DNA from: Gemmatimonadota bacterium | Lineage (GTDB): Bacteria; Gemmatimonadota; Gemmatimonadetes; Gemmatimonadales; Gemmatimonadaceae | NCBI GenBank assembly: GCA_003134685.1 | Contig: PLCA01000005.1 | Coordinates: forward strand, 310,001 to 374,000 | Length of the DNA: 64,000 nt | Direction of reading: 5' to 3' | In this document: in pieces, positions 1 through 64,000 of the stretch | How positions within the stretch are numbered: position 1 is the first letter of the stretch | Layout of the letters: each line of letters begins with the position of its first letter | Translations under genes and position numbers: made by a program | The notes under the pieces: model-generated | Told to the model about the DNA's origin: nothing | What the model saw: only the letters and a program-made list of their open reading frames with translations | Databases searched by the model: none

Positions 1-513
1 AATCGGCTCAAGAATCTCGCGTCGGCGGACGTTTCCTCGGCCCTCGTTCAACTCAGTTCGGATGGCCTCATTGAACGCGTCGTCGATCAGCGGCCAACCG
101 GCGAAGAGAGCGAGCCCTTCTTTCGCTTGAAAGACACCAAAAATGTTCCAATTCGACGTTCGATCCGAATCGCAGGTATTGAATTGCCCCGCGTCACGTC
201 TGACTCCGGGGCTAGGTTCTTTCCCGAGATCTATAACGAGTCACTCGAAATTCTCTCGGAGTACGCCAGCTCCCTTGAAGACCGCTTCAAGGAGATCGTT
301 CGCGATCAGGAGCAGAGATACTGGGCTAAGGTTTCAGGACTCTTTGCCACTCTCGTCTCTGTGTTGGCGCTTCTGTTCGTCGGTCTGCCCAAGATCACAA
401 CGGATCCCTCTCTGCCTTTCCTTCGGGTAGTGCTCTTAAATCTCGGGCAGGTCCTGCCAATGGCCGTCGTTCTTGCCCTGTTCGTCTTAGTCCTGAAGTG
501 GATTTTGCGCTAG
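1..513 (+). CDS. Partial winged-helix protein with C-terminal membrane anchor
   Basis: The frame is open from the left edge of the window, so the N-terminus is missing; 170 residues are visible. Residues about 1-45 read like the recognition helix and wing of a winged helix-turn-helix (NLASADVSSALVQLSSDGLIERV...PFFRLKD), as in MarR-like or wHTH domains. A charged helical stretch follows (residues about 75-105), then two hydrophobic segments (VSGLFATLVSVLALLFVGL and VLPMAVVLALFVLVLKW) near the C-terminus, so the protein is probably membrane anchored. A TTG at 127 could be taken as a start but would cut the wHTH in half, so the upstream reading is preferred. Function unknown; a membrane-tethered regulator is the simplest inference. 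Confidence 0.6.
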   Translation, partial: NRLKNLASADVSSALVQLSSDGLIERVVDQRPTGEESEPFFRLKDTKNVPIRRSIRIAGIELPRVTSDSGARFFPEIYNESLEILSEYASSLEDRFKEIVRDQEQRYWAKVSGLFATLVSVLALLFVGLPKITTDPSLPFLRVVLLNLGQVLPMAVVLALFVLVLKWILR

Positions 514-587
514 AACTCGAAACGATTTCTCGCGAGCAGCGAGAGAGAGCGAGGGTTGGGAACTGAACGGTTACCTGAGGGCTGGGG

Positions 588-1196
588 ATGTACGACCAAC
601 AGATGAACTTCGCGCGTGGCCTCGAGCTACACCCACAGCATGCCGAACGCATCGGCGCTATCGTCGCTCGCTGGAATACCATTGAGCGCGCGTGCGGTCA
701 ACTTCTCTGGCTGTTTGCGGGGTGTAATCCGACCCAAGGTCTTCTGCTTCTCGGGGCAGTGCAGGGGGCGAGAAATCGCATCGGACTCGTGAGAACTGCT
801 GGAGAGTACTACCTCAAGGAGAGTGACCGCCTCAGCGAGTTCAAGGAGATGATGAACAAGCTCCTGAAGACCTCCGAGAAGCGAAACCAGTACGCCCATG
901 GTCTCTATGCTGTAAATGGAAGCGGCCAATTGGTGCGTATCACCGCGCGGGAAGACTGGCTCACAATGGATCCGCCTCCCGAACCCCTGACGCTGGAAAC
1001 TCTCCAAAACGATCTGATCGAATTTGACGAGACGCTAACCAGAATCATCCGATTCCATAGTCGGTTGTGGCAGGAGACTAGTCCGGCGATGCAAGAGGCA
1101 TTGCAGAAACTATGGCTCTTGCGAGACGGCCAATTTCATCCACGGCTAGAGGCGCCGGTTGATCATCCGACAGAACAAACGCTGCCGGCTCCTTAG
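588..1196 (+). CDS. HEPN-like hypothetical protein
   Basis: This 202-residue, mostly helical protein has no family I can name securely. It contains EKRNQYAHGLY (residues about 101-111), which fits the R-(polar)-x3-H signature of HEPN ribonucleases, placed after a long helix as in that fold. Many HEPN proteins are RNA-cutting toxins or abortive-infection effectors, so an RNase role is an inference from this motif alone. It starts 75 bp after the winged-helix membrane protein on the same strand, so the two could be co-transcribed. The last 25 residues are proline-rich and probably disordered. Confidence 0.6.
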   Translation: MYDQQMNFARGLELHPQHAERIGAIVARWNTIERACGQLLWLFAGCNPTQGLLLLGAVQGARNRIGLVRTAGEYYLKESDRLSEFKEMMNKLLKTSEKRNQYAHGLYAVNGSGQLVRITAREDWLTMDPPPEPLTLETLQNDLIEFDETLTRIIRFHSRLWQETSPAMQEALQKLWLLRDGQFHPRLEAPVDHPTEQTLPAP

Positions 1197-1559
1197 GCAG
1201 GTGACGAGAACGGTTGGCGACGCATCGCCTCCCAACTTCCGCCGACTCAGTTGTTCCGATGCCACCGCAGCAATTGCGACGAGAAAGAATCCCCGGGCTG
1301 GTCGGCGCGAATGGAGAGTCATTGCGTTTGGGGGTACCTCTGGGGGTATCAGGCAATGATCGCTGACGAAATTGTCGGCTAATAGCTTGGCCGCAGCCAA
1401 CCTACGTCCGATGAGTTCGGTTTCCCGCGCCTCACTTTCAATCGGCCAGATCGCAAAAAGGGCGTTAGCCGACAGTTTGCTGAGTTGCGAAGGGGCTCGG
1501 TTTCCTTAAGCAACAGGTTGGAAGCTCAGCACTAATGGTGATTTAGGCCTAATTTACCC
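1197..1559. other. Intergenic, no gene recognised
   Basis: About 360 bp separate the HEPN-like gene from the promoter of the AAA ATPase. Short open frames exist on both strands, but none has a ribosome binding site or recognisable domain. I see no tRNA, terminator or repeat in it. Confidence 0.4.
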
Positions 1560-1604
1560 TAGTTTATCAGGTCGTTTGATAAACTAAGATAAGCTTGGTA
1601 TAAT
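1560..1604 (+). promoter_or_regulatory. Sigma-70 type promoter overlapped by a palindrome
   Basis: A near-consensus promoter precedes the AAA ATPase: -35 TTGATA at 1576-1581 and -10 TATAAT at 1599-1604, spaced 17 bp. A perfect 10-bp inverted repeat (TAGTTTATCA, 7-bp spacer, TGATAAACTA; 1560-1569 and 1577-1586) overlaps the -35 box. That is the position expected of an operator where a dimeric repressor would block RNA polymerase. The downstream protein ends in a winged-helix domain, so autoregulation is possible but not shown. Confidence 0.65.
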
Positions 1605-1630
1605 TGGGGAGCCTTTGAAGCAAGGAATAA

Positions 1631-2830
1631 ATGGATCGCAGGGAGAACCCGTTTTCGCCGGGGGCCGGCACTCCTCCTCCCGAGTTGGCTGGGCGGGATA
1701 GGATAATCGAGGACGCCACGGTAGCGCTTGCCCGCGTAAAGAGCGGACGCCCAGCGAAGAGCCAGATGCTGCTTGGGCTTCGAGGCGTCGGTAAGACGGT
1801 TCTGCTCAACGAAATCGCGAGGATCGCGGAGGGCGACGGGTACCGCACGATCGAGCTCGAGACGCCGGAAGATCGACGGCTAGCTGAGATGCTTGTGCCC
1901 CCACTGCGGTCAGTCCTGACCCGACTCAGCGCGCTGGAGAAAAGTAAAGCGCTAGCGACAAAAGCTCTCCGCGGGCTGCACAACTTCGCCAGCGCATTCA
2001 AGGTGAAAGTCGGTGAAGTCGAGGTCAGCGTCGCGGACATTGGCGTAGCCGACTCCGGGAATTTGGAGACTGATCTCCCTGAGCTCCTCCTCTTGGTTGC
2101 CGAGGCTGCACAAGCGGCCGAAATTCCCGTCGCAATCTTCATCGACGAGGCACAGTACCTCACGCGTGAAGACCTCACCGCACTCATCGTCTCGATCCAC
2201 AAAATTGGGCAACGACAGCTGCCGCTCATCGTCTTTGGAGCTGGCCTTCCACAACTGGCTGCTCTGGCAGGGGAGGCAAAGTCGTATGCGGAACGCCTTT
2301 TCGATTATCCCCCCGTCGGCCCGCTCGAATCCTCCGACGCTGAGCACGCGATCAGAGAACCGATACGGGGGAAGGGAGCCGAAATCGAATACGCAGCGCT
2401 CGTCGAGATCGTGAAATACACGCAGGGATATCCGTATTTTCTTCAAGAGTGGGGCTCGCATACTTGGGATGAATCGCCCGTATCCCCAATCACCAGCGCG
2501 GACGTCTCACGCGCAACGGTGAAAGCTCTTAACACTCTCGACAACGGATTTTTCCGAGTGCGCTATGATAGGCTGACCCCGCGCGAGAAACAGTACATGC
2601 GAGCCATGGCGGAGTTGGGTTCGGGCCCGCACCGCTCTGGCGACATTGCGGAGCTTCTTGGCGTGAAGGTGACTACGATCAGCCCCTTACGGGCCGGACT
2701 CATTGGTAAGGGTATGATTTACAGCCCTCAACATGGTGACACGGCTTTCACGGTTCCGATGTTCGATGAGTTCATGAAACGCTCGATGCCTGTCTGGACT
2801 CCCAATCCGCGCCGCCGTCACGAAGGCTAG
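1631..2830 (+). CDS. AAA ATPase with C-terminal winged helix (Orc1/archaeal-ATPase type)
   Basis: A 399-residue P-loop ATPase. Walker A is GLRGVGKT (residues 49-56) and Walker B is VAIFIDEAQYL (167-177). The C-terminal third has a winged-helix look (LTPREKQYMRAMAELG...SGDIAELLGVKVTTISPLRAGLIGKGMI), as in Orc1/Cdc6-like or archaeal-type STAND ATPases. It is probably cytoplasmic and DNA or partner binding. AAGGA at 1622-1626 supports the ATG at 1631, and a strong promoter lies just upstream. Such ATPases occur in mobile islands and defence loci, but no partner gene is close: the next intact gene starts 500 bp downstream. Function beyond ATP-dependent switching is not visible. Confidence 0.8.
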   Translation: MDRRENPFSPGAGTPPPELAGRDRIIEDATVALARVKSGRPAKSQMLLGLRGVGKTVLLNEIARIAEGDGYRTIELETPEDRRLAEMLVPPLRSVLTRLSALEKSKALATKALRGLHNFASAFKVKVGEVEVSVADIGVADSGNLETDLPELLLLVAEAAQAAEIPVAIFIDEAQYLTREDLTALIVSIHKIGQRQLPLIVFGAGLPQLAALAGEAKSYAERLFDYPPVGPLESSDAEHAIREPIRGKGAEIEYAALVEIVKYTQGYPYFLQEWGSHTWDESPVSPITSADVSRATVKALNTLDNGFFRVRYDRLTPREKQYMRAMAELGSGPHRSGDIAELLGVKVTTISPLRAGLIGKGMIYSPQHGDTAFTVPMFDEFMKRSMPVWTPNPRRRHEG

Positions 2831-2891
2831 GGCCGGCTGTTAAGGTTCAGGGGTCAAATCTGTGTACAAGAGCGGGACGGCTGGCATCTTA

Positions 2892-3165
2892 CTAGCTGAC
2901 CGTCCCTCGAACGGATAGTCTCACCGCTCTGGAGTGGACGACATCGGACGAGGGTGAGAGTCCGTGCTTCCGGTTGTAGCGTGCGATGGCCCCGGTCAAT
3001 CGCCTCCTCGGCGGTTTTCCCGTTCGACACGGGGTAGAACTTCGGCGGCTGTCCCGGACCCGCCGTGCGACACCAGTGGACGAGGTACCCGTAGTCGCCC
3101 CCGTCAGTGTGGAGTGTCAGTGCGTGGTCAGCCAGGAATCTCCAGCGTTCGGCGTCGGTGGGCAT
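2892..3165 (-). pseudogene. Frameshifted copy 1 of a small repeated protein family
   Basis: From the ATG at 3165 the frame gives MPTDAERWRFLADHALTLHT and, later, GKTAEEAIDR, matching the small proteins at 13305-13574 and 15217-15459 (M-x-(S/T)-D-x-E-R-(F/W)-RFL). After AEEAIDR the match moves to the next frame: AIARYNRKHG, then VRGTVS and a stop at 2892. Removing one G from the GGGG run (plus strand CCCC, 2990-2993) restores a continuous protein of about 90 residues. So this copy is inactivated by a one-base insertion, unless that run is a sequencing error. Function of the family is unknown. Confidence 0.7.
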
Positions 3166-3330
3166 CCCTCAAAATAAGGCCTTTTCGCCGGTGGATGACG
3201 GCAAGCCCACCTTATGCCGCCCCCGGCCATGATCGACGGCACATTGGACGAGCCGCTAATGCTCACCCGCATTTCCACACAAGGGCGATGACCCGCCGGC
3301 GCGACGGCTTTCGCAGAGAAGTCCTAGGCA

Positions 3331-5382
3331 ATGACAGCGGAAACGGTGTTGGCCAGGCTGGGTTGCCTCGTGCGGGCGGGAGAGACAGCTTCTGATTCAC
3401 ACATGGCCACAATTTCAGTCCACGTCCAGGTTCAACGCGATCACCTTCAGCGCCTAGCGTTCGTTCGCCGTCCGCTGATCGCGATCGCTGAGATGATTTG
3501 GAACGGATTAGACGCGGATGCCACGGAAGTGAGCGTGACTATTCTTCCAGACCTCACCGGTGGCATTCGCGAAATCCAAATCTCTGATAACGGTACGGGC
3601 ATCGCTCACGGCGCCGCGGTGGATGCCTTCAAGAATCTGGGTGGTTCATGGAAGAGCACCGCCCGCAAGTCGAAAGGCGAGAGGCGCCTGCTTCACGGTC
3701 GAGGCGGCAAGGGCCGCTTTCGCGCTTTCGCGCTCGGAAGGCTGGTCACGTGGCGAACGGTCGCCGATACCCTAGGGCGACGTGTGGCTTTTGACGTTAC
3801 CGGCAACACCGATAACCTGGGCACGTTCGAGATCTCCGATCCCGTCGCGACAGACGAGCCGACGGGTACTCGGGTTCTAATCTCGGAGATTCCCTCGACC
3901 GTAACAAATCTCACGGGTCCAGCCGCGTTACAGGGCATTGCAGAGGAGTTTGCGATCTACCTTCGCAAATACGAGCAAGCGCGGGTTGTCTACGATGGCA
4001 TGAACGTGGACCCCGGCGTGCTAGAAGAGAATGACGTCACCTATCCGCTGTCACCTGTCGCAGGCAAGGACGGATCTAGTCTGTCCGTGGAGCTCGAGGT
4101 GGTCGAATGGAAGATGAAGACCGATCGTCACCTGTTTCTTTGCGATTCTGACGGCTTCACACTGCATCGCCTCGCGCCAGGCATTGTCGCACCGGGCTTC
4201 AACTTCACCGCGTATTTGCGATCAGACTTCCTCCGACAACAAGACGACGTCGGGCTCCTAGATCTCGAAGAGCCGACCGATGCCCTCGCTCCGATTTTGG
4301 AAGAGGCACGCCAGCAGCTCCGGGCGCACTTTCGGGGTCGCAGCTCGGCTGCAGCAAGGGAGCTCGTCGCCGATTGGAAAGAAAAGAAGGTCTACCCATT
4401 TGAAGGCGAAGCCAAGGATCCGATCGAGAATGCGCGCCGACAGGTTTTTGACGTCGTAGCGCTGAATGTGAGCGAGTACTTGCCAGACTTCGCGGCGTCG
4501 TCGAATCCGAAATCACAGCGCCTATCGTTCCGCCTGCTTCGGGAAGCCCTGGAGGATAGTCCGGAGGCCGTCCGTCGAATTATCGCAGAGGTGCTCGACT
4601 TGCCGGCGGAAAAGAAGGAAGAGTTGGCTGCGCTGCTTGAGAGTACCACCCTTTCGTCGATTATCGCATCGTCGAAGATGGTCGGCGATCGGCTTCACTT
4701 TCTGAGCGGTCTCGAGCTGATGGTGTTCCACACGGACGTGAAGAAGCTAGTAAAAGAACGCAAACACCTGCATAAGATTCTTGAGCGCGAGACTTGGGTG
4801 TTCGGCGAAGAATACAATCTGAGCGCGAGCGACAAATCCTTGGACGAGGTACTCCGGAAGCACCTTGCGGCCAAGGGGGTCGAGGCAACACTTGACGTCG
4901 CTCCTGTGCTCCGGCTCGACGGGAAGGAGGGCATAATCGATCTGATGCTGTCGCGCACAATTCGACAGGCGCACGCAGATGAGCATGAGCATTTGATCGT
5001 CGAGTTGAAGCGCCCAACCTACACCATTGACAGCAAGGCGTTGCAGCAGGTAAAGGACTACGCGTTCGCGGTTGCCGAGGATTCGCGTTTCGCGGACACC
5101 AAAACCCGGTGGGCGTTCTGGGTCGTATCGGGAGAAATGAATGCCGACGTTCGGCACGAGGCGACGCAACAGCATCGGCCTCAAGGGCTCGCGATAGATA
5201 CTCCGAATGTCAAAATCTGGGTAAAGACGTGGGCACAGGTCATTGACTCCGCGAAGGCGAGAATGCGCTTCTTCCAAGAAGCACTCCAATTCGAAGTGAC
5301 CGAGGGCAGCACGCTGACGCACCTCCGCGAGATGTACGACGCCTTTCTCCCTGACGCGCTCCGCGAGAAACAAGCCTCGTAA
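3331..5382 (+). CDS. GHKL ATPase fused to a PD-(D/E)xK-type nuclease domain
   Basis: A 683-residue protein. The N-terminus is a Hsp90/MORC/histidine-kinase-type ATPase: N box EMIWNGLDADAT (residues 54-65), G1 box DNGTG (86-90) and a G2-like glycine loop HGRGGKGRFRAF (122-133). The middle is helical. The C-terminus reads D537-LML ... E558-L-K560 then QQVKDYA, a D...ExK arrangement typical of restriction-endonuclease-fold nucleases. GHKL-nuclease fusions occur in restriction and defence contexts, so an ATP-gated DNA-cutting defence protein is a reasonable inference. ATG 3403 (MATISVHVQ) is an alternative start close to the ATPase domain. It appears to stand alone. Confidence 0.75.
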   Translation: MTAETVLARLGCLVRAGETASDSHMATISVHVQVQRDHLQRLAFVRRPLIAIAEMIWNGLDADATEVSVTILPDLTGGIREIQISDNGTGIAHGAAVDAFKNLGGSWKSTARKSKGERRLLHGRGGKGRFRAFALGRLVTWRTVADTLGRRVAFDVTGNTDNLGTFEISDPVATDEPTGTRVLISEIPSTVTNLTGPAALQGIAEEFAIYLRKYEQARVVYDGMNVDPGVLEENDVTYPLSPVAGKDGSSLSVELEVVEWKMKTDRHLFLCDSDGFTLHRLAPGIVAPGFNFTAYLRSDFLRQQDDVGLLDLEEPTDALAPILEEARQQLRAHFRGRSSAAARELVADWKEKKVYPFEGEAKDPIENARRQVFDVVALNVSEYLPDFAASSNPKSQRLSFRLLREALEDSPEAVRRIIAEVLDLPAEKKEELAALLESTTLSSIIASSKMVGDRLHFLSGLELMVFHTDVKKLVKERKHLHKILERETWVFGEEYNLSASDKSLDEVLRKHLAAKGVEATLDVAPVLRLDGKEGIIDLMLSRTIRQAHADEHEHLIVELKRPTYTIDSKALQQVKDYAFAVAEDSRFADTKTRWAFWVVSGEMNADVRHEATQQHRPQGLAIDTPNVKIWVKTWAQVIDSAKARMRFFQEALQFEVTEGSTLTHLREMYDAFLPDALREKQAS

Positions 5383-5752
5383 ACGCCAGATGCCTTGCGA
5401 ATTGCAGAGTCATGGCCTGCGCAACACGGCTGACCCGTCAGCCCGTGCTATTATCGGGCTACAATTGAGCCTGCCAAAGCCGGACATCCCGGCTAGCGAT
5501 CCCGGGCTCCAGCGGAAGCCCTGTCGTTCTCAAACCGGTAGTCGGTCGGCAGCAAGCCAGCACAATCATGATGGGTACCACGCTCCCTGCCCTCCTCGGA
5601 ATCGTCGCAGAGACTCGGTTCGCTGCGAATCGACACTGGCACAGGTATCATCCCTGGACTTGCCGGTCTTGGATTCGTTTTCGACGTTGAAACCATCGTA
5701 GAGGTGCTCAATCTTTTCTAATCGATTCCGCTTCCTCGTTAAATTGGATTGA
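5383..5752. other. Degraded intergenic region
   Basis: About 370 bp with no intact gene. Both strands carry only short frames without recognisable domains. Together with the methyltransferase fragment directly downstream it looks like decayed coding sequence. Confidence 0.35.
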
Positions 5753-5869
5753 ATGGCGCGCAAACCTTTATCAGCGATCAGCCTGTTCACAGGGGCAGGC
5801 GGACTCGACCTCGGCTTCGATGCGGCGCACGCAGAGCAGGCTCTGGATAATCTTCCACGTGCAGCCTAG
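5753..5869 (+). pseudogene. N-terminal remnant of a C5-cytosine DNA methyltransferase
   Basis: A 38-residue frame begins MARKPLSAISLFTGAGGLDL and continues GFDAAHA. This is the start and motif I (FTGAGGLDLGF, the AdoMet-binding loop) of Dcm-type cytosine-5 methyltransferases, which are normally over 300 residues. The match ends after about 27 residues and a stop follows at 5867; the last residues (EQALDNLPRAA) could be novel junction sequence. No catalytic PC motif or other conserved block is present, so the piece is a truncated relic. It marks an earlier restriction-modification or methylating defence gene at this spot. Confidence 0.75.
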
Positions 5870-5884
5870 CGACCGCTCTGCTGG

Positions 5885-6421
5885 TTACCGTTTGATCATG
5901 GTTGGAACGACGAAGCGCCAGTAGGGATGCGGACGGAGTATGTCGCCCGGCTTCGCCGCGTCCGCTACTTCCGTATTGTATTTGAGAATGAATGAACGCG
6001 GCGCGTTGAGCACATGTCCTCCGCCGGTCAATGGCTCGGCATTGCGCGGCGCCGTAACAATGAGACCTCGATTAGGCATGTCGACGGTCAGCTCATGATG
6101 AGCCAGAAAATCGAACCCTATTAGGACTCGTTCCTCGCCGGGGACGCAATGAACTTCGCGAGTGGAGTAATAGCCTTGCTTTTCGTAAATGGTCCAGGCA
6201 ACCACACATCGGTAGATCCGCGCCGTAGCACCTGATCCATCTCCGAAGGAAACATCCTCCTCGCCGATCGGCTGGATCTTGAGGGCGTCTACTACGTCCT
6301 GCGTGATGTACGTCCTGTGAGCGCCGGTATCGATGACCGCATCGTCGATCGTGCACGCCAAGCCGTCAGCGCGAAACGTGAACTGTTCAATAACCTCATA
6401 CCGATTGTGTTCTATCGCCAT
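5885..6421 (-). CDS. Retropepsin-like aspartic protease
   Basis: A 178-residue protein with the retroviral-type aspartic protease signature: AVIDTGAHRTYI (D-T-G-A, residues about 28-39) and the later hydrophobic-glycine strand VLIGFDFLAHHELTVD (about 98-113). One active-site Asp per chain implies a homodimer. There is no signal peptide, so it is likely cytoplasmic. Stand-alone bacterial retropepsins are found in many genomes with mostly unknown substrates. A tRNA-like structure lies 35 bp upstream on the same strand. Its 3' end abuts the methyltransferase relic. Confidence 0.75.
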   Translation of the reverse strand: MAIEHNRYEVIEQFTFRADGLACTIDDAVIDTGAHRTYITQDVVDALKIQPIGEEDVSFGDGSGATARIYRCVVAWTIYEKQGYYSTREVHCVPGEERVLIGFDFLAHHELTVDMPNRGLIVTAPRNAEPLTGGGHVLNAPRSFILKYNTEVADAAKPGDILRPHPYWRFVVPTMIKR

Positions 6422-6455
6422 CGCGCCCCCTCTTCCCGGAACTCAGACAATCATG

Positions 6456-6519
6456 TACGACGGGCGGGATTCGAACCCACATACCTCGGCCTCGCGAGGT
6501 TGCAATGCTAATCATCGTA
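6456..6519 (-). other. tRNA-like element (truncated or atypical tRNA)
   Basis: Read on the minus strand, this 64-nt stretch has an acceptor-like helix (TACGATG with CGTCGTA, extendable by one outer pair), a normal T arm (GTGGG, TTCGAAT, CCCGC) and a central hairpin CCTCG/CGAGG with a 6-nt loop. It is about 8-10 nt shorter than a normal tRNA and lacks a convincing D arm, so no anticodon can be assigned. It could be a decayed tRNA, an attachment-site remnant, or a tRNA mimic in the leader of the protease gene 35 bp downstream. Confidence 0.5.
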
Positions 6520-6625
6520 CCGACCCAATTGTGATTTAGGAAGTCGGCTATCTCTTTCACTGGCCCGTCTCGAGTGGTGGGGTAAGGGAATATGTGCTGG
6601 AGTACGCTCGTTAGCCCTCTTGCCG

Positions 6626-6685
6626 TGATACGAAATCGACAGTCCGGTGATATGAAAACGGCATTTCAGTGACATAGAATCGACA
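6626..6685 (-). repeat. Three copies of a 16-bp repeat, 22-bp period
   Basis: TGATACGAAATCGACA (6626-6641), TGATATGAAAACGGCA (6648-6663) and TGACATAGAATCGACA (6670-6685) recur at exactly 22 bp. The same motif, or its complement TGTCGATTTCATATCA, appears in four other clusters in this window (12138, 13810, 30866, 30960). Multiple short terminal repeats at this spacing are characteristic of IS21-family ends. No transposase gene remains nearby, so these look like insertion-sequence end remnants. They sit upstream of the SH3/MBL gene. Confidence 0.55.
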
Positions 6686-6775
6686 TTTACAGAATTCGAT
6701 TTGTAGATGATTTTGGGCAGTCTGACGAGATCTGATCGTAAGAGCGTCAGCTACACTCTTCATGTGGAGGGTCGT

Positions 6776-8113
6776 ATGGGCGCTCAAACACGCGAGCGGC
6801 GAATCGTGTCCACCCAGAAATGGGCGATAAGCCCGCTTCTAGTTGCTTTGTGCCTCGTCATAGGAGCCGTGTCGGGCTCCGCACAGAGCCGAGTCAGGGT
6901 CAAGCCCGACATCAGCGACTGCCTGAATGTTCGGAGTCGACCCGAGACTTCATCTGCGAGCAAGACATGCCTTGCCCCGGGAACCGAGGCAGAGGTTAGG
7001 GATTCCGTTCCGTACTGGTTACGGATACGCGTTGATGGCGGCACCGTCGGCTGGGCCGCGAAGCGGTACCTCGTCGGGATTGAAGCCAGTACCCCAAGTC
7101 CTGCTGAGCCTTCTCCGGCGGTAGCGGCTCAAGCGAACGCGTGGCTCGAAGTGCATGTGGTCGACGTAGGCCAAGGTGATGGCATTTGGATTCACACCTT
7201 TGACGACAGTGTGCGCGGGAATGGCATGTTCGAAGGGAAAAACATTGTGATCGACGGCGGACCCGACGCCAGCGACGACAAAAACGAGATGCTCCACTAC
7301 CTCCAACGTCGCCTACCCGATGGATCGCTGATCGACGCTCTCATCATCACTCACCCGCACGACGATCACTATCCCGGCGCGGCAGGGGTTCTGAACCATT
7401 TCGAAATCTCTGACTACTACGATCCCGCGTATCCTAAAGAGGGTCCGAAATACAACAACTTCCTTGCCTTGGTGGGAAGTGAGATTGCTCGGGGCCAGCC
7501 GATACGCCTACACATGGGGAAGGCCCAGTTCGGAGTTCCCGATTGGGGCAGTGAGCTCAAGCCCGAGTTCCTCTACAGCTATCCTGGCAACCCGAGCGGG
7601 CTTGGTTCTGGCAACACCCTTGAGAACAACGCGTCAATCGTTCTGAAACTGACCTATGGCGACGTAAGTTTTCTGTTCATGGGCGATGCGGAAGGAAAGA
7701 ATCGCTCCGACCCTCCTACGACTCCAAAATACGCTGAGCGGATTCTCCTAAATGAGTTCCCGGCCTCACGACTAAAGTCGACGGTGCTAAAGATCGCTCA
7801 TCATGGGAGTGAGAGCTCAAGCACGCTCCCCTTTATTCAAGCTGTTGATCCTGAGATAGTATTGGTATCGTCCGGCCGGAAAGTGTTCGCGGGAACATTC
7901 ATACCGGATCGAAGCACGCTGCAACGATACTGTGCGCACAATCCGCGAATCAGGATTTACAGGACCGATCAGGATGATGAGGCTGAGCACCGGACAACGG
8001 CCGACGATCAGGACGGTGATAACATCGTGGTGAGAACAAACGGCAAGACAGTGCAAGTCCAAGCGTTCTCCAACGGGCATCCGCTTCCTGCACCAACGGC
8101 GTGCTCCCCATGA
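6776..8113 (+). CDS. Secreted SH3 and metallo-beta-lactamase (ComEC-like) protein
   Basis: With the ATG at 6776 (preceded by GGAGGG at 6766-6771) the 445-residue protein begins with a signal peptide ending near GSAQS. A bacterial SH3-like domain follows (DCLNVRSRPETSS ... VGWAAKRYL), then a metallo-beta-lactamase fold: THPHDDHYPG is the HxHxDH metal motif, with FMGDAEG and AHHGSESSS as later ligand-region motifs. The MBL part resembles the hydrolase domain of ComEC/Rec2 competence proteins, made here as a separate exported enzyme. A periplasmic or extracellular phosphodiesterase or nuclease is the likely role. A longer frame from 6707 has no ribosome binding site. The DUF2235 gene follows after 68 bp. 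Confidence 0.75.
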   Translation: MGAQTRERRIVSTQKWAISPLLVALCLVIGAVSGSAQSRVRVKPDISDCLNVRSRPETSSASKTCLAPGTEAEVRDSVPYWLRIRVDGGTVGWAAKRYLVGIEASTPSPAEPSPAVAAQANAWLEVHVVDVGQGDGIWIHTFDDSVRGNGMFEGKNIVIDGGPDASDDKNEMLHYLQRRLPDGSLIDALIITHPHDDHYPGAAGVLNHFEISDYYDPAYPKEGPKYNNFLALVGSEIARGQPIRLHMGKAQFGVPDWGSELKPEFLYSYPGNPSGLGSGNTLENNASIVLKLTYGDVSFLFMGDAEGKNRSDPPTTPKYAERILLNEFPASRLKSTVLKIAHHGSESSSTLPFIQAVDPEIVLVSSGRKVFAGTFIPDRSTLQRYCAHNPRIRIYRTDQDDEAEHRTTADDQDGDNIVVRTNGKTVQVQAFSNGHPLPAPTACSP

Positions 8114-8181
8114 CTACCTCGACGAAGCGGTCCACTACCTAAGAGACAATCGGCCAGCCGTGCTGGTCGAAGGGAGTATGT

Positions 8182-9258
8182 ATGAAGCGCATCGTCATCT
8201 GTGCGGACGGAACTTGGAATGAACGCGACCAGGTCGATAAGAATACGAACAGAAGGCACCCCACCAACGTTGTTAAGGTTGCGAGGGCGATTCGATCGCG
8301 GGCGAAAGACGGCGTCGACCAAATCGTATTCTATCACGACGGCGTCGGCACCAGCGGCGGTGTGGACAAGTGGAGTGGTGGCGTATTTGGGGAAGGAATC
8401 GAAGACAATATCCGCAGCCTGTACCGATTCATCCTCTACAACTACGAGCCCGGCGACGATCTCTTTTTGTTTGGTTTTAGCCGTGGTGCATTTACAGTGC
8501 GGACCCTCGTCGGATTCATGAACCTTGTCGGCATGGTTCAAAAGGATGACGACTATTACATCCCTGAGATTTATGGTTGCTATGAGCACGGCCAAACGCC
8601 GGGCACTCCGGAGTGGACGAAGGCGTTCCACAACGTGAAAGACACAGGACCGTGTCCGCCTATCAAGTTCATCGGCGTTTGGGACACCGTCGGCTCGCTA
8701 GGCGCGCCCGGCCTACTTGGTCAGGTGTTCAACAAGAAAAAGTACCAGTACCACGATGTCGGGCTTAATTCGCACATCGAGAACGCCTATCACGCGTTGG
8801 CAATCGACGAGCGCCGTGAGCCATTCGCGCCATCAATATGGACTCGGGTGAAAGGCTTCACAGGTAAGCTCGAGCAAGCGTGGTTCGCAGGCGTCCACAG
8901 CAACGTGGGAGGGAGTTGCACGCCCGATGGGCTGGCCAACGAGGCCTTGCACTGGATTGTCGAAAAAGCGGAAGGACTCGGATTAGAATTCAACGCAGGG
9001 TTTTTGGCTTATTACAGACCTTGCTTCAATTCCGTGCTGCAAGATTCTATGAGTGCGATGTACAAGGTCTTGGGCGAGCACAAACGGCCAATAGGTGTGG
9101 AAGCCCCGGACAGTGAGATGGTACATCAGTCCGCGATCGACCGAATGAACCTGACACCACTCAAGTATGGACCCAGCAACCTAAAGGATTATCTCGCACG
9201 GGTAATCCCGGCCAAGACATCTAATACGACACGGGTAGCACGAGGAACGCCATGCTGA
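8182..9258 (+). CDS. DUF2235 alpha/beta-hydrolase-like protein
   Basis: This 358-residue protein starts KRIVICADGTWNERDQ and contains LFGFSRGAFTVRTLVG (residues about 96-111). The latter is the G-x-S-x-G nucleophile elbow of the DUF2235 family, which includes the Tle1 phospholipase effectors of type VI secretion. IWDTVGSLG-like and HALAIDERREPF motifs are also present as usual for the family. There is no signal peptide. GGGAG lies just before the ATG. A phospholipase or esterase activity is the family expectation, but the natural substrate here is unknown; no type VI genes are in the window. Confidence 0.8.
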   Translation: MKRIVICADGTWNERDQVDKNTNRRHPTNVVKVARAIRSRAKDGVDQIVFYHDGVGTSGGVDKWSGGVFGEGIEDNIRSLYRFILYNYEPGDDLFLFGFSRGAFTVRTLVGFMNLVGMVQKDDDYYIPEIYGCYEHGQTPGTPEWTKAFHNVKDTGPCPPIKFIGVWDTVGSLGAPGLLGQVFNKKKYQYHDVGLNSHIENAYHALAIDERREPFAPSIWTRVKGFTGKLEQAWFAGVHSNVGGSCTPDGLANEALHWIVEKAEGLGLEFNAGFLAYYRPCFNSVLQDSMSAMYKVLGEHKRPIGVEAPDSEMVHQSAIDRMNLTPLKYGPSNLKDYLARVIPAKTSNTTRVARGTPC

Positions 9259-9323
9259 TGAATTGCCTCGCTCGAACGAACCCCTTGGTTACGATTATTT
9301 ACCGCTGGTGACTCTGGCCTGAC

Positions 9324-10112
9324 TCAGTTCCAAGTAACCGCGTCGCCTACGCATTGAAAGTATTGTATACAGTTTTTTGTAAGGCTGAACCCGCCGCTCT
9401 TGCAGATCACGTTCGCAACCGCGTCCGCTTTGAGTTCGGTGGCACTGCGCGCAAGGTCATCTCGCGCCGCATCCACCGAGATTGACTGGCCCCCGTTCAT
9501 GTTACACGAAATGCCAGAGACCTCTTTCAGCTTTGTGTAGGGTCGCGATCCAATTTCCTCTTTGGAGAGCAGCGGCACCCTTGCCATAACGCTCCCTACG
9601 GGACGGACCATCGTATTCAGGATCAGCTCAGAAGTCTTGCCATCGGGAATATCTACGACGGCAGCCACCACGCCCCCTTGCACGCCTGAGTACTGCGCTC
9701 CCGTCTCCCAGGTAACCGTCGTCCGCACGATATACGCGCCGGGCGGAAGAGTCTCAAAATGGAACTTGCCTTGCGCGTCTGCGACAGTGCTTCTTCGAGC
9801 GCGCTCAAAGGTCGGGCTAGGCGGCAATTCCCCTGCGCGGTCGAGGTCGCTCCCGTATTTGGCGAACCAACTCCGCGCATAGGGTGTGGCCGGATCGAGA
9901 GTAACCGTCCGCCCCGCAGCGACCTTCACGTCGCCACCTCTGGTGGTGAGAAATGCTTGGCCACTTAGACTTGCTGTCCCGGGAAGAGCGAACGGAGCGT
10001 AGTCGGCATCGGTTGCCGATGTTGGGAGTTCCATCGGCTGCGGAGGCGCGGGAGCCGTCGGCGCACACGCCACAATCGTAACCATCGTTAGGATTATCGA
10101 GACTCGATCCAT
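9324..10112 (-). CDS. Lipoprotein with carboxypeptidase-regulatory-like domain
   Basis: Starting at the ATG at 10112 (GGAGG 7 bp upstream), the 262-residue protein has a short lipoprotein signal (IILTMVTIVACAPT, probable lipidated Cys). A beta-rich segment, ADAQGKFHFETLPPGAYIVRTTV, matches the carboxypeptidase-regulatory-like/SpaA-type fold. The C-terminal 70 residues have four Cys (SCNMNGG, CKSGG, NCIQYFQC), suggesting disulfides and a separate small domain. It is likely anchored in the periplasm or outer membrane. Function unknown. The gene is convergent with the DUF2235 gene. Confidence 0.65.
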   Translation of the reverse strand: MDRVSIILTMVTIVACAPTAPAPPQPMELPTSATDADYAPFALPGTASLSGQAFLTTRGGDVKVAAGRTVTLDPATPYARSWFAKYGSDLDRAGELPPSPTFERARRSTVADAQGKFHFETLPPGAYIVRTTVTWETGAQYSGVQGGVVAAVVDIPDGKTSELILNTMVRPVGSVMARVPLLSKEEIGSRPYTKLKEVSGISCNMNGGQSISVDAARDDLARSATELKADAVANVICKSGGFSLTKNCIQYFQCVGDAVTWN

Positions 10113-10297
10113 TTGTCGTCCTCCATAGGAGCTGATCGTTGCGCTAGATACAGGTACGCAACCCGTGCGGGCAAAGCAACAGGCAGACGGTTTGCGATTC
10201 GGCACGTTGCCCTACGCGTCGTGGAATGCGCCCCATGTTAGCCAGGCGAGAAGGGCGGCGAGGCCTAGACGGGCGTAGCTCCGGTGTGCGTGGTGAG

Positions 10298-10957
10298 TCA
10301 GTGGAACTGACTGAGGACGTCGTCGCTCCCATCGGTCAACCTCGTCGCCGGCGGGTTGAGTAGTTCGTCTCGTAATTCCTCGAAGACTCTATCCGCCCCC
10401 CAAGCCTGAGCGGCAGTAAATGCGAATCGACGCTGCTGATCCGCGGTCAACGGTCCCGTCGCCTTGTAGCCGAGGTCGTGATTCGCTTCAGACCAAGCAT
10501 GTTGGAAGAGTGTCTTCACTTGAAGTTCGAAAAAACGCGGGACGCTGTTACGGTCAATACTCGATGGAATTACATCGTCAGGTAGTGCCAAAATCCAATG
10601 CCGGCCAAAGTATCCGAACTCCCAAAATGAGTCCGGAACGTGATCCTTTCTTTCAACATGGCGAAAGTACCGGTCAATAACTTCCGCCACCTTATCGACA
10701 TCATCCGTGTAAAAAACGACTACTCTCGCCCCGATCTGGTCCTGAATCTGTTGAAGTGGAGCAGAGTATTTTGGGGCACCATCAGGGTGTAGCTTGGCCG
10801 CCTTGCTCGCAAAGCGAACTGGGTCTTTCGCTCTTGAAGAGATTCTATCAATGTGCGCCATATTCTCGAAATATTTTTCGAGTAGGGCTTCGAGCTTGGC
10901 CGCTACCGCCACTAAGGCGTCGAAACGATTCTCATAGGTATCCATCAGTCCGCTCAT
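10298..10957 (-). CDS. RelA/SpoT-domain small alarmone synthetase
   Basis: A 219-residue protein composed of little more than a RelA/SpoT nucleotidyltransferase domain. It has RISSRAKDPVRFASKA, IQDQIGARVVVFYTDD and FELQVKTLFQHAWSEANHDLGYK, which correspond to the substrate-binding and late conserved blocks of (p)ppGpp synthetases. No hydrolase (HD) or TGS/ACT domain is present, so it belongs with the small alarmone synthetases, some of which are toxins (toxSAS) that pyrophosphorylate nucleotides or tRNA. Its ATG overlaps the stop of the upstream 337-residue gene by 4 bp, so the two are translationally coupled. In the accessory context a toxin or defence role is plausible. Confidence 0.75.
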   Translation of the reverse strand: MSGLMDTYENRFDALVAVAAKLEALLEKYFENMAHIDRISSRAKDPVRFASKAAKLHPDGAPKYSAPLQQIQDQIGARVVVFYTDDVDKVAEVIDRYFRHVERKDHVPDSFWEFGYFGRHWILALPDDVIPSSIDRNSVPRFFELQVKTLFQHAWSEANHDLGYKATGPLTADQQRRFAFTAAQAWGADRVFEELRDELLNPPATRLTDGSDDVLSQFH

Positions 10958-11967
10958 TTTGTCTTTCTGAAGCGCTGATCGATCACAGTGCCTTCTGTTG
11001 TGTATCGTACTTTGTTTTCAGCCACTAGCCGCTCTGTTCGGAACACTTGGCTGAAGTTTGCATCCTCAGCCATTAGCATAGCCCCGTTGTCCAACTCCAC
11101 CGCGCGGTATAGCGCGTGTCTGTCGAACTCTGTTGCATCAAAACGAAAGCTTTCGGTCATAAGCTCTGGTCGTGGGTATGCATCCATGATTCCCTGTGCT
11201 GCAGCATCGGATAGACCGAGTCGTCTGACGATTGTTTGTGCCGATCTCGTTTTTCCGTCTTGCCCTCGCATTAGACTCGCGGCGGAGACAAGCTCTTGTT
11301 TTATTGCGGGCTCTATGGCCGCTCTCACCGCTGATCGCAATGCTTCCGCTAGTCGCCGAGTGCCCGCAGGACCGGTCGTCCTCAATTCTGAAAGAAGGAA
11401 CTCGCCGATCCAATACTCGGACAGGTCTCGCGGACCTGATAGTTGGCGATCAACTGCCTTACCCTCGACGAATCCAGCGTGCAGCGACTGAGTGGTGAAG
11501 ATTGCGCTCTTGTACGCTTTGGCATTCTTCATAAAAACGCGCTCCAAGAACTCGACAGAGAGCGTGTTCGCCCGCTCTTGCGCTACCACACCCTGATCGG
11601 CGGGAAATCGAGAAATCACAAGCGAGTGGCTATTGGTTCCCGACCCTTTCAACAGGAAAAGAAGACCTAACCCCGAACGGTTTGTGGTCACCATCTGCAA
11701 CCGCTCCGCGACTACTCGGCCGAGTGGGACTGATGGGGTCCGGGCGTATTCCTCAATACAATCGCGCAAGGGATTATTTTGGTTCCCGCCCGCGTCAGGA
11801 GAAAACACTATTTGGACATCGCACTCTTTGGGTGCGCGTTGGAAAAGGTCGTCCAGCATCTTGAAGAGCGAACCGCTTCGCGGTACGGAAGTTCCGCTGA
11901 CGGCGGGCTGTGGGTCCGCCTTCTTGGCGGGATGTACGAGAAAGCTATGAATGTCCGTAAGCTTCAT
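10954..11967 (-). CDS. Unrecognised partner of the alarmone synthetase
   Basis: A 337-residue soluble protein with no domain I can name. It has a glycine-leucine patch (GLGLLFLLKGSG, residues about 104-115), a helical middle and a C-terminal block FRFDATEFDRHALYRAVELD. There is no signal peptide or membrane segment. It is the first gene of a two-gene operon: its stop overlaps the start of the RelA/SpoT-domain gene. That layout resembles antitoxin-first toxin-antitoxin pairs, but antitoxins are usually much smaller, so a sensor or effector partner is equally possible. Confidence 0.6.
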   Translation of the reverse strand: MKLTDIHSFLVHPAKKADPQPAVSGTSVPRSGSLFKMLDDLFQRAPKECDVQIVFSPDAGGNQNNPLRDCIEEYARTPSVPLGRVVAERLQMVTTNRSGLGLLFLLKGSGTNSHSLVISRFPADQGVVAQERANTLSVEFLERVFMKNAKAYKSAIFTTQSLHAGFVEGKAVDRQLSGPRDLSEYWIGEFLLSELRTTGPAGTRRLAEALRSAVRAAIEPAIKQELVSAASLMRGQDGKTRSAQTIVRRLGLSDAAAQGIMDAYPRPELMTESFRFDATEFDRHALYRAVELDNGAMLMAEDANFSQVFRTERLVAENKVRYTTEGTVIDQRFRKTK

Positions 11968-12137
11968 TTGGACTGAGTGGGACGTGTGCGCGATCCGAGC
12001 TGGTTAGCACCAAATACGACCGATTGTCACACCGTCCAAGAATCTTCGGTTGAGTCGGCCCAAATAACGTGAATGGTGAAAGTTCCCGAAGAGCGACCGG
12101 AAGTGAATAAGATGCGCGTTTGATTCCGACCTCGAAA
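11968..12137. other. Intergenic, no gene recognised
   Basis: The stretch upstream of the alarmone-synthetase operon holds its presumed promoter on the minus strand, which I could not define. It contains no recognisable gene and leads into the 12138 repeat pair. Confidence 0.35.
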
Positions 12138-12175
12138 CGTCAATTTCGTATCACCTAGATGTCGGTTTCATTTCG
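12138..12175 (+). repeat. Two copies of the 16-bp repeat
   Basis: CGTCAATTTCGTATCA (12138-12153) and TGTCGGTTTCATTTCG (12160-12175) are variants of the TGTCGATTTCATATCA motif, spaced 22 bp. The open frame that follows has no start codon until 12281, as if a gene had been cut at this point by an insertion-sequence end. Confidence 0.5.
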
Positions 12176-12280
12176 AGGACGAAGAAACTATGGCTCATTA
12201 TAGGAATCAAGGCTAAGGCACCGCGCGAAAAGGAGCGACAGATCGCCTACACAGCGGCCTCCGCTGATATCGGCGCGCGA

Positions 12281-12472
12281 TTGGCCGAGGTCACCACTCG
12301 GCATCACGTGAAGTTACGACTGGGTGGCCGGATTACGATTGTCGTTGGTGATCGAGGAGCCATCTGGCGAGCTCATAATGAGCAGTACGCGGACGACTTT
12401 GACGCTCTCTTCACATTTCTCGCTCATTATCCTTCCCAGTCGGTGCGCCTCCTTTGCGAGATCACACGGTGA
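12281..12472 (+). CDS. Small hypothetical protein, possibly 5'-truncated
   Basis: The frame is open from about 12182, but no ATG or GTG exists upstream; TTG at 12281 gives 63 residues. The open region upstream (KAPREKERQIAYTAASADIG) reads as coding sequence, so this is probably the C-terminal piece of a longer gene truncated by the repeat pair at 12138-12175. No family is recognised. Confidence 0.35.
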   Translation: MAEVTTRHHVKLRLGGRITIVVGDRGAIWRAHNEQYADDFDALFTFLAHYPSQSVRLLCEITR

Positions 12473-12506
12473 AGCGAACTGTCCGTCGTCGCGTTCATGC
12501 GCACTC

Positions 12507-13265
12507 CTAGGGGGTGACGACAATCCGCGACACGGGATGAATCTCGTTCCACCGGCCGTGATTGCTGTCCTGAACAAACGTTCCGGTCATGCGAACGTGC
12601 GAGCCCACGGGTGGAATCACTGTGTGGTCGCCGAAGGTGTTGCATGCGGGCCTCGCGTCGGCCTGCGTCACGGGGTAGTGACAAACGATCTCGAACACCA
12701 GGTTGCCGTTCTCGGCAGTCGTGTTCCCGTTGTTGAGCAGATTGGCGAACTGCGGATCTGGTCGGAGCCATCCATGCGTGTCGCCATCGGCTTCGTGTCG
12801 CACGCCGTCGCTGTTGCGTCCGTTTGTCGCGTCCACAATGGTGCCGCTGACTGTGACGCATTCGTTCATCACCAGTAAGCGATAGGGATGATAGACGTGC
12901 TGCCAGAGGGCGTCACCACATCCCGCGAGCGAGTTTGACCCTGGCTTGGGAGGGCCGATGGTGACCGAGTTGAGTCCCACGCTGTCGGGTTGAGGACTTG
13001 CTACGATCGTGGTGTCGATTCGTACGTTGCGGGCCAACACCCATCCCTTTGTGCTGTCGCTCGTCTCGATGTGGTAATAGCCGTTTCGGCGCGCCGAGGA
13101 CAACAGGGTTAGCTGCTCATTTGGCCCGAGTAGCCGAATCCACGCGTGTTTTGTTGAAGGATCGCGCCGGAGGTTGGTCGATCGCGTGGTTACCGCGGTT
13201 TGACCAGAGAGCGCGGCTGACCACAAAAAGAAGAACGAGACACAGAGGAACGTGATCCTTCGCAC
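12507..13265 (-). CDS. Secreted SH3-domain protein
   Basis: A 252-residue protein with a signal peptide (MRRITFLCVSFFFLWSAALS). It has a bacterial SH3-like domain (STNLRRDPSTKHAWIRLL ... GYYHIETSDSTKGWVLARNV) and a second domain with the run LLVMNECVTVSGTIV ... GSHVRMTGTFVQD and GRWNEIHPVSRI. That second part resembles an OB-fold strand pattern seen in secreted bacterial proteins, and it has three or four Cys. It is presumably periplasmic. The binding partner is unknown. A CCTCC on the plus strand at 13271-13275 gives a GGAGG ribosome binding site. Confidence 0.65.
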   Translation of the reverse strand: MRRITFLCVSFFFLWSAALSGQTAVTTRSTNLRRDPSTKHAWIRLLGPNEQLTLLSSARRNGYYHIETSDSTKGWVLARNVRIDTTIVASPQPDSVGLNSVTIGPPKPGSNSLAGCGDALWQHVYHPYRLLVMNECVTVSGTIVDATNGRNSDGVRHEADGDTHGWLRPDPQFANLLNNGNTTAENGNLVFEIVCHYPVTQADARPACNTFGDHTVIPPVGSHVRMTGTFVQDSNHGRWNEIHPVSRIVVTP

Positions 13266-13304
13266 AGTTGCCTCCTTTCGACGGACGCGACTTCCTACGC
13301 GGGC

Positions 13305-13574
13305 CTAGCTGACGGAGCCACGCACTTGTAACCACTGCACGCCAGTCCGCTCCGGGACTTTCGGCGTCGTGATGCTGTGCTTGCGGTTGTAGCGAGCGAT
13401 CGCTGCGTCCGTCGCATCCTCAAGCGTCGGGCCACTCGCAACCGGGTAATACGGTGGACTCGCCTCCCAATGCTGCACCTTCTCCTGCCACATGAGCGTA
13501 ACGTGGTCCGCGTGGAAGGCGACGTGCAGGCGAAACTTCGCGAGGAATCGGAAGCGCTCGGCATCGGAAGGCAT
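13305..13574 (-). CDS. Small repeated family protein, copy 2 (intact)
   Basis: An 89-residue protein, MPSDAERFRFLAKFRLHVAF ... GPTLEDATDAAIARYNRKHS ... WLQVRGSVS. It is the intact member of a three-copy family in this window; the others are at 2892-3165 (frameshifted) and 15217-15459 (early stop). Conserved points are SD-x-ERFRFL at the start, an aromatic middle (LMWQEK, YYPVASG), ATDAAI-x-RYNRKH and the terminal VRG-x-VS. It has no signal peptide or membrane segment. A 63-residue membrane protein is encoded 10 bp upstream on the same strand. Function unknown. Confidence 0.7.
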   Translation of the reverse strand: MPSDAERFRFLAKFRLHVAFHADHVTLMWQEKVQHWEASPPYYPVASGPTLEDATDAAIARYNRKHSITTPKVPERTGVQWLQVRGSVS

Positions 13575-13584
13575 CGAGCGAAAA

Positions 13585-13776
13585 CTAAGTTGGTCCTTGC
13601 TCCGGCGATAACTGATCCGTTGCAGGCGCTGTATTTTCGCTTACTGACCCTTGCGCATCGCGCGAATCGCGCTTCAGGCGTTCTTCGGCGTTCTGCTTCC
13701 TTATCGCCGGCACTAGAGTTATCGAAATAACAAACGCAATGAATCCCCAGACAGCAGCATCACCCCACGTCGACAT
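13585..13776 (-). CDS. Small single-pass membrane protein
   Basis: Starting at MSTWGDAAVWG the protein has 63 residues: one transmembrane helix (AAVWGFIAFVISITLVPAI) then a charged, Gln/Ser-rich tail (EERLKRDSRDAQG...). A longer frame from 13821 would translate the repeat cluster and is unlikely. It lies 10 bp upstream of the copy-2 small family gene, so the pair probably forms an operon. No family recognised. Confidence 0.5.
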   Translation of the reverse strand: MSTWGDAAVWGFIAFVISITLVPAIRKQNAEERLKRDSRDAQGSVSENTAPATDQLSPEQGPT

Positions 13777-13809
13777 GTCACAGGCTGGATCAGGATTTGA
13801 CCTCCGCGA

Positions 13810-13880
13810 TGTCGATTTCATGTCATGCTTGTCGGGGATGGAAGGGTCGATTCTATCAGCGAACTGTCGATTTCATATCA
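13810..13880 (+). repeat. Cluster of the 16-bp repeat
   Basis: TGTCGATTTCATGTCA (13810-13825) and TGTCGATTTCATATCA (13865-13880) are clear copies. Two degenerate ones (near 13830 and 13845) fill the space at about 20-bp steps. Orientation is the same as at 12138 and 30866. This is read as an insertion-sequence end with multiple terminal repeats. Confidence 0.5.
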
Positions 13881-14136
13881 TCGTGGCGGCCGCGAATTGT
13901 GGCTAAGCGTCACGCTCGCTAAGGCTTTGTGCCAACACCGCGCGGAAGCACTTCCTCCGCAAGACGAGCGGCCTGTATGTTCTTGTCGGGACCCGACTCA
14001 CTCGGAATAGTTATGGAAAGACTCAAGCAGATTCTGATGTGGGTTTACGCTCTCCAATTATTCTTGGTGATCCCATGGTTTCTCGGCTCGATGTATCGTG
14101 ACGAACAATCGGACTATCTTCTCTCGGGAGAATCAG

Positions 14137-15090
14137 ATGCGCCTTGTCATACGGATGGTAGCCCGCGCTACGCTATTAATCAGCGTGTTCTCAGCGCCGC
14201 TTTTCACCGTTTGCGGCCAAGCCGGCGCACCGCGACCGGCTGCCAGATCTTCTGTGCGCTCGCTGACGGGTGCGTGGAGAACACAGTCCTCACGCGACGA
14301 ACTTACCGACTCTGTCCGATTTAGCATTTACGTCGACGCGGTCCAACCCGTGCGCCTGGGCTATAAAATGGTCACTCCTCGTCTTTCTATCCAATGCCGG
14401 GCCCCGGAACTCAATATTGCGTTCTACGTAGGCGTTCCAAGTAACGACGAAGAAATGCAGCTGCGCTTCGACGAGGGTGAGGTGCTAACTCTATCAATGG
14501 ACAAGAGCACGAACCTCGAGTGGCTCTTTGTTAGCACCGGTGGTCAGACCGATGTTAGGGAAGTACTTGCACGTCTATCGGAGGCACGAAGAGTCAGAGC
14601 GCGCTTCACGCCATTCATAGAGTCTCCCGTCACGTTCTCCTTTGAAGTCGGTGGGCTCAAAACACTGCTTCCGCGCTTGGAGAAGGCCGGGTGTCCAATC
14701 AAGGTGGATTCGTCTGCACACAGCGATGAGGTTGCCGAACGTCGCGACACGGCTGCTGTTGCTCCGGCTGACAACGAAGCCCAGTCCCAGACCTACTTTG
14801 AGTTTCAGGTTGAGAGACCAGCCACTGCGCTCGAGGGGAGCCCGAAGCCGAAATACCCGTCTGTACTAGAGAGTTCCGGATTAGCGGGCGAAGTGCAGGC
14901 GCAGTTTGTGGTAAGGACTTCTGGCAAAGTTGATATGGATAGTTTCAAGGTCCTGAAATCCACGAACGAGCTTTTCACCCAGGCTGTCAGGAACGTGTTG
15001 CTGAGGATGCAATTCAGCCCCGCAACAATTGGCGGTAAGGCTGTCAATCAACTCGTACAGCAGTCTTTTCAGTTCGCGGTGCCGCGATAA
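14137..15090 (+). CDS. Exported protein with C-terminal TonB domain
   Basis: The ATG at 14137 (MRLVIRMVARATLLISVFSA) gives 317 residues with a signal peptide; GGGAGA lies about 12 bp upstream. The final 80 residues (PKYPSVLESSGLAGEVQAQF ... QAVRNVLLRMQFSPATIGGK) are a TonB C-terminal domain, including the YP and GxV-type strands. The N-terminal 200 residues are a separate beta-rich domain. Because it has a cleavable signal and no proline-rich TonB spacer, it is probably a periplasmic protein using the TonB fold, not an energy-transducing TonB. Such proteins are common in Gemmatimonadota and Bacteroidota. Confidence 0.7.
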   Translation: MRLVIRMVARATLLISVFSAPLFTVCGQAGAPRPAARSSVRSLTGAWRTQSSRDELTDSVRFSIYVDAVQPVRLGYKMVTPRLSIQCRAPELNIAFYVGVPSNDEEMQLRFDEGEVLTLSMDKSTNLEWLFVSTGGQTDVREVLARLSEARRVRARFTPFIESPVTFSFEVGGLKTLLPRLEKAGCPIKVDSSAHSDEVAERRDTAAVAPADNEAQSQTYFEFQVERPATALEGSPKPKYPSVLESSGLAGEVQAQFVVRTSGKVDMDSFKVLKSTNELFTQAVRNVLLRMQFSPATIGGKAVNQLVQQSFQFAVPR

Positions 15091-15216
15091 GCGCGCGGGA
15101 CCGCGAAGACCCTCGGATCAAGAGAATGCAGCTTCATTCGGCCTGCGACATATCTCTCTAACGCAGGGGCGGTCTAGTCTTTTGCCTCGCTGCGCCCGGC
15201 GCTTTACTTTCGCTAT

Positions 15217-15459
15217 ATGCGTTCCGATCAAGAGCGGTTCCGATTCCTAGATGAGTTCAAGCTCACGGCTAACTGGGACGACGAAGAATTCACGCTCTTC
15301 TGGCGCGAGAAATCGGTCCCCTGGCAATACGGGCGGCTCTATGTCATCTCGAAAGGGAAGACGCTAGCCGAGGCAACCGACGCGGCAATCGAGCGCTACA
15401 ACCGAAAGCACGGAATCGCGACACGCCAGCACCCAGAATCCGCGAACGGAGTTTGCTGA
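15217..15459 (+). CDS. Small repeated family protein, copy 3 (C-terminal stop)
   Basis: An 80-residue protein, MRSDQERFRFLDEFKLTANW ... GKTLAEATDAAIERYNRKHG, clearly homologous to 13305-13574. The frame ends with TGA at 15457 exactly where the intact copy has Trp (GVQW-LQVRG versus GVC-stop-LQVRG). Past the TGA the frame continues LQVRGWVS and stops at 15484-15486, matching the terminal LQVRGSVS of copy 2. A TGG-to-TGA change has therefore removed the conserved last nine positions. The shortened protein may still be made. Function unknown. Confidence 0.65.
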   Translation: MRSDQERFRFLDEFKLTANWDDEEFTLFWREKSVPWQYGRLYVISKGKTLAEATDAAIERYNRKHGIATRQHPESANGVC

Positions 15460-15486
15460 TTGCAGGTCCGTGGCTGGGTAAGTTAG

Positions 15487-15799
15487 CCGGGCACTGGGAG
15501 AAGAAGCACCACCAGAAGTTCGAATGAATCGCGCAGCTCCATCGCTGAAGCTATGCGTCTCAGCCGTCGCCGCGACGGCGGCTGTGGTCTCTGCCCGACA
15601 TCGTTAGGGTACCCACAAAGGCCCTGACAATGATTGCTATTGCCATTGTGTCAAGGCAGGTGAGGGTTGAGGGGTCGGCTAATTGATGTGCGGGACTTCC
15701 CACCAGCCCGCACCCTCCGATCTGCTCTCGAAGCAGTATCCTGGCGCTACTGGCGACGCCTCTCTCGGCCGCCGCGCGCGGTAACATCAACGGAGTTCT
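15487..15799. other. Intergenic, nothing recognised
   Basis: About 310 bp upstream of the TrbI-like gene. I see no RNA gene, repeat or convincing reading frame; a promoter for the downstream three-gene group is expected but not identified. Confidence 0.35.
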
Positions 15800-16354
15800 A
15801 TGCGTCCCGTCCACTTACTCTCTGGGCTCGTGTTTGCTGCGTCCCCACTTCTCGCCCAGGTAGTCGCGGTCCCAGTCGTCGTTCCCGCAGTAATAGCTAC
15901 GATCGCAACGACTGTTACCCGCGATGTCGTACTGCCCGAAGGAACAGAGTTCTCGGTGGTGACCGTGGATGAGATGACAAGCAAAACCGCCAACAAAGAT
16001 GATATCGCTCCGATGAAGACCGACGAGGCAGTCATTGTCGGTAATCAGGTCGTCATTCCGAAGGGCACGTTCGTGAGAGCCTCCGTAGCAGACGTGAAAC
16101 GGGCTGGTCATTTCGGTCACGCCGGGACTCTGAGTTTGAAGGTTGAGTCGACTACCGCGACCGACGGTCAGAAGATTCCGCTCCGGGCTTCGAAGTCATC
16201 TGCCGGTGATAGTCATATGGGCGCGACAGTGGCACTGACCGTCCTATTTGGCCCTCTCGGTCTGCTCAAACACGGCAACGATGTGAAGTATCCCGCAGGC
16301 ACCAAGGTGACGGTGTACACCGATCAGCAGATCACGATCAAAGTTGCGCAGTAA
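15800..16354 (+). CDS. Exported TrbI/VirB10-like-fold protein
   Basis: A 184-residue protein with a signal peptide (MRPVHLLSGLVFAASPLLAQ). The pattern LPEGTEFSVVTVDEMTSK ... VIPKGTFVRASVADV ... GTLSLKVESTTATDGQKIPL is the beta-barrel pattern of TrbI/VirB10-like and related envelope proteins. A glycine-hydrophobic segment (LTVLFGPLGLLKHG) precedes the last strands. No other conjugation gene is present, so a stand-alone periplasmic protein is more likely than a secretion-channel subunit. The membrane protein gene follows 2 bp after its stop, indicating an operon. Confidence 0.6.
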   Translation: MRPVHLLSGLVFAASPLLAQVVAVPVVVPAVIATIATTVTRDVVLPEGTEFSVVTVDEMTSKTANKDDIAPMKTDEAVIVGNQVVIPKGTFVRASVADVKRAGHFGHAGTLSLKVESTTATDGQKIPLRASKSSAGDSHMGATVALTVLFGPLGLLKHGNDVKYPAGTKVTVYTDQQITIKVAQ

Positions 16355-16356
16355 GC

Positions 16357-16926
16357 ATGAAGACCTTCGTTGCCATACTCATGGGCGTGATGTCCGGCTT
16401 CTTGATTTACATGATGGCTGCAATGCTAACGATGAACATGAACAAGCCAGGCATCTCAGTGGGCTTTGTTTTTCTCTTTTTCTTCGGTGGCTGGATCGCA
16501 TCTGCGATTTTGCTTCGTCGCAAGGCGCGCAGTGTTTCCAGAGTTTTCTCGCGAGGGTTTCTTCTGGGAGCAGCCGAATGGCTTACTATGATCGCCGTCG
16601 GCTTTATTTATGGCGGAAAGGCCGTTAGTGCCGCAGCTGCTAGCGCGGGGGGTTCAGAGGCCGCCACTGCAGGCGCAGCGATCGGGGGCGGCATGGTGGC
16701 ATTTCTAACGGGTGGCGTGTCAGTCTTCATGGTCGTCATCTGCTTGGCGGGTTTCGCCGTGTCCTATTTCATCGGACGGGAAATGAAAGCGGAAGCAGCC
16801 GCGCCGACTCTGAAATGCCCTGAATGCGCTGAAATGGTGCAACCGGAAGCTAAGAAGTGTCGATTTTGCGGCCATGATTTCAAAGGAGCTCCAGCACGCG
16901 CTATATCTGCGCTGGGTACGACCTGA
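16357..16926 (+). CDS. Membrane protein with C-terminal zinc ribbon
   Basis: A 189-residue protein with about four hydrophobic segments (starting FVAILMGVMSGFLIYMMAAM; the last is VVICLAGFAVSYFIG). It ends in a cytoplasmic zinc ribbon, CPECAEMVQPEAKKCRFCGH (two CxxC pairs). Proteins of this layout are widespread and unassigned. It starts 2 bp after the TrbI-like gene, and a secreted coiled-coil protein gene follows 60 bp later. Confidence 0.65.
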   Translation: MKTFVAILMGVMSGFLIYMMAAMLTMNMNKPGISVGFVFLFFFGGWIASAILLRRKARSVSRVFSRGFLLGAAEWLTMIAVGFIYGGKAVSAAAASAGGSEAATAGAAIGGGMVAFLTGGVSVFMVVICLAGFAVSYFIGREMKAEAAAPTLKCPECAEMVQPEAKKCRFCGHDFKGAPARAISALGTT

Positions 16927-16985
16927 AACCGCAACGGGACAAGGCCACACAGACTGAGCGGTTATCACACACCAAGTTGATATCT

Positions 16986-17831
16986 ATGATTTCGACCAAG
17001 ATCATTCCTCTACTCGCGCTGGGTTTCTCGATCCTCGCCGAAAAGAGCGCGGCACAAACAAGCACCACCACCACTTGCAGCAGCTATTCGGTCGGGGCAA
17101 TCAACTGTCAGTCGCAGACTAGTCCCGACGCCTCTGCTCAGCTGCGGGCGGCGACGGACGCGAACGAGCGTAGCTTTAATGAGTTTTTTGCCGCGCTCCA
17201 AGCGCGACGGGATCGGAACGCCCTTGCTGCCGAACGCGAACGAATGAACGTGCAGCTGGTTGCCGAGTTGGCTGCGCAACGGGAGGAGGCTCGCACCGCG
17301 ACTCGAAGGAGCGAGGAGTTGTCTCAAGATCGGGACGAAACAGCCAGGCAAGCCCAAGAGGCGTCAATGCGCGCTGAGGAAGTGAGAGATCAGGCGCGCC
17401 TCGATCTATTCTCCCAACGGGCCGACTTCATTCGATCGGAAACGCTCAGCAGACTTCCACTCATTGGAATTCCCGCGTTCAACTATGCGGAGCAGTCGGG
17501 AGGTGTACTCAAGAAACTCTTCATCGCGAACTCGCTCGCCACAAACGCGGAGATTACAGAAGCGTTAGGGCCTATCAACACAAAGTTTGTTCGTCAAGAC
17601 TCGACATTTCGGAAGCGATTCCGCGATGCTGTTGTTGCTAGTGCCGCGCAATACAAAGTTCCTCGACGCGACTTCGTGCGATTCAGGCAAGATGCGTGGG
17701 TCAAGTGTCTGGAACTCTACAGATACGATCTCGAAACGAGTCCTGCGATCATGAAAGAGTCGGTCGATATCGTTGCAAAGGAATTCAATGCGAGTCCACT
17801 CCCCAAGGCGCAGAGGAAGATCCCGAGTTGA
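16986..17831 (+). CDS. Exported coiled-coil protein
   Basis: From the ATG at 16986 (in-frame TTG at 16977 possible) the protein has 281 residues and a signal peptide ending near KSAAQT. Residues about 45-135 are highly charged and helical (ERERMNVQLVAELAAQREEA), with the look of a coiled coil. The C-terminal 150 residues are globular with no recognised domain. It is presumably periplasmic. Last gene of the 15.8-17.8 kb group. Confidence 0.6.
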   Translation: MISTKIIPLLALGFSILAEKSAAQTSTTTTCSSYSVGAINCQSQTSPDASAQLRAATDANERSFNEFFAALQARRDRNALAAERERMNVQLVAELAAQREEARTATRRSEELSQDRDETARQAQEASMRAEEVRDQARLDLFSQRADFIRSETLSRLPLIGIPAFNYAEQSGGVLKKLFIANSLATNAEITEALGPINTKFVRQDSTFRKRFRDAVVASAAQYKVPRRDFVRFRQDAWVKCLELYRYDLETSPAIMKESVDIVAKEFNASPLPKAQRKIPS

Positions 17832-18546
17832 AACTCCCTGTAGCAGTCCGATTTGTTCGACGGGAGAACTCGGATTTGCGAAAGCCTGAGTCTACGCACT
17901 TGAGTCTCTAGCGGTTGCTCAAAAGGCGATTTTCGGGTCGGCACCCACTGGTCACCGCTTCTCTCGAGTAGAAGCATTCATGGTCAAGGTGAACAGCCTC
18001 ATGCTGCGCTTCATGAGCGCATCTCATCGGATAGTAGCGATCGGCCTCCTCGAACTTGGCTGTAAGAAGAGGGTCATGCTGCGACCCGTGAGCTCATCCG
18101 ACCCGGCGATCTAACGCCGCGAATTGCCGAGGCCAATCTCCTCGGCGATCATTGACGGATGACGTTTATTCTTCGCGTTCCGTCGCACCCTAGGTGAGCA
18201 ACCGATTACGGGAATTGGCCGACAACGCAATTAGTGTGGGCGCTTAATCATCTCACGATTCGGTATCTCTAGGGGAATCCCCAGACGATTCCGACACTCA
18301 TGATCGAGAAAGAGCATCTGGGCGATATGAATTCGACGTGGCGGCTTCCTCTGGGTGCAGCTAGTGTGAGGGGAGATGACCGGACGATCGAGCCGAATTC
18401 AAGTTCGCCGATTCGATTGTTGATTAGGCCTGGAAGGCCTCTCCGAACTGTCGGATGGGCACGAGGATCGCCGGTTTTGCCCTTCGAAGTGGTGGCAGCG
18501 ATTCGCCGCATATAACTCACAATCATAGGAATCTCTTACGGTCAAA
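17832..18546. other. Intergenic upstream of the DISARM-like cluster
   Basis: About 715 bp with no convincing gene. A 44-codon frame from an ATG near 17980 (MVKVNSLMLRF...) has no recognised domain. GGGGAATCCCC near 18272 is a short palindrome. The region should hold the promoter of the downstream cluster, but I could not define it. Confidence 0.4.
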
Positions 18547-21156
18547 TTGTCATCATCAGACGCGGCGCAGCGTCTAGCCGACATGCGGTCGCGCGTTGAC
18601 CTAACATGCTGCGTCGCTACCACCGACGGGCCCGGTTGGGTGAGTACGCTCTCCAATCTTGCCACTAGCGACCTAGGAGTTTTGGCTCTTCGCGGGCCGA
18701 ACGGGGTCTCGCTACGCGACGACGTCGGTCGGTCGAGTCAGGTCAGCGGTGATACGCCGGGACTATTGGTGCTCGGGCTTATCGACTACGCGTCTAAGCA
18801 TAGGGAGAGCATCGCCCTAGCCATTCCGCCGGTTGCCAGACATCTGCCGCTGCTTGCCATCGCTGCTCGCACTCTGGCCAAGACGCTAGCAGATGCCCTG
18901 GACGTGACGGGGCGTCACTTTCAAGGAGGCGTGTTATTCATCAGCCCAGATCTCGATATTCGAAGTCGATACTGCGATCTGTTTGTGGGCGGGAATCAAA
19001 TAGATGGAGTCCATCCCGGCAGCCGCCTCCGTCCTCAAGGGGACCGCGTACCGTTAACATCAGGTCGTCCGCTCAATGAATTCGGCGGAGTGTGTTTTTA
19101 TTTGCCCCGGGGCGAGCTTCCTGTACGGATAGACTTTAAGCCGTCGCTCGTTCTCATTGACTTGCGCTACTCGAAGCTCAATCGCCAGAAGCAGGTAGAC
19201 GTTCTCGCCTGGATTGCACGAGTCGCGGGCGGCGCTGGCGTGGTCTGCCTTTACTCCACTGGAGATTCTGAGACCAGAGATGTAATCGTGCAGGCGAAAC
19301 TGCGCGATTTCCCTCTCGACCAGTATGGAATTAGCGCGATCCGGAACAACGTACCGCGAGCCACGACGGCCTCCAAAGTTGGCGGTCTCGAAACGTCTCT
19401 AGACCTAGCGGTTGAGTTTCTGAACCGAAAGCACCGATTCGTGGAGGTGACAGCAGGTGGTGTCGAATCGATATTTGAAAATATAGGAACGATCCTAGAC
19501 TCACATTCCGTATCATCAAACCTAGATTTGCGCCGCGCCAGATGGCTCTTGGCCACAATGCGCCAGCTGCCGGTTCCCTTGCCCTGGTACGAACAAACTG
19601 CGTCGGCCGCTGGGCGTTCGACTCTGAGAAGAATGATCGCGCGCATTGGCGTGATGAGCCGGCACGAAGGTGACCTCGGTGCGGTACTCCAATCGCTTCG
19701 CGTTCAGTTTGATCTCTTGTACCGGAGCATGGATACGAGCAACGCACGCTCCGAAGCGTTCGCCAATACTCTTCGGGATTCCAAGCCAATGGCCGGGAAT
19801 TCCACGCTCGTCATTGCCCGGGACTCTACGGTCGCCAAAGCCATTCGCACTTGGATCGATTTGGATCAGTTTCCTGGCGAGGAATGGCTCGATCGCGTGA
19901 CAGTAATCTCCTGCGGTGACGTCTCTGCCGCCTCGGAGCGACGCTATTCAACTGCTCTCATATGCGGAATCCTCCCAAGAAGATACCGATGGATAGTTGG
20001 GGCGGCGCTCGCTGACGAAGTCATATTACTGACTTACCCTCACGAAACTGAGATGGCCGAGCGGCAGCTTCGCTCCTTTTTTCTTGACGCTACGCTCGAG
20101 GCAGCGCAGCGCCGCCGCGACTCAAGTCTCTCTGCAATGGGCTGCTCCGTTCGCCCAGAAAAGAGGTTAGTTAATGAGCTAATTCCCCCTTACGTTGTAA
20201 CTCTCCCTGCCAAAACTCGACCGTCCAAACCCAAAGGTGTTCCTGTTACACGTGTAACATCGCTCGCAGATTTAGCGGCGGCTGTGAAAAAAGTTAGCGT
20301 AAACATCGAAGCCGACACAAAGACCAGGCAAGATACAGAGGATCGCTCCTGGCGTTCGGATGGTGGTGACGATGAGACGCTTCGGGAGCTGGAGGTCGAC
20401 GACGACACTGTTGCTGTGGACAGTATCGAAGCGATCCGGGTAGACGGGTCCTCGGCCGGAAAGGGTCGCGGCTTCATCCTGCTAACTGCGACAATTGGCA
20501 TCGAGTGCGTGTTGGCGGAAAAACCGGACGATCTCACGACGGTGTTTCCAGCGCAGTTGGGCACCGGAGACGTTATGCTTCTGATGGAGGAAGGTGGGCG
20601 GACAGATCTCTTCGATCGCATAGTAGAACTCGCGGAAGGTTCGCCTCAGCTTGAATATCTGGGGAGTTTCCGAAAACAGTGGCGTGACGCACTCAAGAAA
20701 ATCGAAGCCCGCTCGGAGATTTCGTCCAGCCCAGATTACTTCGCGTTGCTGAGCCGATTGCAAGAGGCCGGAGCGCCAATCCAAAATTGGCAAACCGCTA
20801 GAAACTGGATCGTGGGTGTGACCATCGGTCCGGACGATAAGCGATCGATAGTGGCGATAGGCAAAGTCAGTGGTGTAGAAGCGCTCGTTCGAAACGCCAG
20901 CCAGTTCGATCAAGCGTTCCGAAAAATTCGCGGCATTCGACAGGGCATTGGGAGACAGTTGAGCGCGGCGATTCGGAGGCATTTTGCTCATTTTGCTACT
21001 GGAGTACCAGAATCCAATACCAGACTCGACGCTCGACTTGGTGTACCGTTGGATGAGCTCATCGAGACGATCGATTTTATGGAAGTTCTGAATGTTGCCG
21101 AAGAACCAGTAATGGCGTCGCCAGGCCGCATTGGACGTTTTACTCGCACATCATAG
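18547..21156 (+). CDS. drmE: DrmE-like DISARM protein
   Basis: An 869-residue soluble protein directly upstream of a drmA-type helicase. Its position and size match DrmE, the class-2-specific DISARM protein of unknown biochemistry. I see no Walker motif; the alternating hydrophobic strands and helices (e.g. LVLIDLRYSKLNRQKQVDVL, residues about 201-220, and TLVIARDSTVAKAIRTWIDL) suggest two Rossmann-like or helicase-related folds without intact ATPase motifs. The start is TTG at 18547, with AGGA about 16 bp upstream, so the true start may differ. The next gene begins 2 bp after its stop. The name rests on size and synteny and needs a profile search. Confidence 0.6.
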   Translation: MSSSDAAQRLADMRSRVDLTCCVATTDGPGWVSTLSNLATSDLGVLALRGPNGVSLRDDVGRSSQVSGDTPGLLVLGLIDYASKHRESIALAIPPVARHLPLLAIAARTLAKTLADALDVTGRHFQGGVLFISPDLDIRSRYCDLFVGGNQIDGVHPGSRLRPQGDRVPLTSGRPLNEFGGVCFYLPRGELPVRIDFKPSLVLIDLRYSKLNRQKQVDVLAWIARVAGGAGVVCLYSTGDSETRDVIVQAKLRDFPLDQYGISAIRNNVPRATTASKVGGLETSLDLAVEFLNRKHRFVEVTAGGVESIFENIGTILDSHSVSSNLDLRRARWLLATMRQLPVPLPWYEQTASAAGRSTLRRMIARIGVMSRHEGDLGAVLQSLRVQFDLLYRSMDTSNARSEAFANTLRDSKPMAGNSTLVIARDSTVAKAIRTWIDLDQFPGEEWLDRVTVISCGDVSAASERRYSTALICGILPRRYRWIVGAALADEVILLTYPHETEMAERQLRSFFLDATLEAAQRRRDSSLSAMGCSVRPEKRLVNELIPPYVVTLPAKTRPSKPKGVPVTRVTSLADLAAAVKKVSVNIEADTKTRQDTEDRSWRSDGGDDETLRELEVDDDTVAVDSIEAIRVDGSSAGKGRGFILLTATIGIECVLAEKPDDLTTVFPAQLGTGDVMLLMEEGGRTDLFDRIVELAEGSPQLEYLGSFRKQWRDALKKIEARSEISSSPDYFALLSRLQEAGAPIQNWQTARNWIVGVTIGPDDKRSIVAIGKVSGVEALVRNASQFDQAFRKIRGIRQGIGRQLSAAIRRHFAHFATGVPESNTRLDARLGVPLDELIETIDFMEVLNVAEEPVMASPGRIGRFTRTS

Positions 21157-21158
21157 AC

Positions 21159-24100
21159 TTGCGGATGACCGTCGATCTCCCGTCTGCGTCCGAAGATCAA
21201 AAGCAGCGCCTAGCCGAGCATTTGCTTCAGAGCGTCCTACAAGGCAGTAGCGGAAGAGACGGTCTCGACATTGTCGATAGCTCGCCATTTCGTTCCATTT
21301 TTGCGGGCGTTCTAGAATCCTACCGTGACAGTCCGGCAACTGGTTCCATGAGTAGCGGTGGAACTTCTCTCGGTCTGGATTTCCGGGTAAGACCGGATAG
21401 TTCGCAAACTGCAATCACGTTGCGAATCGGAAGCAGGTGGAGCCACTACTACCCGGTTTTTCCGACATGGGACCAAGTCGTTCAAGCGAGCGGCTATCAG
21501 AGGGTCGACTCTGCGCAACAAGCGGAGGCGCTTTCCGAACCGGATGATGACCTCGAGGACTCCGGCGAGGATGTGACGGATCTTCAAGACGAGGTGTCGG
21601 GCTCGACAATCAACGATTCGCCTCTGCGTGGGCGGATAGTATTGCCTCGGATATTTCGCAGACAAACTGTACAAGCCAGTCCGATCAACGTTGTTCTCGT
21701 CGCGAATACGCGAGACGTTATCGTTGGTGAAGGTGAGATCGGGAAAGCTTTGGCCGACGTCCGGTCGAAAATAGCGTCTGATCCGGCTCGATGGCGGCAC
21801 TTGTCTGAGCCTCAGAAGAACGAAAGGGAGCTTGGGGATGCCGAACTTCTGTCTTCGCAAGCGAAGTACGACGCAGCCCTCAAAGCAATTAAGAATCCGC
21901 ACGTTAGACTCCCTGCGTGGGCTGTTACCATTTCTGTTGACTGCCTTCCTGATGCGTCGGAGGATGGCATTTTACGCATCCGGATTCTGCTGACCAACAG
22001 GACGCCCAGCCGCGAGGAGACGCCAAACCCGAAGGAGGGTGAACGGCCGCTCTTAGTTGAGCCGGATCTAAACCTGCAAGAGCGCGCTCTATTTGATGCG
22101 GGGCTTGAGGTCTCGCTGACTGGAGCGTCTGTAGTTCCTTTCGAATTCCTACTCGCGCCGACGGATTATCGCGTTCACCCGCGAATGATCGCCAAGGGAA
22201 TCAATTGTGTCGCAATCGCTTCCACTGATCCCTTACTGACGCTCCGCACGGAAGCGTCCCCCATTTTTCGCCAGCCCCTCTATCGGGCGAGGAGCGAAAT
22301 CGAAGTCAGATTCGATCAGCTGCTCGGCGATTCCTGGAATTCGGAACTCCCGAGCGTTTCAGAGAAGATGTCTAGTTACCTCGAACACTGGGACAATTTC
22401 CTCCGCTCACCGGAGGCCAACGCGTTTGGCGGCGCCGGTCTGGCCGCGTGCCGAGGCGATCGGGATCGATTTCTCGCGGAAAAATTACGGTTTGACCTGG
22501 GGCTCCAGTGCCTGCGGAATGACAATCGGCTTGCGCGAGCGTTTGGCTTGATGAACGCCGCATTTAATCGGCTTGGAAAGGCTTCCGGGGGTCGAATTGT
22601 CGCGTGGCGGCTATTCCAAATCTGTTTCATCGTTTCACAGCTACCTTCGCTTGCGGTCCGAGAACTCGATCCAAAATCTACTGGCGACTACGCTGACGAA
22701 TTGCGCGCCGCTGCGGCTGAAGTCGGGATCCTATGGTTTCCAACTGGGGGAGGGAAGACAGAGGCGTATTTGGGATTAATTGCTACTGCTCTGTTGTACG
22801 ATCGCTTACGTGGCAAGACTCGAGGCGTTTGCGCATGGATGCGGTTCCCGCTTCGAATGCTATCCCTTCAGCAGCTCGAGCGGCTTGGTCGCGTCATAGG
22901 CGTGCTGAACACGCTTCGAGCCGAAACTCCGGAGATCTCGCACGGTGACCCATTCGCCATCGGCTATTACGTGGGTGATGGAGTGACCCCAAACACCGTT
23001 TCTGACGAGGATATGAGACGGTTTGAGCGGGATCGAAACTATCGAGAAGAAAAGCGGCTGCTTCGGAAATGCTTCTTTTGCACGGCACCAGTGGAAATTC
23101 AAGCTGATAGGCGGGCTTGGAAGCTGGCTCATGTCTGCACGAACGAGCAGTGTTTTTCAAACACAGACGATTCCATGGGGCACTATAAGGGTTCGTTACC
23201 CGTTTGCATTGTCGATAATGAGATCTATAGGTATTTGCCATCGGTTCTCGTCGGTACGGTTGATAAACTCGCAATTGTCGGCAGAAATCGGAGTTTCGTA
23301 CACCTTGTGCGTGGCGTAAGTCAGAAGTGCCCCATACACGGCTACGCCTCCTACGACGAGTGCATAGAGAGATGGAGCGGTTGCAAGACGCGACCAAAGG
23401 GCATGGTCTCTCTTGCGAACATAAAAGACCCGGGCCTCTCACTCTTGATTCAGGACGAATTTCACCTACTTCGTGCCGAGTTGGGAGTGTTCAACGGACA
23501 TTACGAAGGGCTGCTTCAGTATTTGGGTGAGAAGGCTTTCATGGCGCCAAAGATTCTTGCTGCCACAGCGACCATAGAAGCATATGACACCCACGCATTC
23601 CATATCTATCTGAGCAAAGCACAACGTTTCCCTCAGCCCTCTTGGCAGGCGGGAGAGTCGTTCTATGCTACGAGCACGCCCGCGCGGCAGCGTCGCTACT
23701 ACATCGGTATCCGGTGTCACACTAGGTCCGTCGAGGATCTGAGCCTCAGGATTCTCGATCTCTATCAGTCGGAGGTTCGCCGTCTCAGGAATGATCTTCC
23801 TCGCGCTGTCGATATACTTGGGGCGCCCAAGCTCTCAGAAAGCGAAGCTGCCGCCGCTCTTAGGCTCTACGACCTCTCTCTTGTGTACGTCAACAAGAAG
23901 GCAACCGGGGGGAGCATTTACGACAAACTAAGTCGACTGGAGCAGCAATTCGCACAAAATGGTTGGGGAACTATCACGGCGAAGCTGCTGACAGGTGATC
24001 AAAGTGTCGAGGAGGTGGGAGCGACGATCGAGCGGATTGAAGCTGAGAAGGAACCAACCGACGAGCGATTGGATGTCGTGATCGCGACCAATCTGATTAG

Positions 24101-24764
24101 CCATGGAGTCGATCTCGAACGGATAAATATGATGTGCGTTGCCGGCATGCCCTCGCACTATGCGGAGTATGTGCAGTCAACGAGCAGAGCAGGGCGGTCG
24201 CATCCTGGATTGGTTTTTGTCTGTTTCATGGCGAGAGACCCGCGCGAGCTGTCACAATACGAGTTTTTTCCAGCCATGCATGAAAACATGGACCGACTCA
24301 TTGAAGCAGTAGCGGTCAACAGATTTGCTACTTTTGCCCCCAGAAAAACCGTTCCTGGGTTACTCGCTGGTGTCTTATTGTGTGAGACCACTCCACGCCT
24401 CTACTCGGCTAAGAAGATCAAGCGACCTCTAGAACACGTGCCCACATTGAAATCGGCGCTCGGTATTTCAGCAACCCCTGGAACTGAGAGCGGCTGCGTG
24501 CGACCGGAGGAACTCGTAGACGCAATCGAGCAAATAATCGGGGTGGATGGCAAGAACCCGCTTGTTAGCGAGTCGCAAGCGGGAGTTGTTCGAGGGGAAG
24601 TCGTGGGCACCGCACGTGACTGCATCGACGCGATCGGAAGAGCCCTCGAGCCACAGCTAAAGGATATCTTGCAGCCACTTACTTCGTTCCGGGACGTTGA
24701 CGAAGGTCTAGAGTTCGGAAGCGTGTCATCTGCGACCATTGTCACTCGCTTGAGAGCCAGATAG
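21159..24764 (+). CDS. drmA: DrmA-type DISARM helicase
   Basis: A 1201-residue SF2 helicase. Motif I is WFPTGGGKTEA (residues 526-536), motif II QDEFH (765-769), motif III AATATI (801-806), and motifs V-VI ATNLISHGVDL and QSTSRAGR (1006-1013). A Cys-rich insert lies between motifs I and II (C638-x2-C641, CTNEQC, then QKCPIHG), suggesting zinc binding. This layout, with a long N-terminal region before motif I, is that of DrmA, the conserved DISARM ATPase thought to act with DrmB on incoming DNA. TTG 21159 or ATG 21165 are possible starts. The gene sits 2 bp after drmE, and its stop overlaps the drmB start by 1 bp. Confidence 0.8.
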   Translation: MRMTVDLPSASEDQKQRLAEHLLQSVLQGSSGRDGLDIVDSSPFRSIFAGVLESYRDSPATGSMSSGGTSLGLDFRVRPDSSQTAITLRIGSRWSHYYPVFPTWDQVVQASGYQRVDSAQQAEALSEPDDDLEDSGEDVTDLQDEVSGSTINDSPLRGRIVLPRIFRRQTVQASPINVVLVANTRDVIVGEGEIGKALADVRSKIASDPARWRHLSEPQKNERELGDAELLSSQAKYDAALKAIKNPHVRLPAWAVTISVDCLPDASEDGILRIRILLTNRTPSREETPNPKEGERPLLVEPDLNLQERALFDAGLEVSLTGASVVPFEFLLAPTDYRVHPRMIAKGINCVAIASTDPLLTLRTEASPIFRQPLYRARSEIEVRFDQLLGDSWNSELPSVSEKMSSYLEHWDNFLRSPEANAFGGAGLAACRGDRDRFLAEKLRFDLGLQCLRNDNRLARAFGLMNAAFNRLGKASGGRIVAWRLFQICFIVSQLPSLAVRELDPKSTGDYADELRAAAAEVGILWFPTGGGKTEAYLGLIATALLYDRLRGKTRGVCAWMRFPLRMLSLQQLERLGRVIGVLNTLRAETPEISHGDPFAIGYYVGDGVTPNTVSDEDMRRFERDRNYREEKRLLRKCFFCTAPVEIQADRRAWKLAHVCTNEQCFSNTDDSMGHYKGSLPVCIVDNEIYRYLPSVLVGTVDKLAIVGRNRSFVHLVRGVSQKCPIHGYASYDECIERWSGCKTRPKGMVSLANIKDPGLSLLIQDEFHLLRAELGVFNGHYEGLLQYLGEKAFMAPKILAATATIEAYDTHAFHIYLSKAQRFPQPSWQAGESFYATSTPARQRRYYIGIRCHTRSVEDLSLRILDLYQSEVRRLRNDLPRAVDILGAPKLSESEAAAALRLYDLSLVYVNKKATGGSIYDKLSRLEQQFAQNGWGTITAKLLTGDQSVEEVGATIERIEAEKEPTDERLDVVIATNLISHGVDLERINMMCVAGMPSHYAEYVQSTSRAGRSHPGLVFVCFMARDPRELSQYEFFPAMHENMDRLIEAVAVNRFATFAPRKTVPGLLAGVLLCETTPRLYSAKKIKRPLEHVPTLKSALGISATPGTESGCVRPEELVDAIEQIIGVDGKNPLVSESQAGVVRGEVVGTARDCIDAIGRALEPQLKDILQPLTSFRDVDEGLEFGSVSSATIVTRLRAR

Positions 24765-26725
24765 TGCGGAACGAGATGAGGCGCGGCCGCACGCAGGTGC
24801 TGTGGCGCTATATGCCCGGTGCGCTTTTCCGCTATAACGAGAGCGGTGGGTGGAGCGAAACTAGCTCGGTAGGCCTGAAAGACACGCGACCCCTGTCGGG
24901 CTCCTTGAAAAGTGCGCTGACAGCGGCACTTCATCGATGGAAGGCAATAGGCGTCACAGGTTACCCCGATCCCGACCTACAGGGTCATAAGTACATCGTT
25001 GGGGAGCCGTTGCACGTGATGTACGACGCGTGGCCACTTGTATTCCTGTGCCGGAATTGCGGCCGCGTTCAATACTACAGGGACATCGAGGCGCTTCGTA
25101 ATAGCAATGATCGGCTGGGCTGCCCTACATGCAAAGGGCGCGACCAGCTCAGACAGATTCCGTACGGTTACATCTGCGAGTGCGGGCGAAAAGATACTTT
25201 GTTCGTGCCGCGGTGCCCGCGAGATAAGACCCATTCGATCGCACTCGTTAACAAGAGAAGCTTCCAAGAGTCCTATTGGATTTGTCAGGTCTGCAGAACT
25301 CCTCTCCGTCGCGGATCGCGAGAGGGTCTGGGTTATAGGAGGTGCGATTGCGCACCAAAAAAGGGGATGCGAGGAGTGCCTCTGGAGGACAGCCGGGCTT
25401 TCTACTCCCAAACGATTGCGCTGGTGGATATTGATTCTCCCTCGCTTGAACGGTGGTATAGTAATCCCCACTTCTCCGATCTCCTGTTAGAGGCGGCTAT
25501 CGGAGGTGAAGCCTACAAACCTAGTGATCTCATCTCGCTCGCAAACTGGAAGCCGTCGGGCGACGGACTTTCTCCGGAGTTGAAGGCTACTCTCGATGCG
25601 ATGATAGAATCAGGCATCGACCAGGCACAGGCCGAAGCAATTATAAGACAGGGATCCAAAGCAGGCGGTGCAAACCCATGGGTACGATACACGCAGAGCG
25701 CTAACGCGATAAAAGACCTATCACCCAGTCGGAACTGGGCGCAGGTTCGGCGAACGGTCGAATACGTTTTTGTAAGAGACGAGCCGTCGATTGCCGCTCT
25801 TCCGCTCGTTAAACTTGCGGAAGAGGCGGAGTCGGCAGGGGATCTAGAGTCCGCCAGCAGATTAAGAGCAGACAAGCAGTTGGCGAACCAAATGGGCTTC
25901 GCGAGCTTGGCCATTGTACGGTCGCTCCCGATTCTGTTAGCAGGGTATGGCTTTACGCGTTATTTCGGCACTCCTCGTGACGGATCGGACGAAGCTGGTA
26001 GCACGGCGACTACAGTGTCACTTCGCCCGTTCCCCCCAGACAACGGAAAGATTCCGATCTATGCGGTGCGCAATAATACCGAGGGCTTGTTATATGAGCT
26101 CGATCCCTGGAGGCTCTCAGCTTTTGTCGAGACGAATTCCGACATTCAGGTGCCGCTCGCTGCTTGCGCGACGGACTCCACCATTCGAGCATGGCTTCTC
26201 GGAATCTCGCCCGGCAATGTCACTGAGGGCGAATCTCATTTAAGGCTTGAGTCCTGGGAAATGGAAGGCGGGAAAACCGTGGAACTTGGGGGCGCACTCG
26301 TCTTTGGCGTCGTACACACTGTCGCACATGTTCTGAGAGCATCGGCTCATAGGCACGTTGGCATTGACGCTGACTCGCTCGCCGAATACCTGTTTCCCGC
26401 GCATGGTAGCGGCCTCATCTACGTATCCTCTCATGTCGAATTCACACTTGGAGGAATCGACTCTGTTTTTCGATCGAACCTTCGCCAGTGGTTGGGATCG
26501 GCGCTAGATCACGCTGGCCGTTGCTCGCTGGACCCAGTTTGCACGCATGCCGGCGGTGCTTGCCTTGCCTGTTTGTATCCTAAGTTCGGATGTCCGCACT
26601 TTAACCGAACAGTGAGCCGAGCCTTTCTGTATGGTGGTGAAGTGCGTGGCTATGATCGACGCCTTGAAGGCTACTGGACACCAAGTGTTCAGAAACGCGC
26701 CGAAGAACTTCGGACCCGAGCATGA
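24764..26725 (+). CDS. drmB: DrmB-type DUF1998 protein
   Basis: A 653-residue protein starting with GTG overlapping the drmA stop. The N-terminal part has several Cys pairs (FLCRNCG, CPTCKG, CECG, CQVC, CDC), indicating zinc ribbons. The C-terminus is the DUF1998 pattern: VVHTVAHVLRA, HGSGLIYVSSHVEFTLGGID and CSLDPVCTHAGGACLACLY. DUF1998 is the DrmB hallmark. In DISARM, DrmA and DrmB form the core complex that blocks phage DNA without relying on methylation status alone. Translational overlap with drmA supports a complex. Confidence 0.8.
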   Translation: MRNEMRRGRTQVLWRYMPGALFRYNESGGWSETSSVGLKDTRPLSGSLKSALTAALHRWKAIGVTGYPDPDLQGHKYIVGEPLHVMYDAWPLVFLCRNCGRVQYYRDIEALRNSNDRLGCPTCKGRDQLRQIPYGYICECGRKDTLFVPRCPRDKTHSIALVNKRSFQESYWICQVCRTPLRRGSREGLGYRRCDCAPKKGMRGVPLEDSRAFYSQTIALVDIDSPSLERWYSNPHFSDLLLEAAIGGEAYKPSDLISLANWKPSGDGLSPELKATLDAMIESGIDQAQAEAIIRQGSKAGGANPWVRYTQSANAIKDLSPSRNWAQVRRTVEYVFVRDEPSIAALPLVKLAEEAESAGDLESASRLRADKQLANQMGFASLAIVRSLPILLAGYGFTRYFGTPRDGSDEAGSTATTVSLRPFPPDNGKIPIYAVRNNTEGLLYELDPWRLSAFVETNSDIQVPLAACATDSTIRAWLLGISPGNVTEGESHLRLESWEMEGGKTVELGGALVFGVVHTVAHVLRASAHRHVGIDADSLAEYLFPAHGSGLIYVSSHVEFTLGGIDSVFRSNLRQWLGSALDHAGRCSLDPVCTHAGGACLACLYPKFGCPHFNRTVSRAFLYGGEVRGYDRRLEGYWTPSVQKRAEELRTRA

Positions 26726-26747
26726 TTCGCAATCCTACAGCACAGGC

Positions 26748-27812
26748 ATGAAAAGAAGCCAAAGCAAGCATGAACTAGACATCCCCTCTTGGGCGAAGCG
26801 CTCAAAAGGCCTGGTGGCGGAATACGCGACTGATCTTGGAGTGGCGCTCGTCGGAGATAGTCAATCTGTCCTTGAGAGCGCGGCCGTCAGTGAGTTGCTT
26901 GGTCGAGTCCAGCTGATATTCACTTCTCCGCCCTTTCCATTGAATCGGAAGAAGAAGTACGGCAATCTCTCAGGCCTTGAGTTTCGCAAGTGGCTCAGGG
27001 GCTACGCGAACAAACTCCGGGCTCTATTGACACCAGACGGATCGGCGGTCATCGAGATGGGTAACGCGTGGGAGCAGGGAAGTCCGGTGATGTCCACCCT
27101 TGCTCTGGAAACTTTACTCGCTTTCAAGAAAGCCGGCAGTTTTCATCTATGCCAAGAATTCATCTGGTTTAACCCGGCAAAACTCCCTACACCGGCGCAG
27201 TGGGTAACAATCGAAAGAAGCCGTGTTAAGGACTCATTCACTCGGCTTTGGTGGCTGAGCCCGACGACGCATCCGAAGGCTGACAATCGACGCGTGCTTC
27301 AGCCGTATAGCGGCTCGATGAAATCCCTCCTGCAGCGCCAGAAGTACAATTCTGGTCGTCGGCCGTCGCAGCACGTGATCAGTCGCCGTGGGTTCCTAGT
27401 CGACAATGGCGGCGCGATTCCGCCGAACGTTCTGCAACCTTCCGAGGAGGAAACTCTGGGCAGCCTTCTTATCGAAGGGAATACTGGTAACAGTAGTTCG
27501 TATCATCAGTACTGTCGGGCACTCAAGCTCACTCCGCACCCTGCGCGGATGCCGATCAGCCTCGCAAAATTCTTTGTCAACCTTTGCACGGAACCGGGGG
27601 ACTTAGTGCTCGATCCGTTTAGCGGGAGCAACACCACTGGGGCAGCCGCCGAACTTCTCGGAAGGAAATGGCTATCGATTGAAGCCGAGGCGGAATATGC
27701 GCGAGGCGGACGAGGGCGCTTCCCAAGAATATGGACCAAGACAGAGTTGCGTGTCACCTCTCAACACGACGTGAACATGAAGGAGACAGGCCGTTCTCGG
27801 ACTCCTGTTTAG
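26748..27812 (+). CDS. Beta-class DNA amino-methyltransferase
   Basis: Starting at the ATG at 26748, 22 bp after drmB, the protein has 354 residues. Motif IV, TSPPF (residues 59-63), comes before motif I, LDPFSGSNTTGAA (from about 288), an order that marks the beta class of amino-methyltransferases (N4-cytosine or N6-adenine; SPPF leans to N4-cytosine). The middle is the target-recognition region. It occupies the methyltransferase slot of the DISARM-like cluster, but the known class 2 enzyme (DrmMII) is a C5-cytosine methyltransferase, so the pairing with a DrmE-like protein is unusual. A longer frame from 26631 would overlap drmB by 95 bp. Confidence 0.75.
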   Translation: MKRSQSKHELDIPSWAKRSKGLVAEYATDLGVALVGDSQSVLESAAVSELLGRVQLIFTSPPFPLNRKKKYGNLSGLEFRKWLRGYANKLRALLTPDGSAVIEMGNAWEQGSPVMSTLALETLLAFKKAGSFHLCQEFIWFNPAKLPTPAQWVTIERSRVKDSFTRLWWLSPTTHPKADNRRVLQPYSGSMKSLLQRQKYNSGRRPSQHVISRRGFLVDNGGAIPPNVLQPSEEETLGSLLIEGNTGNSSSYHQYCRALKLTPHPARMPISLAKFFVNLCTEPGDLVLDPFSGSNTTGAAAELLGRKWLSIEAEAEYARGGRGRFPRIWTKTELRVTSQHDVNMKETGRSRTPV

Positions 27813-27848
27813 GGTCGTCAATTCTGGCGAGGAGTCTTTCTCTTCCAC

Positions 27849-27986
27849 GTTCGACTTGAATGGCGGGTCAAGATTCACCAAGTCTACACTCTCATCAGCG
27901 ACGTGTTCGGCGAGCACTTTTAAGTTGTCGCCGTAGAACAATTCATTTTCGTGGACCAACTGGCTTCGCCTAGCAGAGGATGCCAC
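27849..27986 (-). pseudogene. N-terminal remnant of a second DNA methyltransferase
   Basis: On the minus strand a GTG-started frame reads QLVHENELFYGDNLKVL, then VDLVNLDPPFKSN. This is the start of a type III Mod/alpha-beta adenine methyltransferase: YGDN substrate-binding loop and DPPF catalytic motif IV. The match ends abruptly at about 27849, and the rest of the frame is antisense to the end of the TSPPF methyltransferase. Full-length enzymes of this kind are over 400 residues, so this is a broken 5' end. It lies head-to-head with the membrane protein gene at 27980. Confidence 0.65.
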
Positions 27987-29152
27987 AAAATGCCCGAGAC
28001 GCTCTTAACGGGCAAGCCAACGGATCCGACTCGGCAGCGATGGACATTTCAGCAGCGGTTAAGAATTTGCCGATTGGCGGCTTCCTTAAGGACGTACTTG
28101 TCTTCGTCCTCTCGCCACGCCGATACCTCAAGAAAGTCAATGCGGAGCCCGATTTCACAACGGTCCAGCGCCTCTGCTTCTACGCGGTTTGCTTTACCAT
28201 ATTCGAATTCGCTGTGATCGGTGTCGGTCTGGGGGAGATTCAGTCACCAACTCAGTTCGAAATCCTAGGCCTCTCAGTGTTCGAGCTGGTATTTGGAGCG
28301 ATTTACATACCCGCCTTCGTGGCGGTTGGGATGTTGGAGCGGACGGAACGTCCGATTAAGAACGCTATCGCCTATTCCCTTACTTTCCGTTTCGTCTACA
28401 TCACGATCCCACTGATGCTGTACGCTCTGTTTCTTACAACGGAGAGTTACGGGATCGCGCTACTTCGTGGCATCGCCACTTACATCTACTGGCTCGCTTG
28501 GATATTGGTGCTGCCCCTTGCGAGTACTCGCAGTATCCGCCTCAAGGCACTAGGTGCTTTGGTCTCTTTGGCGTTCGCAGCAGTCTTGTTCTATGCGGTA
28601 TTAACGGTGGTCACCGGTAATGGAGGGTCAAGCAAGAGGCTATCGGAGCTTTCTATTCTGTACGATCCAATTGGCGAGGAGCTTGACGCAGCGGCGCTCA
28701 ACTTCGATGTGGTGGATAAGACTTCCCCCATTCACCGCACGAACGATGCTCTGCTCAAGGCTTTGGAATTTCACAGCCCGGATTCTATCGCAGCTCTCGC
28801 TGCCTTTACGCGAGCTTGGAAAGAGTGGCCGGGAGTGAGCGTTACGGAGAAGGAGAGGCTGGCAAAGGAGCGCCTAAGGCTGACGAAGTTTGACAGCGCA
28901 GCCAGGTTCGAGACGACGCATCAAGCCATCGCTTTACAACTACAGCTCGTTGACTCCACTGAGAAATCAATCGAGACGATTGACCGTTTCCGCGCCATGA
29001 AGGGAACCGGTCTGGTCGAGGTGTTTGACAGCTTTCTCGCCGCACAGAACGCTCAAATAGCCGGTCTGCGTTGGGTCGTTGCCAATGTCAGTTTTCGGAG
29101 AAAGCTTGCCGATATGGGTTTGCTGATCTGTCGGTGTGCGGGAGACTATTAG
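27980..29152 (+). CDS. Multi-pass membrane protein, unknown
   Basis: A 390-residue protein. After a cytosolic N-terminus it has about five transmembrane helices (residues about 65-215, e.g. VFELVFGAIYIPAFVAVGML and ALGALVSLAFAAVLFYAVLT). The C-terminal half is soluble and helical, reminiscent of Yip1/YIP-like membrane domains with an appended domain. ATG 27980 overlaps the 5' end of the methyltransferase remnant, so part of its N-terminus may be new sequence; an internal ATG at 28040 (MDISAAVKNL) is a safer start. A role with the DISARM-like cluster is not supported beyond proximity. Confidence 0.6.
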   Translation: MPQNARDALNGQANGSDSAAMDISAAVKNLPIGGFLKDVLVFVLSPRRYLKKVNAEPDFTTVQRLCFYAVCFTIFEFAVIGVGLGEIQSPTQFEILGLSVFELVFGAIYIPAFVAVGMLERTERPIKNAIAYSLTFRFVYITIPLMLYALFLTTESYGIALLRGIATYIYWLAWILVLPLASTRSIRLKALGALVSLAFAAVLFYAVLTVVTGNGGSSKRLSELSILYDPIGEELDAAALNFDVVDKTSPIHRTNDALLKALEFHSPDSIAALAAFTRAWKEWPGVSVTEKERLAKERLRLTKFDSAARFETTHQAIALQLQLVDSTEKSIETIDRFRAMKGTGLVEVFDSFLAAQNAQIAGLRWVVANVSFRRKLADMGLLICRCAGDY

Positions 29153-29496
29153 TGGCGCACCAATTCTCAGAGGCCTAGCGGCGCATCAAGGTCCGCCGAG
29201 AACCTTGGCAGTCTGACGTGCGACCTTCGCCGGACGGAGAATCGCGATTTACTCGTCGCTTGCAGACAAAGCGGGTCGCGACAACTGCAAGGACACTTAC
29301 GATGAATCAACGGGTCGTGATGCGAGTTGGACGCGGAGTGCGAAGCCCGATTTATGCGTTTTTGCAGTAAGAGCAGCGAAGGAATGTTATGCAGCTATTC
29401 TTGCAGCCTATCACCGAGCAGTATTGTGAGCCTAGTTCTCCTAAATGCGCGCGGGGCAGGGATTTTGCTTCGAGGCGCCGTATTATTAGAGTGCGC
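29153..29496. other. Intergenic, no gene recognised
   Basis: About 340 bp between the membrane protein and the HNH gene; only the inverted repeat at 29497-29521 stands out. Confidence 0.35.
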
Positions 29497-29521
29497 AAAG
29501 GCTGCGAGCTACGCAGCCTTT
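29497..29521. terminator. Perfect hairpin upstream of the HNH gene
   Basis: AAAGGCTGCG, a 5-nt loop, then CGCAGCCTTT: a perfect 10-bp stem. No T run follows on the plus strand, so it is a weak terminator at best; an operator for the HNH gene 55 bp downstream is an alternative. Confidence 0.4.
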
Positions 29522-29575
29522 CAAATTCGTTCGCAAGCTAATAGGGGTTAGCGAGCAACACACTTCGCGTATTAC

Positions 29576-30085
29576 ATGGCCCGTCCTCCGGTTCCCTACG
29601 ACGTGGCCGTCCGAGTCTACTTTCGTGACGGCTGGCTCTGCTCACATTGCCGCCGGCCAACCGTATTTCACCTCGCGCTCAAGCTGTTGGCCGAGCGGGT
29701 AACGCAGGCGCTTCCGCACGCCCATCTCGCATACTGGGACGAACGATGGCGCCGCGACCAGTCCCCCCTTCTCGATCAGCTCGCGGCCTCAATCGACCAT
29801 GTCCATGCCTTCTCCAAGGGTGGTGAACATGGGGAAGCCAACTTCGCGACCATCTGCGTCAAGTGTAACCTGCGCAAAGGCACGCGGACGCGGGAGGAAC
29901 ATGCCGCGGTTGATTCACCCCGCCGCGTGAAGGGCAAGTATGGCGAGCCGACCGCTTGGGACGGCCTCGCGTTCACCTATATGATGCTGGCGCGAGAGAG
30001 CACGCGTCCGCTCACGGCAACTGAGAAAGGGTGGTTGCGGGCCTTGGAGGCATGGTACGATACGCGGCTCGCTAACGAACGCTGA
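29576..30085 (+). CDS. HNH endonuclease
   Basis: A 169-residue protein with an HNH nuclease core: paired cysteines CSHC (residues about 22-25), IDHVHAFSKGGEHGEANF (about 74-91) containing the catalytic His and Asn region, and CVKCNLRKG (about 95-103) completing the zinc site. About 45 residues are inserted between the first Cys pair and the DHV motif. There is no secretion signal. HNH proteins of this kind act in restriction, homing or mobile elements; in this island, DNA cutting in defence is plausible. No operon partner. Confidence 0.8.
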   Translation: MARPPVPYDVAVRVYFRDGWLCSHCRRPTVFHLALKLLAERVTQALPHAHLAYWDERWRRDQSPLLDQLAASIDHVHAFSKGGEHGEANFATICVKCNLRKGTRTREEHAAVDSPRRVKGKYGEPTAWDGLAFTYMMLARESTRPLTATEKGWLRALEAWYDTRLANER

Positions 30086-30295
30086 AGCTGACAAAGGATC
30101 TATTGAATTGTTTGCGGCTCCCCGCAAGCTCCTATTTGATTCCTTTGCGGCTTAGCTAAGGCGGTTAGCCTGACAGACTGACACTAGAGAACCCAAGTTT
30201 CTGACCATGCTGATCGAAGCCTTAGTAGTCGCCTGCCTGGTTCAACAAGTAACTCCGACTCACGCCAGGGAAGCCGATTCCTAGTTTCTTTCCTA

Positions 30296-30448
30296 GTTTC
30301 TCCCTGCAAGGTACGACATGAATGTCGGAGAACTCCGGCACCGACGCCCTGATTCTCCTATGAACTTCGGCAATTTGTCGTAGTTGGTTTATGTGTGTTC
30401 CTGCTTTGGGAGCAGGAGGTCCCCGGTTCAAATCCGGGCGCCCCGACT
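30296..30448 (+). repeat. Direct repeat copy 1 ending in a tRNA-Pro 3' half (att-like)
   Basis: About 153 bp, matched imperfectly at 32560-32711. The last part (30400-30446) is the 3' half of a tRNA-Pro: anticodon stem-loop with TGG anticodon (CCTGC TTTGGGA GCAGG), T arm with GGTTCAAATCC and acceptor CGCCCCG plus A. The 5' half is absent. Integrases that target tRNA genes regenerate such 3' halves, so this reads as an attachment site. The shared upstream part (TCCGGCACCGACGCCC) may be integrase arm sites. Confidence 0.7.
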
Positions 30449-30458
30449 CTGTAACTGC

Positions 30459-30493
30459 AAGCCTCATCGTCGTTTCGACGGTGGGGCTTTTTT
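30459..30493 (+). terminator. Intrinsic terminator after tRNA-Pro half copy 1
   Basis: Stem AAGCCTCATCGTCG, loop TTT, CGACGGTGGGGCTT (two G-T pairs), followed by TTTT. Position is right for a tRNA terminator. Confidence 0.7.
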
Positions 30494-30629
30494 GTTCGCC
30501 CTTCGGCTGTTACCCGTTTCGTGGTCCGTTTTGCAGCATTATCGCCCCGAGACGGCTTTATCCATATCTGCCTTGGCTCTGATATCACGGCGAGCATCGT
30601 GTCGTTGTCAGCCTTCTGGTAGCACCTGA

Positions 30630-30809
30630 TCAAGGTGCCGTGAAAGCTGGCGACGACCAGGTCAACATCTGCGAGACTGACGTGCTCACCAAAGTATCGG
30701 CTATGTGAGCCGTGTCGGTCTTCTCCTTCCACCGATAGTGGACATCGCAATGGGTCTGAGCGCCGATTGGCGCGGCGATGAACAGGAACAGCGCAGGCAG
30801 GACGCGCAT
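30630..30809 (-). CDS. Small exported protein or gene fragment
   Basis: A 59-residue frame with a clear signal peptide (MRVLPALFLFIAAPIGAQTH) followed by CDVHYRWKEKTD. The downstream sequence in another frame also reads as protein (SLADVDLVVASFHGTLIRCY), so this may be the start of a frameshifted longer gene. Function unknown. Confidence 0.35.
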   Translation of the reverse strand: MRVLPALFLFIAAPIGAQTHCDVHYRWKEKTDTAHIADTLVSTSVSQMLTWSSPAFTAP

Positions 30810-30865
30810 CGATACGCCTCGGGTATTGTCAGTCAGATTCTAGGTTTCCTCAGCTGACGCAACAA

Positions 30866-30996
30866 TGTCGGTTTCATATCACCCGACTGTCGGCTTCATA
30901 TCAGTCGGGCAACCCGTCTCTGACGGGCCTCTGACGTTCGCTGCTGTATCCTTTCCGCGTGAAATGAAATCGACATCGCGTGAAACGAAAAAGTCA
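30866..30996. mobile_element. 131-bp MITE-like element with paired inverted 16-bp repeats
   Basis: The left end has TGTCGGTTTCATATCA (30866-30881) and TGTCGGCTTCATATCA (30888-30903). The right end has the complement motif TGAAATGAAATCGACA (30960-30975) and TGAAACGAAAAAGTCA (30981-30996). The two ends face each other about 55 bp apart, with 21-22 bp between repeats within each end. This is what remains if an IS21-like element loses its genes and keeps its multiple terminal repeats. Confidence 0.5.
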
Positions 30997-31152
30997 TAGA
31001 CAGCATTCTAATTCCTTCGATTGTAGCGTCCGAGCTGATGATACGCGCGCCCCTAGGAGGAAGGGCTCTGACGCTGTCCTGACACCCTCCACTTACTCGT
31101 TGCGTGCAGGCGCCGCATACACGACGCCAACACCCGTAACATTGGAGGCACT

Positions 31153-32106
31153 GTGAAACAGGCTAGACGTATCACCCGCACCGCGCACATGTTCGGAGCG
31201 CTCAGTTTCGCCCTTCTCCTCGTCGCCTGCACGGACAGGGAAGCAACAGCGCCGACTGCGCTCGTCGACATCTCGAAGGCGCAGTCCGTCAACGCAACAT
31301 TGACGACGAGCATCGAATCCTTCGGCGTGAGGGGCGGGCCTGGACCCTTGGCCGGCCGCACAGTTACACAGAAGGTGAAAGCACTCCCCAAGGTGCCGGG
31401 GGTTTTCTCGCTGATTCCCCCAACCGATCCAATCTACTGCTCCACATCCGCCGCCTGTGAGCCTGTGTCGAACACGGCTCCGGTTCTCGCCGTAGCGTAT
31501 GGCAACTACTGGAGCAACTACGACGAGAGCATATACGACAGCAACGGCAATCTCGTCCGCATTGTCGCAACCGGACCGGGCGACTCCCCCGTCACCGACG
31601 TCTGGGTATGGCTCAACGGAGCCCCGCAAGTCCACATGCATAACATCTGGACCTACGCGTACGGCTACTATCGGCTCTACAATCAGACGATCACGGTCGC
31701 AAGGCCAGATGCCAGTCGTGCCGTTACGCTCAGCACCACAGTCAGCGCGGGCTACACGATGGTCTCGAGCAACTCCTTGGGCGTTCAGTTCGCGGGTTTC
31801 GCGGGGAACGCGTTGAGTAAAATTGGGTGCTGGCTCGCGCCACAGGTGGCCTACGCCAGCTTTCCTTCGCAGTGCGGTTCGCAGGCGCTAGTCTTCGCTG
31901 GGGAAACTTTCGTGTTGGGAGTTGGAACCGTTACGCTGTTCGGCGTTTCCGCAACCGCCCCTCCCGTCGCACCTCTCGCGGCCTCCGCCTATCTTGCGGG
32001 GTGGGGACTGTGGACGAAGTCGCTGTACGACATTCTCTCCTGCATCGACAATGCTCGCGGTCGACCGCACAGAACGATTATGTTGCCGAACTACTACGGG
32101 TTCTAA
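31153..32106 (+). CDS. Lipoprotein, unknown
   Basis: Started by GTG at 31153 (GGAGG at 31144), 317 residues. The signal ends with LLVACTDRE, a lipobox with lipidated Cys. The mature part is beta-rich and Ser/Thr/Tyr-rich (AYGNYWSNYDESIYDSNGNL), with Cys pairs (YCSTSAACEP), and ends in hydrophobic segments (FVLGVGTVTLFGVSATAPP). No family recognised. With the next gene it is the only cargo between the two tRNA-Pro repeat copies. Confidence 0.6.
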   Translation: MKQARRITRTAHMFGALSFALLLVACTDREATAPTALVDISKAQSVNATLTTSIESFGVRGGPGPLAGRTVTQKVKALPKVPGVFSLIPPTDPIYCSTSAACEPVSNTAPVLAVAYGNYWSNYDESIYDSNGNLVRIVATGPGDSPVTDVWVWLNGAPQVHMHNIWTYAYGYYRLYNQTITVARPDASRAVTLSTTVSAGYTMVSSNSLGVQFAGFAGNALSKIGCWLAPQVAYASFPSQCGSQALVFAGETFVLGVGTVTLFGVSATAPPVAPLAASAYLAGWGLWTKSLYDILSCIDNARGRPHRTIMLPNYYGF

Positions 32107-32121
32107 GGGAGGTATTGCAAA

Positions 32122-32415
32122 ATGGACGTATCTGGCATCACCTTCGCGGCGATCATGATGGTGCTCGCGATACCGCTGGCAGTCATCCTCTATCGGAGTT
32201 GGGGCTCTCTCGAGAGCAACAACCGATTTGTTGGGACCGTCTTTCTGGTTTCGACACTGCTGTTAGGGATCGTGAATCTCGCCGGGTACACAGGAAGGAT
32301 GGAGGATGGTCCGGCGTATCAGACTTTGAACATCTCGCTCTCTGCGCTTTCGTCGGTCATGCTCCTGTTGTTGTTCGTTTCGGAGTGGAAGCGTCGGAGA
32401 ACTGGCGCTTTGTAG
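32122..32415 (+). CDS. Small three-helix membrane protein
   Basis: A 97-residue protein with three transmembrane helices (ITFAAIMMVLAIPLAVILYR, VGTVFLVSTLLLGIVNLAGY, LSALSSVMLLLLFVSEW). It starts 15 bp after the lipoprotein gene with GGGAGG at 32107-32112, so the two form an operon. No family recognised. Confidence 0.55.
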   Translation: MDVSGITFAAIMMVLAIPLAVILYRSWGSLESNNRFVGTVFLVSTLLLGIVNLAGYTGRMEDGPAYQTLNISLSALSSVMLLLLFVSEWKRRRTGAL

Positions 32416-32509
32416 CGCGACATAGCGCGGGCGGGCCTTAGGCGGGCCGGAAACGACCCCAGGCGTAAGAGGTTGTGCTCGATCCGACGCGCCCCCACGG
32501 CGAACGTGA

Positions 32510-32544
32510 CAAGGTCTCCTGAGGCTAATTCTCAGGAGACCTTG
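32510..32544 (+). terminator. Long perfect hairpin after the lipoprotein operon
   Basis: CAAGGTCTCCTGAG, 7-nt loop, CTCAGGAGACCTTG: a perfect 14-bp stem followed by a short T-containing stretch (CCCGTTTCGTT). Likely terminator of the 31.15-32.4 kb operon. Confidence 0.6.
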
Positions 32545-32559
32545 CCCGTTTCGTTACTC

Positions 32560-32711
32560 GTTTCTCCCGACAAAGTGCGATCCGGATGTCAGGAAAGTCC
32601 GGCACCGACGCCCGATTCCCCTATGAACACCGGCAGATTGTCGTAGTGTGATTGTTGTTGTTCCTGCTTTGGGAGCAGGAGGTCCCCGGTTCAAATCCGG
32701 GCGCCCCGACT
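32560..32711 (+). repeat. Direct repeat copy 2 ending in a tRNA-Pro 3' half (att-like)
   Basis: Second copy of the 150-bp repeat, 2264 bp from the first. The tRNA-Pro 3' half (32663-32709) is identical to copy 1; the upstream part is about 75 percent similar by eye. A strong terminator follows, and after it the sequence changes to apparently core genes. This is the best candidate for the right boundary of the island; the intact tRNA-Pro should lie left of the window. Confidence 0.7.
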
Positions 32712-32718
32712 GAATACA

Positions 32719-32754
32719 AGAAACCCCTGCAGCGTTCTGGCTGCAGGGGTTTCT
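32719..32754 (+). terminator. Terminator after tRNA-Pro half copy 2
   Basis: AGAAACCCCTGCAG, 8-nt loop, CTGCAGGGGTTTCT: a perfect 14-bp stem followed by CCTTGTT. It is probably the original terminator of the tRNA-Pro gene. It also faces the end of the gene on the minus strand at 32781. Confidence 0.65.
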
Positions 32755-32780
32755 CCTTGTTCAGGGCCATCGCTCTCTCG

Positions 32781-33863
32781 TCAGCGGAGCGAGGTCAATC
32801 CTAGAATGGTCGTAAGCAAGCCGGCGAGGATCGATGAATTGCCATTTGCTAAGGTCGACCCATATTGAGACCGGCTGTAGTATCCGTCTGTGTACCCGCG
32901 CTGGAAACCCTGGCGGAAATAATAGTTGTAGTCGCTCTGATCGACGTAGTTTCCCGCGTAACCATAGTTGGCATCCTGATACGCGTAAGAGTTTTGGAAG
33001 TTCGGCGTCAAACCGTCCTGCCTATCGGCTTGTCCGAAGCGCACACCTTCTTGATAGCCGTAGTTCACCGCTTGCCGAAGTACGTCGGCTCCGTACTGGT
33101 TCGTCTGGCGGTTGACGCCACTGTAGGCGTAGCGATAGCTGGGTGCCGTGCTGATGTACGGATCGTTAGAGTAATTGCGGGCGGTCTGTAACCGCAGCTG
33201 CTGCGCCCGGAGCTGGGCCAGGTACTGCTGCTGGGCCCGATACTGCGCGGCGCGCTTCTGCTGCTGCTCCTGGGCCGCTTGCTGTTGACCGAGACGAACC
33301 TGCTGGTCGAGGCGCTGACTGTACTGCGTCGCGCGTTGCTGCTCCGCCTGAGCCCGCTGACGCTGATCGGCCGCCGGGACTGCCATTGGCGGAGCCGGCC
33401 TTCTTGGCGCCGATGACTGAACCGGCTGGCGCTGCTGAACCACGGGAGTAGGCGCCGGTCTGGCCGCGCTTCTTGGCGCCGATGACTGAACCGGCTGGCG
33501 CTGCTGAACCACGGGAGTGGGCGCCGGTCTGGCCGCGCTTCTTCCCCGGTTGGGCGTCGATGCCTGAACCTGCTGACGCGGCTGAGCCGCAGGAACTGGC
33601 GCCGGTTTAGCCTGGCTTCTTCCTCGGGCGGGCGTCGATGCTTGAACCCGCTGAGGCTGCTGAGCGGCCGGAGCCGGAGTCGGTCTAGCCGGCTTTTTCC
33701 CCTGGTCAGGAGCCGGCGCCTGAGCGTGCTTGTCCACCTGCGCAGCTTTGCCGTGCGCCGGAGATGAATCTTTTTTTGCACCGCCCCCCTGCGCGTAAGC
33801 TGTGGCACTTGCGCTTACCACGAGGAACAAGAGGGCTGAATTGAAAACTTGGGCGCGTTTCAT
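32781..33863 (-). CDS. Exported Pro/Gln-rich repeat protein
   Basis: From MKRAQVFNSALLFLVVSASA the protein has 360 residues and a signal peptide ending at AYAQGG. Residues about 30-165 are a low-complexity Pro/Ala/Gln region with a 23-residue unit (SAARPAPTPVVQQRQPVQSS) repeated almost exactly. A Gln/Arg-rich helix follows, then a Tyr/Gly-rich C-terminal domain with YGYQEGVRFGQADR and FRQGFQRGYTDGYY repeats. It is likely periplasmic or surface associated. Function unknown. Confidence 0.65.
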   Translation of the reverse strand: MKRAQVFNSALLFLVVSASATAYAQGGGAKKDSSPAHGKAAQVDKHAQAPAPDQGKKPARPTPAPAAQQPQRVQASTPARGRSQAKPAPVPAAQPRQQVQASTPNRGRSAARPAPTPVVQQRQPVQSSAPRSAARPAPTPVVQQRQPVQSSAPRRPAPPMAVPAADQRQRAQAEQQRATQYSQRLDQQVRLGQQQAAQEQQQKRAAQYRAQQQYLAQLRAQQLRLQTARNYSNDPYISTAPSYRYAYSGVNRQTNQYGADVLRQAVNYGYQEGVRFGQADRQDGLTPNFQNSYAYQDANYGYAGNYVDQSDYNYYFRQGFQRGYTDGYYSRSQYGSTLANGNSSILAGLLTTILGLTSLR

Positions 33864-34102
33864 CGGTCGTGTCTCCATTGGGCTAACAATCTCTGATGAC
33901 GGCTGGCAGCGACTGCTCGCGCGGCCACAGATTCACCGTTAAGAGGGCAACTCGCGTGCCCCCTTCCCATCAGCTGAGATCTCAGGCCGCTGTCATTGTC
34001 CTTGGCAGGCGGTCAGCGCGTCTTGTTCGCCTCGATCATCGCCGGCCCCCCCCAGTGCTTGAGCATCTCGTCAGGGACGAGAGGAAAGCCCCCGTAAGCC
34101 TG

Positions 34103-34240
34103 TCACAGCTCGATCGCAGCGCCGGACGCCGAACTATGCCGGGCGACGATCGTCGTGACCGCGATGATGTGATCGGGATCGGTGGCGTGCCGCATCCCGA
34201 GAATGAATCCCAGCACCATGAGAGCGAGAACGCTGGTCAT
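34103..34240 (-). pseudogene. N-terminal fragment of a NiCoT-type nickel/cobalt transporter
   Basis: A 45-residue frame, MTSVLALMVLGFILGMRHAT then DPDHIIAVTTIVARHSS. R-H-A-x-D-x-DH is the first-helix metal signature of nickel/cobalt permeases, which normally have 6-8 helices and over 250 residues. The frame stops 24 residues after the motif, so the rest of the gene is lost. Its ATG overlaps the stop of the upstream SnoaL-like gene by 4 bp, so it was part of that operon before truncation. Confidence 0.6.
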
Positions 34241-34785
34241 GTAGCAGCCGTGCGGTCGGCGTCCTCGCGCTGCGGATCCCTCGGTTGTCTCTCCAGGCAG
34301 CGACGATACTCCGGGATCTCGTTGTGTGCCATGGCCGTGATCCGAAACGTCTCGGTGTGTCTCGCGAGGGTGTACATCGCGTCGAACTCGTAGAGCGGTC
34401 GAGCGGCTCGATCGCTGAGTGCCCAGCGCAACCGCGCCTGAACCAGTCGGGGGGAGAGCGCGTCGGTGGCAAGGCCTGTCGCTTCCAGTGAACCAACGTC
34501 GATCGCGCGATACATTGCCAGGATGCGATCGATCGTTTTTCGCCACTCGACCGGATTCGCGACGCGCACGCTCACGTCGGCCCCGGTGTCGCTCGCGACA
34601 TGCACCGAGTCCGCGAAATGCTTCGCGATCGCCGGCGCGTCCTGGCGGATGAACGCGGTGCAATACGACGTGAAAAACGCGCGGACGTCTGCCGTGATTT
34701 TGCTCGATCGCACTCGCCCTCCGTGAGCGATTGTCAATCTAACTTTCCGGCTCGGCGACTGCCCGGAGGGCATTGTTTTCGTCAT
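34237..34785 (-). CDS. SnoaL/NTF2-like protein
   Basis: From the ATG at 34785 the protein has 182 residues. VRAFFTSYCTAFIRQDAPAI ... HFADSVHVAS and the later strands (PLYEFDAMYTLARHTETFRI) fit the NTF2-like/SnoaL cone fold, often found in small hydrolases or isomerases and in proteins of unknown use. The start is uncertain: an upstream ATG at 34866 is in frame and internal starts are possible. Translationally coupled to the transporter fragment downstream. Confidence 0.55.
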   Translation of the reverse strand: MTKTMPSGQSPSRKVRLTIAHGGRVRSSKITADVRAFFTSYCTAFIRQDAPAIAKHFADSVHVASDTGADVSVRVANPVEWRKTIDRILAMYRAIDVGSLEATGLATDALSPRLVQARLRWALSDRAARPLYEFDAMYTLARHTETFRITAMAHNEIPEYRRCLERQPRDPQREDADRTAAT

Positions 34786-34916
34786 CCGATTGAGTGAAAA
34801 ACGAGCGCCAGCAGATTGCGTTTGGCCTCGCATTTTGCGGCAAAATGACCTCATAAACAACACCATAACAGCGGCGTAACACCCTATACTGCATAGTGTT
34901 GGAGTTAGTCACCCAT

Positions 34917-34933
34917 CTGGCAATCTGCTTGCA
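34917..34933 (+). promoter_or_regulatory. Sigma-54 type -24/-12 promoter of the pilin gene
   Basis: CTGGCAATCTGCTTGCA has GG and GC exactly 10 bp apart and matches YTGGCA-N6-TTGCW. Pilin genes are classic sigma-54 targets with a PilR-type activator. The implied start is near 34945, giving an 80-nt leader before the pilin ATG at 35026. Confidence 0.65.
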
Positions 34934-35025
34934 ATAATAGCGGTTGCGATACAGCGAAACGCCCAGTCTTTGGAGTGTAGACGGCAGCGTCTCGCCGTCG
35001 CAAAACGATTCAGGAGATTTTCAAA

Positions 35026-35391
35026 ATGATCAATAAAAAGGGTTTTACACTAATCGAGCTTCTCATCGTAGTCGTGATCATCGGCATTCTTGCGGCGATT
35101 GCGATTCCGAAGTTTGCAAATACGAAGGACAAGGCTTATGTCGCTCAAATGAAGTCCGACCTGCGCAACATGGCGACTTACGAAGAGCAGTATGCTGCTG
35201 ACAACGGTGGCGCATACTTCGGTGGAACCGCGACAATGGCTGCGCCCCTCCAGGGGTTCACGCCGTCGCAGAACGTCACGGTCGTCATCGTGAACGTTGC
35301 CGGCCCGCCGCCTTCATGGAGCGGGACCGCAACCCACTCGCAGTCTGCGAAGGTTTGCGACATGACCAACGGTGTGATTACCTGCGTGTAA
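35026..35391 (+). CDS. pilA: Type IV pilin
   Basis: A 121-residue prepilin: short leader MINKKG, cleavage before F (G-FTLIELLIVVVIIGILAAI with the conserved Glu at +5), then the hydrophobic helix and a small globular head. Two Cys near the C-terminus (VCDMTNGVITCV) form the usual D-region disulfide pair. AGGAGA lies 10 bp upstream. Pilus assembly genes are not in the window. Major pilin is likely from the strong promoter and terminator; a minor pseudopilin is possible. Confidence 0.85.
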   Translation: MINKKGFTLIELLIVVVIIGILAAIAIPKFANTKDKAYVAQMKSDLRNMATYEEQYAADNGGAYFGGTATMAAPLQGFTPSQNVTVVIVNVAGPPPSWSGTATHSQSAKVCDMTNGVITCV

Positions 35392-35417
35392 TCAGCCTGA
35401 TCGATAGAAACGAAGAA

Positions 35418-35447
35418 GGGGAGCGTCGAAAGGCGCTCCTCTTTTTT
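35418..35447 (+). terminator. Intrinsic terminator of the pilin gene
   Basis: GGGGAGCG, 8-nt loop, CGCTCCTC then TTTTTT. Confidence 0.8.
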
Positions 35448-35482
35448 GCCCTGGGAATCGAATGGTCGTGGAGGGGTCGCCG

Positions 35483-35776
35483 TCAGGCAATTCCGCTCGG
35501 TCCGGGAAGCCTCGCCGAGGGATGCTCCGATTGCAGTCTCGCTGTGAACCGCTGGGACTCCGAGATGCGCTCGACCTCGACCGCGATCGCATCTACCGCC
35601 GCTTCGATGCGCTCGAGCCTGCCGTTTATTGCGCTGAGCTCACGGGGCGGCACGGGTCGCGGCTCCAGCCACTTCGTGATCAGGCGAACGATCGGGAAAC
35701 CCAGAATTATCATTACCAGTCCGGGCACAACCCAGGAGAACACTTCGTGGACGATGAGGTTTGGATCCGGTGGCAT
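35483..35776 (-). CDS. Small membrane protein with coiled coil
   Basis: 97 residues. One transmembrane helix (VVPGLVMIILGFPIVRLITK) is followed by a charged heptad-like helix (LSAINGRLERIEAAVDAIAV) and a disordered tail. No family recognised; convergent with the pilin gene. Confidence 0.55.
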   Translation of the reverse strand: MPPDPNLIVHEVFSWVVPGLVMIILGFPIVRLITKWLEPRPVPPRELSAINGRLERIEAAVDAIAVEVERISESQRFTARLQSEHPSARLPGPSGIA

Positions 35777-35922
35777 TTGAGTCCCTTATTGTGGTGTACT
35801 GAGCCCTTCTGTCCGCCCTACGGCAGCAGCATTCGAGGGTTTCGGCGCGTAGCCCTAACGGCAAACGAATTGCACTTTTCCCGTCCAAAGCGCAATCTAG
35901 CAGTACACCTTGGAGGCTTCAC

Positions 35923-36414
35923 GTGCGACCGATCGCCTTTGCACTGACTCTGCTCGTCCTTACCGCCGGCTGCGAGACCAGCACGGATCCGTTCCTCTTC
36001 GGCATCGGGGGCTCGGGCGGAGGGGCCATCACCCAAGCTCAGGCCACCGGTGATTGGTCGTTCACCGTCACGCAATCGAACGGGACCGCGTGCTCTACCG
36101 GAGCGCTCGCGGATGGTTCGGTGCTCACCGCGCACCTCGACGTCGGGACGGACGGAACGGTCAACAGCTCCACGAGCAGCTGGCGGAGCCCCTCTGGCAT
36201 CGTGTTTCCGCTCGCTGGCGCCGTGGGGCTCAGCGACGGACACACCGACTTGCACCTGAGTGGAGGTAGTGGGAGCGGAACCGGAATGGAGTTGATAGGA
36301 ACGACTTCCGCCACGAGTACCTTCACGGGAACGCTGAGCGATCCCGACCCCGGGTTGTTTCCAATGTTTGGCAGCGGAGTATGCCAGTACACGACAGCTG
36401 GCGCCAAGGCCTGA
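35923..36414 (+). CDS. Small lipoprotein
   Basis: GTG-started, 163 residues. The signal ends in VLTAGCETS, a good lipobox. The mature protein is Gly/Ser/Thr-rich and beta-stranded (GDWSFTVTQSNGTACSTGAL). TTGGAGG lies 8-14 bp upstream of the start. Function unknown; probably an outer-membrane lipoprotein. Confidence 0.65.
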   Translation: MRPIAFALTLLVLTAGCETSTDPFLFGIGGSGGGAITQAQATGDWSFTVTQSNGTACSTGALADGSVLTAHLDVGTDGTVNSSTSSWRSPSGIVFPLAGAVGLSDGHTDLHLSGGSGSGTGMELIGTTSATSTFTGTLSDPDPGLFPMFGSGVCQYTTAGAKA

Positions 36415-36486
36415 TCCGCCAGACGCGGCCGAGCGGTCCGAGATGATTCCGCGCATCTTTTCCGCGGGACAAATCAGCCAGATGAA

Positions 36487-37356
36487 ATGAATTCGAAAGA
36501 CATCGTTTACGTGAACGGCAGCTTTGTGCCTCGCGCCGAGGCCCGCATCTCCGTCGAGGACCGCGGTTTCGTCTTCGGGGACGGCGTCTACGAGGTGCTT
36601 CGCGTCGTCAACGGGAGGCCGTTCGCCGCGAGGTTCCACAACGACCGCCTGAAACGGAGCCTCGAGGGCGTGCGCATTTCGCTGGCGGCGGGTGATTCAC
36701 CCGAGAGCTTGACGGAAATCGCCAGGCAGCTTCTCCGCGAGAATGGCCTGCTCGAGGGGGAGGCGACGATGTACATGCAGATCACGCGCGGTGTCGCGAC
36801 CCGCGCGCACAACTTTCCGACTCCCGACGTTTCGCCGACGATCTATATCTCCGTCGCTCGCTTCGCGCCCTATTCCGATCTGGCCCGGAACGGTGCGCCC
36901 GTGATCACGCATCCCGATTTGCGGTGGGGGCGCTGCGATCTCAAGACGCTGAATCTTCTTCCCAATGTGCTAGCGTCTCAGACCGCGAAGGAGCGGGGGG
37001 CATTTGAGGCAATGCTGATTCGCGACGGCGTCGTGACGGAAGGAACGAAGACGAATTTCTTCGGCGTCGTCGACGGGTCGCTTCGCACCCATCCGTCCGA
37101 CACCCATATCCTGCCTGGCATTACTCGGTCGGTGCTGCGCGATCTCGCGCGCCAAGTGAACATCGATCTCGACGAGACTCCGATTCTCTCCGACGAGATC
37201 CCTCGGCTCAGCGAGCTCTTTCTGACGGGTACCACGACGGACGTAATGCCGGTGGTGAGGCTCGACGACAAGCCGGTAGGGAAGGGCAAGCCCGGCGAGC
37301 TGACGAAGAGGCTGCAGAAAGTTCTGGCCGACAGTCTCGCATCAGGCGGCGACTAG
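36487..37356 (+). CDS. dat: D-amino-acid transaminase (PLP fold type IV)
   Basis: 289 residues, the size of D-alanine aminotransferases. VYVNGSFVPRAEARISVEDR, GFVFGDGVYEVLRV, the catalytic-lysine region DLKTLNLLPNVLASQTA and VVTEGTKTNFFGVVDG are class IV aminotransferase signatures. It interconverts D-alanine and D-glutamate with 2-oxo acids, feeding cell-wall precursors; branched-chain transaminases share the fold but differ in the N-terminal pattern. Cytoplasmic. Followed by the two tRNA genes. Confidence 0.8.
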   Translation: MNSKDIVYVNGSFVPRAEARISVEDRGFVFGDGVYEVLRVVNGRPFAARFHNDRLKRSLEGVRISLAAGDSPESLTEIARQLLRENGLLEGEATMYMQITRGVATRAHNFPTPDVSPTIYISVARFAPYSDLARNGAPVITHPDLRWGRCDLKTLNLLPNVLASQTAKERGAFEAMLIRDGVVTEGTKTNFFGVVDGSLRTHPSDTHILPGITRSVLRDLARQVNIDLDETPILSDEIPRLSELFLTGTTTDVMPVVRLDDKPVGKGKPGELTKRLQKVLADSLASGGD

Positions 37357-37484
37357 CAAGAACGGCAGCGCGCGACAAAAAGGGTTTTACCGCGTCGTCG
37401 AGAGCACGCGATAAAGCCTTGCCGATGCGAGCTTCGAGAGCGATTGATTCAAGTCAGCGCAACCGCTACCTTTCGCGTCGTTAC

Positions 37485-37558
37485 GCGCCAGTAGCTCAGT
37501 TGGATAGAGCAACAGCCTTCTAAGCTGTGGGTCGGGGGTTCGATTCCCTCCTGGCGCG
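37485..37558 (+). tRNA. tRNA-Arg (TCT)
   Basis: Acceptor GCGCCAG/CTGGCGC, D arm GCTCAGTTGGATAGAGC, anticodon arm ACAGC-CTTCTAA-GCTGT with anticodon TCT, and T arm with GGTTCGATTCC. CCA is encoded at 37559-37561. Confidence 0.92.
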
Positions 37559-37572
37559 CCAAGCGACCGCAA

Positions 37573-37645
37573 GCGCCGTTAGCTCAATTGGCAGAGCAAA
37601 TGACTCTTAATCATTAGGTTGCAGGTTCGATTCCTGCACGGCGCA
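37573..37645 (+). tRNA. tRNA-Lys (CTT), integration target
   Basis: Acceptor GCGCCGT/ACGGCGC, anticodon arm AATGA-CTCTTAA-TCATT with anticodon CTT, T arm GCAGG-TTCGATT-CCTGC, discriminator A, no encoded CCA. Its 3' part from 37615 is repeated exactly at 39867-39899, so the present 3' end is the attL side of an integrated element. Confidence 0.92.
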
Positions 37646-37673
37646 CTCCTAAGTGAGTGAGACGGCACGACTT

Positions 37674-37703
37674 ACGGAGCACCCCCAAAAGGTGCTCCGT
37701 TTT
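37674..37703 (+). terminator. Terminator after tRNA-Lys, element side
   Basis: ACGGAGCACC, 7-nt loop, GGTGCTCCGT then TTT. Confidence 0.7.
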
Positions 37704-37741
37704 CGTTACGGTTTGGTTGCGGTCGGCGCTGCTTTTCTTGC

Positions 37742-37963
37742 TCATTCGGGACCTCCATTTCCAGCTCGTTTCTTGTCCGCTTCGGCGCGCCCGGCCACGG
37801 CGAGCACCATCCCGAATCCCTGCATAAAGGCAGCGACAGCCTCCTGCGGCCAGTGCGCCAGTTCGCTCAGATCGATCGCCGCATCGACCTGAATGCGAAT
37901 CACGTTTTCGGGCGGCCTTGGGAGCGAGTCGCCAGGGAGGTATAGTTTCCGTTTCCCGCTCAT
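37742..37963 (-). CDS. Small protein of the integrative element
   Basis: 73 residues, MSGKRKLYLPGDSLPRPPEN ... LSELAHWPQEAVAAFMQGFG. No helix-turn-helix is evident, so an excisionase is only a guess from size and position. Its ATG overlaps the recombinase stop by 4 bp. Confidence 0.6.
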   Translation of the reverse strand: MSGKRKLYLPGDSLPRPPENVIRIQVDAAIDLSELAHWPQEAVAAFMQGFGMVLAVAGRAEADKKRAGNGGPE

Positions 37964-39090
37964 TCCTTCGCCTCCTTCGCGTTCTTGTCGAGTCGCTCGA
38001 ACGCGTCCTTCACGCGCACGTCCCGCTTCTTCAAATAGGTGTTCGCTTGCCTCAAATCGGTGTCCCCGATCGTCAAAAGCGCGAGCGCTGGATCTCCCGT
38101 CTCAGCGTTCACATCGCCCACTACTTTCCGCCTGAGACCATGGCCGCCGCGGCCCTTCTTCACCTCGACGCCTGAACGCCTCTCAGCGCCCTTGAGCGCC
38201 GACCAGAGGCTCTGGATGGTGTAGACCTCGTTCGCGTTCTTGGAGGAACCGGCAGGGATGATCCACGGCCCTTCGTACTCGTTCTTCGCTCTCCACTCGC
38301 GCGCGACGCGGAGCGCTTCCCGGGTGGCGTCCCGGATCGGCTGCGTCCAATCGTGGCCCATCTTATCCCACTGCGGCTGCCAGGTGATCACACCGATCGC
38401 CTCGTCGACGTCGGCCCACTGGAGGTGCAGGACAGCGCTCTGCCGCGTGCCCTGGTTGGCGCAGATCGTAAGCGCGACCCACGGCCGCCACTGCGTCGCA
38501 CTCGCAGGATCGAGCGCGGCGAGGATCTTCGCAGTCTCGTCGGCCGAGTACTCCGCCGGCGCTTCCGGGCGCTCGTCGCGCGACACCTTGAAGCGATAGA
38601 GATGGAGCCGGTTCCGATCGATCAGCTCGTTCGCCTCGCCCCAGGCGTACACCATCTTCACTGTCCGGATCGTCCGGCTGATCGTGTTGGTCGCGAGCCC
38701 GAGCTTGGTGAGCGCGGCCCTAAACTCGTGCATCATCGCGAGCGTGGTGTCTTCGACGATGAAGTCGCTGCCCCAGATCGCTATCCACTTGGCGAAGTAT
38801 TCCTTGTAGAGAATCTTCGTCCTGGCGCGGAAGTGCGGGAACTCCGCTTCGGCGAAACGGTTCCAGAGCTCGCGGACCGTGATCCGCTCTTTCGCGTTCG
38901 GCCGGATGCGCGCCTCGGCGACGCCCTTGGCGAACGCTTTGGCGCTCGCGCGCCCTGCCGGCGTGTTGGGATAGCTCTCGGTCCGGAGCCTTCCTCTGAC
39001 GCGCCACTGAACGCGCGCGAGCTCCCCCTCGGTGAAGACCCGGATCTTCGCTCGCTTGGCCCCGTATTCGGCGATCGTGACGCGCGTCAC
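37960..39090 (-). CDS. int: Tyrosine recombinase (integrase)
   Basis: GTG at 39090 overlaps the HNH gene's TGA and gives 376 residues; the longer open frame upstream only shadows the HNH gene. The N-terminal arm-binding and SAM-like core-binding parts (FAEAEFPHFRARTKILYKEY) precede the catalytic domain: GTRQSAVLHLQW (box I Arg), GHGLRRKVVGDV (H-x-L-R-R box) and ANTYLKK (nucleophilic Tyr). It catalyses site-specific integration, here into the tRNA-Lys 3' end 0.3 kb away. Confidence 0.85.
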   Translation of the reverse strand: MTRVTIAEYGAKRAKIRVFTEGELARVQWRVRGRLRTESYPNTPAGRASAKAFAKGVAEARIRPNAKERITVRELWNRFAEAEFPHFRARTKILYKEYFAKWIAIWGSDFIVEDTTLAMMHEFRAALTKLGLATNTISRTIRTVKMVYAWGEANELIDRNRLHLYRFKVSRDERPEAPAEYSADETAKILAALDPASATQWRPWVALTICANQGTRQSAVLHLQWADVDEAIGVITWQPQWDKMGHDWTQPIRDATREALRVAREWRAKNEYEGPWIIPAGSSKNANEVYTIQSLWSALKGAERRSGVEVKKGRGGHGLRRKVVGDVNAETGDPALALLTIGDTDLRQANTYLKKRDVRVKDAFERLDKNAKEAKE

Positions 39091-39686
39091 TTGAGTCCGC
39101 CCGCAGCTGCTCGACGTCCGGCTTCGCGGGCAGCCGAGAGGTTTGGCCGCGGCTCGAGGTTCTCGAGATCGACGTTCAGCTTGTCGCGGTCCTTGAAGAA
39201 GAGCGCGTAGCCAGGCGGCACCGGCCCGTTCGCATCTTCCCACAGGACCGTGTGGAGCGCCTTCCACCCCAGCGCGCCATGCTCGAAGCTGATGCGCATG
39301 TCGATGTATCCGTCGGTGTTCACGCGCAACGCGCCGAGCACGTAGAACTCGGGGTCGCGATTGGCGGGGAAGTGCCCCTTCTTGAATTGCGTTTCCTTCA
39401 TCCGCCCGGGCCCATAGCCAGGCCGACGCGTGCCCTTGTTCGCCGGCACGTGGCCCTTCGGGTAGCAGAAAGCCGCGCCGATCTTCTGACCGGGGCGGAT
39501 ACGACAAAACAGCCCGAGGAATTCCGGAGTCTTGTGCACGCCGATCTTGTTCGCGATCGCGTGCACCTTGCCGGTGGTGCGGCCGCGCCCGAGCTGCGCC
39601 GCGATCTCCGCTGTCGGGGTATGCGGGTACAGCTCGCGCACGATCGCCAGCTCCTGGGCGCTCCAGAGGCGGCGGTTCACCACCAC
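39087..39686 (-). CDS. HNH-type endonuclease with N-terminal Myb/HTH-like domain
   Basis: 199 residues. The N-terminus (WSAQELAIVRELYPHTPTAE then IAAQLGRGRTTGKVHAIA) looks like a SANT/Myb or MerR-like DNA-binding helix set. The C-terminal half has the phage-type HNH core: WKALHTVLWEDANGPVPPGY then LFFKDRDKLNVDLENLEPR. Such proteins are common as free-standing homing-type nucleases in phages. First gene of the element's operon; it may promote spread or exclusion, which is inference. Confidence 0.75.
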   Translation of the reverse strand: MVVNRRLWSAQELAIVRELYPHTPTAEIAAQLGRGRTTGKVHAIANKIGVHKTPEFLGLFCRIRPGQKIGAAFCYPKGHVPANKGTRRPGYGPGRMKETQFKKGHFPANRDPEFYVLGALRVNTDGYIDMRISFEHGALGWKALHTVLWEDANGPVPPGYALFFKDRDKLNVDLENLEPRPNLSAAREAGRRAAAGGLK

Positions 39687-39866
39687 ATCCCCACCTGCAC
39701 GAGCAGGTGCATCGGCCGGTCGTGGATCGAAGGAACTTCGATTACGTTCCCGTTACGGTTCCGATTGCCGTTTCTTGGGGATGCCGGTTGGCTTCCCAGC
39801 AGGTTGGCGGTAGTTTTGAGAGGGAGAAAACGGGAAAGGCGTCTCTCAGAATCCGTCCTTAACGAG

Positions 39867-39899
39867 TAGGTTGCAGGTTCGATTCCTGCACGGCGCACT
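39867..39899 (+). repeat. attR copy of the tRNA-Lys 3' end
   Basis: 33 bp identical to 37615-37647. CTTAA of the anticodon loop is also present at 39858-39862, but the next four bases differ, so the crossover lies within the anticodon-stem/T-arm part. Confidence 0.85.
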
Positions 39900-39933
39900 A
39901 TGGGCCTGACAACTGAGCCGACAGTCCGCGAAA

Positions 39934-39965
39934 CGAAACGGCCACCGAACAGGTGGCCGTTTTCG
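39934..39965 (+). terminator. Probable original tRNA-Lys terminator
   Basis: ACGGCCACC, 5-nt loop, GGTGGCCGT then TTT, flanked by CGAA/TTCG. It argues against translation of the MFS gene starting at 39900. Confidence 0.65.
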
Positions 39966-40007
39966 TTTGCCGATTCGCGACTGAATCCCTGGCGCGGGCT
40001 TGGTGGG

Positions 40008-41195
40008 TTGCCGCGTGAAGTGTGGCTCCTCTTCGCGACCAATCTGATCAACCGGGCCGGGATGATGGTGCTCCCCTTTCTGGTGCTGTACCTCACTCGC
40101 GAACTGGGATTCTCTCTTGCCCGCGCCGGCTCGATGCTCGCGATTTATGGAGCGTCGGCAATTGTCTTCGGCCCGATCGGGGGACGCCTCAGCGATCGCA
40201 TCGGCGCTCTTCCCGTGATGCGCGTGTCGTTGATATCCGCGGGAACCGTGCTGCTTGTCTTTCCCCTGGCAAAGAGCTTCGCCGCCGTCGCCGCAATGAT
40301 GGTCCTCTGGGCGGGATGCGCCGAGATGTTTCGACCCGCCAGCCTCGCTGCGATCACGCATGTCGTCGCTCCAGAGCAGCGGCGACAGGCATTTGCGCTC
40401 AACCGGCTCGCGATAAATCTCGGCATGAGCATTGGCCCGGCACTCGGAGGATTCCTCGCAACGGTGTCGTTCCGGGCGATGTTCGCCGTCGATGCCGTAA
40501 CGACACTGATCGCGGGCGCGGTCCTCGCGCTCACCCCATGGCGTTCTTTCAGCGGTGTGAATTCCGAGGCCGCCAATCGACACGGCGAGCACATCGGGCC
40601 GGCGACCATTCTCCACGACACACTATTCCTGGTTTTCCTGGGCGGCGTGTTTCTGGTGGGAATCGTGTTCTTTCAGCACGAATCGGCTCTCCCGCTCTAC
40701 CTCGTTCGGTACCTGCACCTCTCGCCGGCGTTCTACGGAATGCTGTTCACCATCAACACACTGCTGATAGTGGCGCTCGAAGTCCCGATCGTTACTGCAA
40801 CCGCGCACTGGCCAAATGCTCGATCGCTCATAATTGGGTGCATGCTGTTCGCAATCGGCTTCGGCTCCCTGGGCGTCATCGCATCACCGAGCGGAGTCAT
40901 TGCTACCGTCGTCATCTGGACGTTTGGCGAGATGATGCTTTTTCCCGCCATGTCCGCGCACATGGCCGAGATCGCGCCGGAGAATCGGCGTGGAGCGTAC
41001 ATGGGCGCCTACAGCATGGCGCTCAGCCTCGCCCTCACGGTGGGTCCCTGGATGGGAACTCAGCTCCTCGCGGTGCTCGGCCCGATAAGGGTGTGGTTCG
41101 TCATGTTCGCGCTGGGGGCGATGGCCGCTCTGCTGATGGTGTTCTCCGTGCCTCGACGCCGTCTGTTACGCGCTGCAGTCCCCGCTGAATCTTAG
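40008..41195 (+). CDS. MFS transporter
   Basis: A major facilitator with about 12 transmembrane helices. GGRLSDRIGALPVMRVSLIS carries the loop 2-3 motif A (G-x-L-x-D-R-x-G). The frame is open from 39900, but that part covers the attR end and the tRNA terminator, so a start at TTG 40008 or GTG 40020, just before helix 1 (VWLLFATNLINRAGMMVLPF), is more likely; this gives about 395 residues. Drug or small-metabolite efflux is typical of the subfamily; no substrate can be read from sequence. The 3' end overlaps the uridine kinase gene by 95 bp in convergent orientation. Confidence 0.75.
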   Translation: MPREVWLLFATNLINRAGMMVLPFLVLYLTRELGFSLARAGSMLAIYGASAIVFGPIGGRLSDRIGALPVMRVSLISAGTVLLVFPLAKSFAAVAAMMVLWAGCAEMFRPASLAAITHVVAPEQRRQAFALNRLAINLGMSIGPALGGFLATVSFRAMFAVDAVTTLIAGAVLALTPWRSFSGVNSEAANRHGEHIGPATILHDTLFLVFLGGVFLVGIVFFQHESALPLYLVRYLHLSPAFYGMLFTINTLLIVALEVPIVTATAHWPNARSLIIGCMLFAIGFGSLGVIASPSGVIATVVIWTFGEMMLFPAMSAHMAEIAPENRRGAYMGAYSMALSLALTVGPWMGTQLLAVLGPIRVWFVMFALGAMAALLMVFSVPRRRLLRAAVPAES

Positions 41196-41793
41196 CAACG
41201 ATCATCTCGATCGCGACCGCGTTGTGTCCGCCGCGCGGAACAATCACATCCGCGTAGCGTTTGCTCGGCTCGACGAATTCGCAGTGCATCGGCTGAACGG
41301 TTGAGAGGTACTGCTCGATGATTTCGTCGAGGGGCCTGCCGCGAACATGGGTATCTCGCTCGATGCGCCGGATGAGCCGGATGTCCGCATCCGCATCCAC
41401 GAACACCTTTACGTCGCACAGCTCGCGCACCCTCTCATCGACGAAGAGCAGAATCCCGTCGATCACCACAACGTCCGCCGGCTCGACGCGCGTGGAATCG
41501 GCGCGTCGCAAATGCGTGACGAAATCGTATTCCGGCTTCTCGATGGGCTTTCGTTTGCTCAGCGCTTCGAGGTGCGCGCACAGCAAGCCATAGTCGAAAG
41601 AGTCGGGATGATCCCAGTTGAGCTTCTTTCGCTCGTCGAGAGAAATGTCGGGGAAGTTCTTGTAGTACGCGTCCATGTCGATGAACGCCACCGACGTTGT
41701 GGTGAGGAGCTCGGCGACGTTCCTGGCAACGGTGGACTTGCCCGATCCCGAGCCGCCGGCGATTCCGATTATCAGAGGTTTCAGCATCCTCAT
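41101..41793 (-). CDS. udk: Uridine kinase
   Basis: 230 residues. P-loop GGSGSGKST (residues about 14-22), then FIDMDAYYKN, LNWDHPDSFDYGLL, YDFVTHLR and VVIDGILLFVDERVREL are uridine/cytidine kinase signatures. It phosphorylates uridine and cytidine with GTP or ATP in pyrimidine salvage. The last 20 residues form a variable tail overlapping the MFS gene. ATG 41787 is an alternative start. Confidence 0.88.
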   Translation of the reverse strand: MRMLKPLIIGIAGGSGSGKSTVARNVAELLTTTSVAFIDMDAYYKNFPDISLDERKKLNWDHPDSFDYGLLCAHLEALSKRKPIEKPEYDFVTHLRRADSTRVEPADVVVIDGILLFVDERVRELCDVKVFVDADADIRLIRRIERDTHVRGRPLDEIIEQYLSTVQPMHCEFVEPSKRYADVIVPRGGHNAVAIEMIVAKIQRGLQRVTDGVEARRTPSAERPSPPART

Positions 41794-41876
41794 CCAAACC
41801 TACGATGGCGGTGTATTGAATGCATTAAGCCCCTGTTGGAATAGACCCCGAACGGCTGCGAAGAGCAGAACCTACC

Positions 41877-42227
41877 ATGAAATTCCGAACGATCGCTTTC
41901 GCACTTTTGCTTCTTGGCGCCGGCGCCTGCAAAACTTTCTCACGCGGTTCGAACGACTCCGCTCAGGACCAGCCGACCGTCGTTCAGGTGGATAACCAGG
42001 GTTTTCTGGACATGACCGTGTATGCCGCGCGCAGCACGCAACGCGTGCGCCTCGGTATCGCTCCCGGGAACGGCAAGACCAACTTTACGGTACCGCCGGG
42101 CCTCATCTTTGGCCTCACATCCCTTCGCTTTATTGCCGACCCCATTGGGGGCAGTCGCGCGTCGGTGAGTCAGGAAATCACGGTGGCGCCGGGTGATACA
42201 GTCACCCTGACGATTCCGCCGGTCTAA
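41877..42227 (+). CDS. Small lipoprotein
   Basis: 116 residues with signal and lipobox (LLLLGAGACKTF). The mature domain is a short beta sandwich (VDNQGFLDMTVYAARSTQRV ... SQEITVAPGDTVTLTIPP), like small outer-membrane lipoproteins of unknown function. Divergent from udk. Confidence 0.65.
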   Translation: MKFRTIAFALLLLGAGACKTFSRGSNDSAQDQPTVVQVDNQGFLDMTVYAARSTQRVRLGIAPGNGKTNFTVPPGLIFGLTSLRFIADPIGGSRASVSQEITVAPGDTVTLTIPPV

Positions 42228-42243
42228 AGCCTGGCGGCGGGCG

Positions 42244-43137
42244 CTACACGATCGCGCCCGGCGCGGCTATCACCGACAGCGCGGCGGGCAAGCACTGCAC
42301 GTCCACAGTTCTCGATCGGGCAACACGCAGCTCACCATCAATTTCCATCAACGGACTGATGGGGAACGTGAGCGAGAGATGCTGAACACTCGCGGACATC
42401 ACTGACGGCATCCCGATATGTGTGCCGCGCATCGCGCCGACGAAGAGTTTCACGCGCTCCACGACATTGCTGTCACTGAAGAAACACGCGTCGAGCTTGC
42501 CGTCGAGCACGGAAGCATGTGGGGCGATCTTGAATGCGCCGCCGAGCGAGCGTCCGTTCGAGACAGTTACCATGAGCATCCGCCCACGCGTCACCCCGGG
42601 CACGCCGTTCGCCGAGACTTCGATTCCGCGGTAAGTAAACAGCTGACCCAGGGCTGAGTAGATGTAGACTGCGTCGCCTTTGAGAAAACGGACGCGATTG
42701 CTCGCCTCGAGAACTGAAGCGTCGAATCCAAATCCACAGCTGTTGAGGAAGTAGTGACCGTCCGCTTGACCGACGTCTATGTGCGCGGCGTTCCCACTGG
42801 TGGCAAGTTGAAACGCTTCCAGCGGCCGGGCCGCGTCGAGTCCCAACGTTTTGGCGAAATCGTTTCCCGTACCTGAAGGAATCAGCGCCAGACGACAGTC
42901 TGCGCGCGCTCGAAGAATCTCGTCCGCGACCTTTGAGCAGGTCCCGTCGCCGCCTAGGACAATAATTGTCTTCGCGCCGCGACTAAGTGCTTCTTTGACG
43001 AGCCGGCGCTCGTCTCCACCGGTCTGTGTCGTGAGAACACCATTCGCGCCGATCCTTCGGAAAGCAGATTCAAGCGCGCGAATAGCGTGTAGCCCTTTTC
43101 CGCGTCCGGCGGCGGGATTGGCAATGGTGACTATCAT
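42244..43137 (-). CDS. Diacylglycerol/lipid kinase family protein
   Basis: From MIVTIANPAAGRG the protein has 297 residues. NPAAGRGKG and IIVLGGDGTCSKVADEILRA with IPSGTGNDFAKTLG are the catalytic-domain signatures of the DagK/YegS/BmrU family, and the C-terminal beta sandwich ends in MEIDGE. It phosphorylates a lipid (diacylglycerol or similar) at the inner membrane. It is the third minus-strand gene after the kinase and lipoprotein, with short gaps, so an operon is possible. Confidence 0.82.
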   Translation of the reverse strand: MIVTIANPAAGRGKGLHAIRALESAFRRIGANGVLTTQTGGDERRLVKEALSRGAKTIIVLGGDGTCSKVADEILRARADCRLALIPSGTGNDFAKTLGLDAARPLEAFQLATSGNAAHIDVGQADGHYFLNSCGFGFDASVLEASNRVRFLKGDAVYIYSALGQLFTYRGIEVSANGVPGVTRGRMLMVTVSNGRSLGGAFKIAPHASVLDGKLDACFFSDSNVVERVKLFVGAMRGTHIGMPSVMSASVQHLSLTFPISPLMEIDGELRVARSRTVDVQCLPAALSVIAAPGAIV

Positions 43138-43171
43138 CCCGCCGCCCAAGGGTCAGATCACAGGCCAGCCG

Positions 43172-43840
43172 CTATTGCTGCTTCGTTCCAGTGCAGCAGT
43201 CCGGATCGCAGCCGATCCAACCCGGTTTTGAGATGTAAGCGGCCGCGCTCGGTGCGCCGAATGCTGTCTGCACACCGCTAAAGTACGCGTAGTCGGAGCA
43301 GTCCTTGAAGTCGGCGTCGTCGGTTGGAGATGGTGTCTTGTGCCCACAGTCTGTGAGAAGGCCGATAGGCTGCGGGTTCGGCGTGTAAGCGGCGCCCAAC
43401 TCGATAAAGCCCCAGGTCGCTTTTCTGTCGGCCCGGCTGTGCACCCACATCAAATACTTCGTGTTGGCTTTGAAAGTCGTACGGCTCGGCACGTGTGCAA
43501 CGTCCTGATTGGAAGAGTTCTCCACCAAGGCAACTATTCGCATTTTGAGAGGGCCATCGTTGGCCTTCACATCCTTGGTGCTTCCCGTATAGCGAATTGT
43601 GACATCACGAGCAGTCTGACATCCATCACACTGCGCGTAGTGTGAAGGCCCCCAATCGAATTGGCCAAGGTCGCGTATGATTTGCTCGAATGCCTGCGCG
43701 GAACCTTTCGGCGGAAGGTTGATCTCCGCGGGCCTCTTGTTGGGAGCGCGCGTGGGGAGTGGGCATCCGGAGAAAATGAAAGCCACGGTCACTGCGGTGC
43801 AAAGCCTTGCTGCTCGCGGGGCAAATCGGGACGGGTTCAT
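43172..43840 (-). CDS. Lipoprotein, unknown
   Basis: From MNPSRFAPRAARL (GGGAGG upstream) 222 residues. The signal ends FIFSGCPLPT with a lipobox. Six to eight Cys in the mature part (YAQCDGCQTA, GCDPDCCTG) suggest disulfides or metal binding. No family recognised. It lies 33 bp downstream of the protein kinase gene and is likely co-transcribed. Confidence 0.6.
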   Translation of the reverse strand: MNPSRFAPRAARLCTAVTVAFIFSGCPLPTRAPNKRPAEINLPPKGSAQAFEQIIRDLGQFDWGPSHYAQCDGCQTARDVTIRYTGSTKDVKANDGPLKMRIVALVENSSNQDVAHVPSRTTFKANTKYLMWVHSRADRKATWGFIELGAAYTPNPQPIGLLTDCGHKTPSPTDDADFKDCSDYAYFSGVQTAFGAPSAAAYISKPGWIGCDPDCCTGTKQQ

Positions 43841-43872
43841 TCGTGACCTCCCAAGACGTGTGAGGGTGCAAC

Positions 43873-46800
43873 CTATCGGGTCTGAGACTGACCTGCTAAA
43901 GCCTGCATTCTCTTCAGTTCGGCTTGCAATGAGGGGTCCGCGCTCGACCAAAGGATGGAGACAGTTCTACCCCATTTGCGCGCAGTCCCGCTGTCGCCGG
44001 TTTTTGCAGCGAGGTCGGTACGGAGCACCATTGCACGGACGATCGCCGCTGCGGCACCCGCTTCTCTCAGGGCGGGTGGACTCAACCCCGGAAGTGCGCG
44101 TAGTGAGCGATCGAGTTGCGAGATTGCCGCGGCAGTATCGCCGAATGCTGCGCGAAGCCAAGCCTGTTGGAACGTAAAATCAGGGGAGAGGTCGCCTGGA
44201 CGGCGCGTGCGTATTCGCAACGCAACGCTGTCGTCGATCGCCTTGAAAGCCTTGCGGTCACCACGCGCGAAAGCCTTTTGCATCCGGGTCGTTCTGTCGC
44301 GGGGTGCCTCGATCTCGAGCGCCGATCGACCCCCGGTGCAGGGCGTGAGCATGCTAAGGGGCCTGCCTAGAATTTGCTGAGATAACGCTGGCGCCGCGGC
44401 CGGAGCGATGTAGCGATCCAAAGCATCATCGAGTTCCTTGCGCGCCGAGGTTATCTCTGGTCCGCAAACGCCTAGCGCGGCGTTCGCGAATAGCCTGGAC
44501 GCGGCAGCGCTTACTGGTCTGGGAACGTCGTTCAATGGAGTTGGCAACCCGCCGCCAGTAATGATTGCCAGAGCGGCCACCCGATTGACGCGACCTGTCA
44601 GGGCAGCGAGTCCGATGAGCACTTGCGCATCGTTGGCTGCCGACCCCGGCCGCGGCACGAGAAGATCGTCCGCTAACCGTTTGGCTTCGGCAAACTCCCC
44701 TCGCTTGAAGTGCACCCATGCCTCGTTTGATTTGATGCGAAGCTGTTGCGTTGGGTCGGTGGAGAGTACGGCGGCTCGCCGGAGCGCACTGAGCGCGGAG
44801 GCGGTGGGAGAGGCATCGTCCTCAATGTCGCCATGAACCTCCAGCATGTCTGCCAGGGCCTCAAAAGCTGCGGGGTCGTTGTTTGAATCATGCGTCCACG
44901 CAATAGTGAAATTCAGTAGCTCTTCCGTGTTTTGGACGATGGCTTCACTCATCGTCGCGGAGGCGGCCGCAGCTTTGTCGCTGAATTGCGCTATCGGGTA
45001 GGGAACGAAGGCCAGCGTGTCGTGCGGCCCCAATGTCGGCGATGCCAGAAAGTCGATTCTGTTCGGAGGAGCGCTCCGTCCCATCCGAACCTTGGTCGCG
45101 GCCGTAGGAAGAAGGCTCTGCAACTTTTCGAAACGCAAAATCGCCCGCGCAGCGGGCGCAAACTTGAGTGCGCGCTGATAGGCCTCCGCCGCCGATCGAT
45201 TACTACTTCGGAAATACCAGCCTGATGGACTGTGCGGGGCGGGAACCACCAGCGAATCAAGCGATTGGCATTCGCCCAGGCCGTACCACCCGACGAAATC
45301 GACAGAATCCGCGACCGTGAGCGCCCGATATTTCGCGCAGGCTTCAGGATAGGCCTGATTGGCCATCGCAACGAGTGCTTGCGCGATTATTCGATCGCGA
45401 ACGGCGAGTCTTCCGCCGCGAGATGCCGCCATCGCTGCATAATCCTGCCATTCGCGGTTTAGTGAAGGCCGTGTCCACGCCTCCACCTGCGCGAGCCAAA
45501 CCAGGGCAGCGGCATAGTCCGGGTCGGCTTTCAACGCCGCACGCAATTCACGCTCCGATTCTCCGAGATTCCAAGTTCTCAATGCGTTTTGCGCGCGACT
45601 ACAAGCAGACCACGCTGGAAAGGAACGAGTGCCGGGATCGCACGCGGAGGCGGCTGCTGAGCGATCTGCTCCGCCCAAAAGCCGCATCGCTACCGGGAAG
45701 TAATTGGTTGCGCCAGAATCAGCGCGAGAAAAGACAAAATCGTCCATGGTCTCTTTCGAGCTCGCGTCGTAGAGGTGGACTCGAGCTCGCATCGTTCCTT
45801 TATCGTCTGTAACATTTCCCCATATCACCTTGCCAGCGCCCAACGCCCTGCCAATGACGAGCGCCTCATTTTCAGTCGTTGGCCTTCCTCTGTCATTGAC
45901 CATCTGAGCAACTCTGGTGTCCGAAACCAAGGGCAGTTCATGCCACTGACTGAATTCATCGTAGAGATCAGTAGAAAATTGTGCACCGCGATGATCGGAC
46001 CCGGAGAAAGGCAGAATAGCAAAACGCGCGGTGTCGATTGCCACGCTGCCGGTGAGGCCTGGAAACCGACTTCCCGGTTTTGCAACCGAGAAAATGGTCA
46101 GTAGTGCTGCGATCGCTCCCAAAAACACGACCGCGACCGTTTTTGGATGCGCGCGGATCGGCGCGAGCCACTGGCGTCGTCGGGCATCTCGATTGGCTGA
46201 GAGGAGTTGTTGAGCGATCGCGGCCTGGGCGGTGTCAGCGGGGCGATAATGGGTCGCGTCAAGATCGGCGTGATCAGACGATTCGCGGTGAGACTCTTCG
46301 GCTGGCGGTCTCGTTCGCGGCGGAGGAACCCGCTCGGCGCTGGGGCTCTCCGCATTTCTCAACGCGTTCATGAACTCCTGCGCCGCCTGATAGCGGTCGC
46401 TCGGGCTTCTCGCGAGCGCGATCATGATGACGTCGTCCATCCATGCCGGGAGATCGGGTCTGATCGACGACGGCTTCGGAGGCGCCTCGGTGAACCGCTT
46501 GACGAAACCTTCCTTCCCGCTAAAGGGAGGCTTTCCAGTGAGCATCTCGAACAGAACGCAACCGAGACTATAGGTATCACTCCGCCCATCGAGCTCTTTG
46601 TCGCCCATCAGCTGCTCGGGACTCATGTACGCCGGAGTCCCGGGACTGCCCTTTCCGGTGCGGGTAAGCTGCCGAACGCCGGCGAGATCGATCGCGCGCG
46701 CGATACCGAAATCAGCTAGAACCGGATGACCGGCTGAAAGGAGGATGTTCTCCGGCTTGATGTCGCGATGGACGACGCCCTGAGCGTGCGCGTAGGCCAG

Positions 46801-47229
46801 CGCGTCCGCGACGTCGCGGGCGATGCTGCAAGCAGCGTCGGGCGCGAGCTGTCGCTCGCGGTCGATCCGGTCGCGCAGCGTCTCGCCGCTCACGTAGGGC
46901 ATTACATAGTAGAGGAGCGTCTCTACGTGTCCCGAATCGTGCAGCGGGAGGATGTTGGGATGCTGTAGCCGCGCGAGCAGCCGTATCTCGCGAATGAAGC
47001 GAAGCTCTCCTGTCTCGGAGGTCGGGTCGGCGTGGAGGACTTTGAGCGCGACTTTTCGTTCGTGTTTGAGGTCGCGCGCGAGATATACGGTTGCGAATGC
47101 TCCTTGCCCGATCTCACGCTCGATTTCGTAATGTCCGCGGAGCGCGGCGCGCAACGAAGCAATCGGGTCGAGCGGAGGTGCCATGGGAGATGGATCCGCT
47201 GCGTTGTGGGGCTGGGGAGGCTGGAGCAT
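43873..47229 (-). CDS. Membrane Ser/Thr protein kinase with periplasmic TolB/TPR-like region
   Basis: From MLQPPQPHNAADPSP (AGAGGG upstream) about 1118 residues. The N-terminal kinase has GQGAFATVYLARD, the VALKVL lysine, HRDIKPENILL and DFGIARA, then activation-loop SPGTPAYMSPEQL. One transmembrane helix (TVAVVFLGAIAALLTIFSVA) leads to a long periplasmic part: a TolB-N/adenylate-cyclase-type domain (FAILPFSG ... VIWGNVTDD) and a helical region of TPR-like repeats. This PknB-plus-sensor layout is a common, expanded class in Gemmatimonadota and Acidobacteriota. The signal is unknown. Confidence 0.85.
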   Translation of the reverse strand: MLQPPQPHNAADPSPMAPPLDPIASLRAALRGHYEIEREIGQGAFATVYLARDLKHERKVALKVLHADPTSETGELRFIREIRLLARLQHPNILPLHDSGHVETLLYYVMPYVSGETLRDRIDRERQLAPDAACSIARDVADALAYAHAQGVVHRDIKPENILLSAGHPVLADFGIARAIDLAGVRQLTRTGKGSPGTPAYMSPEQLMGDKELDGRSDTYSLGCVLFEMLTGKPPFSGKEGFVKRFTEAPPKPSSIRPDLPAWMDDVIMIALARSPSDRYQAAQEFMNALRNAESPSAERVPPPRTRPPAEESHRESSDHADLDATHYRPADTAQAAIAQQLLSANRDARRRQWLAPIRAHPKTVAVVFLGAIAALLTIFSVAKPGSRFPGLTGSVAIDTARFAILPFSGSDHRGAQFSTDLYDEFSQWHELPLVSDTRVAQMVNDRGRPTTENEALVIGRALGAGKVIWGNVTDDKGTMRARVHLYDASSKETMDDFVFSRADSGATNYFPVAMRLLGGADRSAAASACDPGTRSFPAWSACSRAQNALRTWNLGESERELRAALKADPDYAAALVWLAQVEAWTRPSLNREWQDYAAMAASRGGRLAVRDRIIAQALVAMANQAYPEACAKYRALTVADSVDFVGWYGLGECQSLDSLVVPAPHSPSGWYFRSSNRSAAEAYQRALKFAPAARAILRFEKLQSLLPTAATKVRMGRSAPPNRIDFLASPTLGPHDTLAFVPYPIAQFSDKAAAASATMSEAIVQNTEELLNFTIAWTHDSNNDPAAFEALADMLEVHGDIEDDASPTASALSALRRAAVLSTDPTQQLRIKSNEAWVHFKRGEFAEAKRLADDLLVPRPGSAANDAQVLIGLAALTGRVNRVAALAIITGGGLPTPLNDVPRPVSAAASRLFANAALGVCGPEITSARKELDDALDRYIAPAAAPALSQQILGRPLSMLTPCTGGRSALEIEAPRDRTTRMQKAFARGDRKAFKAIDDSVALRIRTRRPGDLSPDFTFQQAWLRAAFGDTAAAISQLDRSLRALPGLSPPALREAGAAAAIVRAMVLRTDLAAKTGDSGTARKWGRTVSILWSSADPSLQAELKRMQALAGQSQTR

Positions 47230-47420
47230 TCCACCCTCTTTATGTGACGCTCCGCAAACATACGGGGGAATATCAATCGCGCCAGCGTTTCCTCTGGTCG
47301 GGGGGTTGAACTCGCAGTTTGGTCGAGGTAGCTTGACAATCCCCCTCCGACCGGTTTTTTTGCCCGGCTCAGGAAGAGCGGGACGAGTCAGCAAACCATT
47401 AAAAATTTGCTTCCAATCAC

Positions 47421-47449
47421 TTGACGAATGAACCGATCAGGTTTATTCT
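47421..47449 (+). promoter_or_regulatory. rRNA operon promoter
   Basis: TTGACG (47421-47426), 17 bp, TATTCT (47444-47449), about 240 bp before 16S. The stretch 47230-47691 otherwise holds only the leader and the kinase's upstream region. Confidence 0.6.
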
Positions 47450-47691
47450 GCAAGGCTGCCGGAGAATCGGCACAAGAATATTTAAGAAGCCACCAGAATA
47501 GCGGTGTGCGAACTGTTTGAAAATCGAAGTTGAGATCGATGGATGTGCGAGGCGAGATCTATGATCCGGGGTCCATTTCAGTATCCCGGGGAGATTTCAA
47601 AACCTGAAACATTCAAAGTGATTCCGGACGTGGAAGTCGAAAGACTTACGTCTGGAGACGACTGCGTTCGGAAGAGCAATCAAATCTTCAA

Positions 47692-49217
<1,526 letters not shown>

Positions 49218-49666
49218 ACGGAGCTGCGAGTAAGGCAGACTTGCCTGGGCAACCAGGGTTACTTGCCGGAAAGCACTCACGTGTCGCTCGCCTCGTCATA
49301 TCCCGATCTCAATCTCGATTTCCATATAAAGAGCCCGAACCGGCTCCGCTTTTTGCGGGTGCAATTCAGGCTCGAAAGAACAAGAGGGACTTGAGGCTAG
49401 GTCCTTAAGCACCAAGCGACAGAGCGCTCATATCTCGAAAGCTTTTTGACAATGGAAAGTAGTAGTGATCGTGGGATTTGAGCACCTGGACCTGATAAGA
49501 TCTGGGTGCTGAGAATCAACACTAGTGACACAATTTCATAGAAGCTCTGACCTTCGGGTTGGGGCTCGATTTGTCTCAAAGAGCTTAATTGCTCCGAGAG
49601 TCCAAATGATTGTATCACTCGTTAGATCGCGCGTGTTATTGTTTGAACAAATGGAACAAGTTATTT
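49218..49666 (+). other. 16S-23S internal spacer without tRNA
   Basis: About 450 bp. I see no tRNA-Ile, tRNA-Ala or other tRNA, which many bacteria carry here. Several short inverted segments are probably RNase III processing stems. Confidence 0.7.
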
Positions 49667-52632
<2,966 letters not shown>

Positions 52633-52771
52633 CTTATATGGTTCTAGTCCTTCTTTGACTAGAACCGACTAGCAGTAACCAAGCGATCTAACGGTTGATT
52701 CGAACATCACACGATCACTACTACAATCCAAAGTCAAAACTTTGTATATCTTGTCCGCGGCCTGTTCCTAC

Positions 52772-52844
52772 TGGGGTGTAGGTCAACTGGCAGACCGCCG
52801 GACTGTTAATCCGGAAGTTGCAGGTTCGAGTCCTGCCGCCCCAG
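52772..52844 (+). tRNA. tRNA-Asn (GTT) between 23S and 5S
   Basis: Acceptor TGGGGTG/CGCCCCA, anticodon arm CCGGA-CTGTTAA-TCCGG with anticodon GTT, T arm GCAGG-TTCGAGT-CCTGC, discriminator G. It is embedded in the rRNA transcript, about 140 bp after 23S and 25 bp before 5S. Confidence 0.93.
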
Positions 52845-52869
52845 CTTTCTTTTTTTGACAATTGATTTA

Positions 52870-52987
52870 CGCTGGCGACTGGAGCGTAGGGGCCACACCC
52901 GTTCCCATTCCGAACACGGTCGTTAAGCCCTACAGCGCCGATGGTACTCCGTTCGAGAGGACGCGGGAGAGTAGGCCGTCGCCGGCA
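52870..52987 (+). rRNA. rrf: 5S ribosomal RNA
   Basis: Terminal helix GCTGGCGAC/GTCGCCGGC, plus conserved CCCATTCCGAACACGG and CGCCGATGGTACTCC. About 117 nt. Confidence 0.92.
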
Positions 52988-52994
52988 CCTGATT

Positions 52995-53031
52995 GGGCCG
53001 CTCAGATTTCTGGGCGGCCCTTTCTTTTTTT
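52995..53031 (+). terminator. rRNA operon terminator
   Basis: GGGCCGCTCAGA, TT, TCTGGGCGGCCC followed by TTTCTTTTTTT. Confidence 0.88.
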
Positions 53032-53034
53032 CGT

Positions 53035-53222
53035 ACTGCAACTGAACGGGCGGGAGGCGTCAGTAGCATAGATGCCCGCTTTTCAGTTCACGACGCCCTG
53101 ACTTTACTAGGTGCTGGTCGGGGCACGAGCAGGCCGTCAAACGCGGCTGAGGCAAGTCCGGGCGTAGTGAACTGGCAACTCACATCTACGCTACTGGCGC
53201 CTACCGCCAGTTCAGTTGCAGT
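53035..53222. repeat. 188-bp imperfect palindrome (MITE-like)
   Basis: The left arm (53035-53098) and right arm (53160-53222) are imperfect inverted copies of about 60 bp, with termini ACTGCAACTGAAC/GTTCAGTTGCAGT, around a 61-bp centre. A partial extra copy of the end (CCCGTTCAGTTGC, 53228-53240) follows. There is no coding potential. It sits between the rRNA terminator and era. Confidence 0.6.
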
Positions 53223-53265
53223 TGATTCCCGTTCAGTTGCCCTTGATAAAGGACTAGTTTCATAA

Positions 53266-54144
53266 ATGCCTAGAGCCGGGATCGTCACCGTAGTCGGAAA
53301 ACCGAACGTCGGAAAATCGACGCTCTTGAACCGCATCGTCGGCCAGAAGCTGAGTATCACGAGTCCGAAGCCGCAGTCGACTCGCGACCGCGTCGTCGGG
53401 ATCTACACGGCCGACGACTCCCAGATGGTGATACTCGACACGCCCGGACTTCTGAACCCCGGCTATCTCCTCCAGCAAGCTATGCGCTCGACCGCGCTGC
53501 GCGCGCTCGACGAGGCCGACGTGATCGTGTATCTCGCTGACGCGACTGAAGGGAGACCACCATCGCTGGTAGAGGCTGCCGAGCTCGCTGCGCCGCCGCG
53601 CGCTCCCGTCATAACAGTTCTCAATAAGTCGGACGCCATACCCGTGAGCCGTCGCGACGAGGCCGGCGCAGGCGAGGAGCTCGTGTTCGTTTCGGCCCTC
53701 ACCGGCGATGGGATCCCGGAATTGATGGCGCGGATCGCGCACAATCTTCCGGAGAGCCCATTTCTGTACCCCGAGGACGACATCAGCACCCAGCCCGTTC
53801 GATTCTTCGCCGCGGAGCTGGTGCGGGAGACGGTGCTCGAGCAGTTGCACGACGAAGTGCCGTACGCGGTGGCCGTCCAGGTGGAAGAATTTCGCGAAGG
53901 AAGCTCGCCTCTCTACATCCGCGCAGTAATTTACGTGGAACGGGACAGCCAGAAGGCGATCATCATCGGCAGCAAGGGCGCGCAGATCCGCAGCATTGGC
54001 GAAGCGGCGCGCAAGAAAATCGAAGCCTTTCTCGGCGCCAGGGTGTATCTGGATCTCTGGGTCAAGGTGCTCGCCAACTGGCGCAAGAACCCGGGCAGTC
54101 TCTCACGATTCGGCTATCAACTCGCTACAGGAAAAAGCAAATGA
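53266..54144 (+). CDS. era: GTPase Era
   Basis: 292 residues. The G domain has GKPNVGKST (G1), DTPG (G3), NKSD (G4) and SAL (G5). The C-terminal KH domain has AIIIGSKGAQIRSIGEAARK. Era binds the 16S 3' end and helps 30S maturation, so its place directly after the rRNA operon is notable. Its stop overlaps the next gene's ATG by 4 bp. A perfect ribosome binding site is not evident; the start is fixed by family length. Confidence 0.92.
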   Translation: MPRAGIVTVVGKPNVGKSTLLNRIVGQKLSITSPKPQSTRDRVVGIYTADDSQMVILDTPGLLNPGYLLQQAMRSTALRALDEADVIVYLADATEGRPPSLVEAAELAAPPRAPVITVLNKSDAIPVSRRDEAGAGEELVFVSALTGDGIPELMARIAHNLPESPFLYPEDDISTQPVRFFAAELVRETVLEQLHDEVPYAVAVQVEEFREGSSPLYIRAVIYVERDSQKAIIIGSKGAQIRSIGEAARKKIEAFLGARVYLDLWVKVLANWRKNPGSLSRFGYQLATGKSK

Positions 54145-54308
54145 GCTTGTCGGCGCGTCTCCTCGAAATTCTCGTCTGTCCCAAATGCAAGAGCGAGCTC
54201 GAGTATCGCGAGGCGGAGCAGGCCCTCTTCTGTCATAAGTGCCGGCTGCGATATGCCGTGCGTGAAGACATCCCAATCATGCTGATAGATGAGGCGACTC
54301 CTTTTTAG
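54141..54308 (+). CDS. Trm112/UPF0434-like small zinc protein
   Basis: 55 residues, MSLSARLLEILVCPKCKSEL ... ALFCHKCRLRYAVREDIPIM with LIDEA. Two CxxC pairs and the terminal IPIMLIDEA are the signature of the Trm112/YcaR (UPF0434) family. Eukaryotic and archaeal Trm112 activates methyltransferases; bacterial members are poorly understood. It overlaps era by 4 bp and the next gene by 20 bp, so it is part of one transcript. Confidence 0.8.
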   Translation: MSLSARLLEILVCPKCKSELEYREAEQALFCHKCRLRYAVREDIPIMLIDEATPF

Positions 54309-55257
54309 CGTCGGGCTATCGGCCCTGCTCGCTGGACGCGCGGGGGCTCAAGCGCCCGCCGGAAGCGAGGGCTCGCTCTTTCTGCTCCTGCCCACGGGGG
54401 CGCAGGCCGTGGGTATGGGCCAGGCGATGGTCGCGGGAAAACCGGGGAGTGAAGGGATCTGGTGGAACCCTGCATCGATCGCCGACCAGGACAAGCGCGA
54501 GCTGGCCATCCACCACTCAAGAACCATCGCTGGCGCTGGCGATGCTCTCACGTTCGTTCTCCCGACCAGCTCATACGGGACTGCGGCGCTTTCGCTCAAC
54601 ATCTTAAACCTCGGCGACCAACAGGTGACCGACGCGAACAACGATGTGATCGGCGTCATCTTTCCGCGCGATGTCGTGCTTGCGGGCACGTACGCCGCGA
54701 GCGTGACCAAGCGCCTGACTGCAGGTCTCAACTACAAGGTGGTGCAGATCCGCTTCGACTGCTCGGGCGAATGCAGCAGCGTCGGTCCCGAGGTCAAGAG
54801 CTCGCGGGCCGTTGACGTCGGCGCGCAATACGAGGTCGAAGCCGGTGCGCCGCTCACGTTCGGGATCGCCATACGCAACCTCGGGGGAAAACTCAATTCG
54901 ACGGAAACGAACCGAAGCGATCCGCTTCCAACGCAGGTCGATATCGGGGCGATGTACCGTCTGAAGTTCATCGATCGCTACTTGAAAGACACAGAGCTTC
55001 GGGCGGCCGGCAGCTACATCAATTCCCGGGCGTTTGGAGGGAAATCAGTCCGTCTGGGTACGGATGTCACGTATCAAGGCAAGCTGCATCTGCGCGCAGG
55101 GTTCGTCGGGCACGACCGGCGGGGAGATGCCAGCGCTGCTCTCGGACTCGGCCTCCAAAGCGGCGGGTTCGTGTTCGACATTGCGCGGACTTTCGGGGGC
55201 CTCCCGGCCGAGGGCGGCCAAGCCCCCGTGTACGTCTCGCTCCGATACCTGTTTTGA
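54289..55257 (+). CDS. PorV/PorQ-type outer-membrane beta-barrel
   Basis: 322 residues with signal peptide (LLFSVGLSALLAGRAGAQAP). FLLLPTGAQAVGMGQAMVAG ... GIWWNPASIA is the UPF0164/PorV family start, and the protein ends in an aromatic beta-strand (VYVSLRYLF). These FadL-related barrels serve type IX secretion in Bacteroidota; here the partners are not visible, so the role is open. Confidence 0.75.
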   Translation: MRRLLFSVGLSALLAGRAGAQAPAGSEGSLFLLLPTGAQAVGMGQAMVAGKPGSEGIWWNPASIADQDKRELAIHHSRTIAGAGDALTFVLPTSSYGTAALSLNILNLGDQQVTDANNDVIGVIFPRDVVLAGTYAASVTKRLTAGLNYKVVQIRFDCSGECSSVGPEVKSSRAVDVGAQYEVEAGAPLTFGIAIRNLGGKLNSTETNRSDPLPTQVDIGAMYRLKFIDRYLKDTELRAAGSYINSRAFGGKSVRLGTDVTYQGKLHLRAGFVGHDRRGDASAALGLGLQSGGFVFDIARTFGGLPAEGGQAPVYVSLRYLF

Positions 55258-55339
55258 TCTGGCGCAAATGGCTGGTGGGCGGCAGTCGCGCCCCCGCCGC
55301 GCCGTCAGCAATCCTTGAACGAGACTCGAAGGCGCAGCG

Positions 55340-56389
55340 ATGAAAATCCTATACGCCCTCCTGGTGTTCGTTCCGATTGCGATCATTGCGAGAATCACGG
55401 GGGCCCCGCCGATAGCGGTTTTCATTCTGAGCGCGCTCGCGATTGTCCCGCTGTCGGGGGTTCTGGGCGCCGCGACGGAAGCGGTGGCCGAGCACACCAG
55501 TCCGGCGATTGGCGGAGTGCTGAGCGCGACGATGGGGAATCTGGCCGAGCTGATCATCGCCGGCGTGGCGCTCCGGGCTGGCCTGATCGACCTGGTGAAG
55601 GCATCGATCACCGGCTCCATTCTGGGCAACCTTCTCCTTGTCCTCGGGATCGCGCTCTTCGCCGGCGGGCTCAAGTTCAAGGTGCAGAAATTCAACCCGA
55701 ACCTGGCGGGGTCGAGCACGACGGTGCTGCTCATCGCCGTGTTCGGGCTGGTGGTACCGGCTCTTTTCCATCAGCTGCATCCGGATCCGGAGAGGGCGGC
55801 CACCGTGCGTATGTCGCACTACGTGGCGGGGCTTCTGATCGCAGGCTACGTGGCCTGGTTGGTCTTTTCCCTCTGGACACACTCCTCCTCGTTTAGGAGC
55901 GACCACGGTCCGGGCGTGACTGTAGCCCCAAAATGGTCGTCAAAGAAGGCAATGGGGATCCTGCTCGCCGCTGCCGTCACCATCGGCGTGGTCGCGGAGG
56001 TCCTCGTTTCGGCTACGGAGGAGGCGGTGAAGGTGCTGGGCCTGTCCGAGTTCTTCGTCGGACTGGTCGTGATTCCCATCATCGGCAATGCGGCCGAAAA
56101 CAGCTCGGCAATCATCATAGCGATGCGGAACCGCATGGATCTCGCGCTCAGCATCGCCATTGGCTCCAGCATCCAGGTGGCGCTGCTGATAGCGCCGCTG
56201 TTGGTTCTTTTAGGGATGGTGTTCCACCAGCCGATGGATCTCGCTTTCACCACCATGGAGGTGGCGAGCATCGCATTGGCTGTTTTGGTGACGTCCTCCG
56301 TGATCAGGGACGCGGAAACGAACTGGCTCGAGGGAGCCTTGCTGCTTCTCGCGTATGCTGTGCTCGGAGTTGCGTTCTTTTTCTTCTGA
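55340..56389 (+). CDS. cax: Ca2+/H+ antiporter (CaX family)
   Basis: 349 residues, about 11 transmembrane helices. The two inverted alpha repeats carry MGNLAELIIAG (first) and IIGNAAENSSAI (second), with the paired acidic residues that bind Ca2+. It exports Ca2+ in exchange for protons at the inner membrane. ATG 55340 follows 82 bp after the barrel gene. Confidence 0.85.
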   Translation: MKILYALLVFVPIAIIARITGAPPIAVFILSALAIVPLSGVLGAATEAVAEHTSPAIGGVLSATMGNLAELIIAGVALRAGLIDLVKASITGSILGNLLLVLGIALFAGGLKFKVQKFNPNLAGSSTTVLLIAVFGLVVPALFHQLHPDPERAATVRMSHYVAGLLIAGYVAWLVFSLWTHSSSFRSDHGPGVTVAPKWSSKKAMGILLAAAVTIGVVAEVLVSATEEAVKVLGLSEFFVGLVVIPIIGNAAENSSAIIIAMRNRMDLALSIAIGSSIQVALLIAPLLVLLGMVFHQPMDLAFTTMEVASIALAVLVTSSVIRDAETNWLEGALLLLAYAVLGVAFFFF

Positions 56390-56427
56390 CAGACCGGAAT
56401 CATCGTCCACCCGGAAAGCCAACGATT

Positions 56428-57426
56428 TTGCAGCAGCCAAACGCGATACACTTCTCACCAGACGGTGCTTCTCTCCCGGCGCACATCAGCGCCTGGATCG
56501 ATGCGCAGCAGGCTTCGATCGTCACTCTCAGCTCGGCTGACGAGCTGATGTCGATCGGCCTGCGAGCGCGTCCGCGCTTCGTCGTGTTCGACGCGCGCCG
56601 GCAGCCGGGACCGGTGCTCGCAGCCGTCCACAGGTTGAAGAAGGATTCGTACACGGCGGTCGTGCCCTGCGCGGTTCTGAGCGGCAAGAAGAATGAAGAG
56701 CTTTCAGAGGCGTTCGATGCCGGCGCCGACGAAGTAATTCGCGACGGAATGCAGGCGCCTGAAGCAGTTCGACGCCTGACGGCAATGCTGATCCGGTCGG
56801 AGCGTGACCTGATCGTTCACCCGTCGACTCGTCTCGCCGGGACCTCCGCGATCGAATCCGAAATAGGCCGGCGCCTCGCTCTCGGCGAAGCGTTCGCCGT
56901 CTGCTACGCCGACCTCGATCACTTCAAGGAATTCAACGATCGCTACAGCTACAACGAGGGCGATCGCGTGATCCGGATTCTCGCCAAGCTTCTCCACGAC
57001 GTCGTGAAGGGAACGTGCGGGGAAGACGGATTCATCGGGCATATCGGCGGCGACGACTTTATCTTCGTCATACCTTACAACTCGATTCCGTCGGTATGCG
57101 GAGAGATCGTGGCGACCTTCGACCTTCTCGCTCCGTATCAGTATTCGGAGCAGGACCGGCGGGCCGGCTATTTTTTCGGGAAGGACCGCAGAGGACATCT
57201 CGATCGGGTTCCACTGATGACGCTGTCGATCGGAGTGGTCACCAATCTCCGGAGAACATTGACCTCGGCCCGCCAGGCGAGCCAACTTGCGACCGAAATG
57301 AAAACGTACGCTAAGAGTCTTCCTGGCTCAGTTTATACTGTTGATAGACGTAGCGACGAGCGCGTGACGCCGCAGGAGCCGCTGCCGGCGATTCGCGATG
57401 TACGCACGATCGGAGAGAATGAATGA
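56428..57426 (+). CDS. Receiver-like GGDEF protein
   Basis: TTG at 56428 gives 332 residues; the open frame further upstream only shadows cax. The N-terminus is receiver-like (RPRFVVFDARRQ ... AVVPCAVLSGKKNEE). The C-terminus is a diguanylate cyclase domain with AVCYADLDHFKEFNDRYSYN and GGDDF (residues 207-211) in place of GGDEF, plus an insert before the last helices. GGDDF can retain activity in some enzymes, but this is uncertain. Its stop overlaps the next ATG by 4 bp. Confidence 0.72.
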   Translation: MQQPNAIHFSPDGASLPAHISAWIDAQQASIVTLSSADELMSIGLRARPRFVVFDARRQPGPVLAAVHRLKKDSYTAVVPCAVLSGKKNEELSEAFDAGADEVIRDGMQAPEAVRRLTAMLIRSERDLIVHPSTRLAGTSAIESEIGRRLALGEAFAVCYADLDHFKEFNDRYSYNEGDRVIRILAKLLHDVVKGTCGEDGFIGHIGGDDFIFVIPYNSIPSVCGEIVATFDLLAPYQYSEQDRRAGYFFGKDRRGHLDRVPLMTLSIGVVTNLRRTLTSARQASQLATEMKTYAKSLPGSVYTVDRRSDERVTPQEPLPAIRDVRTIGENE

Positions 57427-58286
57427 ACGTCAGCTGTCCGGATTGTCGCTCCATCTTCCGAGTGGATCCTGCCAAGGTTCCATTTTCGGGTGTGCGCGCC
57501 CGGTGCTCGGTGTGCAGCGGTGTCATCTCCATTCCCGCACCGACAGGCCAAATAACCTCTGCGGGCGGAGGCGGCCGCACGTCAGCCCCACCCTCGGAAT
57601 CAGGATCTCAGGATCGTCCGCGCTCTGCGCCGGCTGGCCAAGACGGTTGGGATCCGCCACCGTTCGGCTCCGCATCGCAGCGCGCCCCCGCCGCCGCTCC
57701 TCCGCCCGCGCCGCGTCCAGCGCCGCCTCCTCCTCCGCCGCGGACCGTGGAGACTCCGGCAGCGCGGCCGAGGCCCGAATCGATCGAGCGCGCTTCGGTA
57801 ACTGCGACGGCGACACCTCCATCGCCTTCGTCCGGATTGCCTGAGTTCACCCCACCGGCTCCAACTCGCCCCGTCGGTCCGACAGCTTCGCCTGGGGCCT
57901 CAGCCCCAACGGCGCCGCCGTTCGTTCCGTCAGGGTCACCGTCCCGACCCCCGACGACACCGCGTCCACCGGCCAGGACCCCTGTCGCATCCCCCGCAAC
58001 GGGCGATGGCGGGCCGCGACGCCCGCTCAACCCGTTTCTGTCCAAGGATCCAAACCAGCGCGCCAAGAGACTCGCGCGCGCTTTGGTCTCGGACATCATC
58101 ACCTACCATCCCGCCAAGCACGCCGAAGGGCTCCGCGACGGGACGCTCAAGCAGCTCTTTCGAGAAGAGATAAAAAAGAGCTTCGAGGAGTATATTGCTC
58201 AGGTGGGACAGCAACTGGCGGAGAGCACCACCTACTTTCAGGAAGCCCTGAACGAAGTGCTGGCTGCCGGCAAGAAAATCTTCTAG
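57423..58286 (+). CDS. MJ0042-type zinc-ribbon protein with Pro-rich linker
   Basis: 287 residues. MNVSCPDCRSIFRVDPAKVP ... RCSVC is an MJ0042/zinc-finger ribbon. Residues about 45-200 are Pro/Ala/Ser-rich and disordered. The C-terminal 85 residues (AKRLARALVSDIITYHPAKH ... LAESTTYFQEALNEVLAAGK) form a helical domain common in delta-proteobacterial and Gemmatimonadota proteins of unknown role. Coupled to the GGDEF gene by a 4-bp overlap. Confidence 0.68.
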   Translation: MNVSCPDCRSIFRVDPAKVPFSGVRARCSVCSGVISIPAPTGQITSAGGGGRTSAPPSESGSQDRPRSAPAGQDGWDPPPFGSASQRAPAAAPPPAPRPAPPPPPPRTVETPAARPRPESIERASVTATATPPSPSSGLPEFTPPAPTRPVGPTASPGASAPTAPPFVPSGSPSRPPTTPRPPARTPVASPATGDGGPRRPLNPFLSKDPNQRAKRLARALVSDIITYHPAKHAEGLRDGTLKQLFREEIKKSFEEYIAQVGQQLAESTTYFQEALNEVLAAGKKIF

Positions 58287-58305
58287 GCCTCGGGGGCCCG
58301 GGTAA

Positions 58306-59425
58306 ATGGCGGAAAGTGAACGCGGTCGCGATCTGAAGCAGAGCAGAGAGCGACTGGCCGAGCTGCGGAGGTATCTTTGACATCGACGGTAAGCGCGCCC
58401 GCCTGACCGCACTCGACGCCGAGATGGCCGACCCCGGCTTCTGGAACAACCAGGAGAAGGCGCAGGCGACGCTGCAGGAAGTGAAATCGCTGCGCAACTG
58501 GCTCGACCCATACGACAAGCTGAGTGGGCGCCTGGAAAGCGCGCTCGAGCTCGACGAGCTCCTGCAGGACGGCTCCGAGCCCGAGATGGAGCGAGAGCTC
58601 GACGCGGAGATCACTCGCGTCCAGGACGACGTCGAATCGTTCCAGGTGAGATCGCTGCTCCGCGGTCCCGACGATTTTCGTTTCGCGCAACTCGAGATCA
58701 GCGCTGGCGCGGGCGGAACGGAGGCTCAGGACTGGGCGCAGATGCTCATGCGGATGTACATCCGGTGGGCTGAACGGCGCGGCTTCGAAGTCAGCGTCCT
58801 GGACGAGAGCGAGGGCGAAGAAGCGGGGATCAAGGGTGCAGTGCTCGAGATCCGCGGATCGTACGCATACGGATTCCTGCGGCCAGAGACGGGAGTGCAC
58901 CGTCTCGTTCGAATCTCACCCTTCGATGCGAATGCGCGACGCCACACGAGCTTTGCGTCGGTGTTCGTGTACCCGGTCGTGAACGAGGAGATCAACATCG
59001 AGCTTCGCGACGAGGATCTGCGGATCGACGTCTATCGTGCCTCGGGCGCCGGCGGCCAGCACGTGAACAAGACGAGCTCCGCTGTCCGCATCACGCACCT
59101 CCCCACAGGGACGGTCGCGGGCTCCCAGGCGGAGCGGTCGCAGTTCAAGAACAAGGCGACGGCGATGAAGATGCTGAAGAACAAGCTCTATCAGGCTGAG
59201 GTCGAGAAGCGCGACGCGCACAAGGCGGAGCTGGACGCGACGAAATCCGACGTGAGCTTCGGCAGCCAGATCAGGAGCTACGTTTTCCAGCCGTACACTA
59301 TGGTGAACGACCATCGCACCGAGCTCAAGATTCCCGACGTCCAGAAAGTGATGGATGGAGGGATCGATCCATTCATCGAGGCATACCTGAAGCAGGGCGG
59401 TGGCTCGGCCACGGCGGCAGCGTGA
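58306..59425 (+). CDS. prfB: Peptide chain release factor 2, with programmed +1 frameshift
   Basis: The ATG at 58306 opens a 24-codon frame ending ...LRRYL then TGA at 58378. The classic RF2 frameshift site is intact: internal Shine-Dalgarno GGAGG, TAT, CTT TGA C (58375-58381). Shifting +1 continues DIDGKRARLTALDAEMADPG and gives 372 residues in total. The decoding tripeptide SPF and GAGGQHVNK (GGQ catalytic loop) are present. It ends UGA and UAA termination and regulates itself through the shift. Downstream lysS overlaps by 4 bp. Confidence 0.95.
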
Positions 59426-60909
59426 CTGACGAGCTGAACTTCGTTCTCCAGGCGCGTCGGGAGAAGCTCGAAGCGCTGGAGGCGGCCGGCGTACATCCAT
59501 ACGCCTACGGATTCGATCGCCAGCACTCCGCCAGCGACGCACAGTCGCTACTGGGCGCCGCCGAGGAGGGTCCGGCTGTGAGCCTGGCGGGCAGGATCGT
59601 AGCCTGGCGCTCGCACGGCAAAACGACCTTTGCGCACCTCGCCGATTCCACCGGGAAGATTCAGCTCTATTTCAAGAAGGACCAGCTGGGCGAGAAGATG
59701 TACTCGCTGCTCGCGCACTTCGATCTCGGCGACATCATCGGCGTGCACGGCCCACTCTTCCGCACTCGCACCGGCGAAGTCACGGTGCGCGTCGACCGCG
59801 TCGAGATTCTGGCGAAATCGCTTCGGCCGTTGCCATTCGGCAAAGAAGAAGAGGTCAACGGCCAGATCGTTCGCCACTCAGGATTCGCCGATCCGGAGCA
59901 GCGATATCGGCAGCGCTATGCGGATCTGGCGGTGCATCCCGAGGTCCGCGCTCTGTTCATCGCCCGCTCCCGCATGACGCGCTCGATCCGCTCCTTTCTC
60001 GACCAGCGGGATTTTCTCGAGGTCGAGACGCCGATCCTCCAGCCGCTCTATGGGGGAGCCACGGCGCGTCCGTTCACGACGCTTCACAACGCGCTCAACA
60101 TGCCGCTCTACCTGCGCATCGCCGACGAGCTCTATCTGAAGAGGCTCGTCGTCGGCGGGCTGGAGCGCGTGTACGAGATCGGTCACGACTTCAGGAACGA
60201 GGGAATCGATCGGACGCACAATCCCGAATTCACAATGCTGGAGTTCTACCAGGCGTACGCCGACTACACTGCGATGATGGATCTGGTCGAACAATTGCTC
60301 GAGAAGACGGCGGAAGCGGTCCGGTCGGTGCCGGAGCTCGCCGCGAACGTTCCCACTTTTCGGCGGCCGTTCCCGCGCCTCGAGTGGATTCCATCGCTCG
60401 ACGCCGCCGCTGGCCTAGACGTGACAGCGCTAGACGATGCGTCGCTGCGCGCACTTGCGAACCGCGTCGGTGTAGAGAAGCCGGAAGGCCTGAGTCGCCC
60501 GAAGCTGCTGGACGAAATGTTCCAGGCGCTCGTCGAATCGAAGCTCGTGGAGCCGACGTTCGTCGTGGATTACCCTGTGGAGCTGTCGCCACTGGCAAAG
60601 CCAAAGCGCGGAAACCCCAGGCTCACCGAGCGGTTCGAGCTGTTCGCGAACGGGAAGGAGATGGCCAACGCCTTCAGCGAGCTGAACGACCCGCTGGACC
60701 AGCGCCGGCGCTTCGAGGCGCAGGCGAAACTCCTCGCCGCGGGCGATGAAGAGGCTTCCGGGGTAGATGAGGATTATCTGCGCGCGATGGAATACGGCAT
60801 GCCTCCCATGGGTGGTGTGGGAATCGGCATAGACCGGTTGTTCATGTACCTGTCCGGCGCGACAAATATTCGCGATGTGATTCTTTTTCCGACGATGAGA
60901 CCAGAGTGA
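59422..60909 (+). CDS. lysS: Lysyl-tRNA synthetase, class II
   Basis: 495 residues. An N-terminal OB-fold anticodon-binding domain is followed by the class II catalytic core: motif 2 in YEIGHDFRNEGIDRTHNPEF and motif 3 in MGGVGIGIDRLFMYL. It charges tRNA-Lys with lysine. GTG start overlaps prfB's stop; its own stop overlaps the next GTG. Confidence 0.95.
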   Translation: MTDELNFVLQARREKLEALEAAGVHPYAYGFDRQHSASDAQSLLGAAEEGPAVSLAGRIVAWRSHGKTTFAHLADSTGKIQLYFKKDQLGEKMYSLLAHFDLGDIIGVHGPLFRTRTGEVTVRVDRVEILAKSLRPLPFGKEEEVNGQIVRHSGFADPEQRYRQRYADLAVHPEVRALFIARSRMTRSIRSFLDQRDFLEVETPILQPLYGGATARPFTTLHNALNMPLYLRIADELYLKRLVVGGLERVYEIGHDFRNEGIDRTHNPEFTMLEFYQAYADYTAMMDLVEQLLEKTAEAVRSVPELAANVPTFRRPFPRLEWIPSLDAAAGLDVTALDDASLRALANRVGVEKPEGLSRPKLLDEMFQALVESKLVEPTFVVDYPVELSPLAKPKRGNPRLTERFELFANGKEMANAFSELNDPLDQRRRFEAQAKLLAAGDEEASGVDEDYLRAMEYGMPPMGGVGIGIDRLFMYLSGATNIRDVILFPTMRPE

Positions 60910-62156
60910 CGAAGCTCGAGCTACAGATTGCGTGGAGGTACCTGCGGAGCCGTCGAGGGTCCAAACTGCTCTCGCTGATCAGCATCATCGCCATCGGCGG
61001 GGTGCTGGTGGGCGTGAGCGCGCTGATCGTGATCATTGGAGTGATGAACGGACTGCAGCACGACCTTCGTGAGAAGATTCTCGTTGGCAGTCCCGACATC
61101 CGAGTTCTCAGCTACGGCGAAGATCTCAAGATCACCGACTGGCCGCAGGTGCTGGACAAGGTGCGGAAGCAACCCGGCGTGGTGACGGCGGCGCCGTTCG
61201 TGCTCACGGAGGCGCTTATGACCGCCGGTCACGACTACGCGGGCGGTGTGTATGTGGTCGGCCTGCAGCCTCAGGCTCGCGGCGTGACCGACGTGACGAC
61301 AATCCGTTCGCACGCGGTATCAGGAGATTTCCGTTTCGCCAGCACTGACGGACAACACCGCGGTGTCGTCCTCGGCAAGCTGCTAGCCGCACGCTTCAAT
61401 AAATGGCCGGGCGACAGCATCAATCTTCTCTCCGCCGGCGGTGGCAAAATGAATCCAGTGACCGGCGGGTTCGTTCCAAGGGTCGAGAGATTTGAGGTGA
61501 CGGGAATCGTCTCGACCGGAATGTACGAGTACGACAACTCGTATGCGTTCGTCGCGCTCGACAAGGCTCAGAGCCTCGCCGGCCTCGGAGACGGAGTCAC
61601 AGGTATCGAAGTGAAGACTGCCGACCGCTGGCAGGCGGCGAGCGTTGCGTCGCGGCTAGTCGCAGCGCTCGGGTGGCCGTACAGAACTGTGGATTGGGAG
61701 GAGCAGAATCATTCTCTCTTTCAGGCCCTCAAACTGGAAAAGCTCGGGATGGGAGTGATCCTGCTGCTGATCGTGCTCGTCGCGGCATTCAACATCGTGA
61801 GCACTCTCACGATGGTCGTCGCCGACAAGACGAAGGAGATCGGAATCCTGAAGGCGATGGGCATGCCGGCCAGGTCGATCCGCCGGATCTTCTTCCTGCA
61901 GGGGTTGGTGATCGGAGTGGTTGGGACTGGTCTTGGGCTCGTCCTCGGATTCGGCGCCGCGCTTGCCCTCGACAAGTACCAGTTCATCAAGCTCGACGCC
62001 CAGGTCTATTTCATCGACCATCTGCCCGTGTCGACGCAGCCGATGGACGTGATGTGGATCGTAGTCGCGAGCATTGCGATCGCCGCGATCGCCACGGTGT
62101 ATCCATCGGTGCAGGCATCGCGGCTGTTTCCGATCGAAGCGATCCGCCACGAATGA
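60906..62156 (+). CDS. lolC: Lipoprotein-releasing ABC transporter permease (LolC/E)
   Basis: 416 residues: an N-terminal transmembrane helix (LLSLISIIAIGGVLVGVSAL), a large periplasmic domain and three C-terminal helices with the FtsX-type MKAMGMPARSIRRIFFLQG coupling region. It extracts lipoproteins from the inner membrane with LolD. A single LolC/E gene suggests a homodimer (LolF-like). Coupled to lolD by overlap. Confidence 0.88.
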   Translation: MTKLELQIAWRYLRSRRGSKLLSLISIIAIGGVLVGVSALIVIIGVMNGLQHDLREKILVGSPDIRVLSYGEDLKITDWPQVLDKVRKQPGVVTAAPFVLTEALMTAGHDYAGGVYVVGLQPQARGVTDVTTIRSHAVSGDFRFASTDGQHRGVVLGKLLAARFNKWPGDSINLLSAGGGKMNPVTGGFVPRVERFEVTGIVSTGMYEYDNSYAFVALDKAQSLAGLGDGVTGIEVKTADRWQAASVASRLVAALGWPYRTVDWEEQNHSLFQALKLEKLGMGVILLLIVLVAAFNIVSTLTMVVADKTKEIGILKAMGMPARSIRRIFFLQGLVIGVVGTGLGLVLGFGAALALDKYQFIKLDAQVYFIDHLPVSTQPMDVMWIVVASIAIAAIATVYPSVQASRLFPIEAIRHE

Positions 62157-62857
62157 CGATGACCGTACTCGAGGCGCACGACGTCTACAAGACGTACATC
62201 GGCGGGGACGGGAACGTCCTCCACGTTCTTAACGGTGTCAATCTTTCCGTTCAGCGCGGTGAGATGATCGCGATCGTCGGCGCCAGCGGCGCCGGCAAGA
62301 GCACGCTCATGCACGTGCTTGGGGCGCTCGACAAGCCAACGCGCGGTTACGTGGTGATCGGCGGCGAGCCAGTTCACGGACGCGACGAAACGGAGCTGGG
62401 CCGGCTACGGAATCGCACCGTCGGGTTCGTGTTCCAGTTTCACCACCTGCTGCGCGAATTCTCGGCGCTCGAGAACGTGATGATGCCACTCCGGATCGCG
62501 GGTCGGCCCGAAGAGGCGGCGCGAAGCAGAGCGGCAGAGCTTCTGGCGCGAGTGGGGTTGAGCGCGCGGATGACTCACCGGCCCGGGCAGCTGTCGGGGG
62601 GAGAGCAGCAGCGGACGGCAGTCGCCCGCGCCCTGGCCATGGACCCCCAGATCCTTCTGGCCGATGAGCCTTCGGGGAATCTCGATCGCTCGAACGCGGA
62701 GATGCTGCACGAATTGTTGACCGAGGTCGTCAATGACCTCGAGATCGGGATGGTCGTCGTTACTCATAGCCGCTCTCTCGCCGCGCGCGCCACCAGGGTG
62801 CTGCTGCTCGAGGGCGGCCAGCTCAGTAATACCGAAGCAAATGAGGTCGTCGTATAA
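62153..62857 (+). CDS. lolD: Lipoprotein-releasing ABC ATPase
   Basis: 234 residues. Walker A GASGAGKST, Q loop, signature LSGGEQQRTAVARAL, Walker B ILLADEPSGNLD and H-switch VTHSRSLA. It powers the permease encoded upstream. ATG 62153 overlaps the permease stop; the longer open frame upstream shadows it. Confidence 0.9.
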   Translation: MTMTVLEAHDVYKTYIGGDGNVLHVLNGVNLSVQRGEMIAIVGASGAGKSTLMHVLGALDKPTRGYVVIGGEPVHGRDETELGRLRNRTVGFVFQFHHLLREFSALENVMMPLRIAGRPEEAARSRAAELLARVGLSARMTHRPGQLSGGEQQRTAVARALAMDPQILLADEPSGNLDRSNAEMLHELLTEVVNDLEIGMVVVTHSRSLAARATRVLLLEGGQLSNTEANEVVV

Positions 62858-63343
62858 ATGGTTTGCGATTTGTGCAAAGATGGCGAAGCTGTTATCCAGC
62901 TCACTGAAATCGAGGGGAGCGGGGTGAGACAGCTGCATCTGTGCGAGAAGTGCGCGGCGGAGCGCGGCGTCGAGACGACGCTCACCGCCGCCAAGCCACA
63001 GATCAACAACTTCCTCCAGACAATTCACGAGCAGATGCCGGCCGCCAAGGGTGAGCCCGCGCAATGCTCGTTCTGCCAGGGAACACTGGCTGATTTCCGC
63101 GCCACTGGCCGGCTTGGTTGCGCGCACTGCTACGAGACGTTCGAGTCGAGCCTTCGCGATCTGCTGCGCAGAGTGCACGGCAACTCCCGTCATATCGGGC
63201 GCCGCTACGTGGCGCCCCTTCCTTCCGAGCTGCCGCACGTGTCGAACGCGACCGAGCTCCGCGACCGGCTCAAGAGAGCGATCGAGTCCGAGCAGTTCGA
63301 GCTCGCCGCTGACATCCGTGACAAGCTGCGGGGAATCGAGTGA
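62858..63343 (+). CDS. mcsA: McsA-like zinc and UVR-motif protein
   Basis: 161 residues. Four CxxC pairs (CDLCKDGEAVI, CEKCAAE, CSFCQGTL, CAHCYETF) and a C-terminal UVR helix (LKRAIESEQFELAADIRDKL). McsA activates the arginine kinase McsB, which marks proteins for ClpCP. It follows lolD without a gap, and mcsB starts 1 bp inside its stop. Confidence 0.85.
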   Translation: MVCDLCKDGEAVIQLTEIEGSGVRQLHLCEKCAAERGVETTLTAAKPQINNFLQTIHEQMPAAKGEPAQCSFCQGTLADFRATGRLGCAHCYETFESSLRDLLRRVHGNSRHIGRRYVAPLPSELPHVSNATELRDRLKRAIESEQFELAADIRDKLRGIE

Positions 63344-64000
63344 TGCTCGATCTCTCTCTGCTCCCGGACGGCGGCGCGAGCTGGCTCGACGCGTCGGGCG
63401 AGCATGCCGACATCGTCATCTCGACCAGGATCCGCCTGGCGCGAAACCTGGAAGGTTACGCGTTCACGCCGAGGGCCCGTGATGGCGAACGGCTCCGGAT
63501 TCTTACGCAGGTGAGGGAGGCGTTCGCCAGCCTGCGATCGATCGAGGACGGCGTACTTGTCCGCGTCGACGAGCTGGCGCCCGAGGACCGGCTCCTGCTT
63601 CACGAGCGTCATCTCGTCAGTAAAGAGCTGGCGGGGCTCAACGATCAGCCGGTGCGCACCGGTGCCGCGGTGTACCTGTCGCGCGGTGTCGGCATCATGG
63701 TCAACGAGGAAGATCATCTGCGCCTGCAGGCGCTGCACTCGGGGTTCCACATTCCCGACGCGTTCGGAGTGATCGAGCGTCTGGACGCGGAGCTTGGGAA
63801 CAAGGTGCCCTACGCCTTCCACAACGAGTTCGGTTACCTCACGGCGTGTCCCACGAATGTGGGAACCGGACTCAGAGCGTCGGTGCTGATCCATCTTCCA
63901 GGCCTGGTCCTGACGAAGGAAATAGGGAAGGTACTGGCTGGCCTCCAGCAGGTCGGTCTCACATATCGGGGCATGTACGGCGAGGGGAGCGAAGTAGTCG
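63343..64000 (+). CDS. mcsB: Protein arginine kinase McsB (partial)
   Basis: The first 219 residues are visible; the gene runs off the right edge. IVISTRIRLARNLEGYAF is the phosphagen-kinase start with catalytic Arg residues. GLRASVLIHLPGLVLTKEI and YRGMYGEGSEV belong to the nucleotide-binding core. McsB phosphorylates arginines on misfolded proteins. A clpC gene would be expected next. Confidence 0.9.
   Translation, partial: MLDLSLLPDGGASWLDASGEHADIVISTRIRLARNLEGYAFTPRARDGERLRILTQVREAFASLRSIEDGVLVRVDELAPEDRLLLHERHLVSKELAGLNDQPVRTGAAVYLSRGVGIMVNEEDHLRLQALHSGFHIPDAFGVIERLDAELGNKVPYAFHNEFGYLTACPTNVGTGLRASVLIHLPGLVLTKEIGKVLAGLQQVGLTYRGMYGEGSEVV

Follow-up and report, generated by a model that had tools for sequence, protein, structure and literature searches.

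The window analysed here, a 64,000-nucleotide stretch of a Gemmatimonadota contig, contains four plus-strand genes arranged head to tail at positions 18547-27812 (open reading frame list). They are separated by 2, -1 and 22 bases when the methyltransferase start is taken at 26748, giving an operon-like layout. None of the four frames contains an internal stop, and the helicase and methyltransferase motifs are intact. In order, the genes encode an 869-residue DrmE-family protein with a TTG start (18547-21156), the 1201-residue SF2 helicase DrmA (21159-24764), the 653-residue DUF1998/MZB protein DrmB (24764-26725), and a beta-class amino-methyltransferase of the M.PvuII type (354 residues; 26748-27812). 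An earlier note, made from the sequence alone, had described four tightly packed genes at this place and called the cluster unusual in composition. Both points hold: the gene set is unusual, and base composition also differs from the flanks, with a GC3 of 0.57-0.61 in the four genes versus 0.74-0.79 in two genes downstream. From its first ATG, the methyltransferase frame would span 26631-27812 (393 residues). We consider the ATG at 26748, 22 bases after DrmB, the more likely start, because the 39 extra residues have no counterpart in relatives and would overlap DrmB.

The helicase matches the PADLOC DrmA profile (2.9e-110) and, by far most strongly among solved structures, Serratia DrmA (7s9v_A; 3.8e-62); its score against the NCBIfam equivalog is 371.8, below the cut-off of 950. 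The WFPTGGGKTEA motif and Cys-rich insert reported earlier are both present. The former begins at residue 526 and holds the Walker A sequence GGGKTEA (residues 530-536; 22746-22766), and the further motifs QDEFH, AATAT, ISHGVD and QSTSRAGR are found as well. The insert, located in RecA1, contains C638-C641...C660-C665 (23070-23153), all four cysteines being invariant in three relatives, and is a predicted zinc-binding module, consistent with the modules of this type that Bell et al. report from RecA1 of DISARM helicases (PMC12458937). V1296, the proposed methyl-sensing valine of Serratia DrmA, falls outside the part that can be aligned with the window protein.

drmB is a separate gene abutting drmA. 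We identify its product as DrmB because of its match to the PADLOC DrmB profile (1.7e-30), its gene position, and a weak match to solved Serratia DrmB (7s9v_B; 0.0014 with a two-row profile). The earlier assignment of this protein to DUF1998 needs correcting: the Pfam DUF1998/MZB match is weak and just under cut-off (22.2 versus 24.2 bits), and the NCBIfam DrmB_fam score of 42 bits lies below its cut-off of 240. A C-terminal cysteine cluster (C587-C593-C600-C603-C610; 26522-26593) is kept in both aligned rows.

The proposal that the 869-residue protein is DrmE-like stands at the family level: it passes NF038316 DrmE_fam (136.3 bits; cut-off 80) and, through residues 656-811 (20512-20979), PF24957 DrmE_C (61.8 bits; cut-off 27), but misses the DISARM_DrmE equivalog NF038323 (40.7 bits; cut-off 250). 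Sequence profiles of 3 or 12 rows returned nothing convincing among solved structures. A first full-length model was poor (pLDDT 44.5), with Foldseek matches at low TM-scores. Residues 20-520 (18604-20106) modelled alone with AlphaFold from a three-row alignment reached a pLDDT of 63 and a pTM of 0.62. The best Foldseek matches of this segment are the SF2 helicases LGP2, RIG-I, Dicer and Hef (E 1e-8 to 1e-5), with TM-scores of only 0.3-0.4, and VIA-align Z values reach 12.6. This middling-confidence model suggests, as a lead, that the first ~500 residues adopt a helicase-like (SF2) fold. In the family alignment, read by eye, the P-loop place is mostly proline and lacks GKT; at the Walker B position an aspartate is retained, without DEXH. 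Because the sequence has no P-loop, DrmE is predicted to be a non-catalytic helicase, which would make it parallel to the SNF2 helicase DrmD of class 1 DISARM. If the fold is right, it offers a structural idea for the role of DrmE and suggests that DrmE is the counterpart of DrmD.

The fourth gene bears out the claim of an amino-methyltransferase in the methylase slot (Pfam N6_N4_Mtase PF01555, 115.9 bits; cut-off 26.7), which can now be sharpened to the M.PvuII type. Its motif IV, TSPPF as reported earlier and of the N4-cytosine type, lies at residue 59 (26922-26936); motif I, DPFSGSNTTG, follows at residue 289 (27612-27641), C-terminal to motif IV in the beta order. A profile of the window enzyme and two DISARM-linked relatives matched M.PvuII (1boo) at 1e-87 over profile positions 28-321 of 324, the next solved structure following at 2e-14. 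Together with beta motif order and TSPPF, this full-length homology completes the traits of an M.PvuII-type enzyme. Motif IV and homology alone cannot settle N4 versus N6 specificity, and on these two features N4-cytosine rather than N6-adenine is the best prediction of the chemistry.

Two further genes were considered as functional partners or substitutes. The methyltransferase is followed by a 390-residue membrane protein with no relatives in 80 genomes and, 1.76 kb further on, by a gene for a 169-residue HNH protein (at 29576). Neither PvuII nor the HNH partners in two other loci (L036 and L037) resemble this protein significantly, but endonucleases diverge fast, so one may have escaped recognition. 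As the methyltransferase's endonuclease the HNH protein is an unlikely candidate, since similarity does not extend beyond the HNH core and no conserved linkage was seen. An Eco57I-type methyltransferase ~26 kb upstream was rejected as the DISARM methylase, as it sits in a type IIG-like gene pair adjoining RmrT/RmrA. The frequency of CAGCTG in the window (23 observed versus 26 expected) was uninformative.

We compared the locus with known systems using the DISARM class definitions of PMC9252829 and PMC9142583. It has the DISARM core, a DrmA helicase with a separate, adjoining drmB. With class 2 (DrmE, DrmA, DrmB, DrmC and DrmMII) it shares the DrmE-family protein and the split DrmA/DrmB, and the core order E-A-B is common to the window and the C5-bearing loci L049, L050 and L009. 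It differs from class 2 in carrying an N4-cytosine-type methyltransferase instead of the C5 enzyme DrmMII, in having no DrmC in the operon, and in a DrmE recognised only at family level. The PADLOC type II definition requires DrmA, B, C, E and MII (PMC9252829); without DrmC and DrmMII, the locus is a class-2-like DISARM variant and not class 2 proper. Class 1 (DrmD, DrmMI, DrmA, DrmB and DrmC) includes the solved Serratia DrmAB (7s9v), to which the window DrmA and DrmB are homologous, but the window has DrmE and no DrmD match among its locus genes. The profile search proposed in the earlier note accordingly succeeded for DrmE_fam and for PADLOC DrmA and DrmB, but listed no match to DrmMI and found no C5 methyltransferase (PF00145) in the locus. 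The suggested hybrid of class 1 and class 2 is not supported, because nothing ties the methyltransferase to the class 1 enzyme. Of the PvuII restriction-modification system of Proteus vulgaris pPvu1 the locus has a full-length homologous methyltransferase, 41% identical to M.PvuII; here its partner is the DrmEAB core, and no PvuII endonuclease or controller lies alongside. The YprA-helicase systems ARMADA, Druantia and Dpd (PMC12458937) use helicases of the same wider family, but in the window the helicase and DUF1998 parts are on separate genes, as in DISARM, and no BrxHII or PglX partner was seen.

C5-cytosine methyltransferases (PF00145) are absent from the whole host assembly (98% complete) as well as the locus, and present in 10 of 14 control genomes; thus no DrmMII acts from elsewhere in the sequenced part. 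The host's other amino-methyltransferases are on other contigs or in the type IIG-like cluster with RmrT/RmrA ~26 kb upstream. No drmC or PLD nuclease matched among the locus genes and scanned neighbours, and the host's PLD domains are located on other contigs. The region looks like a defence island, given its upstream neighbours: RmrT/RmrA with type IIG-like genes, a GHKL ATPase, an LmuA-related metallo-hydrolase and a RelA/SpoT-domain gene. DrmE is absent from all 18 congeners searched, which together with the low GC3 indicates that the locus was acquired horizontally.

When one genome per species was scanned, two close DrmA relatives turned up, both from metagenome bins, which brings the loci of this kind known here to three. 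The Chloroflexota locus (L004) encodes DrmA, DrmE, DrmB and methyltransferase proteins 55%, 40%, 54% and 58% identical to those of the window, along with a small PLD protein, likely DrmC, after DrmB. In the Omnitrophota locus (L003), whose contig stops inside DrmA, DrmA, DrmE and the methyltransferase are 47%, 31% and 53% identical. Synteny among relatives, on which the earlier note had let its reading depend, is therefore preserved: both loci keep the DrmE-DrmA core with an adjacent methyltransferase of the same subfamily as the window enzyme, and L004 also keeps DrmB. The methyltransferase lies upstream of DrmE in both relatives and downstream of DrmB in the window. The set is rare: searches of 400 Chloroflexota and 193 Omnitrophota genomes gave no further full-length match, viral contigs contained no relatives of DrmE, DrmA or DrmB, and tblastn found no DrmE in plasmids.

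In the DrmA tree, the window and these two loci form one clade (100/100). Its neighbours are a Streptomyces locus (L007; 95/95), which carries a different amino-methyltransferase with a DPPY motif, and a Rubrobacter locus (98/95). Another DrmA clade (100/100) consists of three loci in which DrmE adjoins a GNAT-ABC protein, and the C5-bearing loci are placed elsewhere. The distribution of partner types agrees with the DrmA tree and requires the minimum number of changes, a count matched in 0 of 200 shuffles; the DrmB tree agrees for the two copies available. Sampling for the phylogenies, that of the methyltransferases included, is small (19 and 24 rows), the DrmA tree has several long branches, and its bootstrap is not fully settled.

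The methyltransferase tree gives a different picture. All three DISARM-linked enzymes fall within one eight-row subfamily (100/99), but their monophyly is rejected (p-AU 0.004), ruling out joint inheritance of the three with the core. The window enzyme pairs with an enzyme (L077; 100/98) that adjoins a ResIII helicase and a GHKL ATPase and no DISARM core, and the Omnitrophota enzyme pairs weakly with that of L026, a viral contig where the neighbouring gene is GHKL-like. Because its tree departs from that of the core, the window methyltransferase seems to be a partner that was swapped in, not one inherited along with the core. Since the enzymes are not one clade and their genes lie at opposite ends of the core, the core probably kept an N4-type partner while the gene itself was acquired or exchanged two or more times from one and the same subfamily; this would account for its changed position as well.

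The main rival reading is that DrmE-DrmA-DrmB is a defence core beside which an orphan or type II methyltransferase happened to land, conferring no protection against it; the same incongruence and the differing gene positions speak for this. M.PvuII-like enzymes are indeed common on mobile DNA (2553 plasmid records), and the host has further amino-methyltransferases. We nevertheless regard such a chance neighbour as unlikely. In all three members of the DrmA clade, which span three phyla, the core is directly adjoined by an enzyme of this eight-row subfamily, although M.PvuII-like enzymes occur in just 19 of 395 genomes of the phylum (E 1e-40) and exceed 400 bits only in the window genome and one other. 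In addition, the genes next to the methyltransferase include no recognisable cognate type II endonuclease.

Two further readings dispute what the system does. The methyltransferase might make N6-methyladenine, so that a class-2-like DISARM would mark adenine as class 1 does; the Pfam and NCBIfam matches fit N4 and N6 alike, and the sister Streptomyces locus has its DPPY enzyme. This is improbable given a motif IV of TSPPF, and given that M.PvuII, which methylates N4 of cytosine, is the sole full-length homologue among solved structures and outscores the adenine enzymes by a wide margin. More doubtful still is a decaying DISARM remnant that no longer works after losing DrmC and DrmMII. The absence of both from the locus, and of any C5 methyltransferase from the genome, would fit such decay, but none of the four frames is broken, the catalytic motifs are in place, the same residues are retained by relatives that have this set, and DrmC is dispensable in published systems (PMC9142583).

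We therefore think it likely that the locus is a DISARM-type anti-phage operon, gained by horizontal transfer and closest to class 2, with an M.PvuII-type methyltransferase in the methylase slot and N4-methylcytosine as its predicted self-mark, a role assigned by analogy with other DISARM systems. The methyltransferase would place N4-methylcytosine on a short motif of the host genome. DrmA and DrmB would load on unmarked incoming or replicating DNA and translocate along it, obstructing it and perhaps bringing in a nuclease. In published DISARM, unmethylated DNA stimulates the ATPase activity of DrmAB and methylated DNA dampens it (PMC9142583). DrmE, with its predicted helicase-like fold and no P-loop, may bind DNA or provide a scaffold, perhaps filling the place that DrmD has in class 1. 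Because the locus has no DrmC, degradation would depend on a nuclease encoded elsewhere in the host, of the PLD or another type; alternatively, blockage alone would provide the defence.

In the literature searched, of which the founding paper (Ofir 2018) was not part, we found no description of a DISARM system with an N4-cytosine methyltransferase; the self-marks covered there are adenine and C5-cytosine only. A broader scheme is conceivable, though we hold it tentatively and at well below even odds: DrmE-type DISARM would be a common chassis split into self-mark lineages, one using C5-methylcytosine, one (that of the window) N4-methylcytosine, and perhaps one based on GNAT-ABC proteins. The effector of the N4 lineage would read N4-methylcytosine specifically, so that a lost or swapped methyltransferase is replaced from the same subfamily, and DrmE would throughout be a non-catalytic SF2 helicase replacing DrmD. 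With the same pairing of core and methyltransferase found in two other phyla, the self-marks used by DISARM may go beyond the two kinds known so far. On the cytosine base, C5 and N4 methyl groups occupy different places, and a third mark on the same core, if true, would for that reason make it testable whether and how DrmAB senses methylation.

Upstream of the DISARM locus, window positions 3331-8113 hold three genes: a GHKL ATPase gene (3331-5382), an aspartyl-protease-like gene (5885-6421, minus strand) matching PADLOC PDC-M08B, and a gene encoding an SH3 and metallo-beta-lactamase protein (6707-8113) that matches LmuA. At 10298-11967 (minus strand), a gene for a RelA/SpoT-domain protein overlaps that of a 337-aa unknown protein, and the two are possibly a toxin-antitoxin or defence pair. 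Farther out in the same genome, upstream of the window, locus L019 (768-7571) holds split restriction-modification genes resembling type IIG, after which come RmrT and RmrA; the distance to the DISARM locus is ~21-28 kb. Within window 37573-39898, the 32-base 3' end of tRNA-Lys has a second copy at 39867, and a tyrosine integrase gene (37960-39507, minus strand) lies between the two copies, an arrangement like that seen where an integrated element ends.

At three compared loci (L030, L077 and L026), M.PvuII-like methyltransferases that belong to the same subfamily neighbour ResIII/PLD helicases or GHKL ATPases, not a simple endonuclease; these loci are perhaps additional unnamed defence systems.

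A UvrD-type helicase separates DrmE and DrmA in L015 (10805-12610, plus strand) and L016 (1938-3692, minus strand), and in L016 it has a NERD nuclease domain. A C5-cytosine methyltransferase and HhH-GPD DNA glycosylase adjoin the DrmE-A-B locus in L043 (11825-13784, minus strand). In L017 (11877-13745, minus strand), L018 (6635-9160, minus strand) and L044 (5766-7928, plus strand), DrmE of a DrmE-DrmA-DrmB core is adjoined by a protein combining GNAT acetyltransferase and ABC ATPase domains; in L018 its gene lies on the other strand and the frames overlap. In the DrmA tree, these three loci form a single clade (support 100/100), and they perhaps represent a branch of DISARM whose mark is not a methyl group.
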